This document shows, in pieces, positions 1 through 64,000 of a DNA stretch of 64,000 bases. The stretch is from Terebella lapidaria (lineage: Eukaryota; Annelida; Polychaeta; Terebellida; Terebellidae), in NCBI GenBank assembly GCA_949152475.1, contig OX424564.1, forward strand, positions 24,054,165 through 24,118,164. Reading direction: 5' to 3'. Numbering within the stretch: position 1 is the stretch's first letter; every line of letters starts with the position of its first letter. The notes beneath the pieces are model-generated. The model had not been told where the DNA came from. It searched no databases and worked only from the letters and a program-made list of their open reading frames with translations. The translations under genes and the position numbers were made by a program.

Positions 1-620
1 GATTCCAAAATAGCCGTAGCTGTCTTCCTTTTGGACCCAATAACTGATATACGAATGTACAGAAATAATTAGGAACTTTGAAGATACACAGCGAAACTAA
101 AATGCATGTGAGAATGGATTCAGCAGGCATGCCCAACCTGATATAGTGACACCGGGAGAGAGGGAGGGACGAGTGAATTACAAATCTAACTGACCAAGGA
201 GCAGGTTTACTAAATACTTTACATTATATTCAAAATAGTTGAATAAGTAATGAAACTGAATATCTGTAATAGACCAGCGGTAAATCAGTGATCAATAACA
301 AATTGATCAATTCCAAAATGTGTTGCTCATAATTGGATAAGTGATACACAAGGTACCATTAGTAGACCAGTAATAAACTAGAAATCAACAATAAATATAT
401 CAACAAATGATTTCATGTCAATTCGAACCAGTCTGACATGGCGACACTACAGAGGGAGCAAACTAAAGTGATGAGTAAATATGACTTTCAGAGACCGAGG
501 AGCTCGACTTCTAAATACATATTCACGTATTGGTGATAATCGGATATGCGATAAACAAGGTACCAAGTAATAAATCAGAAATCAATAATAAATATATCAA
601 TGAACGATCCCATGTTAATT
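1..620. repeat. Diverged direct duplication, flank of the LINE
   Basis: No coding signal is seen. Two stretches resemble each other: about 345-425 and 550-620 share an AAGGTACC-containing core followed by an AAATCAAYAATAAATATATCAA-like run. The preceding parts (about 140-225 and 433-520) also match loosely, with a gap in the second copy. I read this as an old imperfect tandem duplication into which the 3' end of the LINE was inserted near 620. The alignment is by eye and the ends are uncertain. Confidence 0.35.
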
Positions 621-672
621 TTATTCATGAATAGCAACTTGCGCAACGTTCATTTGTACATGTGACCACTGT

Positions 673-3600
673 TCATGCTGTTGAATACATGGATGACATG
701 TGGTTTTTCAATAGCTTTTTAAATTTGGCTCTTGAGTTATTGGTGCAGATTGAATGCGCTATAGAATTCCATATGACTGGGAATTTATAGAGAGGTAACC
801 TGTTGGCAAAGTCAGAGGAACTACGGAAGCGTAGAAGTACGGAAGCGTAGAAGGGCCACCCAGGAAAATTATTTTTTTTAAATTCCCGACTTAGTAACTC
901 GATAATATCGACTTAGTATCTCGATAATATCGACTTATAACTCGATAATATCGACTTAGTATCTCGATAATATCGAGTTAGCATCTCGATAATATCGAGT
1001 TAGTAACTCGATAATATCGACTTAGTAACTCGATAATATCGACCAAATATTTTAGGGTTGTCCGGTCCATGTGTACATGTATGTATAATGTACATGGGTA
1101 ACCATTAACGACTGTGTCAATTGGCGTATATGTCCACGTGTGAACATTGAAATAAATGATATCTAAAATGAAAACTTTCCCCTCTGATGTAAATATCAAT
1201 TACATTAATTACATAATAGAGTTCTAACAGTATTTGACCCTCATATAAAATCAGTAATGTTTATTTGTTTTCTCATTATGTATTTGCACAAGCAGACTAT
1301 ACATCATGTGCTGTGATTTGAGTCGAGATACTAAGTCGATATTATCGAGTTACTAAGTCGATATTATCGAGATACTAACTCGATATTATCGAGTTACTAA
1401 GTCGATATTATCGAGATACTAACTCGATATTATCGACTTACTAACTCGGGAATTTGAAAAAAATAAATCTTCCTGTGCCTGATCCACTCTTAAGTCGATA
1501 TTATCGAGATACTAAGTCGATATTATCGAGATACTAAGTCGATATTATCGAGTTACTAAGTCGGGAATTTAAAAAAAAAATTTCCTGGGTGGCCCTTCTA
1601 CGCTTCCGTAGAGGAACACCGTTTGATACATAATTCATTTGACTGTCGAGTTGTATGAGATTGTTGAATTTCATAGTTGTATCTAAATGTATTGGAGAAT
1701 GATATTGGAAGATTAGCTGTTGTGAAATCATGCATGAACATGCCTACTTCATATTTGTACTGATCTGTAAGCTTAAGGATGTTGGACCTTTTGAATAGTG
1801 GTTCAGTATGACAATTATATTTGGCGTTATTTATGGTTCTTATGGCACGTTTTTGAAGGACGATTGTTCTTTGAAGATTTGAAGGGGAGGCATTACCCCA
1901 GGCGATAATTCCATAAGTAATATAGGGATGTATTAATGCATAATATAAAGTTGTAAGGCTCTCAGGTGGCAAATGACGTTTTACTTGTTTAATTTGGTAT
2001 AATGCCCTGGATATTTTGTTATTAATGTGTCGTAGATGATATTTCCAACAAAGTGTCTCATCGATATTTAAGCCCAAGAATTTGGTATATTCTTCCTTTT
2101 GATCTGCCCCAATTCGAGATAATGGTATGCCGTTTATTGCTAAAATCAAATTATCAAAATTGCTCTTGTGATATGGTGTTCGCAGTACTATGTATTTCGT
2201 TTTTTTGGCATTGAGTGATAATTTGTTGGCACAAAACCACTGGTATAATTTGTTGGCCTCAATATTTGCTTCCTTATACAGAACATTAATATCACTATGT
2301 GATAAGAATAGGGATGTGTCATCAGCATAAGAGAGTATGTTCGCCGTTGTTGCGTTCGGAATATCATTTACGTATATGAGGTAAAGAAGTGGCCCTAAAA
2401 TCGAACCCTGAGGCACTCCACATTTAATTTGGGCAACATCAGATTTAACGTTATCAAATTCTACGAATTGTTTTCTATCCTCCAAATAATTTTCGATCCA
2501 TCGATTCGCAACCCCTCTAAGGCCATAAATTTCTAGCTTTTTCAATAAAATATCGTGTTTAATAACGTCAAATGCCTTAGAGAGGTCACAGAAGACAGAA
2601 AGCGTAAGTTGTTTTGGAGAAGAATTATTTGCATCGGCACAAGCATTTAACAGATGAATGATTGGATGTATCGTTGAATGTTTGGGACGAAACCCGTATT
2701 GATGCTTGTAGAATAAATTTTAACTATTGAAAAATCCAATAATTTTATTGAACATGATTTTTTCCAATACTTTCGAGAATGCCGGTAGCAAGCTTACTGG
2801 TCTATAATTAGATAATTTGTCATTATCAGATGCTTTATAAATAGGAATTACTTTCGCAATTTTCATTTGACTAGGAACAATTCCAGTTTCAAGAGATCTA
2901 TTCAATATGTATGTAAATGGGGCAATAATGTTTCTAATTGTGAGTTTCATAATTTTACTTGATAAGCCGTCATGTCCAGTGCTAGTTTTTGGCTTTAGTT
3001 TATCAACTATCTCTAATACCTGATGTTGTTCAACAGATTCTAGAAAAATACTATTTGGGTTCCTAAGGGGCATGTAATCATAATAATGTTTGGATGATGG
3101 GGGCACATTGTCTCCTGTCGATTTACCTATATCCGCAAAATATTTATTAAATTCTTCGGCTATCAATTTTTTATCTGATATGGTTTTATTATTTATTAAA
3201 AAAAATTGTGGAAAGCCAGATTTGTCGTTTTGTTTACCAATGGCTGTTCTGATGATTTGCCAAGTTCGTTTCATGTCATTTTGATTCAGTGCTAGCATAT
3301 GCTTGTAGTAGTTTGTCCTTAATGTATGTTTCAACTTATTATACGAATTTATGTAGTTTTTATAATGTGTAATATTATTCATAGTCGGGAATTTCAATTT
3401 TTTTTTCAGAAGTTTGGATTTAGTTCTCATTGATGTCATCAATCCGACAGTTACCCAAGGCTCAATTTTATTATATCTTTTATTTGGCACATACTTTTTT
3501 AGCGGAAATGCTTGTTCATAGGCTTGAATGTATAACTGGCAAAATATATTATAAGCTTTATCTGGGCAATATTCATTGTAAATTTGCGAAAAGTCTAATT

Positions 3601-4420
3601 GATTCAGATAGTTTTTGAATTTATCTATAGTTCTGTCTGTTATAATACGTTTTTCAATGACTTTGTTTTCTTTATGTTTCCCTTTACCCTCAATTATACA
3701 AAATGTTCCAAAATGATCAGCAACATCAGTTATGATAATCCCGGAGGTCGTTTTTGAGATATTATTGTTTGTGTACATGTGATCAATTAGGGTTGCTGAG
3801 GAGTGACTTATTCGAGTTGGTTTTGTTATAGTAGGAATAAATGATCGTGAGAATAAATTTTCTACATATTCGTTAGTTTTTGGGTGCGTTTTGTGTTTCA
3901 GTAAGTCTATGTTGACGTCCCCCATTATTAAACACTGTTTATTTTCATTGTTTATAATATCAAATATATCTTGTATGGTAGATGAGAAAATATCAATATC
4001 CGCTCGTGGTTGTGTGTTTGGTCTGTAAATAACACCTACAATACTGCCACATAGAGAGTTTGATTTATTCATGACTTCAATAAATAGGGACTCATATATA
4101 TGGGGAATGAAAACACTCAGATCTTCTCTTACTTTAAAATGCAGATTATCCTTTACAAATAGCCCAACACCCCCACGGTTATCATCCTCTCGACATCGAG
4201 TGATAAGTTTGCAATAGCCAGGTAATACAAGTCTCGTGTCCTTACTACAATTAAAAACTTCGCTGAGTCCAATAAAATCGAGACCGAAACTTTCCCCATT
4301 TATTTGATTAATTAATTCTGTAAAAGAGTTCCAATTTGAAGTCAAGCTGCGACAATTCAAGTGAAAGTAAGATTTACTACTCTGTTTGCACCCTCTGAGC
4401 ATATGCTTGAAATCAATCAT
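673..4420 (-). pseudogene. LINE endonuclease-reverse transcriptase ORF, interrupted
   Basis: The first open block (4420 to 2720) has endonuclease landmarks: NCRSL near residue 22, LSE near 54, IYRPN near 131, GDVNIDL near 167 and LIDH near 211. The start of the reverse transcriptase follows, with TGHDG near 478 and NYRPVSLLP near 535. A single in-frame TAA at 2720-2722 interrupts it. The same frame then stays open through DLSKAFD, GVPQGSILGPLL and the catalytic YADDT. At 1610 the frame runs into the nested element. Resuming at 821 the LINE frame continues through RLPLYKFPVIWNSI to a stop at 673-675. The insert plus its duplication is 796 bp, and taking it out keeps the frame exactly. The whole would be about 980 codons, normal for such an ORF. 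It supplied nicking and target-primed reverse transcription. Confidence 0.88.
822..1610. mobile_element. TIR element filled with palindromic 22-bp repeats, nested in the LINE
   Basis: The ends are inverted copies of TACGGAAGCGTAGAAGGGCC, followed on each side by CACCCAGG, an A/T run and AATTCCCGACTTA. GAGGAAC occurs directly at both flanks (815-821 and 1611-1617), giving a 7-bp target duplication, or 8 bp if the shared terminal A is counted. The left terminus has a 16-bp tandem duplication (822-853). Inside each end lie arrays of a 22-bp unit with the self-complementary core CGATAATATCGA, at about 896-1042 and 1322-1560, arranged head to head around a non-repetitive centre. The right arm contains a second degraded copy of the terminal sequence near 1449-1480. 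There is no coding capacity. It is a non-autonomous MITE-like element; the superfamily is undetermined. Confidence 0.85.
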
Positions 4421-4421
4421 T

Positions 4422-6876
4422 GCAGATTGGCGGTCCTACACATACAGATTGGCGGTCCTACACACGCAGATTGGCGGTCCTACACATGCAGATTGGCGGT
4501 CCTACACATGCAGATTGGCGGTCCTACACACGCAGATTGGCGGTCCTACACACGCAGATTGGCGGTCCTACACATACAGATTGGCGGTCCTACACACGCA
4601 GATTGGCAGTCCTACACATGCAGATTGGCGGTCCTACACATGCAGATTGGCGGTCCTACACACGCAGATTGGCGGTCCTACACACGCAGATTGGCGGTCC
4701 TACACACGCAGATTGGCGGTCCTACACATGCAGATTGGCGGTCCTACACACGCAGATTGGCGGTCCTACACACGCAGATTGGCGGTCCTACACATGCAGA
4801 TTGGCGGTCCTACACATGCAGATTGGCGGTCCTACACACGCAGATTGGCGGTCCTACACATGCAGATTGGCGGTCCTACACATGCAGATTGGCGGTCCTA
4901 CACACGCAGATTGGCGGTCCTACACACGCAGATTGGCGGTCCTACACATACAGATTGGCGGTCCTATACATGCAGATTGGCGGTCCTACACACGCAGATT
5001 GGCAGTCCTACACATGCAGATTGGCGGTCCTACACATGCAGATTGGCGGTCCTACACATACAGATTGGCGGTCCTACACACGCAGATTGGCAGTCCTACA
5101 CATGCAGATTGGCGGTCCTATACATGCAGATTGGCGGTCCTACACACGCAGATTGGCGGTCCTACACACGCAGATTGGCGGTCCTACACATACAGATTGG
5201 CGGTCCTACACACGCAGATTGGCGGTCCTACACACGCAGATTGACGGTCCTACACACGCAGATTGGCGGTCCTACACATGCAGATTGGCGGTCCTATACA
5301 TGCAGATTGGCGGTCCTACACACGCAGATTGGCGGTCCTACACATGCAGATTGGCGGTCCTACACATACAGATTGGCGGTCCTACACACGCAGATTGGCG
5401 GTCCTACACACGCAGATTGACGGTCCTACACACGCAGATTGGCGGTCCTACACACGCAGATTGACGGTCCTACACATGCAGATTGGCGGTCTTACACACG
5501 CAGATTGGCGGTCTTACACACGCAGATTGGCGGTCCTACACATACAGATTGGCGGTCCTACACACGCAGATTGGCGGTCCTACACACGCAGATTGGCGGT
5601 CCTACACATACAGATTGGCGGTCCTACACATGCAGATTGGCGGTCCTACACATACAGATTGGCGGTCCTACACATACAGATTGGCGGTCCTACACACGCA
5701 GATTGGCGGTCCTACACACGCAGATTGGCGGTCCTACACACGCAGATTGACGGTCCTACACATGCAGATTGGCGGTCCTACACATGCGGATTGGCGGTCC
5801 TACACATACAGATTGGCGGTCCTACACACGCAGATTGGCAGTCCTACACATGCAGATTGGCGGTCCTACACATGCAGATTGGCGGTCCTACACATACAGA
5901 TTGGCGGTCCTACACACGCAGATTGGCGGTCTTACACACGCAGATTGGCGGTCCTACACATACAGATTGGCGGTCCTACACATGCAGATTGGCGGTCCTA
6001 CACATGCAGATTGGCGGTCCTACACATACAGATTGGCGGTCCTACACACGCAGATTGGCGGTCTTACACACGCAGATTGGCGGTCCTACACATACAGATT
6101 GGCGGTCCTATACATGCAGATTGGCGGTCCTATACATGCAGATTGGCGGTCCTACACATACAGATTGACGGTCCTACACATGCAGATTGGCGGTCCTACA
6201 CATACAGATTGGCGGTCCTACACACGCAGATTGGCAGTCCTACACATGCAGATTGGCGGTCCTATACATGCAGATTGGCGGTCCTACACACGCAGATTGG
6301 CGGTCCTACACATGCAGATTGGCGGTCCTACACATACAGATTGGCGGTCCTACACACGCAGATTGGCGGTCCTACACACGCAGATTGACGGTCCTACACA
6401 CGCAGATTGGCGGTCCTAAACACGCAGATTGACGGTCCTACACATGCAGATTGGCGGTCTTACACACGCAGATTGGCGGTCTTACACACGCAGATTGGCG
6501 GTCCTACACATACAGATTGGCGGTCCTACACACGCAGATTGGCGGTCCTACACACGCAGATTGGCGGTCCTACACACGCAGATTGGCGGTCCTATACACG
6601 CAGATTCGCGGTCCTACACACGCAGATTGGCGGTCCTACACATGCAGATTAGCGGTCCTGCACACGCAGATTGGCGGTCCTACACATGCAGATTGGCGGT
6701 CCTACACACGCAGATTGGCGGTCCTGCACACGCAGATTGGCGGTCCTACACACGCAGATTGGCGGTCCTACACATGCAGATTGGCGGTCCTACACATGCA
6801 GATTGGCGGTCCTGCACACGCAGATTGGCGGTCCTACACACGCAGATTGGCGGTCCTATACATGCAGATTGGCGGT
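4422..6876. repeat. 22-bp satellite, 111 units plus 13 bp, inside the LINE
   Basis: The unit is GCAGATTGGCGGTCCTACACAY. The array starts with GCAGATTGGCGGT at 4422 and ends with the same 13 bases at 6864-6876. The interval between these two is 2442 bases, exactly 111 x 22, so there is no net indel in the array. Variation is by substitution: the ACACG position alternates among ACACG, ACATG and ACATA. Rarer variants are GGCAGT, TTGACGGT, CCTATACAT and GGTCTT. Blocks of variants recur at long distance: 5091 onward matches 6235 onward (52 units apart) and 5421 onward matches 6389 onward (44 units apart), so multi-unit blocks were duplicated. Long open frames on the plus strand are by-products of this periodicity. 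Confidence 0.98.
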
Positions 6877-7060
6877 TAAAAACAACGAAACTCATACACG
6901 TCACAGTGTAAATATGGGGAGTGCATCGATTAGAGAAATAGTTGCTAAACAGAATCAGGGTCAGGCTCATTGTCAAGGTCAAGAGGAGAATTATCTGGAG
7001 TAAAGGGAGCAATTCTCCATAAGGGTGCTATCACTCATGACAACCAGCTGTTAGTCGGCA
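6877..7060 (-). pseudogene. Probable N-terminal LINE coding segment beyond the satellite
   Basis: On the minus strand one frame reads PDNSPLDLDNEPDPDS and then stops. A neighbouring frame reads NYFSNRCTPHIYTV and runs through FNRQSA into the satellite. The DPDSN-YF pattern is typical of the stretch just upstream of the endonuclease in CR1-like ORFs. Because 111 x 22 is divisible by three, this second frame is the same frame as the ATG at 4420. I therefore infer that LINE coding sequence lies on both sides of the satellite, with one frameshift between the two pieces. A short ATG-led peptide (MSDSTLMENCSLYS) precedes it. An alternative is 5' untranslated LINE sequence. Confidence 0.5.
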
Positions 7061-7112
7061 CGGCCTGCAAAGATCAACTACACATAATACTTGAATTCGA
7101 TTGTTCCCATAT

Positions 7113-8377
7113 TGTATAGAGGCACACTACTGCGGTGTATAGAGGCACACTACTGCGGTGTATAGAGGCAAACTACTGCGGTGTATAGAGGCACACTACT
7201 CCGGTGTATAGAGGCACACTACTCCGGTGTATAGAGGCACACTACTGCGGTGTATAGAGGCACACTACTGCGGTGTATAGAGGCACACTACTCCGGTGTA
7301 TAGAGGCACACTACTGCGGTGTATAGAGGCACACTACTGCGGTGTATAGAGGCACACTACTCCGGTGTATAGAGGCACACTACTGCGGTGTATAGAGGCA
7401 AACTACTGCGGTGTATAGAGGCACACTACTCCGGTGTATAGAGGCACACTACTCCGGTGTATAGAGGCACACTACTGCGGTGTATAGAGGCACACTACTG
7501 CGGTGTATAGAGGCACACTACTCCGGTGTATAGAGGCACACTACTGCGGTGTATAGAGGCACACTACTGCGGTGTATAGAGGCACACTACTCCGGTGTAT
7601 AGAGGCACACTACTCCGGTGTATAGAGGCACACTACTGCGGTGTATAGAGGCACACTACTCCGGTGTATAGAGGCACACTACTCCGGTGTATAGAGGCAC
7701 ACTACTCCGGTGTATAGAGGCACACTACTCCGGTGTATAGAGGCACACTACTCCGGTGTATAGAGGCACACTACTCCGGTGTATAGAGGCACACTACTCC
7801 GGTGTATAGAGGCACACTACTCCGGTGTATAGAGGCACACTACTGCGGTGTATAGAGGCACACTACTCCGGTGTATAGAGGCACACTACTCCGGTGTATA
7901 GAGGCACACTACTCCGGTGTATAGAGGCACACTACTGCGCTGTATAGAGGCACACTACTCCGGTGTATAGAGGCACACTACTCCGGTGTATAGAGGCACA
8001 CTACTGCGGTGTATAGAGGCACACTACTCCGGTGTATAGAGGCACACTACTCCGGTGTATAGAGGCACACTACTCCGGTGTATAGAGGCACACTACTCCG
8101 GTGTATAGAGGCACACTACTGCGGTGTATAGAGGCACACTACTCCGGTGTATAGAGGCACACTACTCCGGTGTATAGAGGCACACTACTCCGGTGTATAG
8201 AGGCACACTACTCCGGTGTATAGAGGCACACTACTCCGGTGTATAGAGGCACACTACTGCGGTGTATAGAGGCACACTACTGCGGTGTATAGAGGCACAC
8301 TACTGCGGTGTATAGAGGCACACTACTCCGGTGTATAGAGGCACACTACTCCAGTGTATAGAGGCAAACTACTCCGG
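7113..8377. repeat. 23-bp satellite, 55 units
   Basis: The unit is TGTATAGAGGCACACTACTSCGG, where S is G or C. The first unit starts at 7113 and the last at 8355. The difference of 1242 is exactly 54 x 23, so no indels have accumulated. Nearly all variation is the G/C choice at one position; a few units carry GGCAAAC. The early part has a ten-unit higher-order period: the GGCAAAC unit near 7164 recurs near 7394, 230 bases on, with the same order of G and C units after it. Later units are mainly the C type. It is unrelated in sequence to the 22-bp satellite only 240 bp away. Confidence 0.98.
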
Positions 8378-8379
8378 TG

Positions 8380-8636
8380 CGCTATTACGGCTTCTATTTC
8401 TTGGAAGATTTGTGATGTGCCTCTTGGACAGGACAATCTGAGTAGACAGATACGATCTAAAACATATAATCTGCGCTCGTTCATCATGGGAGATTAAAAT
8501 AGTTATATATGTATAGGAAAATGGTAAAACGTGAATATTCAATTATATTTGGATCTATTGAGTAGCTCCACAAGGTTTCACAACTCCCAAGACCTACTAT
8601 CACTGTTCAAATAACATGGCAGAATGACGACGCCTG
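8380..8636. other. Unassigned spacer
   Basis: This is unique-looking AT-rich sequence between the 23-bp satellite and the channel-gene relic. I see no ORF, repeat or regulatory motif that I can support. Confidence 0.5.
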
Positions 8637-8817
8637 TATGATGGGTACAGCTTCCGATGTGTGAGGAACACTCTCCGTCAGCGCCAGGATGAAGACAGTC
8701 AAGGAGAGCAGGAGAGTCTCTCCGGAGTCTGACGGCAGCCACAGAACCATCAGCACCAGAGCCGACAGGATCGGCAAGAGACACCGATCTCTGACCTGCT
8801 CTGTAGTACAAAGGTTT
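8637..8817 (-). pseudogene. Decayed fragment of a nicotinic acetylcholine receptor-type (Cys-loop) subunit gene, M1-M3 region
   Basis: The minus strand encodes LLPILSALVLMVLWLPSD, SGE, then LLSLTVFILALTESVPHTSE and AVPII. This is the M1 end, the LPSDSGE loop, M2 (lining the ion pore) and the start of the M2-M3 loop of acetylcholine-gated channel subunits. KPLYY, the motif expected just before M1, lies upstream at 8803-8817 but in another frame and with about ten extra bases. About six or seven residues normally found between SGE and LLSLTVF are missing. The sequence before KPLYY ends in TTTAG, which could be an old splice acceptor. After AVPII the frame soon stops with no clear donor. No other subunit exons are visible nearby. 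I read it as one decayed exon. Confidence 0.75.
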
Positions 8818-9250
8818 CTAAATATGATCATGACAAACTGCATCAGAATAATTCCATGCATTGTTTAAATTGGTTTTTACTGTTCAGTATTGATGGTAGG
8901 AGTCGTTTCTCAATATTCCAAATTATTTCACCGTCTGTTAGATCAATTATCATAACTCCGACCTTTTGGTTTTCAACACCCGACTCTGCTAATAGCTTTG
9001 TTGACGTGCATTCTAGTTATTACTGGCTGCCGATGAGGAATTAATTTGACAAATCATCATACAATGTCATAACGCTGGAGAAATACTGACTACTAAAGAA
9101 TATCGATTCATCCTATCCATAAACAGTATATACAACAGCATGTTATGACTTATTGATTGTTGAAGAAATCATTATCCCCCCAACAAATGTTTTTCATCGA
9201 TGCTCACAGCCTCCTGGTTATCATCCCGCCGCTAATATTGCCTAGAAAGT
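8818..9250. promoter_or_regulatory. Spacer and presumed 5' flank of the fucosyltransferase gene
   Basis: No gene is seen. This is the presumed 5' leader and promoter side of the fucosyltransferase at 9251. I see no convincing TATA box or CpG-rich promoter, and an upstream noncoding exon cannot be excluded. An in-frame TAA at 9233-9235 precedes the chosen start. Confidence 0.3.
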
Positions 9251-10339
9251 ATGGATGTTACAAAGCTGTCTTGTACATGTGTACTCGGGCCTATACTAGC
9301 TGTGTGCCTTGTATTTCTGAGGCTCGTGGAAATACCAACAAAGTATGGCATTTTCAAAGGAGTGTTCTTCGAATCAGCACAAACTTTCTTTGAAATACAC
9401 AACAATAGAACAGCATGGAGTACATCGACCAAAATGAATAGATCAACTGGTCAAAGTAGCAGAAGCAACCCGGACATGGTTGACTCCGAGCCAGAACACC
9501 GAGCCCAGGAACGCTTGTACATTACAGTCCAGACTGCAGGACGACTGGGTAACCAGATGTTTGAGTATGCCGCCCTGCTGTCTATCTCGTCACGACACAA
9601 GGTCTGGAGACCATACCTCCATCCCCTGACCTCGCCACTGCTGAGTAAGACCTTCCCGGCCCTCTCCATACCCACCGTCAACATCAGTCTCATCAACGAC
9701 ATAAAGATCAAGCTGCAATCCGACAGAGCAGCTGACATTAAGATGTTACCAAAAAGGAACATTACCTTGACCGGATACGCACAATCGTTCACGTACTTCA
9801 CCGGCCTGGAAGAGCGTCTGAGGACAGAGTTCCAGTTCTCGAGAGCCGTCGTCCAAACAGCGCAGGAGTTTTTCAGGAACAGCACGCCACCAGACTGGAG
9901 AGACGCTCCGATGACGCGAGTGGGTATCCAGGTGAGGAGGACGGACCAGTTCACGCATAACACAATGCGGCGAGGACAGATCCCCTACCCGCCCTCTTAC
10001 TTCCACCACGCCATGGACTACTTCAGGCGCCGCCACGACCGTCTCCAGTTCATCGTGGCCAGTGACGACCTGGACTGGTGTCGTCAGCACATCCGCGCTA
10101 GGGACGTCGTCTTCGCCGGCTTGAATTTTGCGGAGGACTTGGCGATAATGACCATGTGTGACCACGTGATTATCTCGCCTGGCACGTACAGCTGGTGGGC
10201 TGGCTGGCTTTGTAAGGGCACAACGGTCTATTACGGGGTCTTTCCACAATCTAGGACAAGGTTCGCAAGGTTCTTCGCCAGTGGTCTCTGGATTCCACCA
10301 CCCAAATCAAAATACAATAACTGGGTGCCGATCATTTAA
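9251..10339 (+). CDS. Galactoside alpha-1,2-fucosyltransferase-like protein (GT11 family), single exon
   Basis: This 362-residue type II Golgi-like enzyme is predicted to transfer fucose from GDP-fucose to a terminal galactose. A short cytoplasmic N-terminus and one membrane anchor (about residues 8-26) lead into a stem (30-90) and a lumenal catalytic domain. GT11 motifs in order are AGRLGNQMF at 96-104, GIQVRRTDQ at 225-233 (the HVRRGD-type motif), FIVASDDLDWC at 268-278, and EDLAIMTMCDHVIISPGTYS followed by WWAGWL at 295-320. Five N-glycosylation sequons are present (residues 52, 63, 144, 170, 210). Length matches vertebrate FUT1/FUT2 (about 340-365). The ATG is the first after an in-frame stop at 9233. 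There is no intron in the ORF. The acceptor sugar cannot be read from sequence. The ORF looks intact and is more GC-rich than its surroundings. Confidence 0.93.
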   Translation: MDVTKLSCTCVLGPILAVCLVFLRLVEIPTKYGIFKGVFFESAQTFFEIHNNRTAWSTSTKMNRSTGQSSRSNPDMVDSEPEHRAQERLYITVQTAGRLGNQMFEYAALLSISSRHKVWRPYLHPLTSPLLSKTFPALSIPTVNISLINDIKIKLQSDRAADIKMLPKRNITLTGYAQSFTYFTGLEERLRTEFQFSRAVVQTAQEFFRNSTPPDWRDAPMTRVGIQVRRTDQFTHNTMRRGQIPYPPSYFHHAMDYFRRRHDRLQFIVASDDLDWCRQHIRARDVVFAGLNFAEDLAIMTMCDHVIISPGTYSWWAGWLCKGTTVYYGVFPQSRTRFARFFASGLWIPPPKSKYNNWVPII

Positions 10340-11124
10340 TACCACACTGATATGTTTGGTAAGATGTGAGAAAGGCGATAACTAGTGTTCTCTGTCTTTC
10401 AAGTTTATCAAAAATGTTTCAACCTACCAAAAACAACAAGACTTTGTTGACTCTAAAACTAAAATGAAACATGTATTTAATAGATTTGGCATGAATGTGA
10501 TATTACAGAGAGCAGATGTTATCACATGACGCTGTGATAAAAACAGTTCTCTGAATCTCGAGTTTTATCAGTGATTGAAGTTATACTGTACATCGGCTCA
10601 CGAGTATGTTTACAATGCTTGTTAGTGTTAAGGAAGCAGTTTTTCACTCCATAGAAAGTTGGGAACGTTTTGTCAAAGTCGTCCGTTAATCAGTGACAGA
10701 AGTGAGATTTACTGTGAGTGGCCGGAATAGTCGGGGAGCCGGGGAGTTATGACAGGTGCGAGCACTACCCTTTTTAACAGGAAGAGTAAATGCAATATAA
10801 TAGGTTACCTGTATTAAGCGAATGATAGAGCGCAGATCTACCTTTGAAGATTAATTTTGCTGAAAAGTGCACCTTTTCCATTGTATACCATTGGCATTCA
10901 CCCATGGCTCGTACTATCTCCAATCTGCTATACTTCGTCCCGGACATAGATCTATGGGACCTGACTATTTCAGCTCCAATCGATCTTACATTTGTGGGAT
11001 GGTTGCTTTATATGGGCCTATCTTATTTTGAATTTCTGATAGTCACAATAGACATTCAGAAGTAGGCCTACTTTGAAGTTAAGTTAACCTACGCCGGGGC
11101 TCGCCATCTCGTTTGCAATTACCT
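10340..11124. other. 3' flank of the fucosyltransferase, no gene recognised
   Basis: This presumably contains the 3' UTR. No canonical AATAAA is seen close behind the stop, so the polyadenylation site is unknown. I see no other coding or repeat signal that I can support. Confidence 0.4.
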
Positions 11125-12553
11125 CATGGGCGTAGATAGGGAGGTTCGGGGGGTTCCGTCGAACCCCCTTTTCACCTGAAACTCCAGGCTGATACCCAAC
11201 TGATCCAACAGCAAAAGAATCAGTATTATGCATAGATATCCCGTTATATCCCCGTCGATGGTCGACCACAAGAGCGGATCTTGGGGGAGGGGGTGTCCAA
11301 GGGTTCTTGACCCCCCTTTTTTCCAATGGACACCTCTCATGTTGCATGGTTGACCGTTCCTATGCAAGTTCAAATTTTGGCCCAGGGATTTGACTTAACT
11401 TGGTGCTACTTCTCGTGTATCTAATGATGATTTAAAAAAAGGTAACTACTATCAGAAATATATTTCTGCTACTATATATTTATTTACCTTTTTTTTACAT
11501 TTCTGCTACTATAAATGTCATGGCAGATCCAGGCGTGGGGGACGGAAGGGGACCTTACCCACCCCACCCAACACCCCCCCCCCCCCCCAATAAAAAAAAT
11601 AATGATATCAACATTTTAGGAGTGTTGTGTCGGTAGAGAAATTTCACAATAGTTGATTGGGATATGACACACATGTATGAGGAATATATATTCTGATGTA
11701 TTTTTGTCACTAAACACTTTGGAATATAATCAATTTGGTATTGGTATTATTTGGTAATAATGGTAAAAAATAATCAATTTGGATTTAATAATAAGTGCTT
11801 GATTAATAAAAGGTGATTTTAATGAGTTTGTGTGAAATGAAAAGGACTCTCTGCGGGCCTCAGACCCCCGGCCGCGAGGTTTTGCCGGGCTCGCTTTGGT
11901 CCACTCCCTTAAATCCTGGATCTTCTCCTGGATACTCTCTTCATTTAAACTTTATTTATTTTGCAACAATTGATGAACATGCATCAGCTTATAGTAACAT
12001 CTCTTGTTGGCTTGGATCTTGGCGTAAGGGTGGTCATTAGTGTGGGAGGAAACCAGAGAACCTGGTGAAAACCCACAAGCCCGATTTGGCGGTTTTCTCT
12101 TCATTTAGTATGATATACATTCAGACTACTTCATTTACCAAAGATACTTGCAGTTATATTTTCGGTCACATTCATAAATTCGCATTCAATAGGTGTCGCA
12201 TGTTCAAGGACCTCATGGTTCGAATTTGAGTCATACTTTGTAATCCAGTAGTATTCAAAATAAATTTGAAGAAAAGGGGCATGAAATACATATTTTCGGA
12301 TAGTATATAGGCCATATATTAACGGGAAAAAAATACCATCTTGGAAAATTTGATACACAAAACTTTACTCTCAGACTTCACTAGGTATCTCCAGAATTCA
12401 TCTCAGATGTTCCTAGAATTCACAAAAATACGAAATTTTCTCGGGGGGGTGGGGGGGGGGGGGCTTACGGCGCCCACGTGCCCCAAGACCGAATTGGGGC
12501 TTCGCCTTGCTGTTTCTCGAACCCCATTTTCCGAACCTCTAGCTACGCCCATG
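11125..12553. mobile_element. Candidate degenerate inverted-repeat element, or cluster of small MITE remnants
   Basis: CATGGGCGTAG at 11125 is inverted at the right end (CTACGCCCATG, ending 12553). The adjacent segments on both sides, containing GAGGTTCGG and GGGGTTCGA, also match in inverted orientation. Inside are a C homopolymer run (about 11574-11590), a G run (about 12445-12463), GC-rich patches that include a GGCAGATCCAGGC-type motif near 11522, and GTGGGAGGAAACCAGAGAAC at about 12041, a motif I associate with common marine-invertebrate repeats. No clear target duplication and no transposase were found. It could be several nested remnants rather than one element. Confidence 0.4.
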
Positions 12554-13225
12554 TATACCTTGTTATAACGCAATTATTACACACATTCACACGAGGTTTC
12601 GCTTTGATTATATGATAATGAATTCTAGTGTGACGATTCTGATTTCCTTATTATCAATTCTCCCGTCTTGAGCAATAATTTCCCAGCATGACCAGCCCAT
12701 GGTGTCTACGCATCCAAGTTAATCAGTTATGCTAGAGCTTGTTCATCTTACCAGGAATTCATAGCCAGAACGCACTTCTGACTTGCAAACTGCTCAAACA
12801 GAGATAGGTAGCGTTTAGACTGAGGTCAAAATTCAAAAAGTTTATGGTCGACACTATTATATGCTCTGGTTGAAGGTTACGCCAAGCCTGTTACACATAT
12901 AGTGGAAGATATCCCACCCTTGTAATTTTGTGCGTGTATGATTTACCAGTGTGGATATCACAGCGGGTGTCGCATGCGGGGCAGGAGATGCTCACTCTTC
13001 CGGAGCACCTGATCTAACACTCAGCTGGCTGGGTGTCTGAAATGATCACATGGCTTTGACTTTGATGTTTTAGTTATCACTCGGATTTTACCACTTACAA
13101 TCAACTTGTAAATGTCGTCCTTCGATTCATGTTTGGAATATGTATATTGTTTGTTCGTCGGTATCTATTTGTGCTTCCAATTCTCATGGCTACAGGGAGA
13201 AACTTTATGGACGTCATCACAATTT
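12554..13225. other. Unassigned spacer
   Basis: No ORF of interest, repeat or RNA gene is recognised. It ends at the inverted-repeat element at 13226. Confidence 0.4.
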
Positions 13226-13835
13226 TACGGAAGCGTATTGCTATCAAGGGTGTAAAAAATATTATATCGTATGTACGACTTATATCTCGTGCGTACGACT
13301 TAATAACCCGTACGTACGACTTAATAACTCGTATGTACGACTTATTAACCCGTAAGTACGACTTGTTAACCCGTACGTACAACTTAGTATCTCGTACGTA
13401 CGACATAGTAACTCGTACATACGACTTATTAACTCATACATACGAGTTAGTAAGTCGTACTTATGAGACTCATAAGTCGTATGTATGAGATATAACTCAT
13501 ACGTACGAGATAAGAAATTTTACGCACTTGATAGTGAAACGTATTGTTATCAAGTGTGTAAAAAAAATGTATCTCGTACGTATGACTTATATGTCGTATG
13601 TACGACTTATTAACTCGTATGTACGAGTTAATAAGTCGTACGTATGAGTTAATAAGTCGTACGCATGACTTAATAAGTCGTACGTATGACTTAATAAGTC
13701 GTATGTATGACTTAATAAGTCGTACATACGACTTAATAAGTCGTACGTATGACTTAATAAGTCGTACATACGACTTAGTAAGTCGTACGTACGAGATACA
13801 AATTTTTACACACTTGATAGCAATACGCTTCCGTA
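13226..13835. mobile_element. Double inverted-repeat element filled with CGTACG-type palindromic 21-bp repeats
   Basis: The termini are inverted copies of TACGGAAGCGTATTGCTATC followed by AAG-GTGTAAA. They share their first 12 bases with the element at 822-1610, so the two look related. Internally a 21-bp unit (CTTAATAAGTCGTACGTATGA and variants) with the palindromic core CGTACG or GTACGTAC is repeated in two blocks, 13265-13505 and 13575-13795. Between the blocks (about 13515-13570) another pair of inner termini, TTTTACGCACTTGATAG and TTGTTATCAAGTGTGTAAAA, meets head to head. This suggests two roughly 300-bp elements joined end to end. Flanks AC-AATTTT and ACAATACT match at 6 of 8 positions, a weak target duplication. 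There is no coding capacity. Confidence 0.8.
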
Positions 13836-14859
13836 CAATACTCAATTGTCACATGCAAAAACGAGACATGCAGAAACAAATTCTGCATCAATATTTTAGT
13901 GTAAATCCATTGAAACTATCAATAACTTATCAATTTGTCTCACCAGATGACGGCCATGTGTGTACGAAGTTTTCACACCAGGATTGAGGTTGTGTGTTGT
14001 TTTCATAACACCATTATGGAAGTGAATAAATGGATAATTTGTGATACGCTATCCAGGTCAACGATACAGTTAGAATTGTCTGAATGCGAAATAAATCATT
14101 CACTTTTACAGTTGCGTTATGACATTTGCTCTAAAGTGTGAACACTACTCCGGCAACTATGAATATTTCACGAGATTATATGGTATGCCATGGGGGATAC
14201 CGGAATATTATCAACTACTTATTGTATGCTAATGAGACATCCTATTCCAGGTTGTAATACCGATATGAGGCATCCTATTCCAGGTTGTAATACCGATACC
14301 ATCCTGATTCCAGGAAAATCATGAATCAATTTTTCATCACCTCGCTACTCTCTTGAATGACCACCTGATGTGAACAGATTCGTGATTTTTCGGAAGTTCA
14401 AGAGCTTCTCCAGACAAGTAGATCATGCCACACTGAATGTCATACAGCACTCTGGAGTGAAGAGATTGTCCAGGAAGAATAAAACAGTTACATCGGTTTA
14501 TGGACGACATAGAGATTCAATTTTACTCACGGTCCGGTTACGTGAAGATCAGCACATGTATTTACTTCCATGTAGTGTTTAGAAATGTTCTAAAAATGTT
14601 CAGGATTTAGAAATGTTCTAAATCAATATTTATTACTCGAAGTCGTCTTTCTGTCCCCAACATCCAGAGTTTCTCGATAAATCGACTTACGCCTTAGTTA
14701 TATGGGTCATAAGTGAAATAGATGTAATAATATTCTGTTGTAAATCATACTATAAGCGGGCCATACCAGATCACCGGTTTCCTTCACGACAGGAGAACAA
14801 ACTAAACAAAATGTTCCAAACTAAATGGAATATATTGTAAAGTTATTGACTACCGTCCG
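13836..14859. other. Unassigned spacer with one small tandem duplication
   Basis: No gene is recognised. A 34-bp unit (CATCCTATTCCAGGTTGTAA and the following bases) is duplicated in tandem at about 14233-14300, with a third partial copy after it. Nothing else could be supported. Confidence 0.5.
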
Positions 14860-15360
14860 CTCTTCGGGATCCTCGAGGATAGTCCTCTCTCATCCGAGTC
14901 CTTGCGGACGCGCATCCGCTATTCCGGATCCTTGCGGCAGGGCCGCTCACCGGAGGTCGCGGCGGACACGGTAACTACTTCAGCATTAACGGTAACCAGG
15001 TAACAGCCCACCCGACACTCCCAGGCCTACGGACACCGTTCAGAAACTAGTTCATCCCTACGGTGTTAACTGGCGGAGCCTGGCGAGCCGCGGTCTGCCT
15101 CGGGGGCGGAACCCCGTACAGTCCGACATGCTGGCCAGAGCCTCTGTCACACGTCCCGGGAAGGGAGAGAGCTGGCGATCCACAGGGCCGAAGGCCCCCG
15201 AGTCAGCAACTTGTCTCTCCCAGCCCGGGCCTCCCCATGGAAATCGTCCCCAGGGCTCTAGGAGCCCACTACTCAGACCCAGGGAACACAAAGCTCATGG
15301 CGAGCCTCGTGTGCGTCCTAGTCTCGATCTCTCGGACAATCTCCTCGATCGAGTCGCTTC
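14860..15360. other. GC- and CpG-rich island of unknown role
   Basis: The base composition changes abruptly to GC-rich with many CpG dinucleotides, in an otherwise AT-rich window. There are GGATCC-centred near-palindromes at 14868-14935 and blocks such as GGGGGCGGAACCCCG at 15098-15113. Short open frames exist on both strands, but none resembles a known protein. It ends just before the left terminus of the giant element at 15396. It could be a promoter-type CpG island, a relic of a GC-rich repeat, or host DNA next to an insertion. Confidence 0.4.
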
Positions 15361-15639
15361 CAGTGTATATATAATACACCAGAAACTGTCATTAAGGTGC
15401 GGTATTGTACAATAGCGCCCAAAGTGCTATTTTAGAAGAAATCTTTCTAAAACAGCTACTATGGTAACAGGCTGAACGCAGGAGAAAAAGGGAAGGGGAG
15501 TGGGGAGGTCAGCGTGTTGGGGAAAGCAGGGGTCGGGGGGGGGGGGGGGGAGGGCGCGACTCGATGAGGGACGGGGGAGGGAGAGTAGTGGGGAAATATC
15601 GCCCGTGCCCGTCTGAAGTGTTTGTGGGCCTTGGGAAGG

Positions 15640-16660
15640 TAGGGGTTGGACTTTGTCATTCTTGCCTGATTTCCTGGGTTTCTACAGCGTTTCAAATAGC
15701 CTCTAAAAGTGCTATTTGTTCTATTCTGGAACCCGAGGTTATTTGCCTGGGGACTCAGTCAATTTACCAGCTTTTTCTCTTAAACCGTTGGCCTGTTGAA
15801 CAGCTGTAGGGCTGCTGGACTCTGCCGTTTTGGGGTGTTTTTCCTTGTACAAGGCCGCTGGACTCTGTTTTTTTTTGCCTGACTTCTTGGGTTTCTACGG
15901 CGTTTCTAATAGCCTCTAAAAGCGCTATTTGTTCTATTCTGGCACGCAGCGTAACTCCCGTTGGAACTTAGAAAATTTGAAGCAAATCTGTCTATCTGTT
16001 AGGGGCGCTGGACTTTTTGCCTGATTTCCTGTTACAGCGTTTCCAATAGCCTATAAAGGCGCTAATTGGTATATTCTGGAACGCTGTGTAACTCCCGTTG
16101 GAACTTAGAAAATGTTCAATAAAATCTGTCTCCAGGGGGCTTGGGGAAGGAGAGGCCGGGGTGGGGGGGAGGAGTGGGGAAATATTGCCCCTGCGCCACA
16201 GAAGTGTGTGTGGGCCTTGGGAGGGGTAGATTTCCTGCGTTTCTACAGCGTTTCTAATCGCCTCTAAAAGCGCTATTGGTTCTATTCTGGCACGCAGCGT
16301 AACTCCCGTTGGAACTTAGAAAATTTGAAGCAAATCTGTCTATCTGTTAGGGGCGCTGGACTTTTTGCCTGATTTCCTGTTACAGCGTTTCCAATAGCCT
16401 ATAAAGGCGCTAATTGGTATATTCTGGAACGCTGTGTAACTCCCGTTGGAACTTAGAAAATGTTCAATAAAATCTGTCTCCAGGGGGCTTGGGGAAGGAG
16501 AGGCCGGGGTGGGGGGGAGGAGTGGGGAAATATTGCCCCTGCGCCACAGAAGTGTGTGTGGGCCTTGGGAGGGGTAGATTTCCTGCGTTTCTACAGCGTT
16601 TCTAATCGCCTCTAAAAGCGCTATTGGTTCTATTGTGGAATGCAGTGTGAGCCGCGGTGG
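15640..16660 (-). repeat. Left satellite arm of the giant element
   Basis: On the plus strand this shows the reverse complement of the right-arm unit: CTACAGCGTTT, AATMGCCTCTAAAAGCGC and TATTCTGG recur near 15680, 15900, 16040, 16250, 16390 and 16600. G-rich stretches interrupt them (15481-15560, 16135-16180, 16485-16530). The units are spaced further apart and are more diverged than on the right. A 348-bp block (15943-16290) is repeated immediately afterwards (16291 to about 16635) with no visible difference until the last bases. Confidence 0.85.
15943..16635. repeat. Apparently perfect 348-bp tandem duplication within the left arm
   Basis: The block starting with CACGCAGCGTAACTCCCG at 15943 recurs at 16291. 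I see no mismatch between copies over about 340 bases; divergence begins only at TATTCTGG versus TATTGTGG. The identity is far higher than between neighbouring arm units, which points to a very recent duplication or an assembly duplication. Confidence 0.9.
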
Positions 16661-17403
16661 CACTTATGAAATGTTCAAGCGAATGTGTCTTCCTGTCAGA
16701 GGCGTTGGACTGGTTTTTGGTTGTGATTCTCCGGGTCTCTACAGCGCTGCTATGTTTTGCTTTTCACACAATATGTACAGTACGTGGTAAAAACACGGCT
16801 TATTCCGTGAACGTGGTTGTGGAATCTTACACCAAAAACATTTTTGGCCTCGCAAGTTTTTCACAAAACAATTGCTAGAAGTCTGCACTGTATGTTATTA
16901 ACTACAATCAGAAACGCGAGAAACAAAATAAGGTGACATAACGAACGGTGTCAAGCAATACTCGACTAAGAAGTAAATTAGCCTACAAAGCGTGCAAGAG
17001 GACAATAAGCCCAGAATGTAATTACCTGTTAACGGTTCACTGAACACGGGTCACACAAGCTGCCAGGACAACAACAACCTGATATAACTCTGAAACAAGT
17101 GCCAGTGGTAGTGATCACAATAGGGGTGAAGCCCCAGTCGCTTTGATCATGCAAGGGATAAGCGCTGAGGTGGAGCGCGCCTATACAGGCCACAATTTTT
17201 CCTTAAAGCTGGACAATCCCGATAAAAAGAAGAGATTGTAGTAAAAAAAAAATCAAAGGCACAAAGTAAATGTTGTGCTACATGTGTTCCGTCGGTATTA
17301 TTTGCCACTCGTTTCCGAACACTGTGCCGACAACCACTCGGCCTTCATCGGAGAGGCTCGGCGTTTGCTCCACAGTCCCCCAGCCTTTTGGAGTTTCAGC
17401 GGG
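16661..17403. other. Core of the giant element upstream of the transposase
   Basis: This is non-repetitive sequence between the left arm and the transposase promoter. I see no long ORF or repeat. It presumably holds upstream regulatory sequence of the transposase gene. Confidence 0.35.
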
Positions 17404-17410
17404 TATAAAA
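17404..17410 (+). promoter_or_regulatory. TATA box of the transposase gene
   Basis: TATAAAA lies in the context GGGTATAAAATGAG, 48 bases upstream of the ATG at 17458. This is a plausible core promoter distance, with a transcription start near 17435. It supports the reading of 17458-18728 as the beginning of a gene. Confidence 0.55.
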
Positions 17411-17457
17411 TGAGAAACCAAAATCACTGATGCGTTTCAGTTGTAATAGCCAGCGAC

Positions 17458-18728
17458 ATGGACACTTCGCAGCCTGCTCGCCAAACTGGTGTATCCCCGA
17501 ATGATAGTGAAATTGTAAGTAATACTCACCAATAGCATTCATTTCCTTCGAATCGGAAATACTTTGATATCGTTGTAAAATGAAACTTCGGTAAATACTG
17601 TAAACAAATACATTCATGTACGACACAGTAGTTATCTATCCAGCTATCAGTTTGTGTTGTGTGGTATGATGTATACGTGTACAACTGCATGGGCTTGACA
17701 TGCGAGTGATTTGACACGGTTGAGTGCAACATGTATCTAAAGTCATGAGCACTGTGAATCGCTGGAAGTATGCGTATTTGTTTATGTTCTGTATGATGAC
17801 TCATGTCGCAATAGTCTTTGGTGATAATCTACGTTATTCACTTGTACACAGGGCTACGACACAGACTCTGTCTTAGGAGAAGAAGAGTTGCTAGATGATG
17901 CAGTGGAGACGGAAGATCACAGCGATGTGTATGTATACTAATCTACGTAAAATATGTGTGTGTACTGAGGAAAATATCGAAATTTTATGAAACACTACAG
18001 AGTAGAAAAGCCTTTGTTGTTATTGCCATGTACACGTAGTTTGTTCATTGTCAATAATTTATCCAAAAAATTGTAAATTATGATTTCCGGAGTGACAAAA
18101 CGAACTGCTTTTTTTCTAACAGCAACCCTCATAGGCAGACGGAGTATCGTCTCATCAGTGAGAAAAAAGTCATTGTCAGCCACGGACGCCTGGAAGCCCT
18201 AATCGTCAACCAGAAATGAGGTGTAGAGGGATGTGACAGCCATACGGACCCTGCATCCATCAAGTCAACACCCCTACCAGCAGCTGTCAAGTTCACATAC
18301 CAGTGTCACGTACGTTTGCCAATTTATATTGCGATAATTTTTACAATATGATTTATCTAAACACTTTTGATTGGCTCTATATACATGAATTATGTTATTA
18401 CGTGTAAAATAGCTGACAGGTTTCCTTTTTATGTTTCAGAATAAGCACCAGCAGAAGTGGTTGTCATCCAAATACTACGGGAGAAAGTCAAGCACGCACT
18501 TACTCATTCAAATAGCTACCCTGATATGTGGTCTTACCTACGGCTCTGTGTATTTGTTGATGAGGTTCATCGGAGTAGAAATAGAGAAAAGCTCTAATTT
18601 CTACAAAGCCCAGAAAATATACGGGAGAGCCATTGATAGGTACTATGGCAACCACATGGAACAAGTCAAGCATCAGCTAGACAACAAGCCTATGACTTGC
18701 ACGATGGACGTTCGTTACGAGACTCCAG
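17458..18728 (+). pseudogene. Kolobok-like transposase, N-terminal half in four exons, truncated
   Basis: Exons are inferred at 17458-17514, 17852-17928, 18123-18309 and 18440-18728. Introns begin GTAAGT, GTATGT and GTACGT and end CACAG, AACAG and TTCAG, and all phases agree. Exon 1 begins MDTSQPARQTG. Exon 2 is acidic (SVLGEEELLDDAVETEDHSD). Exon 3 has KVIVSHGRLEAL and a Cys-bearing GVEGC...YQCH stretch. Exon 4 continues NKHQQKW and ends in CTMDVRYETPG. This fits the family pattern of a zinc-binding region, W-S, then GDGRxDSPG, where the first catalytic Asp lies. An in-frame TGA at 18217-18219 occupies what is probably a Cys position before GVEGC. The rest of the catalytic domain is absent: the satellite begins about 25 bases after exon 4. 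The exact superfamily is uncertain. Confidence 0.65.
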
Positions 18729-18754
18729 GTAGTTTTAATTCAAGTATGTGGTAA

Positions 18755-21700
18755 GACTGTGAAAGCCTTTAGAGGCTAATACAAACGCCGTGGAAAGCAC
18801 AAGAATCGGGCAAAAACGACAGAGTCCAGCAGCCCTACAGTTCAAGAGAAACTGCGTTCCAAAGTAGAACAAATAGCGCTCTTAGAGGCTATTAGAAACG
18901 CTGTGGAAAGCAAAGGAATCGGGCAAAAAACGACAGAGCCAGCAGCCCTACAGTTTAAGAGAGATTGTGGTCCAGAATAGAACAAATAACGCTTTTAGAG
19001 CCTATTAGAAACGCTGTGGAAAGCAAAAGAATCGGGCAAAAAACGACAGAGTCCAGCGGCCCTACAGTTTGAGAGAAAGTGCGTTCCACAATAGAACAAA
19101 TAGCGCTTTTAGAGGCTATTACAAACGCTGTGGAAAGCAAAAGAATCGGGCAAAAAACGACAGAGTCCAGGAGCCCTACAGTTTGAGATAGAGTGTGCTC
19201 CAGAATAGAACAAATAGCGCTTTTAGAGGCTGTTAGAAACGCTTTATAAAGCAAGATATCCGCAAAAAATGACAAAGTCCAGCAGCCCTACAGTTTGAGA
19301 GAAGCTGCGTTCCAGAATGGAACAAATAGCGCTTTTAGAGGCTATTTAAAACACTGTAGAAAGCAAAAGAATCGGGTAAAAAACGTCCAGTCCAGCAGCC
19401 CTACAGTTTGAGATAAAGTGTGTTCCAGAATACAATAAATACCGCTTTTAGAGGCTATTAGAAACGCTGTAGAAAGCAAGAAATCGGGCAAAAAACGACA
19501 GAGTCCAGCAGCCCTACAGTTTCAGAGAAATTATATTCCAGAATAGAACAAATAGCGCTTTTAGAGGCTATTAGAAACACTGTAGAAAGCAAAGGAATCG
19601 GGCACAAAACGACAGAGTCCAGCAGCCCTACAGTTTAAGAGAGATTGTGGTACAGAATAGAACAAATAGCGCTTTTAGAGGCTATTACAAACGCTGTGGA
19701 AAGCAAAGGAATCGGGCAAAAAACAACAGAGTCCAGCGGCCCTACAGCTTAAGAGAAGCTGCGTTCCAGAATAGAACAAATAGCGCTTTTAGAGGCTATT
19801 AGAAACACTGTAGAAAGTAAAGGAATCGGGCACAAAACGACAGAGTCCAGCAGCCCTACAGTTTAAGAGAGATTGTGGTCCAGAATAGAACAAATAGCGC
19901 TTTCAGAGGCTATTACAAACGCTGTGCAAAGCAAAGGAATCGGGCAAAAAACAACAGAGTCCAGCGGCCCTACAGCTTAAGAGAAGCTGCGTTCCAGAAT
20001 GGAACAAATAGCGCTTTTAGAGGCTATTAGAAACACTGTAGAAAGCAAAGGAATTGGGCACAAAACGACAGAGTCCAGCAGCCCTACAGTTTAAGAGAGA
20101 TTGTGGTACAGAATAGAACAAAGAGCGTTTTTAGAGGCTATTACAAACGCTGTGGAAAGCAAAGGAATCGGGCAAAAAACAACAGAGTCCAGCAGCCCTA
20201 CAGTTTGAGAGAAGCTGCGTTCCAGAATAGAACAAATAGCGCTTTTAGAGGATATTTAAAACACTGTAGAAAGCAAAAGAATCGGGTAAAAAACGACAGA
20301 GTCCAGCAGCCCTACAGTTTGAGATAAAGTGTGTTCCAGAATGGAACAAATACCGCTTTTAGAGGCTATTAGAAACGCTGTAGAAAGCGAGAAATCGGAC
20401 AAAGAACGACAGAGTCCAGGAGCCCTACAGTTTGAGATAAATTGTGCTCCAGAATAGAACAAATAGCGCTTTTAGAGGCTGTTAGAAACGCTTTAGAAAG
20501 CAAGATATCCGCAAAAAATGACAAAGTCCAGCAGCCCTACAGTTTCAGAGAAGCTGCGTTCCAGAATAGAACAAATAGCGCTTTTAGAGGCTATTGAAAA
20601 CACTGTAGAAAGCAGCCTACAGTTTAAGATAGATTGTGGTCCAGAATAGAACAAATAGCGCTTTTAGAGGCTATTAGAAACGCTGTGGAAAGCAAAGGAA
20701 TCGGGCAAAAAACAACAGAGTCCATCAGCCCTACAGTTTGAGATAAAGTGTGTTCCAGAATAGAACAAATAGCGCTTTTAGAGGCTATTAGAAACGCTTT
20801 AGAAAGCAAAGGAATCGGGCACAAAACGACAGAGTCAAGCAGCCCTACAGTTTAAGAGAAATTACATTCCAGAATAGAACAAATAGCGCTTTTAGAGGCT
20901 ATTAGAAACACTGTAGAAAGGAAATGAATCGGGCACAAAACGACAGAGTCCAGCAGCCCTACAGTTTAAGAGAGTTTGTGGTCCAGAATAGAACAAATAG
21001 CGCTTTTAGAGGCTATTAGAAACGATGTGGAAATCAAAGGAATCGGGCAAAAAAACGACAGAGTCCAGCAGCCCTACAGTTTGAGAGAAGCTGCGTTCCA
21101 GAATAGAGCAAATAGCGCTTTTAGAGGCTATTTAAAACACTGTAGAAAGCAAAAGAATCAGGTAAAAAACGACAGAGTCCAGCAGCCTACAGTTTAAGAG
21201 AGATTGTGGTCCAGAATAGAACAAATAGCGCTTTTAGAGGCTATTAGAAACGATGTGGAAATCAAAGGAATCGGGCAAAAAAACGACAGAGTCCAGCAGC
21301 CCTACAGTTTGAGATAAAGTGTGTTCCAGAATAGAACAAATAGCGCTTTTAGAGGCTATTAGAAACGATGTGGAAATCAAAGGAATCGGGCAAAAAAAGG
21401 CAGAGTCCAGCAGCCTTACAGTTTGAGATAAAGTGTGTTCCAGAATAGAACGATTAGCGCTTTTAGAGGCTATTAGAAACGCTTTAGAAAGCAAAGGAAT
21501 CGGGCACAAAACGGCAGAGTCCAGCAGCCCTAAGAGAGATTGTGGTCCAGAATAGAACAAATAGCGCTTTTAGATGCTATTACAAACGATGTGGAAATCA
21601 AAGGAATCGGGCAAAAAAACGACAGAGTCCAGCAGCCCTACAGTTTGAGATAAAGTGTGTTCCAGAATAGAACAAATAGCGCTTTTAGAGGCTATTAGAA

Positions 21701-24700
21701 ACGATGTGGAAATCAAAGGAATCGGGCAAAAAAAGGCAGAGTCCAGCAGCCCTACAGTTTGAGATAAAGTGTGTTCCAGAATAGAACAAATAGCGCTTTT
21801 AGAGGCTATTAGAAACGCTGTAGAAAGCAAGAAATCGGGCAAAAAACGACAGAGTCCAGCAGCCCTACAGTTCAAGAGAAATTACATTCCAGAATAGAAC
21901 AAAGAGCGCTTTTAGAGGCTATTAGAAACACTGTAGAAAGCAAAGAAATCGGGCACAAAACGACAGAGTCCAGCAGCCTATAGTTTAAGAGAGATTGTGG
22001 TCCAGAATAGAACAAATAGCGCTTTTAGAGGCTATTAGAAACGATGTGGAAATCAAAAGAATCGGGCAAAAAAACGACAGAGTCCAGCAGCCCTACAGTT
22101 CAAGAGGAATTACATTCCAGAATAGAACAAATAGCGCTTTTAGAGGCTATTAGAAACGCTGTAGAAAGCAAGAAATCGGGCAAAAAACGACAGAGTCCAG
22201 CAGCCCAACAGTTCAAGAGAAATTACATTCCAGAATAGAACAAATAGCGCTTTTAGAGGCTATTAGAAACACTGTAGAAAGCAACGGAATCGGGCACAAA
22301 ACGACAGAGTCCAGCAGCCTACAGTTTAAGAGAGATTGTGGTCCAGAATAGAACAAATAGCGCTTTTAGAGGCTATTAAAAACACTGTAGAAAGCAACGG
22401 AATCGGGCACAAAACGACAGAGTCCAGCAGCCCTACAGTTTGAGATAAAGTGTGTTCCAGAATAGAACAAATAGCGCTTTTAGAGGCTATTAGAAACGAT
22501 GTGGAAATCAAAGCAATCGGGCAAAAAACGACAAAGTCCAGCAGCCCTACAGTTTGAGATAAAGTGTGTTCCAGAATAGAACAAATAGCGCTTTTAGTGG
22601 CTATTAGAAACGATGTGGAAATCAAAGGAATCGGGCAAAAAACGACAGAGTCCAGCAGCCCTACAGTTCAAGAGAAATTACATACCAGAATAGAACAAAT
22701 AGCGCTTTTAGAGACTATTAGAAACACTGTAGAAAGCAAAGGAATCGGGCACAAAATGACAGAGTCCAGCAGCCCTACAGTTTAAGAGAGATTGTGGTCC
22801 AGAATAGAACAAATAGCACTTTTAGAGGTTATTAGAAACGCTGTAGAAAGCAAGAAGTCGGGCAAAAAACGACAGAGTCCAGCAGCCCTACAATTTGAGA
22901 TAAAGTGTGTTCCAGAATAGAACAAATAGCGCTTTTAGAGGCTATTAGAAACGCTGTAGAAAGCAAGAAATCAGGCACAAAACGACAAAGTCCAGCAGCC
23001 TACAGTTTGAGATAAAGTGTGTTCCAGCATAGAACAAATAGCGCTTTTAGAGGCTATTAGAAACGATGTGGAAATCAAAGGAATCGGGCAAAAAACGACA
23101 GAGTCCAGCAGCCCTACAGTTCAAGAGAAATTACATTCCAGAATAGAACAAATAGCGCTTTTAGAGGCTATTAGAAACACTGTAGAAAGCAACGGAATCG
23201 GGCACAAAACGACAGAGTCCAGCAGCCTACAGTTTAAGAGAGATTGTGGTCCAGAATAGAACAAATAGCGCTTTTAGAGGCTATTAGAAACACTGTAGAA
23301 AGCAACGGAATCGGGCACAAAACGACAGAGTCCAGCAGCCCTACAGTTTGAGATAAAGTGTGTTCCAGAATAGAACAAATAGCGCTTTTAGAGGCTATTA
23401 GAAACGATGTGGAAATCAAAGGAATCGGGCAAAAAACGACAGAGTCCAGCAGCCCTACAGTTTGAGATAAAGTGTGTTCCAGAATAGAACAAATAGCGCT
23501 TTTAGTGGCTATTAGAAACGATGTGGAAATCGAAGGAATCAGGCAAAAAACGACAGAGTCCAGCAGCCCTACAGTTCAAGAGAAATTACATACCAGAATA
23601 GAACAAATAGCGCTTTTAGAGACTATTAGAAACACTGTAGAAAGCAAAGGAATCAGGCACAAAACGACAGAGTCCAGCAGCCTTACAGTTTAAGAGAGAT
23701 TGTGGTCCAGAATAGAACAAATAGCGCTTTTAGAGGTTATTAGAAACGCTGTAGAAAGCAAGAAGTCGGGCAAAAAAAGACAGAGTCCAGCAGCCCTACA
23801 GTTTGAGATAAAGTGTGTTCCAGAATAGAACAAATAGCGCTTTTAGTGGCTATTAGAAACGATGTGGAAATCGAAGGAATCGGGCAAAAAACGACAGAGT
23901 CCAGCAGCCCTACAGTTCAAGAGAAATTACATACCAGAATAGAACAAATAGCGCTTTTAGAGACTATTAGAAACACTGTAGAAAGCAAAGGAATCGGGCA
24001 CAAAACGACAGAGTCCAGCAGCCTTACAGTTTAAGAGAGATTGTGGTCCAGAATAGAACAAATAGCGCTTTTAGAGGTTATTAGAAACGCTGTAGAAAGC
24101 AAGAAGTCGGGCAAAAAAAGGCAGAGTCCAGCAGCCCTACAGTTTGAGATAAAGTGTGTTCCAGAATAGAACAAATAGCGCTTTTAGAGGCTATTAGAAA
24201 CACTGTAGAAAGCAACGGAATCGGGCACAAAACGACAGAGGCCAGCAGCCTACAGTTTGAGAGAGATTGTGGTCCAGAATAGAACAAATAGCGCTTTTAG
24301 AGGCTATTAGAAACGATGTGGAAATCAAAAGAATCGGGCAAAAAAACGACAGAGTCCAGCAGCCCTACAGTTTCAGATAAAGTGTGTTCCAGAATAGAAC
24401 AAATAGCGCTTTTAGAGGCTATTAGAAACGATGTGGTAATCAAAGGAATTGGGCAAAAAAGGCAGATTCCAGCAGCCCTACCGTTTGAGATAAAGTGTGT
24501 TCCAGAATAGAACAAATAGCGCTTTTAGAGGCTATTAGAAACGCTGTAGAAAGCAAGATATCGGGCAAAAAACGACAGAGTCCAGCAGCCTACAGTATAA
24601 GAGAGATTGTGGTCCAGAATAGAACAAATAGCGCTTTTAGAGGCTATTAGAAACGATGTGGAAATCAAAGGAATCGGGCAAAAAAACGACAGAGTCCAGC

Positions 24701-27700
24701 AGCCTATAGTTTAAGAGAGATTGTGGTCCAGAATAGAACAAATAGCGCTTTTAGAGGCTATTAGAAACGCTGTAGAAAGCAAAGGAATCGGGCACAAAAT
24801 GACAGAGTCCAGCAGCCTACAGTTTAAGAGAGATTGTGGTCCAGAATAGAACAAATAGCGCTTTTAGAGGCTATTAGAAACGCTGTAGAAAGCAAAGGAA
24901 TCGGGCAAAAAAACGACAGAGTCCAGCAGCCCTACAGTTTGAGATAAAGTGTGTTCCAGAATAGAACAAATAGCGCTTTTAGAGGCTATTAGAAACGCTG
25001 TAGAAAGCAAGAAATCGGGCAAAAACCGACAGAGTCCGGCAGCCCTACAGTTCAAGAGAAATTACATTCCAGAATAGAACAAATAGCTCTTTTAGAGGCT
25101 ATTAGAAACGCTGTAGAAAGCAAGAAATCGGGCAAAAAACGACAGAGTCCAGCAGCCTACAGTTTAAGAGAGATTGTGGTCCAGAATAGAACAAATAGCG
25201 CTTTTAGAGGCTATTAGAAACGATGTGGAAATCAAAGGAATCGGGCAAAAAACGACAGAGTCCAGCAGCCCTACAGTTTGAGATAAAGTGTGTTCCAGAA
25301 TAGAACAAATAGAGCTTTAAGAGGCTATTAGAAACGCTGTAGAAAGCAAGAAATCGGGCAAAAACCGACAGAGTCCGGCAGCACTACAGTTCAAGAGAAA
25401 TTACATTCCAGAATAGAACAAATAGCGCTTTTAGAGGCTATTAGAAACGCTGTAGAAAGCAAAGGAATCGGGCACAAAAACGACAGAGTCCAGCAGCCTA
25501 CAGTTTAAGAGAGATTGTGGTCCAGAATAGAACAAATAGCGCTTTTAGAGGCTATTAGAAAACGATGTGGAAATCAAAGGAATCGGGCAAAAAACGACAG
25601 AGTCCAGCAGCCCTACAGTTTGAGATAAAGTGTGTTCCAGAAATAGAACAAATAGCGCTTTTAGAGGCTATTAGAAACGATGTGGAAATCAAAGGAATTG
25701 GGCGAAAAAAGGCAGAGTCCAGCATCCCTACAGTTTGAGATAAAGTGTGTTCCAGAATAGAACGATTAGCGCTTTCAGAGGCTATTAGAAACGCTTTAGA
25801 AAGCAAAGGAATCGGGCACAAAAACGACAGAGTCCAGCAGCCCTACAATTTAAAAGAGATTGTGGTCCAGAATAGAACAAATAGCGCTTTTAGAGGTTGT
25901 TAGAAACGCTGTTGAAAGCAAGAAGTCGGGCAAAAAACTGTAGAAAGCAAAGGAATTGGGCAAAAAAGGCAGATTCCAGAGATTGTGGTCCAGAGTCCAG
26001 CAGCCCTACAGTTTGAGATAAAGTGTGTTCCAGATTAGAACAAATAGCGCTTTTAGAGGCTATTAGAAATGCTGTAGAAAGCAAGAAAATCGGGCAAAAA
26101 CCCACAGAGTCCGGCAGCCCTACAGTTCAAGAGAAATTACATTCCAGAATAGAACAAATAGCGCTTTTAGAGGCTATTAGAAACGCTGTAGAAAGCAAGA
26201 AATCGGGCAAAAAACGACAGAGTCCAGCAGCCCTACAGTTCAAGAGAAATTACATTCCAGAATAGAACAAATAGCGCTTTTAGAGGCTATTAGAAAACAC
26301 TGTAGAAAGCAAAGGAAATTGGGCAAAAAAGGCAGATTCCAGCAGCCCTACAGTTTAAGAGAGATTGTGGTCCAGAGTCCAGGAATTGGGCAAAAAAGGC
26401 AGATTCAAGCAGCCTACAGTTTAAGAGAGATTGTGGTCCAGAGTCCAGCAGCCCTACAGTTTGAGATAAAGTGTGTTCCAGAATAGAACAAATAGCGCTT
26501 TTAGAGGCTATTAGAAATGCTGTAGAAAGCAAGGAAATCGGGCAAAAATCGACAGAGTCCGGCAGCCCTACAGTTCAAGAGAAATTACATTCCAGAATAG
26601 AACAAATAGCGCTTTTAGAGGCTATTAGAAACGCTGTAGAAAGCAAGAAATCGGGCAAAAAAACGACAGAGTCCAGCAGCCCTACAGTTCAAGAGAAATT
26701 ACATTCCAGAATAGAACAAATAGCGCTTTTAGAGGCTATTAGAAACACTGTAGAAAGCAAAGGAATCGGGCACAAAACGACAGAGTCCAGCAGCCTACAG
26801 TTTAAGAGAGATTGTGGTCCAGAATAGAACAAATAGCGCTTTTAGAGGCTATTAAGAAACGATGTGGAAATCAAAGGAATCAGGCAAAAAACGACAGAGT
26901 CCAGCAGCCTACAGTTTAAGAGAGATTGTGGTCCAGAATAGAACAAATAGCGCTTTCAGAGGCTATTAGAAACGCTGTAGAAAGCAAGAAATCGGGCAAA
27001 AACCGACAGAGTCCGGCAGCCCTACAGTTCAAGAGAAATTACATTCCAGAATAGAACCAAATAGCGCTTTTAGAGGCTATTAGAAACGCTGTAGAAAGCA
27101 AGAAATCGGGCAAAAAACGACAGAGTCCAGCAGCCCTATAGTTCAAGAGAAATTACATTCCAGAATAGAACAAATAGCGCTTTTAGAGGCTATTAGAAAC
27201 ACCGTAGAAAGCAAAGAAATCGGGCAAAAAAACGACAGAGTCCAGCAGCCTACAGTTTAAGAGAGATTTGTGGTCCAGAATAGAACAAATAGCGCTTTTA
27301 GAGGCTATTAGAAACGATGTGGAAATCAAAGGAATCGGGCAAAAAAACGACAGAGTCCAGCAGTCCTACAGTTTGAGATAAAGTGTGTTCCAGAATAGAA
27401 CAAATAGCGCTTTTAGAGGCTATTAGAAACGATGTGGAAATCAAAGGAATCGGGCAAAAAAAAGGCAGAGTCCAGCAGCCCTACAGTTTGAGATAAAGTG
27501 TGTTCCAGAATAGAACAAATAGCGCTTTTAGAGGCTATTAGAAACGCTGTAGAAAGCAAGAAATCGGGCAAAAAACGACAGAGTCCAGCAGCCCTACAGT
27601 TCAAGAGAAATTACATTCCATAATAGAACAAATAGCGCTTTTAGAGGCTATTAGAAACACTGTAGAAAGCAAAGGAATCGGGCACCAAAAGACTGAGTCC

Positions 27701-30700
27701 AGCAGCCTACAGTTTAAGAGAGATTGTGGTCCAGAATAGAACAAATAGCGCTTTTAGAGGCTATTAGAAACGCTGTAGAAAGCAAAGGAATCGGGCACAA
27801 AACGACAGAGTCCAGCAGCCTACAGTTTGAGATAAAGTGTGTTCCAGAATAGAACAAATAGCGCTTTTAGAGGCTATTAGAAACGCTGTAGAAAGCAAAG
27901 GAATCGGGCACAAAATGACAGAGTCCAGCAGCCTACAGTTTAAGAGAGATTGTGTTCCAGAATAGAACAATTAGCGCTTTTAGAGGCTATTAGAAACGAT
28001 GTGTAAATCGAAGGAATCGGGCAAAAAAAGGCAGAGTCCAGCAGCCCTACAGTTTGAGATAAAGTGTGTTCCAGAATAGAACAAATAGCGCTTTTAGAGG
28101 CTATTAGAAACGATGTGGAAATCAAAGGAATTGGGCAAAAAAGGCAGATTCCAGCAGCCCTACAGTTTGAGATAAAGTGTGTTCCAGAATAGAACAAATA
28201 GCGCTTTTAGAGGCTATTAGAAACGCTGTAGAAAGCAAGAAATCGGGCAAAAAACGACAGATTCCAGCAGCCTACAGTTTAAGAGAGATTGTGGTCCAGA
28301 ATAGAACAAATAGCGCTTTTAGAGGCTATTAGAAACGATGTGGAAATCAAAGGAATCGGGCAAAAAAACGACAGAGTCCAGCAGCCTATAGTTTAAGAGA
28401 GATTGTGGTCCAGAATAGAACAAATAGCGCTTTTAGAGGCTATTAGAAACACTGTAGAAAGAAAAGGAATCGGGCACAAAACGACAGAGTCCAGCAGCCT
28501 ACAGTTTAAGAGAGATTGTGGTCCAGAATAGAACAAATAGCGCTTTTAGAGGCTATTAGAAACGCTGTAGAAATCAAAGGAATCGGGCAAAAAAACGACA
28601 GAGTCCAGCAGCCTATAGTTTAAGAGAGATTGTGGTCCAGAATAGAACAAATAGCGCTTTTAGAGGCTATTAGAAACGATGTGGAAATCAAAGGAATTGG
28701 GCAAAAAAGGCAGATTCCAGCAGCCCTACAGTTTGAGATAAAGTGTGTTCCAGAATAGAACAAATAGCGCTTTTAGAGGCTATTAGAAACGCTGTAGAAA
28801 GCAAGAAATCGGGCAAAAAACGACAGAGTCCAGCAGCCTACAGTTTAAGAGAGATTGTGGTCCAGAATAGAACAAATAGCGCTTTTAGAGGCTATTAGAA
28901 ACGATGTGGAAATCAAAGGAATCGGGCAAAAAAACGACAGAGTCCAGCAGCCTATAGTTTAAGAGAGATTGTGGTCCAGAATAGAACAAATAGCGCTTTT
29001 AGAGGCTATTAGAAACGCTGTAGAAAGCAAAGGAATCGGGCACAAAACGACAGAGTCCAGCAGCCTACAGTTTAAGAGAGATTGTGGTCCAGAATAGAAC
29101 AAATAGCGCTTTTAGAGGCTATTAGAAACGCTGTAGAGAGCGAAGGAATCGGGCAAAAAAACGACAGAGTCCAGCAGCCCTACAGTTTGAGATAAAGTGT
29201 GTTCCAGAATAGAACAAATAGCGCTTTTAGAGGCTATTAGAAACGCTGTAGAAAGCAAGAAATCGGGCAAAAACCGACAGAGTCCGGCAGCCCTACAGTT
29301 CAAGAGAAATTACATTCCAGAATATAACAAATAGCGCTTTTAGAGGCTATTAGAAACGCTGTAGAAAGCAAGAAATCGGGCAAAAAACGACAGAGTCCAG
29401 CAGCCCTACAGCTCAAGAGAAATTACATTCCAGAATAGAACAAATAGCGCTTTTAGAGGCTATTAGAAACACTGTAGAAAGCAAAGGAATCGGGCACAAA
29501 ACGACAGAGTCCAGCAGCCCTACAGTTTGAGATAAAGTGTGTTCCAGAATAGAACAAATAGCGCTTTTAGAGGCTATTAGAAACGCTGTAGAAAGCAAGA
29601 AATCGGGCAAAAACCGACAGAGTCCGGCAGCCCTACAGTTCAAGAGAAATTACATTCCAGAATAGAACAAATAGCGCTTTTAGAGGCTATTTGAAACGCT
29701 GTAGAAAGCAAGAAATCGGGCAAAAAACGACAGAGTCCAGCAGCCCTACAGTTCAAGAGAAATTACATTCCAGAATAGAACAAATAGCGCTTTTAGAGGC
29801 TATTAGAAACGCTGTACAAAGCAAGAATTCGGGCAAAAAACGACAGAGTCCAGCAGCCCTACAGTTCAGGAGAAATTACATTCCAGAATAGAACAAATAG
29901 CGCTTTTAGAGGCTATTAGAAACGCTGTAGAAAGCAAAGGAATCGGGCACAAAACGACAGAGTCCAGCAGCCTACAGTTTAAGAGAGATTGTGGTCCAGA
30001 ATAGAACAAATAGCGCTTTTAGAGGCTATTAGAAACGCTGTAGAAAGCAAAGGAATCGGGCACAAAACGACAGAGTCCAGCAGCCTACAGTTTAAGAGAG
30101 ATTGTGGTCCAGAATAGAACAAATAGCGCTTTTAGAGGCTATTAGAAACGATGTGGAAATCAAAGGAATCGGCAAAAAAACGACAGAGTCCAGCAGCCCT
30201 ACAGTTTCAGATAAAGTGGGTTCCAGAATTGAACAAATAGCGCTTTTAGAGGCTATTAGAAACGCTGTAGAAAGCAAAGGAATCGGGCACAAAACGACAG
30301 AGTCCAGCAGCCCTACAGTTTGAGATAAAGTGTGTTCCAGAATAGAACAAATAGCGCTTTTAGAGGCTATTAGAAACGCTGTAGAAAGCAAAGGAATCGG
30401 GCACAAAACGACAGAGTCCAGCAGCCTACAGTTTAAGAGAGATTGTGGTCCAGAATAGAACAAATAGCGCTTTTAGAGGCTATTAGAAACGCTGTAGAAA
30501 GCAAAGGAATCGGGCACAAAACGACAGAGTCCAGCAGCCCTACAGTTTGCGATAAAGTGTGTTCCAGAATAGAACAAATAGCGCTTTTAGAGGCTATTAG
30601 AAACGCTGTAGAAAGCAAGAAATCGGGCAAAAACCGACAGAGTCCAGCAGCCCTACAGTTCAAGAGAAATTACATTCCAGAATAGAACAAATAGCGCTTT

Positions 30701-30920
30701 TAGAGGCTATTAGAAACGCTGTAGAAAGCAAGAAATCGGGCAAAAAACTACAGAGTCCAGCAGCCCTACAGTTCAAGAGAAATTACATTCCAGAATAGAA
30801 CAAATAGCGCTTTTAGATGCTATTACAAACGATGTGGAAATCAAAGGAATCGGGCAAAAAAAGGCAGAGTCCAGCAGCCCTATAGTTCAAGAGAAACTGC
30901 GTTCCAGAATAGAATAAATA
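18755..30920 (+). repeat. Right satellite arm: about 107 copies of a 113-114 bp unit
   Basis: Each unit holds CAGAATAGAACAAATAGCGC, TTTTAGAGGCTATTAGAAAC, a variable G-C-T-G-T-A-GAAAGC part and CGACAGAGTCCAGCAGCC. Spacing measured at several places is 113 bases. AATAGC and GCTATT in each unit can pair as a small hairpin. The linker between units occurs in about four types (TTTAAGAGAGATTGTGGTCC, TTTGAGATAAAGTGTGTTCC, TTCAAGAGAAATTACATTCC and GAGAAGCTGCGTTCC), mixed in local higher-order patterns. One three-unit block (341 bases) is repeated at about 22556, 23466 and 23807. Near 25930-25990 and 26360-26440 units are cut and rejoined. Because 114 is divisible by three, minus-strand frames such as FLIASKSAICSILEHTLSQT stay open by chance. 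Confidence 0.95.
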
Positions 30921-31029
30921 GCTGAAAATAGCGTCTTGTAGCTGTTTTTAGCACATTTTTTTCTAATTAGCGTCTATGCTTATTGCAGTGGAATAGCTAG
31001 GAATAGCCTAGGAAATCAAATACCGCACC

Positions 31030-31289
31030 TTACTCGTGGCTTCGCGGTGGAGTGTCATTTGAAAGTCCACACAGGCTGATGAAGCGGACTAGGGGGCCCT
31101 TTTTCTCGATCACCCCAGGTGATGACTAGTAGTGGAGGGGGGGTGGGAGGAGGAGGTTAACGGCAGGCTGCAGCTGCAGATGTTTCTAATATCTACCATC
31201 GCCTCATCACTGTGGGCCACCGCTAATAAAAGTAATAGCGCCAAGGTGCGAGAAGATTAGCTTTCCCTCATATAGTTATAACCACGTGG
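31030..31289. other. Host flank right of the giant element
   Basis: A short stretch begins with the TTAC flank. It includes a hairpin-like AACCACGTGG site near 31278 and a G-rich run near 31134-31155. No gene is recognised. Confidence 0.35.
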
Positions 31290-34200
31290 ACGTCATCCAT
31301 TCATTCATTCCGGCGACCAAACCGCCTAAACTTTGTTATTTAATAGAACGACAGGAAAGAGTAATAAAACCGCACGATAGAGCGCTCGACCTTCAGGCAT
31401 CCGAGTCCACGAAGACACCAAAAAAAGATACAGCATTGGAAAAGTGCAATACCCTGAGGTTAAGGCTTCTTCCCTAGGTAGCACTACCACGGGGACACCA
31501 CGGGAAAGTGCAGGATAATTCAGAGTGAGTGGGAGGTGGCATTAAGCTGACAGCGTTTGGCAAATTGTGCGGAATCACTTGCACTCGCTTAATATTCACT
31601 CTGAGGTATTCATGTACACTGATTGCACATTACTGTGGAACTAGTCGTGTTATCAAGTTGCTTGAGCCCAAATTGTTTTAACTCTTCTCGATATAGAGTC
31701 TTTTGTAGTAATGATGTCAATATGTCAAGTATGGCTTGATAAATATAAACTGGATTTTGTACTTGTGTATATGTCATGGCTGTTCTAAAGTCCTTCACTA
31801 GAATATACAGTAGAAACGAAAATTGTATCTACTGGCTGTCCCTGATGACGCTAGTGTGTCCTTGCATATAGATATTCGGCCGAGGTTTGTTTCTCCTCCA
31901 AAAAGGGTATTCTATCGGTTTCATCATAATTTTCTGTTAGTGCAAATCAGTTGGTAAATACTCATCGGAAGTCCCGACGTCTCAGACATATTATGAGCAA
32001 AGCAGTAACTAGTTTATTATCCAGGCAACAGGAGAATAGCAATTCGTCCACAGACAGACACCACAGTTTTGCGGAAGAATAAACACACCCATAGACGTGA
32101 TTTCAGACTTTTGGGTCATGGACAAATGAAGAACTACACAACAATAAATCAGGGAAACAAATTTTTTTTTATTCCGGTAGCAATTGAACAAGATTTGTCA
32201 ACCTACGTAGTAACCCCATTCAACATGGTTATTGTTGGCGGATATTATGAGAGAAATCCGGGTCTAATGTACTTCAATGCAATGAGATTTCTGAAGCTTT
32301 AAGAACGAAATGTGATGTTGGCAACTTGGCAATGCCTAATAATGCACCATTTCAAATGACCCCCGTATATCTCATGAATGCGTGTATCTGACTTCACTCG
32401 GTAATAATTTCCGTAGTTCAAAACGAACCAATGGCTATTGAGGGCAGAACATGATTGTGCTTCCATTTCGAAAGGGTCCTTTGTTTTAGTTATATGTCTC
32501 AAACATTTGTTCTATCACTCACGGGCACTTCACTACATGCACTATGCTCGGATAACGACTTATACATACAATGGGCCGCACCCCAAATCATGCACTATAT
32601 CCCAGTGAAAAGTAAGCAGATGGTACTAGGGTATATCGTCGACATTGTAGTGAATAACAAATACACTGTACTTTAATAAATTAGGCTCGTCTCGGATCGT
32701 GCCATAGGATACAGCAGCGACAAGTTCGTTATAAATTGTAACAGGGTTAGATGAAAATGATTAGTTGTTTGATGGGGTATCGTGTTTTCCGGTAACGAAA
32801 GTGCACCTGAGATTCAACGACACTTTATGTAAACACAAGTTAGACACTGCACGTTTGAAGCTCGCTAGCTAATGAACAAATCTATCTCATTATATAAGGA
32901 ATTAACATCAATTACATGCCATAATAAATCCCTGATGAAAGTGCATCTATATGTGCTCAAACGTATGTACAAATAATTACAGATCTAAATGTATCAATTA
33001 ACACCTAAATGTGTGATAAGAGAAATTTGACCAATTTCAAAAAGCATATGAAATCCAAATATTAACATGTACTTACCCATTTGCCTTTATCCTGTTTTCT
33101 AGTGTGCGACAAAAATAGGCTACATCACATAATCCGCATTAGCAGTGAAAGCTTCGTGCCCTGCAAAATATGAAATAACCTCTCATTCAGCAAAATTCAA
33201 GACGTGAATAGGATCACCGATGATAAGACACGTGTTCTCTACACCTGACCAAATACCCTGTTTGTTATGGATTAAACCTGAATTTTCCACTAGACAGTTG
33301 TACATAGGGCATCAGTGCTTGGAGTTATGGTATTACGTTCGGGAGCAGATCATATTGCTGCTCGGAAGTAAATCTTGAAATTTTGTTTTGCAATGCTTCC
33401 CGAAATGCGATAGAAAAAGAAGGAAACTCGGTATGATCCTGTACCAGGAATTGATGTTCGAAATAAACGCCATAGCCAGAAGGATGTTCCCGTTTTTATA
33501 TTATTATGCAAAAGCTGCTTCTGTGATCTAGTTTTATGGCTGCACTAGTTGACTTCTCGAATAAGGTAGGCAGGAAATCATGCATTCCAAAGGTACTAGT
33601 AAGTGTCTGATAATAGATACATGTATAATGATGAAATGATGCCTCCCCCCTCCCCCCCCCCCCTCCAAGAAATACTGTTATCAACGGAGCACTAGCTATT
33701 ATGCATCAAGTGTTTATGATAGGAGAGGAATACATTCTCGCACTTTGCTCTTGCAACAATATCATGGTGTTGCATTCCCAACAATAAATAGTATCTGGTG
33801 GCTCTGGGAGTTAGCAGGTGCCAGAGTTGGCATGTTTGCCGTGATAAACGATTTCCTCAATCATCACTGTGAATATAATTTTCTCATTCCTAAAATGCTC
33901 TCATTAAGGGCATTTTGGCACGAAATGCCCTTATGGTTTTGTCAGAATTTTTTTTTTCTTTTTTTTTTCACTTTTCGGTTTCCGGACGACAACTTGAGAA
34001 CGCCTTGACGTATCTTCGAGAAATTTTCACCAGTTATCACATACATACATAGATGAACCCTATTGTTTTGGAGCCGGCTCCGAGGTCCGGTTAGTCCGTG
34101 AGGATGAATTTTGTGTCAAATGGTTTCCGGATGATAACTCAAAAAGTACTTGTGCTACCATTCTGAAACTTGCAAGTACGTTGATATAGTGTCTCAGAGG

Positions 34201-37200
34201 AACCCTATCGATTATGGAGTCAATCCCTCAAACGACTTTTGACCCAGGGGCCGATAACAATTTTGGTGAGTCATCCTTGAGGCTGAATGCATATCTCAGA
34301 AACGGTGCATCGTAGAGCGAAACGGACGTTATTTTCGGACTTGGACACTAGGCAAACATGTCTTGGGGGTATGTTGGGTGAACTTGGCCCTGGGCCAAGT
34401 TTTTTTTTGCTGAGTCGGCGTTTTCCTTTTTCGGCCATGTCTTAGGTGTATCTCGGATAAAATTGGCCCTTGGCCAAAATTTTTTTTGCTGAGTCGACAT
34501 TTTTCTATATCTCGGAAACGGTGCGTAGTAGAGCGAAACCGACGTTATTTTCGGACTCGTGACACTAGACAAACATGTCTTAGGGGTATGTTGGGTGAAC
34601 TTGGCCCTGGGCCAAATTTTTTTTTGCTGAGTCTGCGTTTTTCTTTTTCGGCCATATCTTGGAAACGGTGCGTCGTGGAGCGAAACGGACGTTATTTTCG
34701 TACTCGTGACACTAGACAAATATGTCTTAGGGGTATGTTTGGTGAACTTGGCCCTGGGCCAATTTTTTTTTGCTGAGTCAGCGTTTTCCTTTTTCGACCA
34801 TATCTCGGAAACGGTGCATCGTAGAGCGAAACGGACGTTATTTTCGGACTCTTGACACTAGGCAAACATGTCTTAGGGGTATGTTGGGTGAACTTGGCCC
34901 TGGGCCAAATTTTTTTTGCTGAGTCGGCGTTTTCCTTTTTCGGCCATATCTTGCAAACGGTGCATCGTAGAGCGAAACGGACGTTACTTTCGGACTCGTG
35001 ACACTAGACAAATATGTCTTGCGGGTATGTTGGGTCAACGTGGCCCTGGGCCAAGTTTTTTTTTGCTGAGTCGGCGTTTTCCTTCTTCGAGAAATTTTCA
35101 CCAGTTATCACATATATACATAGATGAACCCTATTGTTTTGGAGCCGGCTCCGAGGTCCGGTTAGTCCGTGAGGATGAATTTTGTGTCAAATGGTTTCCG
35201 GATGATAACTCAAAAAGTACTTGTGCTACCATTCTGAAACTTGCAAGTACGTTGATATAGTGTCTCAGAGGAACCCTATCGATAATGGATTCAATTCCCC
35301 AAACGACTTTTGACCCAGGGGCCGATATCAATTTTGGTGAGTCATCCTTGAGGCTGAATGCATATCTCAGCAACGGTGCATCGTAGAGCGAAACGGACGT
35401 TATTTTCGGACTTGGACACTAGGCAAACATGTCTTGGGGGTATGTTGGGTGAACTTGGCCCTGGGCCAAGTTTTTTTTTGCTGAGTCGGCGTTTTCCTTT
35501 TTCGGCCATGTCTTAGGTGTATCTCGGGTAAAATTGGCCCTGGGCCAAATTTTTTTTTGCTGAGTCGACATTTTTCTATATCTCGGAAACGGTGCGTAGT
35601 AGAGCGAAACCGACGTTATTTTCGGACTCGTGACACTAGTCAAACATGTCTTAGGGGTATGTTGGGTGAACTTGGCCCTGGGCCAAATTTTTTTTTGCTG
35701 AGTCGGCGTTTTTCTTTTTCGGCCATATCTTGGAAAGGGTGCGTCGTGGAGCGAAACGGACGTTATTTTTGTACTCGTGACACTAGACAAATATGTCTTA
35801 GGGGTATGTTTGGTGAACTTGGCCCTGGGCCAATTTTTTTTTGCTGAGTCGGCGTTTTCCTTTTTCGGCCATATCTTGCAAACGGTGCATCGTAGAGCGA
35901 AACGGACGTTATTTTCGGACTCGTGACACTAGACAAACATGTCTTAAAGGTAAGTTTTATGAACTTGGCCCTGGGCCAAATTTTTTTTGCTGATTCAGCG
36001 TTTTCCTTTTTCGGCCATTTCTTGGAAACGGTGCGTCGTAGAGCGAAACATACGTTATTTTCGTATTCGTGACACTAGACAAATATGTCTTGGGGGTATG
36101 TTGGGTCAACGTGGCCCTGGGCCAAGTTTTTTTTTGCTGAGTCGGCGTTTTCCTTTTTCGGCCATATCTCGGAAACGGTGTGTCGTAGAGCGAAACGGAC
36201 GTTATTTTCGGACTCTTGACACTAGGCAAACATGTCTAAGGGGTATGTTGGGTGAACTTGGCCCTGGGCCAAATTTTTTTTTTTTGCTGAGTCAACATTT
36301 TTCTATATCTCGGAAACGGTGCGTCGTGGAGCGAAACCGACGTTATTTTCGGACTCGTGACACTAGACAAACACATCTCAGGGGTATGTTGGGTGAACTT
36401 GGCCCTGGGCCAAATTTTTTTTTGCTGAGTCGGCGTTTTTCTTTTTCGGCCATATCTTGGAAACGGTGCCTCATAGAGCGAAACGGACGTTTTTTTCGGA
36501 CCTGTTTTTCGGACCTGTTTTTCGTGACACTAGACAAACATGTCTTAGGGGTATGTTGGGTGTACTTGGCCCTGGGTCAAATTGTTCTTTGCTGAGTCGG
36601 CGTTTTTCATTTTTGGCCATATCTCGGAAACGGTGCGTCGTAGAGCGAAAAGAAGGTTATGTTCGGACTCGTGACACTTGACGAACATGTCTAAGGGGTA
36701 CATATGTATGTTGGGTGAACTTGGCCCTGGGTCAAATTTTTTTTGGCTCAGGCGGCATTTTTCATTTTGGCCAGATCTCTTTTATTTTCATTTATATCTC
36801 AGAAACCGTCGTCTTAGAGTGAAATGGATGTATCTTCGTAATCATTTTGGTTGCAGAGTTGTCAGTAATTAACAGTTCACCTGTGATTGTGTTGAGTATC
36901 GAAACGCCCCAAGGCCTCTAGGCCTTTAAGTCTAGTTTATATTTACTTCACATTATCACGACACGGAATTATATTCAGAGTGTATTCCATTTTGTATATC
37001 CTTGATACCTCATTTGCATACAAGTCACCTACATAACACCTAAAATTGATGACCACGCTGAATGATGTTTCAACTGAGATGAGGAGCAGTCTGATCCATC
37101 CGTACTACAGTTAATGAGTCTGGATAGTGGCGGACATATCCCGCCCCTCTGTCCAGTAGATATCCCACAAGAATGTGTTATCAGGTTGACTGAAGTGATA

Positions 37201-37890
37201 ACACACCAAGATCAGACCCGGTTGCTCTCCTTGCGTGTGTGGTCTGGCAACTTATTATCAACATTTTTATATAACATTCGTGACAGCTCCTAGCACGTTT
37301 TAACAGATTGTTTTTTTTTCAAACTCTGTTTACATTTGCTTTGTATATACATATTCAATTTACCTTTTCTATACTAACATCATGCAGTTGCCTCATGTAA
37401 GGCATATTATTTCACAAGTATTCTAGAGATAATTGCATTATTTTCTCTTTATTCATACACGTTAACTGGTATTACGTGTAATTCTTTTGATTTGATCTTG
37501 CGGGATAAATAAACTTCAAGAAACGCAGAACACGTGCAATTCTACATGTATGATGCCATTTTGCCTAAATATCATATTTTTTTTATTATGTGAAATAATT
37601 TTCTGCACTACGGTTCATACCCATTGAACCGTATATTACTGCCCTGCTTTGCAAATGTTCGAATGCTTAATCATATTATTTAGTACTTAGTAGGATCCTC
37701 TCATCAAATGAATACATTCACAAGAAAAACACACACATATATATGTTTAGTGTCATTCATTATCCCAGGATCAATAGATCAGAGAATATTAAACGAACTT
37801 CGGATATAACTGTCCATAAGTCATAGTTAAATATATTACAAACGATAAGAAATATATTGCGAAGAATAACAAAAAAGCATGACAGGACAC
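31290..37890 (+). repeat. Large-unit copy 1 (split by the 33907-36936 insertion)
   Basis: The copy carries all landmarks in order: 31527, 31838, 32682, 32928, 33361 (CTCGGAAGTAAATCTTGA) and 33795. The insertion follows, then the tail with ATATCCCGCCCCTCTGTCCA (about 37137) and GTTATCAGG (37179). The resumed sequence at 36937 (TTATATTTACTTC...) continues what precedes 33907 when compared with copy 6. Confidence 0.75.
33907..36936. mobile_element. Hairpin-ended element, about 3.0 kb, filled with a 146-bp minisatellite
   Basis: Comparison of copy 1 with copies 6 and 7 places the insert between CTCAT-TTA (33904-33906) and TTA-TATTT (36937-36939), a 3-bp TTA duplication. Each end carries a hairpin: AGGGCATTT...AAATGCCCT at 33908-33932 and AAGGCCTCTAGGCCTT at 36911-36926. 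The interior is tandem copies of a unit of about 146 bp (TTTTGCTGAGTCGGCGTTTT, ATCTYGGAAACGGTGCGTCG, AGCGAAACGGACGTTATTTT, CTTGGCCCTGGGCCAA). A 1071-bp block starting at 34016 is repeated from 35087. Repeated peptides such as RKRCVVERNGRYFRTRDTRQ are by-products. There is no transposase. The superfamily is undetermined. Confidence 0.75.
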
Positions 37891-37899
37891 TCGATCTTC

Positions 37900-40250
37900 A
37901 TGTTTCTCAATTCCACGAAAATACAGGAAAGAGAAACAGCACTGGGAAGGTGAGGTTGAAGCTTCTCTAGGTATTACTTCCTAAGGGACACTGTTGGGAA
38001 GTGCGAGATAACTCCAAGTGAACGAGAGATGGCATTATGATGACTGTCATTTGACAATAATTAGCAAAACGTACGAAATTATAATTATAAATTTATATTA
38101 TAAATTTGCACTCGACTGATATTCATGCAAAAATCGTAATCTGAAGTGTTTTACAATGATATCGTAGCACTGAGGAAACATGACTGAGACTGGTCAAGAC
38201 TGAATCACAATAACTTTTGCTTCTCAATACCTAGTTAATTATGTCCAAATGTCGATATTGTCATCATCAAAATCTAGTTGTATTGGTGGTAATAGATTGA
38301 TACTAACATACTTATGTAGTTGGTGTAGTTGGATTTTCTAACGACTCAATACATTATAAGCCGAGCAATCATTAGATGTATGTACTCAAACTACATTAGA
38401 TTTGTACCTAAACACAACAAATTCCGGTTAAATATCCACCCCTAAGGACGCCCCGAACATTTGGACAAACGAAGATTGTCACAACAATAGATACCGGGTA
38501 ACCACGTTTTCGTATTCGAATAGCGATCTTGTTTGAGCAGGCTTCATCAACCCACATCGTAACTCCATACAACGTGGTTATTGTCGACGGACATTGCTAG
38601 AGAAAGACGTGTCTAATACACTTTCTCGTAATTCGATTGTCTATTCTACTGTCTCAGAGCATGAGGTTCCGAGAAATGTGATATCTGTTTTTTCTAAACG
38701 GAAGATAAGCTTATGTCTCCATTTGTTCACGTAAAAATGCAGTTGTATACTATTTGCGTCAATTGAAATTATGTTTGTGAAACACTCAAAATCGATTTAT
38801 ATCGCGTTAAACGAGGTAGACAAAGTGCCATACTCCTAGGATAAAACACAAAAGAAAGTTGCGAATCCAATTGCACAACTATCTTGCTCTCCACTGGCAC
38901 TATCCACTGGCACAAGATGCACTGCTCTCAAGTATAGCTTTTACATATGATGCTTATGTTGTCAACCTCATGATAGAAACGTAAGTACATTGGACTCCTC
39001 TTAACTTGGTTCATGTCGGTTGGTGCCATAAGAAGCACCCCCGACAGCAAACTGATCAACTGTAATATACCTAGAGGTATATTACGATCAATTGATTGGT
39101 GGAGTGTATTGCTTACAGAAAACAAAGTTGTCTTCTAGGTTCAACAACCTTTTGTGTAAATACGAATTCGTGATTATATAAATACGTCATAATGTGGCGC
39201 TCATTACTATATGAGCAAGTTTGTTTTGTAGGAAATCCTATTTGTTACATATCATAATAACCTCCTGATGTGAGTACATACATGTATTGAAATCGTACTC
39301 ACCCAGATTTGATTTTTCTACAACCGTTAACAGGAAAGTGCTACATTACATAACACATTGTGCCGGCTCTGTTCGCTGCATACTATGAAAATAATCTCTA
39401 GTCATCAGTGTCCAAGTTGGGAAACAAATGAGAAACGAAATATAAGACACGTGCTATCTGAACGATTATGCATGGGACGTACTGTGTTTGTGCATATGGC
39501 TTCAAGTTCATAAACAGATAATTTCTGCTTCCATGGAAATAAATCTTGGGATATTATTTTGTAAAGCATTGCCACTACTGAATGCCATGGATCTTTCAGG
39601 AAGTCAAATAAAAAAAACTTGGTACTATTTTGGGCGAGCCGGTAATTAAGGTTCGGATCAAAACACGATGGCATGAGGGATGTTGTTTTTATCCCTATTT
39701 TATTTTGCAATAGATACTGGCACGACATATTTCATGGATGTATCAGTTGACTTATCGAATAATGTAATAGCCGTTCATGTGGTACTAGTAAATGTTTATG
39801 ATAGAGTAAGTAGAGACTGCTTCTCATTTCCTCATGTAACAGAATCTGGAGCGTGCATTGCGAATAATAAATTGTATGTGGTGGCTCTGGGATTCGGGAA
39901 GTTTCATGTAGTATGCTTGCAGCAATCACGTCTCATTCAGTCATTAGTGGTGTCACGAAATGGACCAAATTATCTTGGGCTGACCGCCCAGGCAGTTATA
40001 CCAACATTACCAATCATACAGTACAACCATGACAACCGGTAATCCATAACGAAGGTGTGGCAAGTTTTCAATATCCACCATTGATGATGTTAATTATATA
40101 ATGATGCAATATCCACAACGGTGCTATGAATTTTGACTCTTTTTATATATTTATGACTAAGTGTATGTCATCCATTCGGTTACTGCCGTCCAATCATTGT
40201 AAGTTATAATGATGGATAGATAGGAAATAAGCAACACAAGTGCTGGATAT
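37900..40250 (+). repeat. Large-unit copy 2 (more diverged)
   Basis: The landmark GAGATGGCATTATG is at about 38025, the GTATTCGAATAGCGATCTTG motif at 38511, the CCTCCTGATGTGAGTAC motif at 39261 and GTGGCTCTGGGATTCGGGA at 39882. It is clearly paralogous to copy 1 but with many small indels. A mirror-like AATATACCTAGAGGTATATT palindrome at about 39064-39083 is specific to it. Confidence 0.65.
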
Positions 40251-40254
40251 TTGA

Positions 40255-43200
40255 GCTCTACAATCCACGAAGACACCAAAAAAGATTTTAATACTGGCAG
40301 GGTTCAATACCCTGAGGTTAAGGCTTCCTACCTATGTAGCACAATCACGGGGACACTACGGGCAGTGCAGGATAATTCCAAGTGAATGGGAGGTGGCATT
40401 AGGCTGACAGTAATTTGACAGCGTTTGGCAAATTGTGCGGGATCAGTTGCACTCGTGTAATATTCATGCAAAAAGGGTAACATATACACTAATTACAGAT
40501 TACTGGAGAAAAAGGGATGTCGTCAAGTTGCTTGAGTCCGATTCCCAATAAACTCTTCTAGGTATCACAGCCTTGTAATAATGATGCCAATACGCCAAGT
40601 ATGGCTTGGTACAACTAATCCGGGTTTCGTTCATATGCATGTGTCATGGCAGTTCTATACTGAGTTCTTTTGGTATACAGTAGAAACAACCATTTTATCT
40701 AGTGGGTCTCCTTGATGACGCTCATGTGTCCTTGCATATACATATTTGGCTGGGCTTTGTTTCTGTTCCAAAACGGGTAATCTACAGGCCTCATCATACT
40801 TTTTTTGTCAGTGCAAATCAGTTGGTATATACTCATTGGAAATTCTCAGACAGTCTCAGTCGAAGACATGTTATGCAGAGCAATAACCAGATTATTATTC
40901 AGGCAACAGGAGTCACAATATCGTCCACAGATAGGCATAATAATATTGTGGCAGAACGAACACACCAATAGACGTGATTTCAATCTTTTGGGTCGATGAC
41001 AAATACAATAACTATACAACAATAAATCAGGGGGAACTACGTTTCCGTATTCGAGTAGCGATCTAGTTTGAGCAAGTTTCATCAACTAACGTGATAACCC
41101 CATTCAACTAGGTTGGTGTTGGCGGGTATTGTGAGACAAATCCGGGACAGATTTATCTTCATGAGAGGAGATATCTGAAGTTTCCAGAACGAATGGAAAG
41201 TAACGAACCAATGGCTACTGAGGGCAGAACATGCAAATTTTGTCTTGCCACTCACGCGCACTTTACTACATGCACTGCTCCCCATTGAAATATAAACGTA
41301 TGATTCTAGTGTCTTATGATGAATAACAAATACCCTGTACTATAATTATTTTGGCTCATTTGGGAAGGTGCCTTTGAAGACAGCCCTACAGCTGACTGGT
41401 AATAGGCATGAGGGCTAGAAGAGAATGCTCAGTTGATTGGCGGGATATCGTGTTTGCTGGCTCCAAAAGTGTACCTAGGTTCAACAACATATTATGTAAG
41501 CACAAGTGTTTGAAGCTCACTAGTTAATAAACAAGTTTCTCAACTTTGTAGGGATTATTATGAATTGCATACAATGATGAATCCCTGATGTAAGCACGTA
41601 CATCTGTGTGTGCTCGTACATATGAACTCATAATTACAGTTCAAGTACTATTAGTCAGCACCTAAATGTGTGATGAAAGTGATTTGCCCAAATTCTTCGT
41701 GCCACAATAATAAAATCCAAACAAAATATGTACTTACCCATTTGTCTTTTTTACTGTGCTCCAGTTGTCAAAAGAAATATGATACATTATATAATCCATA
41801 TCGGGTATCATGCATGTGTGCACTGCAAAATATGAAATTATTTCTCAGTCAGCAGAATCCAAGATGTGAATGGAATCACGACCGTAAGTACCGTTCTCTC
41901 TACACCGGACCAAACACCCTGTTTATTATGGATTAAATCTGAATTGAATTTTCTTCTAGAATTGACAGACTATTGTGCATAGGGCGTCAGTGCTTGGAAC
42001 ATATGGTATTACGTTCGTGAGCAGATCATTTCTGTTCGGAAGTAAATCTTGAATTATTGTTTTGCAATGCTTCGCCAAATGCGATAGATCTTTTACTGAG
42101 TCCAGATAAAAAGGAACTCGGCATGATCCTGGCCGGAGAATTGAGGCCCGAATCAAACCCCACAGCTAAAAGGTGTTCACGTTTTTATCCTTAGTTATTA
42201 TGCAATAATTGCCTCTGCGATTTAGTTTCACGACTGCACCAGCTGACTTATAATGTAATAGCCGTGCAGGAAATCATGCATTCCAAAGATACTAGTAGGT
42301 GTCCGATAATAGAGATATAACGCCAAATGATTACCTCCAGAAATACTCGTATCAACGGCGTATGAGCTAAGATGCATCAAGGATTTATGGTAGGAGAGGT
42401 CTCCCACTTTTTGTTCCTGCAACATTATCCTGGGGGTTGCATTCCCAATGATGAATATTATCTGGTGGCTCTGGGAGTTAGGAAGTGCCAGAGTTGGCAT
42501 GTTTGTTGTGATAAACGACTTCCTAGTCATCACTGTCCGGATCAATTTCGCATCTCCCTTTCTGTTTCTCTTTAATATTTGCATGGTGGTACTACTATAC
42601 AGGAAGTATAATCATAGAGTATTTAAATTTGTATATACGTTACATTTTCATGTATTACAGGATACAAATGTCACCCGATACAAGTCACTTACACAACACA
42701 TAAAATTGATGACCACCCTAGAGTAATTATATACAATTACTCAAGCGCTGTGAGAGTCAGCATTAGTTGTGCATAAATATGGTTATATCAGTGCCATCGT
42801 AACAGCTTGAACCCACTATGTGTTTACCAATATTCATCAACTGACATGACACTTATTGTGTTTAATTATTTCTCTGTTCAATCATTTCTCTCTTATTTCC
42901 TGCGTCTTCTTCTCGAGTGGAGTTCAAAGTGTGTAGATGTGATGATATTTGAAAGACATGTCCCTCTTCTTTAAACATTGACAATGTGTCTGGCCTCAAG
43001 TGAAGAGAATTAGTTTTCAAATATATTAACTTGAGATGCCAAGGGATCAGCTTAGCGACTGCTATGGAATTTATAGTGATGTGCATAGTGTAAAAACAAC
43101 TTAAGAAGCAACAAAATGTGTTACAGACAACAGACAATCCCTAGTGAAGAGAGAGAGAGGGAGAGAAATGAAATTATCCACGTACAGTATGCTGGTCGCC

Positions 43201-44650
43201 CTCTTGAAACAAATATCCAGTAAAGTTTGACTTCCATACCCACAATTACGAAATACCTGTGAAGGTAATATCATATATGTTTCTCCTTACATGAAACTTG
43301 TTCCGACTATATTCTTATTAGTACAATGTAAACATTTGCTAATCCTATGATTGTTATTCGAAATGATGTAATTTTCTGTTTCGGATCACTTAAAACTTAC
43401 TTGTTGTCTCACCTTTTCTATTTCCTAAACTGTCCTACTTTGCTACCCGGGATCTGAAATGCCATCTGTAGTTCAAACAGTGCATCGTCATGCCTATGAC
43501 ATTACACAGTGTAAGACAGAATATACCTACACCAAACTACAGCAATGTTTGGTGCAGTGTTTAGAGCAAAATCAAGTTTAAACACCTGCAAAACGTCTGA
43601 GAAAAACATATGAGAGTGTATGCATGTTACTGATCATACCTCCAACACAGTCTGCTAGGTGCCTCATCACGGACACCCACACATACGGGGAACAAGGTGA
43701 ATAACAGACTGGTACAAATCGCATAAAAAAACTTCAAACAAATCTGCATTATCCTGACAGGAAATATAGGGTTCTCCAAGGTATAATCCCGGTTGTATGC
43801 ACTGAGTTGCACCTGGTACTAAAACCCAGATAATGATTAGGAGATAATAATCAGAAGGAGGTGGTCCACTCTGCCAATTATCCAAAAAGCTGATACCTTG
43901 TCTGATGAGCCGACAGTAAGCAGGTCTGCAATGATGTCGAATATTTTCCAGAAATGGTGAGCCATTAAATACATCATTCCAGATGAGTGTGCGAGCATAC
44001 AAACTTATATTATTAGCAGAGACATTTATACCATGTGTACATCTACATACATTTCTATTCGATGATGATTCAACACTTGTTTTGTTCCGAATCGTTATAA
44101 TAATGATATTATAATCATTTTACGCCATGTGAAATATTCAGCTTTTCAAATATTCAGATCAGCCTTCAGGTTCGTTTGCGGTGAATATATTTACAGTTGA
44201 ATGCCAGAGGATAAATTGAGAACACCAAACGAAAAAAGAAGTAAAATGCATGTACACCTGACTTCAATACTTGTGTGAATAGGTACTGATCAGTGAAAAC
44301 AGGTATGTTTCCTAGGATATTCCACCATGTTAACCCAATAGTGGTGATGTTTCAGTTGAGATGGAGAGCAGTCTGACGCATCCATCATACAGTTAATGAG
44401 TTTGGATAGTGGCTGACATATCCGGCCCCTCTATCCAGTAAATATCTCACAAGAATGTGTTATCAGGTAGGGTGAAGTGATAACACACCAGAATCAGTCC
44501 ATATGCTCTTCTCGTGTATTTGGTCTGGCAACTTATCATCAATATGTTCATGTAATATTCGTCACAGCATCTAGCACACTGTAAAAGAAAATATTTCATA
44601 TTTACATACTGTAATATTTTTCAAACTGTCATCATGTAATTCCTAGTAAC
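40255..44650 (+). repeat. Large-unit copy 3 (complete, first half of a duplicated two-unit block)
   Basis: Landmarks are at 40385, 40706, 41575, 42035, 42466, 44398 and 44460. The tail segment (42740-44650) closely matches 55910-57430 of copy 7. From about 44020 the two are nearly identical. Confidence 0.75.
43667..44002 (-). pseudogene. Possible C-terminal scrap of an L1/Tx1-like LINE, inside the large unit
   Basis: A 111-codon minus-strand frame reads TLIWNDVFNGSPFLENI, then RLIRQGISFLDNW. This recalls the W-N ... G-I-x-x-(x)-D pattern near the C-terminus of L1/Tx1-type LINE ORFs. The same DNA recurs at about 56460-56740 in copy 7 with its frame broken. No endonuclease or reverse transcriptase is adjacent. 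The resemblance is short and may be chance. Confidence 0.25.
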
Positions 44651-45680
44651 TAATTCCACACTAATCAATACTAATTCCATCTCGTATACCTGCTGCGAGG
44701 GCTATACACTAAATTAAAAATATTTTATGTAATTCCTGTCCCTGGTGATGCTAGTTTGGCTTTGCATCTAAGTAGTCGGGTTTGTAACTATTCCAAAATG
44801 AGGTAATATATCGGCCTCACCATGAGCTTATGCCACTGGTTATACATATTTAACATTCTGTATATTGAAATTTCTAACGACTCAAGCCATCACAAGCAGA
44901 GAAAACATTAGATTTTCACTCAAATACAGATAGACACAATAAATTCCGTTCAATTCCCACCCCTCAATGGGCGCGTTTGAACTTTTGAACAAATGGAGAT
45001 CGACACAGCAATCGATACCGGGTTTACAATCACGAATTCAAATTGCGATCTTATTTGAGCAAGCTTCATCAAACTACGTCGTAACCTCATAAAATGTGGT
45101 TATTGTTGACGGATATTGCTAGAGAAAGTCACGTCCAATACATTTCCTCGTAATCGATTTCAAATTCTGATGTCTCAGAGGATGATGTTCAAAGAAATGT
45201 GATCTCTGCTAAAAAAAATGACGTTTGCATTATCTAATAATTAGCACAAAGGCTAAACAATACCAGATTTTATCTCCGTTTATTCACGTGAGAATGTAAT
45301 TGCTGTTGTCACAAGAACACACAGTTCGCATTCAATTGAAAGTATACATGTCAATTATTATTTGTCTGAACCTCAAGAAATCGATTTTTTAGAGATAAAC
45401 AACATTCGCAATAGACGAGACTGACAAAGCCCCGTACCCCAAGGACAAGGCTTCTTCTCCAAGAGGCTATGATGCGGACACCACAGAGGTGTTGCGAATG
45501 TATTTGAACATCTATCTTGCTACCCAATGGCACGTGTAAATTTCACAAGATGCACTGATGTAATAGGCCTGTAATAGGCCTGGTGGAAAATGATCAACTG
45601 ATTGGTGTAGTGTATTGATTACTGATGTCCCGAGTGCCTTTTATGTTCAACAACATTTTGTATAAATACGAATTTGTATA

Positions 45681-45857
45681 CAGTGGTCCCCCTCAGATAA
45701 GACCCCCCTCAATAAAAACTCCCCCCTCTGTAAGGACATTTTCGTGTGGTGCTAGGATACCTTCAACATGTAAATGAACCCGTCTAATGAGACATTCCCT
45801 CAGATAAGACCTTAATTTTGTGGCAGAGGGGTAAGTCTTATCTGAGGAGGACCACTG
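45681..45857. mobile_element. Tc1/mariner-type MITE, 177 bp, TA target duplication
   Basis: CAGTGGTCCCCCTCAGATAA starts at 45681 and the inverse of CAGTGGTCCTCCTCAGATAA ends at 45857, so the termini match with one difference over 20 bases. TA flanks both ends (45679-45680 and 45858-45859). It has no coding capacity. CAGTGGTCC-type ends with TA sites are typical of mariner-derived MITEs. Confidence 0.9.
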
Positions 45858-46128
45858 TATATGTAAATGCGTCAGATGTGGATCTAATTTACTAGCAAGT
45901 TTTTCTGTTGGATATCATATTTTTACACACCATAATGAGCCCCTGATGTGAGTACAATGTTCAACCTCCTAATTACAGGTCAAGCGTTATTCATAGTAAT
46001 GTATGTTAGCCATAATTGTTTTTTACTAAAACCGTCCACAGAAATGTACATTACGGAGCACATACTTTGCCTGCTCTGTTCCCGGGATAATATGAAAATG
46101 ATATTTTTTGGTCAACAGATGCTGCCTG

Positions 46129-48075
46129 CCATGTCTTCTAAACGCTGGTACACTGGTACGCTGGTACGAAAATAATTATATCTAAATGATCAATAATCTC
46201 AGTGTTTATATTTTCCGCACGTGAAAAACACTGTGTCACTATCGTAATCAGAACTATTTCTTACCGACAATCTAACAAATTCATAGAATACGGCTGTTGG
46301 ACAAATCCATTTCAAGTCACGTCCATTGCCTATATTTGGCACTGCATTTATCGAATTCAACCATTTGAAACACCGTGATTAATGTGATTTTGCACTGACA
46401 ATGACCACAGGGGCGGATCCGAGATTTAGGCAGAGGGGATGGGGGGTATTATGTTCTAAGGTAACGTCCTGGCCTCTCTGATGTATAATCTCGACATAAA
46501 TACCCACCGATGCCCCTGCTCTGTAAAGTAAACCGGTATGATCACCCTGTTCTCAAATACTCTACATTTCGATAGATCTTTCAATTTTCAAATTGTGTTT
46601 TTATCTTTCTTGACAGTTTCCCTGTCATTTTTGTTTTCTCTCACTTCGTATGCCTGATATGACTTTCTGTCCCCGGACTATGAGATTGGATAACGGACCC
46701 TGTTTTGTTTGCTCGGAATACTTGATACTGGGTATTGATTCCACGTCTCCAACATTCACACACAAACATGTAGGCCAACCTTCTTTTTAAAACATTTTGT
46801 GACAATTTCGTATACAAATCGAGTGAGCACAACAGGCATTCCGCACTGATGGGGGAGCATTAGCTCTAGGTGGAACGACAGGCGACCAGGCTACCGTATT
46901 CATGCGCATTTTACGTGTCCAAAATATTTGGACGTGTAAATATTTGGAACGGATGCAAAAAGATAAACTATTAGTTCATGAGCCATGAGTCCATTAATAT
47001 TTTGAGGAACTGTGTGGCCATCATTTACAAATAGGTGCCCTGATACATGCTTTTGGTACTTGATAACATCAGTAGCAAAAATAACAATGTCCCCAATGCC
47101 CTAATTGCTGAAAAATGCGTTGAATTTGGCAATAACCACAATTGCGGCGAAACCGAATTCGATCAACATGATCAACAATAAACACAAAGTTGTATATATC
47201 TTTGCCCCTAATTGTACACCAATAGCATTTATTAAGGCACAAAAATGTTGATAATCTCCACAGAGTTCCTTAAAATATTTAAAGTTTTAGGAAAAAACAT
47301 GACAAAATTTGCGATTCTGATGGTCACCATCTTGGATTTCATGCAGAAGGGGTATGCTGAAGTAGTTGAAAATATTTTTATTATTGCATTCCTTGCCGTC
47401 TAAAATATATGTTTAGGTCTTAACTTTGTGTCTCTAGCACAATTAGGGGCAAAGATATATACAACTTTGTGTTTATTGTTGATCGATTGTGTTCATTGCC
47501 AACTTCAACGCATTTTTCAGCAATTAGGGCATTGGGGACATTGTTATTTTGGCTACTGATGTTATCAAGTACCAATAGCATGTATTAGGGCACATATTTG
47601 TAAATAATGGCCACAGAGTTCCTAAAAATATTAAAGTTTTAGAAAAAAAAGAGACAAAATATGCGATTCTGATGGCCGCCATCTTGGATTTCATGCTAAA
47701 GGATAGGCCGAAGTAGTTGAAAATTCCTTGCATTCCTTGACCTCCAAAACATATGTTTAGGTACCAAAATCGTGTCTCTAGCACAATTAGGGGCAAAGAA
47801 AAATACAAATTTGTGTTCCAAGAAATATCTCGGTTTTGATGGCGGCCATTTTGAAAAGCCGCCATATTGGATAGTTCATCCCAGGATATTGAGTGTTAAC
47901 AAGTGGATTCTGAAGCTCAAGGGTCCCCTGAACAAAACGACACCCCTCGCGGAGAGTCCTGGGGGGGGGTGCACGGTGGACCCCCTGGGCTATGGAAATA
48001 TTGGTATGTACTGTACCAGTGTACCAGCTTACCAGCGTACCAGTGTACCAGCGTACCAGCGTTTAGAAGACATGG
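46129..48075. mobile_element. Mutator-like foldback element, 1947 bp, 9-bp target duplication
   Basis: TGCTGCCTG flanks both ends (46120-46128 and 48076-48084). The termini are inverted copies of CCATGTCTTCTAAACGCTGG, each followed inward by an 8-bp minisatellite (ACCAGYGT): about three units on the left (to 46168) and six on the right (48015-48062). Inside, a long inverted repeat has arms at about 46991-47222 and 47440-47635. A CAYCATCTTGGATTTCATG segment recurs directly at 47325 and 47675. A GGGGCGGATCC-type remnant (46411) and a G-run at 47961 are also seen. There is no transposase. Nine-base duplications are typical of Mutator-like elements but not exclusive to them. Confidence 0.85.
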
Positions 48076-48874
48076 TGCTGCCTGTACCTGACTGAATACC
48101 ATGGTTTATGGGTTTCCTTTCATTAGAATTCCTGAACGATCGTACATTGGACGTACTATGTTTGTGCATGAGGCTTTATTTTCATAAACAGATTATTTCT
48201 GCTTGGAAGTAAATTTTGGGATTTTGTTTTGTAATGCATTGGCGAATGCCATGGATCTTTCAGAAAGTCAAAAAAATTATTTCGTACAATTCTGGGCGGG
48301 CCGGAAATTGAAGGCCTGTTCAAAACATGATAGCTTGAGGGATGTTGTTTTTTTCCCCTATTTTATTGTGAAATAGATGTTTGGATGACATATGTTATGA
48401 ATGTATCAGTTGACTTCTCGAATGATGTAATAACCATTCCTGTGGGACTAATAAGTGTCTGATGATTGAGATACAACGCCGGAGGATGGCGGGTAAACGT
48501 ACAGCTATCAACTGAGTACGATTTAAAATGCTTCAAGCGTTCATGATAGAGTAAGAAATTCTCTCCATTTCATCTTGTAACAGTCCTCACTCCTGACATG
48601 AATGAACAAAATTATATTGGGCTACTCTCTCATGCAATCATACCAACATCACCAATCATATAACCAGTATCGAAAGTCGGGCAACTTTTCGCTACACACC
48701 ATTTATAATTGCCCAATGGTCCCATGAATTTTAACTCTTCTCGTACAGTTAGGACTATGTCAATGTCATCCATTCATCTACTCGCCCATCCAATCATTTT
48801 AAACTATAATGATGCATATTATCATTTCTTGATGCTAGGAATTAGGCAACAAATCAGATATAAAATGCGAATGC

Positions 48875-49955
48875 TACAATCCAGGAAGACACCAAAAAGA
48901 TATACCGCACTGGCAAAAAATCCCGAGGTTGAGGCTTCTTCCCTAGGTATCACTACACCACGGGTGGATATTTCTAGGATAATTCTAAGTGCGTGGGAGG
49001 TGACATTATGCTGAGAGTAATTTGAGAGCGTTTGGCAAATTGTGCGGAATCACTTGCACTCGCTTAATATTCGTGCACAAAGAACAATCTGGAGAAGTCG
49101 TCTACACTGTTTGAAAGAGCATTGGAGAAGGAAGGATGTTACAAGTTGTTTGAGCCTGATTCGTATTAACTCTTATGGATATCAGAGTCTGTAGGAATGT
49201 TGTCAATATGTCATGTATGGGTTGATAAAGTTTAAATGGTTTCTTACTAATGTATAACTTTATGTAAATTTCATGACAGTTCTATACTGATAATTTTTTA
49301 TTCAATAAAAACAAATATTTTAACAACTGGGTTTCCCTGGTCATGCTAATGTGTCCTTGTATATACATATTTGGTCGTGCTTTGTTTCTCTTCTAAAAAG
49401 GGCAATCTATCAGCCTCATCATAATCTTCTGTTGCAAATCAGTTGCTATATACTCATCATATACATGGCACATTATGTATGAATGTGTCAGTTGACCCCT
49501 CGTTCATGATAGAATAAGGACAATTCCTTCCATTTCCTACTGTAGCTGAATCTGTAGCGTGCATTGCCAATAATACATTGTATTTTGTGGCTCTAGGATT
49601 TGGGAAGTTTCATGTAGTATGCTTGCAGCAATAACGTCTCATTCGGTCATCAATGCTGTCATGAAATAGACCAATTTATCTTGGGCTGACTGCCCATGTA
49701 GTCATCCCAACGTTACCAATCATAGAGTACAACCGGTAATCAATAACGAAGGTGTGACAAAATTTTAATATCCACCATTGATGATGGTAATAATATAATG
49801 ATGCAATATCCTCGACGGTGCTGTGAATTTTAAATCTTCTCGTATAGTTATGACTATGTCTATGTCATCCAATCATCTTCTCGCCCATCCAATCATTGTA
49901 AATATAATGATGCATATATGGGAATTATGCAACAAAATCCAAAATGAATGCTAAA
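48875..49955 (+). repeat. Large-unit copy 5 (internally deleted)
   Basis: The first landmarks are at 48990 and 49336. At about 49500 the sequence jumps directly to the late part (GTGGCTCTAGGATTTGGGAA at 49579), so roughly 2 kb of the unit is missing. Confidence 0.65.
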
Positions 49956-49959
49956 TCCT

Positions 49960-52900
49960 ACAATCCAATAAAACACCAAAAAGATATACCGCACTGGCAA
50001 AGTATAAAATCCCGAGGCTAAGGCTTCTTCCCTAGGTATCACTACCAAAGAAACACTACGAGTAAGAGCAGGATGATTCTAAGTAAATGGGAGGTGGCAT
50101 TATGCTGACAGTAATTTGACAGCATTTGGCAAATTGTGCGGAATTACTTGCACTCGCTTAATATTCGTGCAAAAAGGGCACTCCGTAGTAGTCATATATA
50201 TACTCTATTACAGAGCACTGGAGAAGAAGGGATGTCATCAAGTTGCTTAATTCCCATTAACTCTTCTGGGTATCAGAGTCTTGTAATAAAGATGCCAATA
50301 TGTCAAATATGGCTTGGTAAAAATAAACAGTGTTTCGTTCTTATGCATGTTCCACGACTATACTGAGTTCATCTGGTATACAGTAGAAACAAATATTTCA
50401 GCAATTGGGTGTCCCTGTTGTAGCTAAGATGTCCTCGTAGATAAACACCTGGCCGTGCTTTGTTTCCCTTCTGAAAAGGGTAATCTATCGGCCTCATCAT
50501 AATATTCTGTTAGTGCAAATCAGGTATATACTCATTGGAGTTCCCAACGTCTCAGACGTGAAATGAGTGGAGCAATAACTATATCAGGCAACAGGAGAGT
50601 CGCAATAGCATTCACAGACAGACATAATAATATTGCGGCAGAATAAACACCTTGATAGATGTGATTTCACACTTGACAAATAAAGAGCTACACAACAATA
50701 AACAGGGGGGGGGGGGAACTAAGTTTTCGTATCGCTCGAGCAAGATTCATCCACATACGTGGTAACCCCATTCAACATGTTCAGTGTTGGTAGATATTAT
50801 GAAAGAAATCCCGTTTCTAATGTACTTTATTTTCTGAAGTTTCCAAAAGGAATTGGCATTGTCTAAGATGTTCCATACCTGGCGTTAGTCTACATCTTCT
50901 GTAGTTCAAAATAAACCAGTGACTACTGAGGACAGGACAAAACTTAGTGCTTTTCCGAAAGGATCTTTAGTCGCATGAATGTGTTCAAGCATTTTAGATT
51001 TCCACTGGCGGTACTTTTACTACATGCAGTGTCTTCAGTGAAAACGACGGTACTAAGATTTATGTCGATCTTGTAGTGAATAACACGTAAACCCTACTAT
51101 AATGAACTAGGCTCGTCTCGGATCATGGCACACGAGAGAGCAGCGACAACTTACTGATAAATTGTGACAGTACTAGAGGAAATGATTAAATTGATTGGAG
51201 GGATACCGTGTTTGCTGACAGCAAAAGTGCGCCAACATCAACATCATCAACAAAATCTTATGTAAGCAGACGTTTTTGAAGCTCACTAAACACGTTTCTG
51301 AATTTTGCAGGAATTATCATGAATTACATACCATAATGAGTCCCTGATGTAAACACTTTTGTGTTTGCTCATACGTATGAACTCATAATTACAGGTCAGG
51401 TACTATGAGCCAACATCCAAATTTTTCAACTTTCTTGGTGCAATAAATATAGGATATCCAAATATGTACATGCAACGAAAATGCTCTATATTACATAATC
51501 CACATCGGCAATTATGCCTGTTTGTCCTGCAAAATGAGAGATAATTTCCCAGTCAGCAGAATTCTAGATGTGAGGAGAAACACCGATGGTAAAACACGGA
51601 TTTTGTTTTTTTACACTTGACCAAATATCGTGTTTATTATGGATTAAACCTGAAATTTTCCTTTAGAATTGACATACTATTGTGTTATTGTTTTGCAATG
51701 CTTTGCCAAATGCGGTAGATCTTATACTGAGCGCAAAAAACAAGACCCGGTATTATTCGACTCCAGAAAAGAAATTGAGGTGCGGATCAAACACCATTGC
51801 CAGAGGGATGTTCACGACTTTGTCCTCATTTTATTATACAATAACTGCTCCTGCGATATAGTTTCACGATTGCACCAGCTGACTTCTCGAGTACTGTAAA
51901 AAGACAGTACTTTTGGCGGCTATTATTGGCGGCTATTAAATTTGGCGGTTGTGAGCCCCACGTTATTTGGTGGAGATTTAATTTGGCGGTTTCAAAATCA
52001 CATATATTTCTTAACATGTGTCTACTTAATTTGGCGGACGATTTAATTCGGCTGTTTTCCCCTACCGCCAAATAAATCGTCCGCCAATATTAGTCGTTTT
52101 ACAGTAATGTAATAGCCATGCAGGAAATCATGCATTCCAGTGGTACAAGTAGGTGTCTGATAATAGAGATATAACGCCGAATGATGACCTCCCCAAAATA
52201 CTGTTATCGACGTAGCACGAGCTTAGATGCATCCGGAAGCCTTTCTTGCGATTTGCTCCTGCAACATTATCCCGGGTTTGAATTCACAATAATGAATAGT
52301 ATCTGGTGGCTTTGGTATTCAGGAAGTGCCAGAGTTGGCATGTTTGCCGTGATAAACGGCTTCCTCAGTCATCACTGTGCAGGCCAATTTCTCATTCCTG
52401 GTATGCTTCTCATTTATATTTGCTTCGTGTTATTAGGATTCAATAATTATATTCAAAGTGTATTTTATTTTGCATATACATTACCTCATTTGCGTCTCAT
52501 TACACGAAACAAATATCATCAGATGCAAGTCACCTATAGAAGACCTAAAGTTAAAGACCGCTGGTCTTATCAGGTAGGCTGAAGTGATACACACCGAAAA
52601 ATCAGACAGAGTTACTCTCATTTGCCAATTTAGTCTGCAACTTTTTAACTTTTCCCTTTTATCTGTGATAGCTCCTGGCATACATTAAAATATTGTTATG
52701 TTTAATATTTTGTTCCTTTGCTTTTGTTAGGTCTATACCACAATGCTGCAGTTGCCTTCAATAACACGTATGTTATTACCAGTATCTCCGTGCTAATTAT
52801 TTATCACTTTCAATGATCTTTTGGGCTATGTTATTTTCATTCATACATTAATAGTTAATATGATGATCTTGTAGCATCACTGAAATATGACACAACTTAG

Positions 52901-53110
52901 AACCTGTGTAATTCTAGTGTACTCTAGCACTTTGGGCACCTACATAATGTGCCGTTCACCCGCATAGAATGTTGTTCATAATCTAAGAATCAATCGTTCA
53001 GTGAAAATTTTTTTCGTGAGTGTGACCATTGTAAAAATGAAGAATCACAATATAAAACTTCAGATTTAAATGGCTATGATTCAAAATTAATAGTATTTCA
53101 ATGACAGGGA
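49960..53110 (+). repeat. Large-unit copy 6
   Basis: Landmarks lie at 50087, 50408, 51110, 51333, 52307 and 52565. The TA-flanked MITE at 51894-52104 interrupts it. A G homopolymer run is seen at 50707-50716. The TTCTCATTTATATTTGCTTC stretch at about 52405 represents the pre-insertion state of the site occupied at 33907-36936 in copy 1. Confidence 0.7.
51894..52104. mobile_element. TA-flanked MITE, 211 bp, with empty site in a paralogous copy
   Basis: CTGTAAAAAGAC begins at 51894 and its inverse (GTCGTTTTACAG) ends at 52104, flanked by TA at 51892-51893 and 52105-52106. TTTGGCGG-type motifs repeat inside in both orientations. In copy 7 the corresponding sequence at about 55534 reads GAGTAATGTAATAGCC with a single TA and no insert, which proves the boundaries. 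Confidence 0.93.
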
Positions 53111-53114
53111 AGAG

Positions 53115-56100
53115 CAACGAAACAGCATCTCACTCCCACGAAGATTAAGACTAAAAAAAGACTCAGTGCATTGCCCTGGTGTTAAGACTTCTCGGGTAGC
53201 ACTACCATTAGGGCACAACGGGCAAGTGCAGGATAATTCGAAGTGAATGGGAGGTGGCATTAAGCTGACAGTAATTTGACAACGTTTGACAAATTGTGCG
53301 GAATTACTTGCACTCGCTTAATATTCGTGCAAACGGGACATGCTGAGGTAGTCATATACACATCAGGTTGCTAGAATCCTATTTGTATTAACTGTTCTGG
53401 ATATCAGAGCTTTTTAATGATGATGTCAATATGTTAGGTATGGTTTCAGCAAACTGAAGTGAGATTTGTACTTTTCTATATATCATCATGGCATTTCTAT
53501 ACTAAATCCATCTGGAATACAGTAGACAAAAATACTTTACTTTCCGGGTGCCATAAAGACGCTAATGTGTCCTCGCATATAAACATACTTAGTCCAGCCA
53601 TTTTCTCTTCCAAGTAGGGTAATCTAGCAGCCTCATCATAACAAATCAGCTGGTATATGCACTTTGGAATTTCTGATGTCTCAGACATGTTATAAGCATA
53701 ACAATAACTAGAATATTATTCAGGTAACGTGTCGCAATCACGTCCTCAGACTGTCAGATTAACAGTACTGTGGCAGAATAAACACAACGATATATATGTG
53801 ATTTTAGACTTTTGAATCATTGAAAAATTAAGAACTGCACAATAATAAATCGGGGAAACTACATTTCCGTATTTGAGTAGCAAACCAGTTTGAGCAAAAT
53901 TCATTAAAGTTGGAATCAATTTTAGCATTTTAGCAACCAAATTTAGCATTCTTGTTTGTCATGCAAACTTGAAAGTACATCTCAAGGTAGTCGGGAATAT
54001 ATAGAAAATATGCACAGTTCGACAACAGATACTTAGAAAATTGCCGTTAATCGTGCATGAAATTAGTGGATAGAGAATGATCGGCCTGCCTACATTGCCG
54101 GTTGCCACAGTATCTAGACAAATACCAATGACGTCATGAGACTGTGTGTAGAACTCGCCCGCAAGGCGGGCCGCTTTGAGGAAACAATTGATGCGAGATT
54201 GTCTGGCCCAAGTTTGAATCTTGATTTGGCAACTCAATTTAGGCACGTAATATACATTTTCAGACCCCCAAGTTTTTACGATTTCTCATTCTATAAACAA
54301 AACAGAGCTACTACAGAATAAATGCATTTTGTCAATTCTAAAAGTGGTTATAGCTTTAACGTACGTGGCTGATTTATTTTCATGAAACGTGATTTATGAA
54401 GTTTCCAGAATGAATGGACAGTTGGCATTGCCTAATACTGGACCATTTTAGAGAGTCCCTGTAGATCTCATGAATATCTGGCGTTACTTGGTTTCTTCCA
54501 TAGTTCAAAACAAACGAATGACTAGGGAAGAAGTATTTGCATGAATGTGCTCGAACATAATCTTGCGACTCACGGCAATCCATAACATACACTGCTTTCC
54601 ACAGAGCAAATGATACTAAGATTAATCCTCGAACTTGTAATAAATTATTAGGCTCGTCTCGGATTGTGCCGTGGGAGACAGCAGCGACAACTTACTGATA
54701 AATTGTAACAGGGCTAAAGGGAAATGCTCAATTGATTGGTGGGGTATCGTGTTTGTCAGCACCAAAAGTGCGCCTGAGGTTCAGCAACATCTTAATGTAA
54801 ACACCAGTGTTTGAAGCTCACTGGTTAATAAACATTTTTATCAATTTTGTACGAATTATCATGAATTACATACCATAATGAGTCCCTGTTGTAAGTGTGT
54901 GCTCGCACGTATAACATTTGTGTGTGCTCGTACGTATAACTAATAATTCCAGGTCAAGTACTGTTCTCCAACACCCAAATATGTGACGAAAGTAATTTGT
55001 CCATGATAATAATTGAAACATGTACTTACGCATTGTCTTGTTACTGTGCTCCAGTCAACAACAGAAATGTGCTACGTTACATGTATATAATGCTCATCGG
55101 CAATCATGCCTGTGTGCCCTGCAAAATATGAAATTATTTCCCAGCCAGCAGAATTGTAGATGTGAATTGAATCATCGATGGTAAGACACGTGTTCTCTAC
55201 ACCTGACCAAATACCTGTGCATCATGTATTAAATTTGAATTTTCTGGACTATTATGCATAGGGCGTCAGTGCTTGGAACATATGGTAATGCGTTCGTGAT
55301 CAGATAATTTCTGCTCGGAAGTGAATCTTGAATTTTTGTTTTGCAATGCTTCAGAAAATGCGATAGATCGTTTACTGAACCCAGAAAAAAGAGAACTCGG
55401 TATGATCCTGTCCAAGGCATTGAAGCCGATATTGAACACCATAGCTAGAGGGGTGTTCACGTGTTTATCCTTATTTTATTATGCAATAACTGCTCCTGCG
55501 ATATAGGTTCACGATTGCACCAGCTGACTTCTTGAGTAATGTAATAGCCATGCAGGAAATCATGCATTCCAGTGGTACAAGTAGGTGTCTGATAATAGAG
55601 ATAAAACGCCGAATGATGACCTTCCTAAAATACTGATATCAACGTAGCATGAGCTGAGATGCATCCGGGAGCCATTCTCTCGATTTGCTCCTGCAACATT
55701 ATCCCGGGTTTGAATTCACAATAATAAATAGTATCTGGTGGCTCTGGTATAATTCCCATTTATATTTGCTTCGTGCTATTATGATTCAATAATTATATTC
55801 ATAGTGTATTTTATTTTTGCATTTACGTTACCTCATTTGCGTCTCATTACACGAAAATATATCATCAGATGCAAGTCACCTATAGAAGACCTAAAGTTAA
55901 AGACCACGCTGGCATGATTATATACAATTACACAAGCGCCATGGGGAGAAATGAAACTCACTACTTGTAGTACATTGGTTCCTCTTTTGAAACAAATATC
56001 TAAGAATGTTTGACTTTCTCACTCACAACTACGATACACATGTGAAGGTAATATCATTATATGCTTTTCATTACGTCACACTAAACTAATTCCGACTATA

Positions 56101-57430
56101 TTCTTATGAGTACAATCTTAACATTTGTTTTACCTAGGATTATTATTCGATATGATGTAATTTTCTGCTTTGACCCACTAAACTCATACTCATTATGTTA
56201 TTTGACCTTTTCGAACGCTGTCTTACTTTGCTACCGAGCTCTGAAATGCCATCTACAGGCCATAATCTGCATCCTCATATCTATGACATTACACAGTGTG
56301 AAACATAATATATACTAAACTGCAGCGATATTCGAGGAAGTGTTCATGGCGAAATTATATTAAACACCTGCAAAATATCCGAGAAGAACAAAAACAGTTT
56401 TATGATACTCGAAGGAGAATCGTGTTTTAATATTTATATGGAGTGATTACTGACTTGAGGGTGCCTCATCACGGACACCCACATATACAGGGAACATGGT
56501 GAATAGCAGACCAGCATGCATCACATAAAAACAAAAATCTTAACAGGAAATACAGGGTTCCTCAAGGTATAATCCTGACTGTATGTACTGAGTTGCACCT
56601 GGTATTAAAACCATGATATCTTGAAAAAGCTGATATGAGTCTGATTAGCTGACAGTAAGCAGGTCTACGATGACGTGGAATATTTTCCAGAAATAGCGAG
56701 CCATTAAATACATTATTCCAGGTGAGTGTGCGAGCATACAAACTTATATTATAAGCAGAGACTTTTATATCATGTGTACATCTACATACATTTCTATTCG
56801 ACGATGATTCAACGCTTGTTCTGTTCCAAATCGCTATAATAATAATGATATTATAATCATTTTACGCCATGTGAAATATTCAGCTTTTCAAATATTCAGA
56901 ATATTCAGATCAGCCTTCAGGTTCGTTTGCGGTGAATATATTTGCAGTTGAATGCCAGAGGATAAATTGAGAACACCAAACGAAAAAAGAATAAAATGCA
57001 TGTACACCTGACTTCAATACTTGTGTGAATAGGTACTGATCAGTGAAAACAGGTATGTTTCCTAGGATATTCCACCATGTTAACCCAATAGTGGTGATGT
57101 TTCAGTTGAGATGGAGAGCAGTCTGACGCATCCATCATACAGTTAATGAGTTTGGATAGTGGCTGACATATCCGGCCCCTCTATCCTGTAAATATCTCAC
57201 AAGAATGTGTTATCAGGTAGGGTGAAGTGATAACACACCAGAATCAGTCCATATGCTCTTCTCGTGTATTTGGTCTGGCAACTTATCATCAATATGTTCA
57301 AGCAATATTCGTGACAGCATCTAGCACGCTGTAAAAAAAAAATTCATATTTACATACTGTAACATTTTTCAAACTGTCATCATGTAATTCCTAAAAACTA
57401 ATTCCACACTAATCAATACTAATTCCATCT
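53115..57430 (+). repeat. Large-unit copy 7 (first half of the second two-unit block)
   Basis: Landmarks are at 53245, 53549, 54650, 54865, 55300, 55735 and 57149. An extra segment (about 53905-54350) not shared with sister copies contains a CTCGCCCGCAAGGCGGGC hairpin at 54157-54174. Its 3' tail is nearly identical to that of copy 3. Confidence 0.7.
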
Positions 57431-58086
57431 CGTATACATGCTGCGATGGGTATACAGTACACTAAAAATATTTTATGTAATCCCTGTCCCTGGTGATGCT
57501 AGTTTGGCTTTGCATATAAGTAGTCGGGTTTGTAACTATTCCAAAATGAGGTAATATATCGGCCTCACCATAGGCTTATGCCACTGGTTATACATATTTA
57601 ACATTCTGTTTATTGACATTTTAACGACTCAAGCCATCACAAGCAGAGAAAACATTAGATTCTCACTCAAACTACAGATAGACACAATAAATTCCGTTAA
57701 ATTCTCATTCTTCATTGGGCGCCTTTGAACTTTTGAACAAATGAAGAACGACACAACAATCGATACCGGGTAATCATGAATTCAAATTGTGATCTTATTT
57801 GAGCAAGCTTCATCAACCTACGTCGTAACGTCATAAAACGTGGTTATTGTTGACGGATGCTGTTAAAGAAAGCCGCGTCCAATACACTCCCTCGTAATCG
57901 ATTTTAAGTTCTACTGTCTCAAAGGATGATGTTCAAAGAAATGTGATCTCTGATTTTTCCGAGGGAAAAATAACGTTTGCATTATTTGATAATTAGCACA
58001 ATGGCAAAAAATCAGATTTTGTCTTCAGTTATTCACGTAAAATGCATGTTGTATACCATTTGCCTTTGTCACCGTCACAACAGTAC

Positions 58087-58175
58087 TACTGGGATTTATT
58101 TCGCACGGGTCCTTTCACGGAGCACGAGTTTACGAGTGCTCCGCGGAAGGACCAAGTGAGAAATAAATTCCAGTA
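58087..58175. repeat. Long hairpin (arms about 39 bases)
   Basis: The left arm (58087-58125) starts TACTGGGATTTATTTC and ends CGGAGCAC. The right arm (58136-58175) is its inverse with a few mismatches, separated by about ten bases. It sits in a segment (about 58075-58450) absent from sister unit copies, so it is probably one end or the core of a small inserted foldback element. Confidence 0.8.
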
Positions 58176-58752
58176 CAATGTAGTATTTGGTTTATTATAT
58201 GTCTACAATAAAGTTTTCCAGAACAAGGAGACAATGGGTGATGTCACAATGAGCGACGTCATAGCAACGAGCTCTGACCAGTGCATGAACAAAACAATGC
58301 AATATGGATATATATTGCACTCGCTAAATTACATTGAATAAGATAGGAACGCACTGATGAGACAACAACTCAGTAGCCTTTTGGCTTGTGATTGGGTACT
58401 TATCATACACCTATTTCACGGGGTTTGTTTCGGATTTGTAAATTGTTTTGATAAGTTGTTGGGCAGTTGTACACTAATTCCATCTGGTGTACAGTAGAAG
58501 CAACTATAATTGCACAATGTCTGTCCCTGATGACGCCAGTGTGGCTTCGGATATGAATGTTTGGTCGGGCTATGTTTCTATTCTGAAAGTTTTTGATATT
58601 ATGTTTTTATTGGCATCATCAAAAATTGGTTTACAGCGGTAATAGGATGATACATACATAATAAATACATGTATATAAATACAGTTGAAAGTGTACAAGT
58701 CAATAAAAATGATTTGTCTGAAACGCCAGAAATCGATTTTCATATATAAAAC

Positions 58753-60428
58753 ATAGCACCAAGGGTGCTGTAGCTTACCGGCAATCATGAGAAATGCAGA
58801 GTATTGATTTTCCAACATATAAATTGTTACACTGATCTTAAAATCTATTGTCAAAACATGTTCGTAAATGTTGCTGGAAACACATTTTCTCTATGGACTA
58901 TAATACGAAATCAAATTACACACCACAAAAGTACATAAAAAGAATCTTATACATGATTTTGAGAAAAACTGTCTGAATAGATTTAGACAAAATGGCCACC
59001 AAAGACAAAATTCATCGTTTTTTACTTTCCAAGGTCATTGAAGGTCAAATTCAAGGTCATCACTCAAATCGCAATATATGATTTCCCATTTGAATGTGCC
59101 AATACCAAGGCTCTATTTTGGAGTCTTCTATGAGTTTACACCGCACAGCTCCCATTATGAAGGAACAATTGGGTGAAATTTTCTAAGTTCAAAAATTTTT
59201 TCAATGGCCAAAATAAATTTTGCTCGAAATGGCTCAAAACGAATAGTGACTTGATTTAGGACAAAAAATCATAGAGGTACATGAGGGGAATGTTTCAAAA
59301 CAAAATCTCAAAACTGATCAGACAGTTTTTGAGAAAATGGCCATCAAAGTCCAAAATTGGTCATTTTTCGACAAAAGAGGTCGTTTTGACCTTCCAAGGT
59401 CGTTGAAGGTCAAATTCAAGGTCATCACTCAAACCGCAATATATGATTTCCCATTTGAAAGTGCCAATACTTAGGCTCTATCTTCAAGTGTTCTATGAGT
59501 TTACTCAGCACAGTTCCCATTATGAAGGGAAAATTGGGCGAAATTTTCTCAGTCCAAAAATTTTTCAATGGCCAAAAAAATTTTTTATTTTTTTGCTGGA
59601 AATGGCTCAAAACGAATAGTGACTCGATTTGGGACGAAAAATTTTTTTTTTGCCTACCGGTCAAAATTTCAAAATGGCCACCACACACAGACCGTCATTT
59701 CAAAGGGAAATAAGCTTACACACATCACAAAGGTACATAAGGAGAATCCTATACATGATTTCGAGGAAAACTGTCTGAATAGACTCTGAGAAAAGGGCCA
59801 CCAAAGACAAAATTCATCGTTTTTTCGATGAAAAGGTCGTTTTGACCTTTCAAGGTCATTGAAGGTCAAATTCAAGGTCATCACTCAAACCGCAATATAT
59901 GATTTCCCATTTGAAATTGCCAATACTTAGGCTCTATCTTCAAGTGTTCTATGAGTTTACTCCGCACAGCTCCCATTATGAAGGAAAATTGGGTGAAATT
60001 TTGTCCAAAAATTTTTCAATGGCCAAAAAAAATTTTTTCGCCGACCCGTCAAAAAATCAAATTGTCCGCCACATCCAGACCGGCGATTCAAGGGCAACGA
60101 AAATCATACACGTCATAAAGGTACATAAGAGGAATGTTTTGAAACAAAAACCTCAAAACTAATCAGACAGTTTTTGAGAAAATGGCCACCAAAGTCCAAA
60201 ATTGGCAATTTTTCGTCAAAAATGACCGCCAAATAGGCAAAGACGATTCAATCAAAAAAATTTAAAAAACGTCCTTAGATACTGTCCCAAGGTATGTTCT
60301 TACAAATTTATGGGGAAATTCATCATGTCAAAAAAAAGTTCTGGACGGACGACGGACACCGGACGACGGACGGACGACGGACGAAAAACCACGACAATAG
60401 CTTATCGGCCAAAAGGGCCGGTAAGCTA
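58753..60428. mobile_element. Hairpin-ended TIR element, about 1.68 kb, with roughly 400-bp internal repeats
   Basis: TAGCTTACCGGC (58771-58782) is inverted at the right end (GCCGGTAAGCTA, 60417-60428). The right end forms a hairpin, TAGCTTATCGGCC against GGGCCGGTAAGCTA; the left has AGCACC/GGTGCT at 58755-58769. AAAAC flanks both sides (58748-58752 and 60429-60433) and the neighbouring unit sequence joins properly when the insert is left out. Inside are three to four diverged units of about 300-430 bp with AAGGTCATTGAAGGTCAAAT, GCAATATATGATTTCCCATT and TTTTTCAATGGCC. A GACGGACGACGGAC minisatellite lies at 60345-60383. No protein is encoded. The superfamily is undetermined. Confidence 0.7.
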
Positions 60429-61202
60429 AAAACAATCGCATTAGACCACACTGATAAAGTGCCGTACCTCAAGGATAATGCTTCTTTTCTCAGATGCTAT
60501 GACGAGGACAGCAGAGCAAGTGTTGTGAATCCAATAGAACAGATATCTTGCTGCTCACTGGCACGTGTAAATTTCACAAGATGCAGTTGATACCTGAGTT
60601 ATACCCTCAAGTATAAATTATAATTACATATGATAGTGATGTTAATAGTGAATAAAAAAGCAAGAACATTGGGGTATCATTAATTTGGTTTATGTTGATT
60701 AGTATAATCAGACAGCAAACTGATCAATTGTAATGGGTCTGGCGAAAATTTATCAACTGATCGGGAGGGGGGGGAGGTGGTTTACAAACACCATGGATGC
60801 CTTCCAGATTCAACAACATTTTGTGTGATTTGTATTTGTACTTATGTAAAAACGTGGAGCTCAGTTATACACATGCAACTTTGTTTGTGGGAAGTCATAT
60901 TTATAACTTACCATAATGAGCCACTGATATAAGTACATTCATGTCTGTTCAAATGTTCAACCTCGAATGTTACAGGTACAGCGTTGTTCATAGACACTCA
61001 AAAGTGTGATAAACGCACACCAATTTCTAGCGTCAATTAGGACGTAAGAAATCCAAGCATGGAATTGTACTCACCCATATTTGTTTTTTCCCAAAACCCT
61101 TAACAGAAAGGTGCTAACAGAAAGGTGCTACATTTCATAATCCACACTGTGCTGGCTCTGCTCCCTGCATAATATGAAAAACGAGACAATCAGAGATTGC
61201 AG

Positions 61203-62221
61203 ACCCTCGCCCTTCAGATTCAGTCACTAAAATTAGGCGATAATTGAGAGTTTTGGTCTTAAGACCATCGGTTGTACGCCATACGATTTGGTATTGGCCA
61301 AAGAAAAATACAAAAATAGGTTGAAGATTTAATATTGATTAGAACCGGAGTTATAGCCAATTATGTGCTTTTCTTTTTTCCGTTACCATGGCAACCGTTT
61401 TCTGAGCCACTACCATAGCACTCTAGCCCTATAAATTTCAAATTGATTGGACCGTTTGCCTTTGAGTTATGAGCGCGGACATTTGCACTGAAACGTTGCT
61501 GGCCAAAAATAACCGAAATCGTGACCCCCAATTTTTCGACATCGGGCGACAATGGAGAGTTTTCGTCGTACGACCATCGGTCGTACACCAAACGATCGAG
61601 AATTGGCCAAAGAAAAATACAAAAATATTTTTAAAAATTAATATCAAGTAGAACCGGAGTTAGAGCCAATGATGTGATTTTCTCTTTTCCGTTGCCATGA
61701 CAACCGTTTCCATCCGATTTTGGTAAACTTTTACAAGGACTCAGCGACTACCATAGCACTCTTGCCCTATAAATTTCAAATCGATCGGACCGTCTTTGAG
61801 TTATGAGCGCGGACATTTGCACTGAAACGTCGCTGGCCAAAAAAGTTCGAAACCGCGACCCCCAATTTTTCGCCATCGGGCGATAATGGAGAGTTTTGAT
61901 CGTTCGACCACGGGCCATATATCAGATGATCAGGAATTGGCCATGGAAAAATACAAAATTAGTTAGAAAAATTATCTTGATTAGAACCGACGTTATGGTC
62001 ACTTATTGATTTTTACATTTTCCGTTGCCATGGCAACAGTTTTTCTCCGATTTTGACCAGATTCGAGGAGGACCGAGCCACTGAGATACCGCTTCATCCC
62101 TATCAGTTTCATGTTGATCGGACTATTCTCCTTTGAGATATGCTCGCGGACAGACAAACAAACAAACATACAAACGGACAGACCCAATTGCAATACTCTC
62201 GCACCCCTACGGGGCGAGGGT
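61203..62221. mobile_element. TIR element, 1019 bp, with three roughly 330-bp internal repeats
   Basis: ACCCTCGCCC at 61203 is inverted at the right end (GGGCGAGGGT, ending 62221). Three copies of a unit follow one another (about 61230, 61555 and 61885), each with AATTGGCCAWRGAAAAATAC, TTCCGTTGCCATGGCAACMG and GACCGTY(TGCCTT)TGAGTTATG. The right end is preceded by a CAAACAAACATACAAACGGA microsatellite. No ORF resembles a protein. No clear target duplication was seen. Confidence 0.7.
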
Positions 62222-62359
62222 AATAATATTAGACCCGGAGCCCAGGGAGGTTTATTTGACTTTTTAGCGCCAAAGGATTTGAACGATGATTATGACAGGA
62301 AAATATGTCTAGAGTATGGAAATGAACGTCTGTCAAAATTCTTTTGGGCCGTTGTTGCG

Positions 62360-63310
62360 TAACCGGGCCGTTTCCATGGCAACCACTAGATAATCTACGA
62401 AATCCATTAAAACAATGATTTGGCCTCATATTCATAATTATTCAATATGATTACCATTCTTCAGCACACAAAGATAGATTTCAGTGCCATGCATTGTATC
62501 AGTGCAATATTTAGAAAAAACGTCATTTTTTGTATCCATGGCAACGGACTAAATGCAAAAATTAGCAAAAATACGACCAAAATCCTTGCCTGGCAATGTG
62601 CTACTTGATACACAGTTCATATGGAATATCACCAGATATCGATTGCCATTACTTGGTGGACCATATGCTTGAATTTGACACCAATAGCCCAAATAGATAC
62701 CCTCCATAACTCTCCAAAATACGTCAGTAACTTTATCGCAGAAATTTGAAGACGTCATTTTTCAAATTTCTGTTTTTGGCAATATATCGATAACTATTTA
62801 TCCAATCACAAATACAAAAGTATCTATACCCATGCTTTCATGGTCAAGGAACATGCCTTGGATATTTAAACTACATTTTATGCAAATTTACCTACTGAAA
62901 CGTCATTTTTGGTATCCATGGCAACGAAGTGAATGTGAAAAATGAGTGAGAATATGATCAAAAGTATTGCTCGTCAATATACTTCTAAGTGCATATTTTG
63001 TACAAATATCTTCAAATTAATATCTGTCACAATGTTTGGAGGTCAATATCTTTCAGTTTGATATATAATATCCATTATTAGACGCCTTCCAAAATCATCC
63101 CATAAACGTTAGTGAGATTATTATGAAAATTCCAATCCGCCATTACTGAAATTTCTACTTTTGCCAATATCTTGATAAATAATCATCCAATCACAATGAA
63201 TAAGATGTCTATACCTATGTTTTAATGGTCAAGAAACACGTCTGTGCCATCAAGAGTTACAGTTCATGTAAATTTTCATCATTTTTTTATCCCTGGCAAC
63301 GAAATGAATG
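62360..63310. repeat. Tandem repeat, about 377-bp unit, two to three copies
   Basis: TATCCATGGCAACG recurs at 62533 and 62912, and as TATCCCTGGCAACG at 63289. Each is followed by a YGAATG-type AAAA run, and each is preceded by CTATACCYATG and TGGTCAAGRAACA. A further TTTCCATGGCAACC at 62370 may be a truncated unit. The shared TCCATGGCAACG core also occurs in the adjacent element, so the two may have a common origin. Confidence 0.7.
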
Positions 63311-63780
63311 TAGAAAATCGGAAAAATAATTCAGAGCATGAAGACCAAGTAGAAAATAATGGACCAAACGACAGCCAATCAGATTATCTGCTTATTACAT
63401 GCTGCAATTGGATCCATCTTTTGCCTGGTCCCAATAATCGGTCAAAAAACGTAAAATTACAGAAAATAACAATGAGTGACATCATATCAATAATCTAGTG
63501 CTCTGTGCATTTATTATGTTAAATCATTGGGAATCCAATAATCTGACGGAATGGATGGATTATCGGCTTTTCAATTACTATGTATGGATAAGATGAGACA
63601 TAGGTTGTACAATTATCGAGATAATCAGGTATGTGATAAACAAATTGTATGCATGATTGTGGTGGCTGTATCGTAAAAAACTTTGTTAAGGGTATTGTCG
63701 TAGACTCTCATTGTTTTCCAGCTTATTGACCTGCATGAATATGACTGCGAGCGAGGTCAACGTTAATCCAAATAACAAAC
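63311..63780. promoter_or_regulatory. Spacer and presumed 5' flank of the last gene
   Basis: No protein similarity is recognised. An open frame across 63244-63498 (reading NGPNDSQSDYLLITCC...) has no supporting pattern. The stretch just before 63781 would contain the promoter and leader of the gene starting there; no TATA box is clear. Confidence 0.3.
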
Positions 63781-64000
63781 ATGGCCAGTGGTAGTCGAAC
63801 CTGTGTCTTGCATGTTGGTGGTGGGAGGGCAAGAGGGCAGGATGTGAAGCCGTTCGATGAGAAGCGATGGGCGAAAGTCACGGAAATGGACAAGCTCCGG
63901 CGACAAAGAAACAAAACATCAAAATATCATCTTATCAAATTGCCATCTCAAATCGATGAAACCATAGGGTACCATACGACTTGTTATAGCAATTTCACAG
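63781..64000 (+). CDS. First exon of an uncharacterised protein with a GYHxxCYxNFT motif (partial, runs off the window)
   Basis: The ATG has a favourable context (AACATGG) and the frame is open for all 73 codons to the window end. The peptide starts MASGSRTCVLHVGGGRARG, continues FDEKRWAKVTEMDKLRRQ and LIKLPSQIDET, and ends GYHTTCYSNFT. I recognise the arrangement of an N-terminal Cys region, a W-x-x-V helix, then LPxxxxxxxGYHxxCYxNFT as the start of a large uncharacterised, often multi-copy protein family of marine invertebrates. It has possible zinc ligands and an unknown function, and may be transposon-derived. A second Cys expected near CVLHV is missing here. The window ends at TTCACAG, so whether the exon ends there cannot be seen. 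A chance ORF is less likely given the motif. Confidence 0.55.
   Translation, partial: MASGSRTCVLHVGGGRARGQDVKPFDEKRWAKVTEMDKLRRQRNKTSKYHLIKLPSQIDETIGYHTTCYSNFT

Follow-up and report, generated by a model that had tools for sequence, protein, structure and literature searches.

An apparently KDZ-type DNA transposon of Terebella lapidaria carries inverted tandem-array arms and a nested Kolobok piece

Introduction

How dispersed satellite arrays originate and spread is an open question. Repeat-armed foldback-like elements (e.g., Galileo and Tetris) are already known, as are satellites born from transposons. In a 64-kb stretch of the Terebella lapidaria genome (C11:24054165-24118164, hereafter the window), a ~113-bp unit is repeated in opposite orientations on the two sides of a transposase gene piece, and matching inverted ends enclose the whole. 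Was this satellite born within a single insertion, was it a free array that transposon ends came to flank, or is it an older array that travels with its element? An earlier note, made from the letters of the window, had read the locus as one Kolobok-like insertion at TTAA whose own subterminal repeats had expanded, i.e., as a snapshot of satellite birth. We searched the assembly to which the window belongs (761.6 Mb, 438 contigs) and arrived at a different reading, namely that the element is one cut-and-paste DNA transposon with terminal inverted repeats, non-autonomous and most likely of the KDZ kind.

Results

Bounds, ends, and copies of the element

The element spans positions 15390-31035 (15,646 bp) and reads CATTAAGGTGCGGTATT...AATACCGCACCTTACTC. 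These bounds were set by the sequences CATTAAGG... on the left and ...CCTTACTC on the right, which are common to copies with different flanks, the right one being found at 9 of 11 right ends (the exceptions are the C14 copy and the sister locus L018). TAAGGTGCGGTATT occurs exactly twice in the 64-kb window, at 15393 (plus strand) and 31019-31032 (minus strand). Thus, the matching inverted ends reported earlier at 15396 and 31029 are real, but the element reaches 6 bp further out on each side. TTAA on the left and TTAC on the right, previously taken for the target next to the termini, are also common to copies with different flanks and are therefore the element's own end sequence rather than a target duplication. 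Of the 11 distinct right ends examined, 10 have TTAC and one, that of C14, has TTCA, probably owing to a junction deletion. The features of the window are as follows (position, strand, feature, basis).

15382-15389, no strand: left flanking target GAAACTGT (site A, inside a high-copy repeat); flank reading, joined-site search
15390-15406, plus: left terminal inverted repeat CATTAAGGTGCGGTATT; end comparison, census
15390-16650, plus: left arm, i.e., terminal sequence followed by left-oriented copies of the ~113-bp unit (6 anchors); anchors, TRF
16700-17202, plus: interior of the outer (most likely KDZ-type) element, common to C2, C6, C8, C14, C5, and C12; copy comparison
17203-17206, no strand: TTAA, the Kolobok-like insertion site, uninterrupted in C8; copy comparison
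17207-18764, plus: Kolobok-like 5' part (5' terminal inverted repeat, promoter region, first exons), ending abruptly at 18764; copy comparison
17458-18728, plus: first exons of the Kolobok transposase (limits judged by eye), with an in-frame TGA at 18217-18219; open reading frames, relatives
18765-30922, plus: right arm, tandem array of the ~113-bp unit with 105 anchors; TRF, anchors
30923-31035, plus: right terminus, AATAGC-rich; motif count, copy comparison
31019-31035, minus: right terminal inverted repeat, minus-strand reading GAGTAAGGTGCGGTATT; end comparison
31036-31043, no strand: right flanking target GTGGCTTC (site B), the other half of site B flanking the near-identical C2 copy; flank reading

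Across the genome, TAAGGTGCGGTATT has 596 exact matches, as against 1 for the backward control, and the termini therefore belong to a large family. With terminal queries of 401 bp (left) and 281 bp (right), we located both ends of copies on C11 (the window), C2, C6, C14, C8, C13, and C12 (copies are named here after their contigs), the left end only of a copy at C5:37978986, and the right end only of one on C278. Left ends with no more than two mismatches numbered 12 (C2, two on C5, two on C6, C8, C11, C12, two on C14, C13, and a degenerate one on C16), and the flanks of all 12 were read. Searches against Rfam (positions 14000-33000) and for tRNA genes (whole window) gave no matches, and a literature search for the string AAGGTGCGG returned nothing relevant by title.

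Target duplications

In copies whose two sides agree, the target duplication of the outer family is 8 bp. The duplication is exact in C13 (CATATCCT on both sides), in the 114-bp MITE L017 (ACTTTTTT), and in C12 (GGGAAGTC), whose left end at C12:102902 lies ~16 kb from the rest of the copy, a separation that we take as a later insertion. For C13, a paralogous empty site with a single CATATCCT was recognized by eye in L046. At the sister element C5:29837949-29854671, 7 of 8 positions agree ((A/G)GACAAAC), and a second MITE (L054) is flanked by a duplication of AGCTAAAA, provided that its left end begins at TGTTTTTAAGG; reading both flanks of a third MITE (L053) gave no target duplication. C14 has ACATCACC on the left and a right junction compatible with the same 8 bp after a loss of 8 bp, which would make it an 8-bp duplication with a junction deletion of that size.

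The two flanks disagree in C6 (TACAAATA / GAAACATG) and in C8 (GAAAGTTC / TCTTTCCG). Uninterrupted versions of the C6-left and C8-left target sites were found elsewhere (L061-L064), and their continuations matched neither copy's right flank. The flanks of the window copy differ as well (GAAACTGT on the left, GTGGCTTC on the right).

A Kolobok piece nested in the outer element

The spliced transposase-like gene reported between the arms is indeed there, as a gene piece: what had been called a transposase remnant comes from the 5' portion of a genuine Kolobok, which is carried as a passenger at a TTAA within the outer element. Since C8 runs straight across the matching TTAA with no insert, the Kolobok was inserted into the outer element at that site. 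The window retains only 17207-18764 (1.56 kb) of it, with an in-frame TGA at 18217, and lacks the later transposase exons that are present in relatives. In the derivative, an early Kolobok intron abuts the array, with both the KDZ gene and the 3' half of the Kolobok missing, and this 3' breakpoint is identical at six loci (C11, C2, C6, C13, C14, and C5).

A genome search with the window's 97-residue exon found 26 matching places, among which 6 are copies of the derivative and 7 more, 88-94% identical, lie in other elements. One two-ended Kolobok, at C13:17293500-17299282 (TTAA AGCTGGACAATCCCG ... CGGGATTGTCCAGCT TTAA), has ~208-bp inverted ends that read AGCTGG...CCAGCT, i.e., 5'-RR and YY-3', with TTAA on either side. 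In a frame of L045, DLWH represents the C/DxxH motif between the second D and the last E, as judged by eye within the frame itself rather than from an alignment of known Koloboks. TTAA, purine-purine starts, pyrimidine-pyrimidine ends, and the C/DxxH motif are among the marks given for Kolobok elements (PMC9587614), and the inner piece resembles them in its TTAA, 5'-RR...YY-3' ends, and DxxH-type motif; it differs in that the window holds only a 1.56-kb passenger, by which the array is not bounded. A Pfam scan of four pieces up to E = 5 returned a weak rve match (0.21) as its sole result, and hence none to piggyBac.

These observations bear on the proposal that the bounding element is itself a Kolobok with a TTAA target duplication and expanded subterminal repeats of its own. 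The TTAA at the left end and the Kolobok-like transposase piece inside would fit it, but the right ends carry TTAC in 10 of 11 cases (TTCA in C14), the duplications are 8 bp, and the real Kolobok has other ends (AGCTGGACAATCCCG...) and sits internally at its own TTAA. We regard this proposal as extremely improbable.

Identity of the outer element

C8 is a fuller relative, with the same ends and array and without the Kolobok insert. The right flank of C6 consists of outer-element interior: 7.2 kb of it is 99% collinear with C8:4876175-4883396, a segment between the ends of C8, and the right end of C6 thus sits within a C8-like copy. The left flank of C6 is not outer-element interior, an asymmetry that a deletion between direct left arms would explain.

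The stretch in the C6 flank (L032) holds three open frames, taken as exons. One matches CxC5 (PF18718; E = 1.8e-12, 47.9 bits, cut-off 26.9), the next matches KDZ just under the cut-off (PF18758; E = 2.1e-5, profile positions 68-209 of 217, 24.8 bits, cut-off 26.6), and the third gave nothing convincing in the domain search. Cysteine clusters of the CxC kind accompany KDZ transposases. The KDZ gene was thus read from the C6 flank, not from C8 itself. With the same three frames as tblastn queries, no match was obtained in the window. Zisupton target duplications are described as 8 bp (PMC12730594). Given the 8-bp duplications and the CxC5/KDZ-like gene in the fuller relative, we assign the family to KDZ as Zisupton-like and regard the window copy as a gene-less derivative; for the same reasons, the earlier assignment of the bounding element to Kolobok has to be given up, the Kolobok being merely nested inside. 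It is highly probable that the outer family is Zisupton-like KDZ, that the window copy is its gene-less derivative with inverted tandem-array arms of a foldback-like kind, that the Kolobok is nested in it, and that the array is mobile and turning over.

Two other transposase candidates were considered. PF12017 (P transposase) had 91 matches (150 of 216 candidates scored), and none was visible by eye near family ends among the 100 ends listed (those of C1 and part of C2). The DUF7869 gene beside the second array on C278 was set aside as the family transposase, a near-identical copy of it on C6 having neither outer end nor unit in 7.5 kb of flanks; the homology between the C278 and C6 copies of this gene starts, to within a few bases, at the point where the array stops.

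Structure and turnover of the arrays

The ~113-bp unit is inverted between the two sides, as had been reported: 6 anchors in left orientation lie at 15694-16603 (~1 kb) and 105 in the opposite, right orientation at 18866-30797 (~12 kb), with none elsewhere in the window and none in any of 5 single-base shuffles. The architecture is thus of the foldback type, i.e., inverted arms of tandem repeats whose repeat number differs between copies. TRF gave periods of 113-114 and 341 bp (3 units) for the right array and of 348 bp for the left one (15884-16711), and unit identity at lag 3 was hardly above that at lag 1 (0.894 vs 0.889).

The idea that other copies exist and differ in array size was borne out, several copies having been located genome-wide. 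More specifically, we counted 169 anchors in C6, 114 in C14, 105 in C11, 54 in C5, and 30 in C12, for a range of 30-169 among the six copies read through, and, at a slightly stricter cut, 42 in the right arm of C13. Arrays of such length may be partly misassembled.

C6 and C11 are identical at 1,561 of the 1,563 positions of the Kolobok piece (2 differ), yet have 169 and 105 anchors, respectively. The array edges of these two copies are near-identical (99.8% over ~2 kb and 485 bp), and the middle is a mosaic of common blocks; between C14 and C11, no near-identical array block of at least 400 bp was found. Perfect internal duplications of 1,770 bp and 991 bp are present in the arrays of C6 and C14, respectively. 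Mean unit identity is 85-89% both within and between copies, as against 97-100% for the Kolobok piece between derivative copies, and the copies without that piece (C8 and C12) carry the array too. On these two grounds, the array is older than the window insertion. It was thus inherited as an array and is reshaped by duplication and loss of several units at a time. The locus therefore does not capture the birth of a satellite in the window insertion, as the earlier note had it; it is a case of satellite turnover within a mobile element.

The sister element at C5:29837949-29854671 keeps the ends of the family, at 79% over 75 bp on the left and 73% over 122 bp on the right, as well as a few diverged pieces near its right end that resemble the 113-bp unit (62-89% over 27-176 bp). 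The inverted arms of this sister are built from another unit, ~129 bp long, with 6.3 repeats on the right and inverted copies of 68-87% identity on the left. Although two examples are few, they point to arm satellites as a recurrent trait of the family and not a chance feature of a single copy; they also suggest that one arm satellite can give way to another between sister elements, with the ends remaining conserved.

Might the array instead be a free satellite that transposon ends invaded or came to flank, not the element's own? Exact unit 23-mers number 586 genome-wide (control, 0), of which 387 were placed (359 in the six copies read through and 28 in the right arm of C13); those of C8 and C278 are expected among the remaining 199. 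All 387 lie in or beside the outer family, although a free satellite could draw on the fact that only this part of the 586 was placed, as well as on the second C278 array (8095-13844), for which no outer terminus was found and which adjoins the DUF7869 gene. Against it, the unit-bearing places among the matches listed are all on the same nine contigs as the family ends, and conservation between C6 and C11 extends to the array edges and to the ends. A free origin is, in our judgment, very unlikely.

Swapped flanks of the C11 and C2 copies

The flanks of C11 (GAAACTGT/GTGGCTTC) and C2 (GTGGCTTC/GAAACTGT) form reciprocal 8-bp pairs. The BLAST alignment of the two copies has 15,647 columns, with 2 mismatches and 16 gap openings; 15 of the 16 gaps are one-base indels at window positions 25476-27456, where both mismatches lie as well. 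MAFFT placed two shifted 114-bp blocks near 23873-23990, which look like a placement effect, the BLAST alignment being a single collinear one. When C11-left was joined to C2-right with a single GAAACTGT, the resulting site A was uninterrupted over 301 bp, with a displayed identity of 100%, wherever it was scored (40 of 2,295 candidates, of which 16 reached the top score and 24 came slightly below it), and site A is therefore a high-copy repeat. With 40 of 174 candidates scored, site B yielded a single location for each half, C2:1292432-1292581 for the left and C11:24085200-24085359 for the right. The window flanks thus stem from two different target sites in this assembly. In consequence, the description of the locus as one bounded insertion holds for the element itself but not for its two flanks.

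Three explanations may be weighed. The first, to which we give nearly an even chance, is a misjoin, in which the assembler crossed over between two near-identical 15.6-kb copies at sites A and B, joining a left half from A to a right half from B with no biological exchange. The small number of differences between the copies (2 mismatches and 16 gap openings) would allow this, and the one-base indels clustered at 25476-27456 look like unpolished consensus. The left ends of C2 and C8 each have a 200-N scaffold gap nearby, ~730 and ~430 bp outside the element, respectively, and the flanks of C6 and C8, too, are unmatched, with no partner among the ends read. However, the 64-kb window has no N gap, and the flanks of C13 and C12 are matched, as are probably those of C14, which has a 13.7-kb array.

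Ectopic (i.e., non-allelic homologous) recombination between two copies would amount to a reciprocal C2-C11 exchange and a translocation. Such an exchange would account for the reciprocal GAAACTGT/GTGGCTTC and GTGGCTTC/GAAACTGT pairs, for a site A that is uninterrupted elsewhere with one GAAACTGT, and for site B halves found once each, on C2 and C11 (40 of 174 candidates scored); exchanged duplications are its published sign in Galileo (PMC2775673). Yet the copies are near-identical and not visibly chimeric, and this course would need both a recent transposition and an exchange distinct from it; we consider it rather unlikely.

The third explanation is hybrid-element insertion: two copies at site B, on sister chromatids, would have jointly inserted their ends into site A, and this single event would have yielded both a translocation and a pair of identical copies whose duplications are swapped. 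The model was stated for inversions (PMC2775673), and its extension to two chromosomes is ours. It predicts identical copies with exchanged duplications, and the C11/C2 flanks and near-identity fit, but ectopic recombination leaves the same signature if the parent copies were already near-identical, and no KDZ case is documented in the parts of the literature that were covered; we hold it to be unlikely. The Galileo work tells the two processes apart by chimeric vs identical copies (PMC2775673). By that measure, the near-identical C11 and C2 copies fit hybrid-element insertion, but they also fit a misjoin of near-identical repeats. Unmatched Galileo flanks were likewise discussed as possible assembly products, although the authors of that work considered their long scaffolds reliable (PMC3573991).

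Discussion

We propose the following course for the gene-less KDZ-type derivative. A Kolobok-like element inserted at a TTAA in the interior of the outer element, and a deletion may then have joined the early Kolobok intron to the right-arm array, removing the KDZ gene and the Kolobok 3' half. A KDZ transposase acting in trans would recognize the ends of the derivative, perhaps through the AATAGC motifs that recur in the ends and in every unit, and cut-and-paste movement would leave 8-bp duplications and carry the array along. The array may have kept changing in length by multi-unit duplication and deletion, presumably through unequal exchange or replication slippage. Long, similar inverted arrays could also predispose copies to exchange, nesting, and arm deletion.

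As a putative transposase-binding motif, AATAGC is a weak lead only. It occurs 2, 3, and 6 times in the two ends and three unit copies, vs shuffle means of 0.14, 0.28, and 0.33, and it is enriched in two sister right ends. What weakens the idea is that the 90 bp of the sister left end contain no AATAGC and that the Kolobok piece, too, is enriched in it (4 occurrences vs a shuffle mean of 0.77).

A bolder reading, which we offer tentatively and think doubtful as a whole, is that KDZ elements in this genome repeatedly grow inverted-arm satellites, with a unit that differs by lineage, and remain mobile with arms of more than 10 kb, and that the C11/C2 pair is a real reciprocal exchange brought about by aberrant, hybrid-element KDZ transposition or by arm recombination. 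If the swapped flanks are true, they tie satellite arms to chromosome rearrangement.

Related arrays that lie between conserved ends, in copies near-identical outside the array, allow the single-copy parts to serve as a clock for array growth and loss. In addition, the foldback-like elements gain an apparent KDZ-type member, whose arms exceed in length those given for structurally complete copies of Galileo or Tetris in the available descriptions. Satellite-like tandem arrays are reportedly also carried by the Helentrons of Crassostrea gigas, which belong to a different transposon class, and dispersed by mobile elements there; those arrays are not known to have inverted arms. The sections covered of the literature on KDZ, foldback, and satellite-bearing transposons yielded no KDZ element of the present kind.

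Zisupton and other KDZ elements, as far as described in the excerpts available (PMC12730594, PMC9297572), are like the present family in the 8-bp duplication, the multi-exon gene, and the CxC5 and near-threshold KDZ similarity of the fuller relative. They differ in that those descriptions mention no inverted tandem-array arms, which here reach ~19 kb, and in that the window copy is gene-less.

Galileo, a Foldback-like element of the P superfamily, is similar in that its inverted arms are long and internally repetitive, target duplications have been exchanged, there are chimeric copies whose flanks do not match, and transposase sites lie within the arm repeats, according to the portions consulted of three papers (PMC2775673, PMC3573991, PMC3688188). 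It is unlike the present family in its superfamily, in its 7-bp duplications, and in having two or three arm repeats, compared with tens to hundreds here.

Tetris, a foldback element of Drosophila virilis, appears from the account at hand (PMC4079207) to be similar in several respects: it is non-autonomous, its inverted terminal regions consist of ~220-bp tandem repeats, these have grown into satellite-like arrays with as many as 66 units and a total length similar to that of the window array, and its duplications are 8-10 bp; an autonomous partner was not found there. Tetris was suggested to be a Mutator element, whereas the present family is KDZ-like. The arms of its structurally complete copies reach 1.7 kb, and the paper proposes that transposition may have been disrupted by larger arrays (PMC4079207); here, in contrast, 105 units lie between intact ends in two near-identical copies.

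Sequences around the element and on other contigs

The left flank of the KDZ-type element (window 14830-15389) belongs to a high-copy repeat and matches C278:18421-18979, on another contig of the same genome, at 97%. A 301-bp site of this repeat was 100% identical in all 40 of the 40 places scored, which lie on many chromosomes, a striking homogeneity. On C278, the DUF7869 gene is truncated at the point where the second array of the element's 113-bp unit (C278:8095-13844) stops. This gene is found in seven copies that are 98-100% identical, and it perhaps encodes an undescribed transposase.

Features on other contigs
C278:13859-17640 and six other places, DUF7869 gene (PF25273, 1.8e-15)
L055 2038-3486, tandem array within the sister element (related family ends, different arm unit), 125 bp x 11.5
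C14:13803281 (in L038), - strand, additional family-type end, CCAAGGTGCGGTATTCGAC

The last of these lies ~3.7 kb to the right of the C14 copy of the element.

Other features of the window

Features of the window outside the element
1601-4435, - strand, non-LTR retrotransposon remnant (reverse transcriptase PF00078, 2.2e-25)
4421-6876, minisatellite, 22 bp x 112
7113-8379, minisatellite, 23 bp x 55
9236-10336, + strand, glycosyl transferase family 11 match in one open frame (PF01531, E=4.5e-38)
13267-13794, near-palindromic TCGTACGTACGA units in a 42-bp array
34357-36779, tandem arrays with periods of 79, 146-147 and 293 bp

The open frame at 9236-10336 is fucosyltransferase-like, and the retrotransposon remnant holds an endonuclease-like ORF whose score is slightly below the Pfam cut-offs. 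The two minisatellites are neighbouring, with 97% matches, and several frames remain open through the 22-bp one. The 42-bp array is situated 1.6 kb off the left end of the element, and the arrays at 34357-36779 lie outside it, 3.3 kb away.
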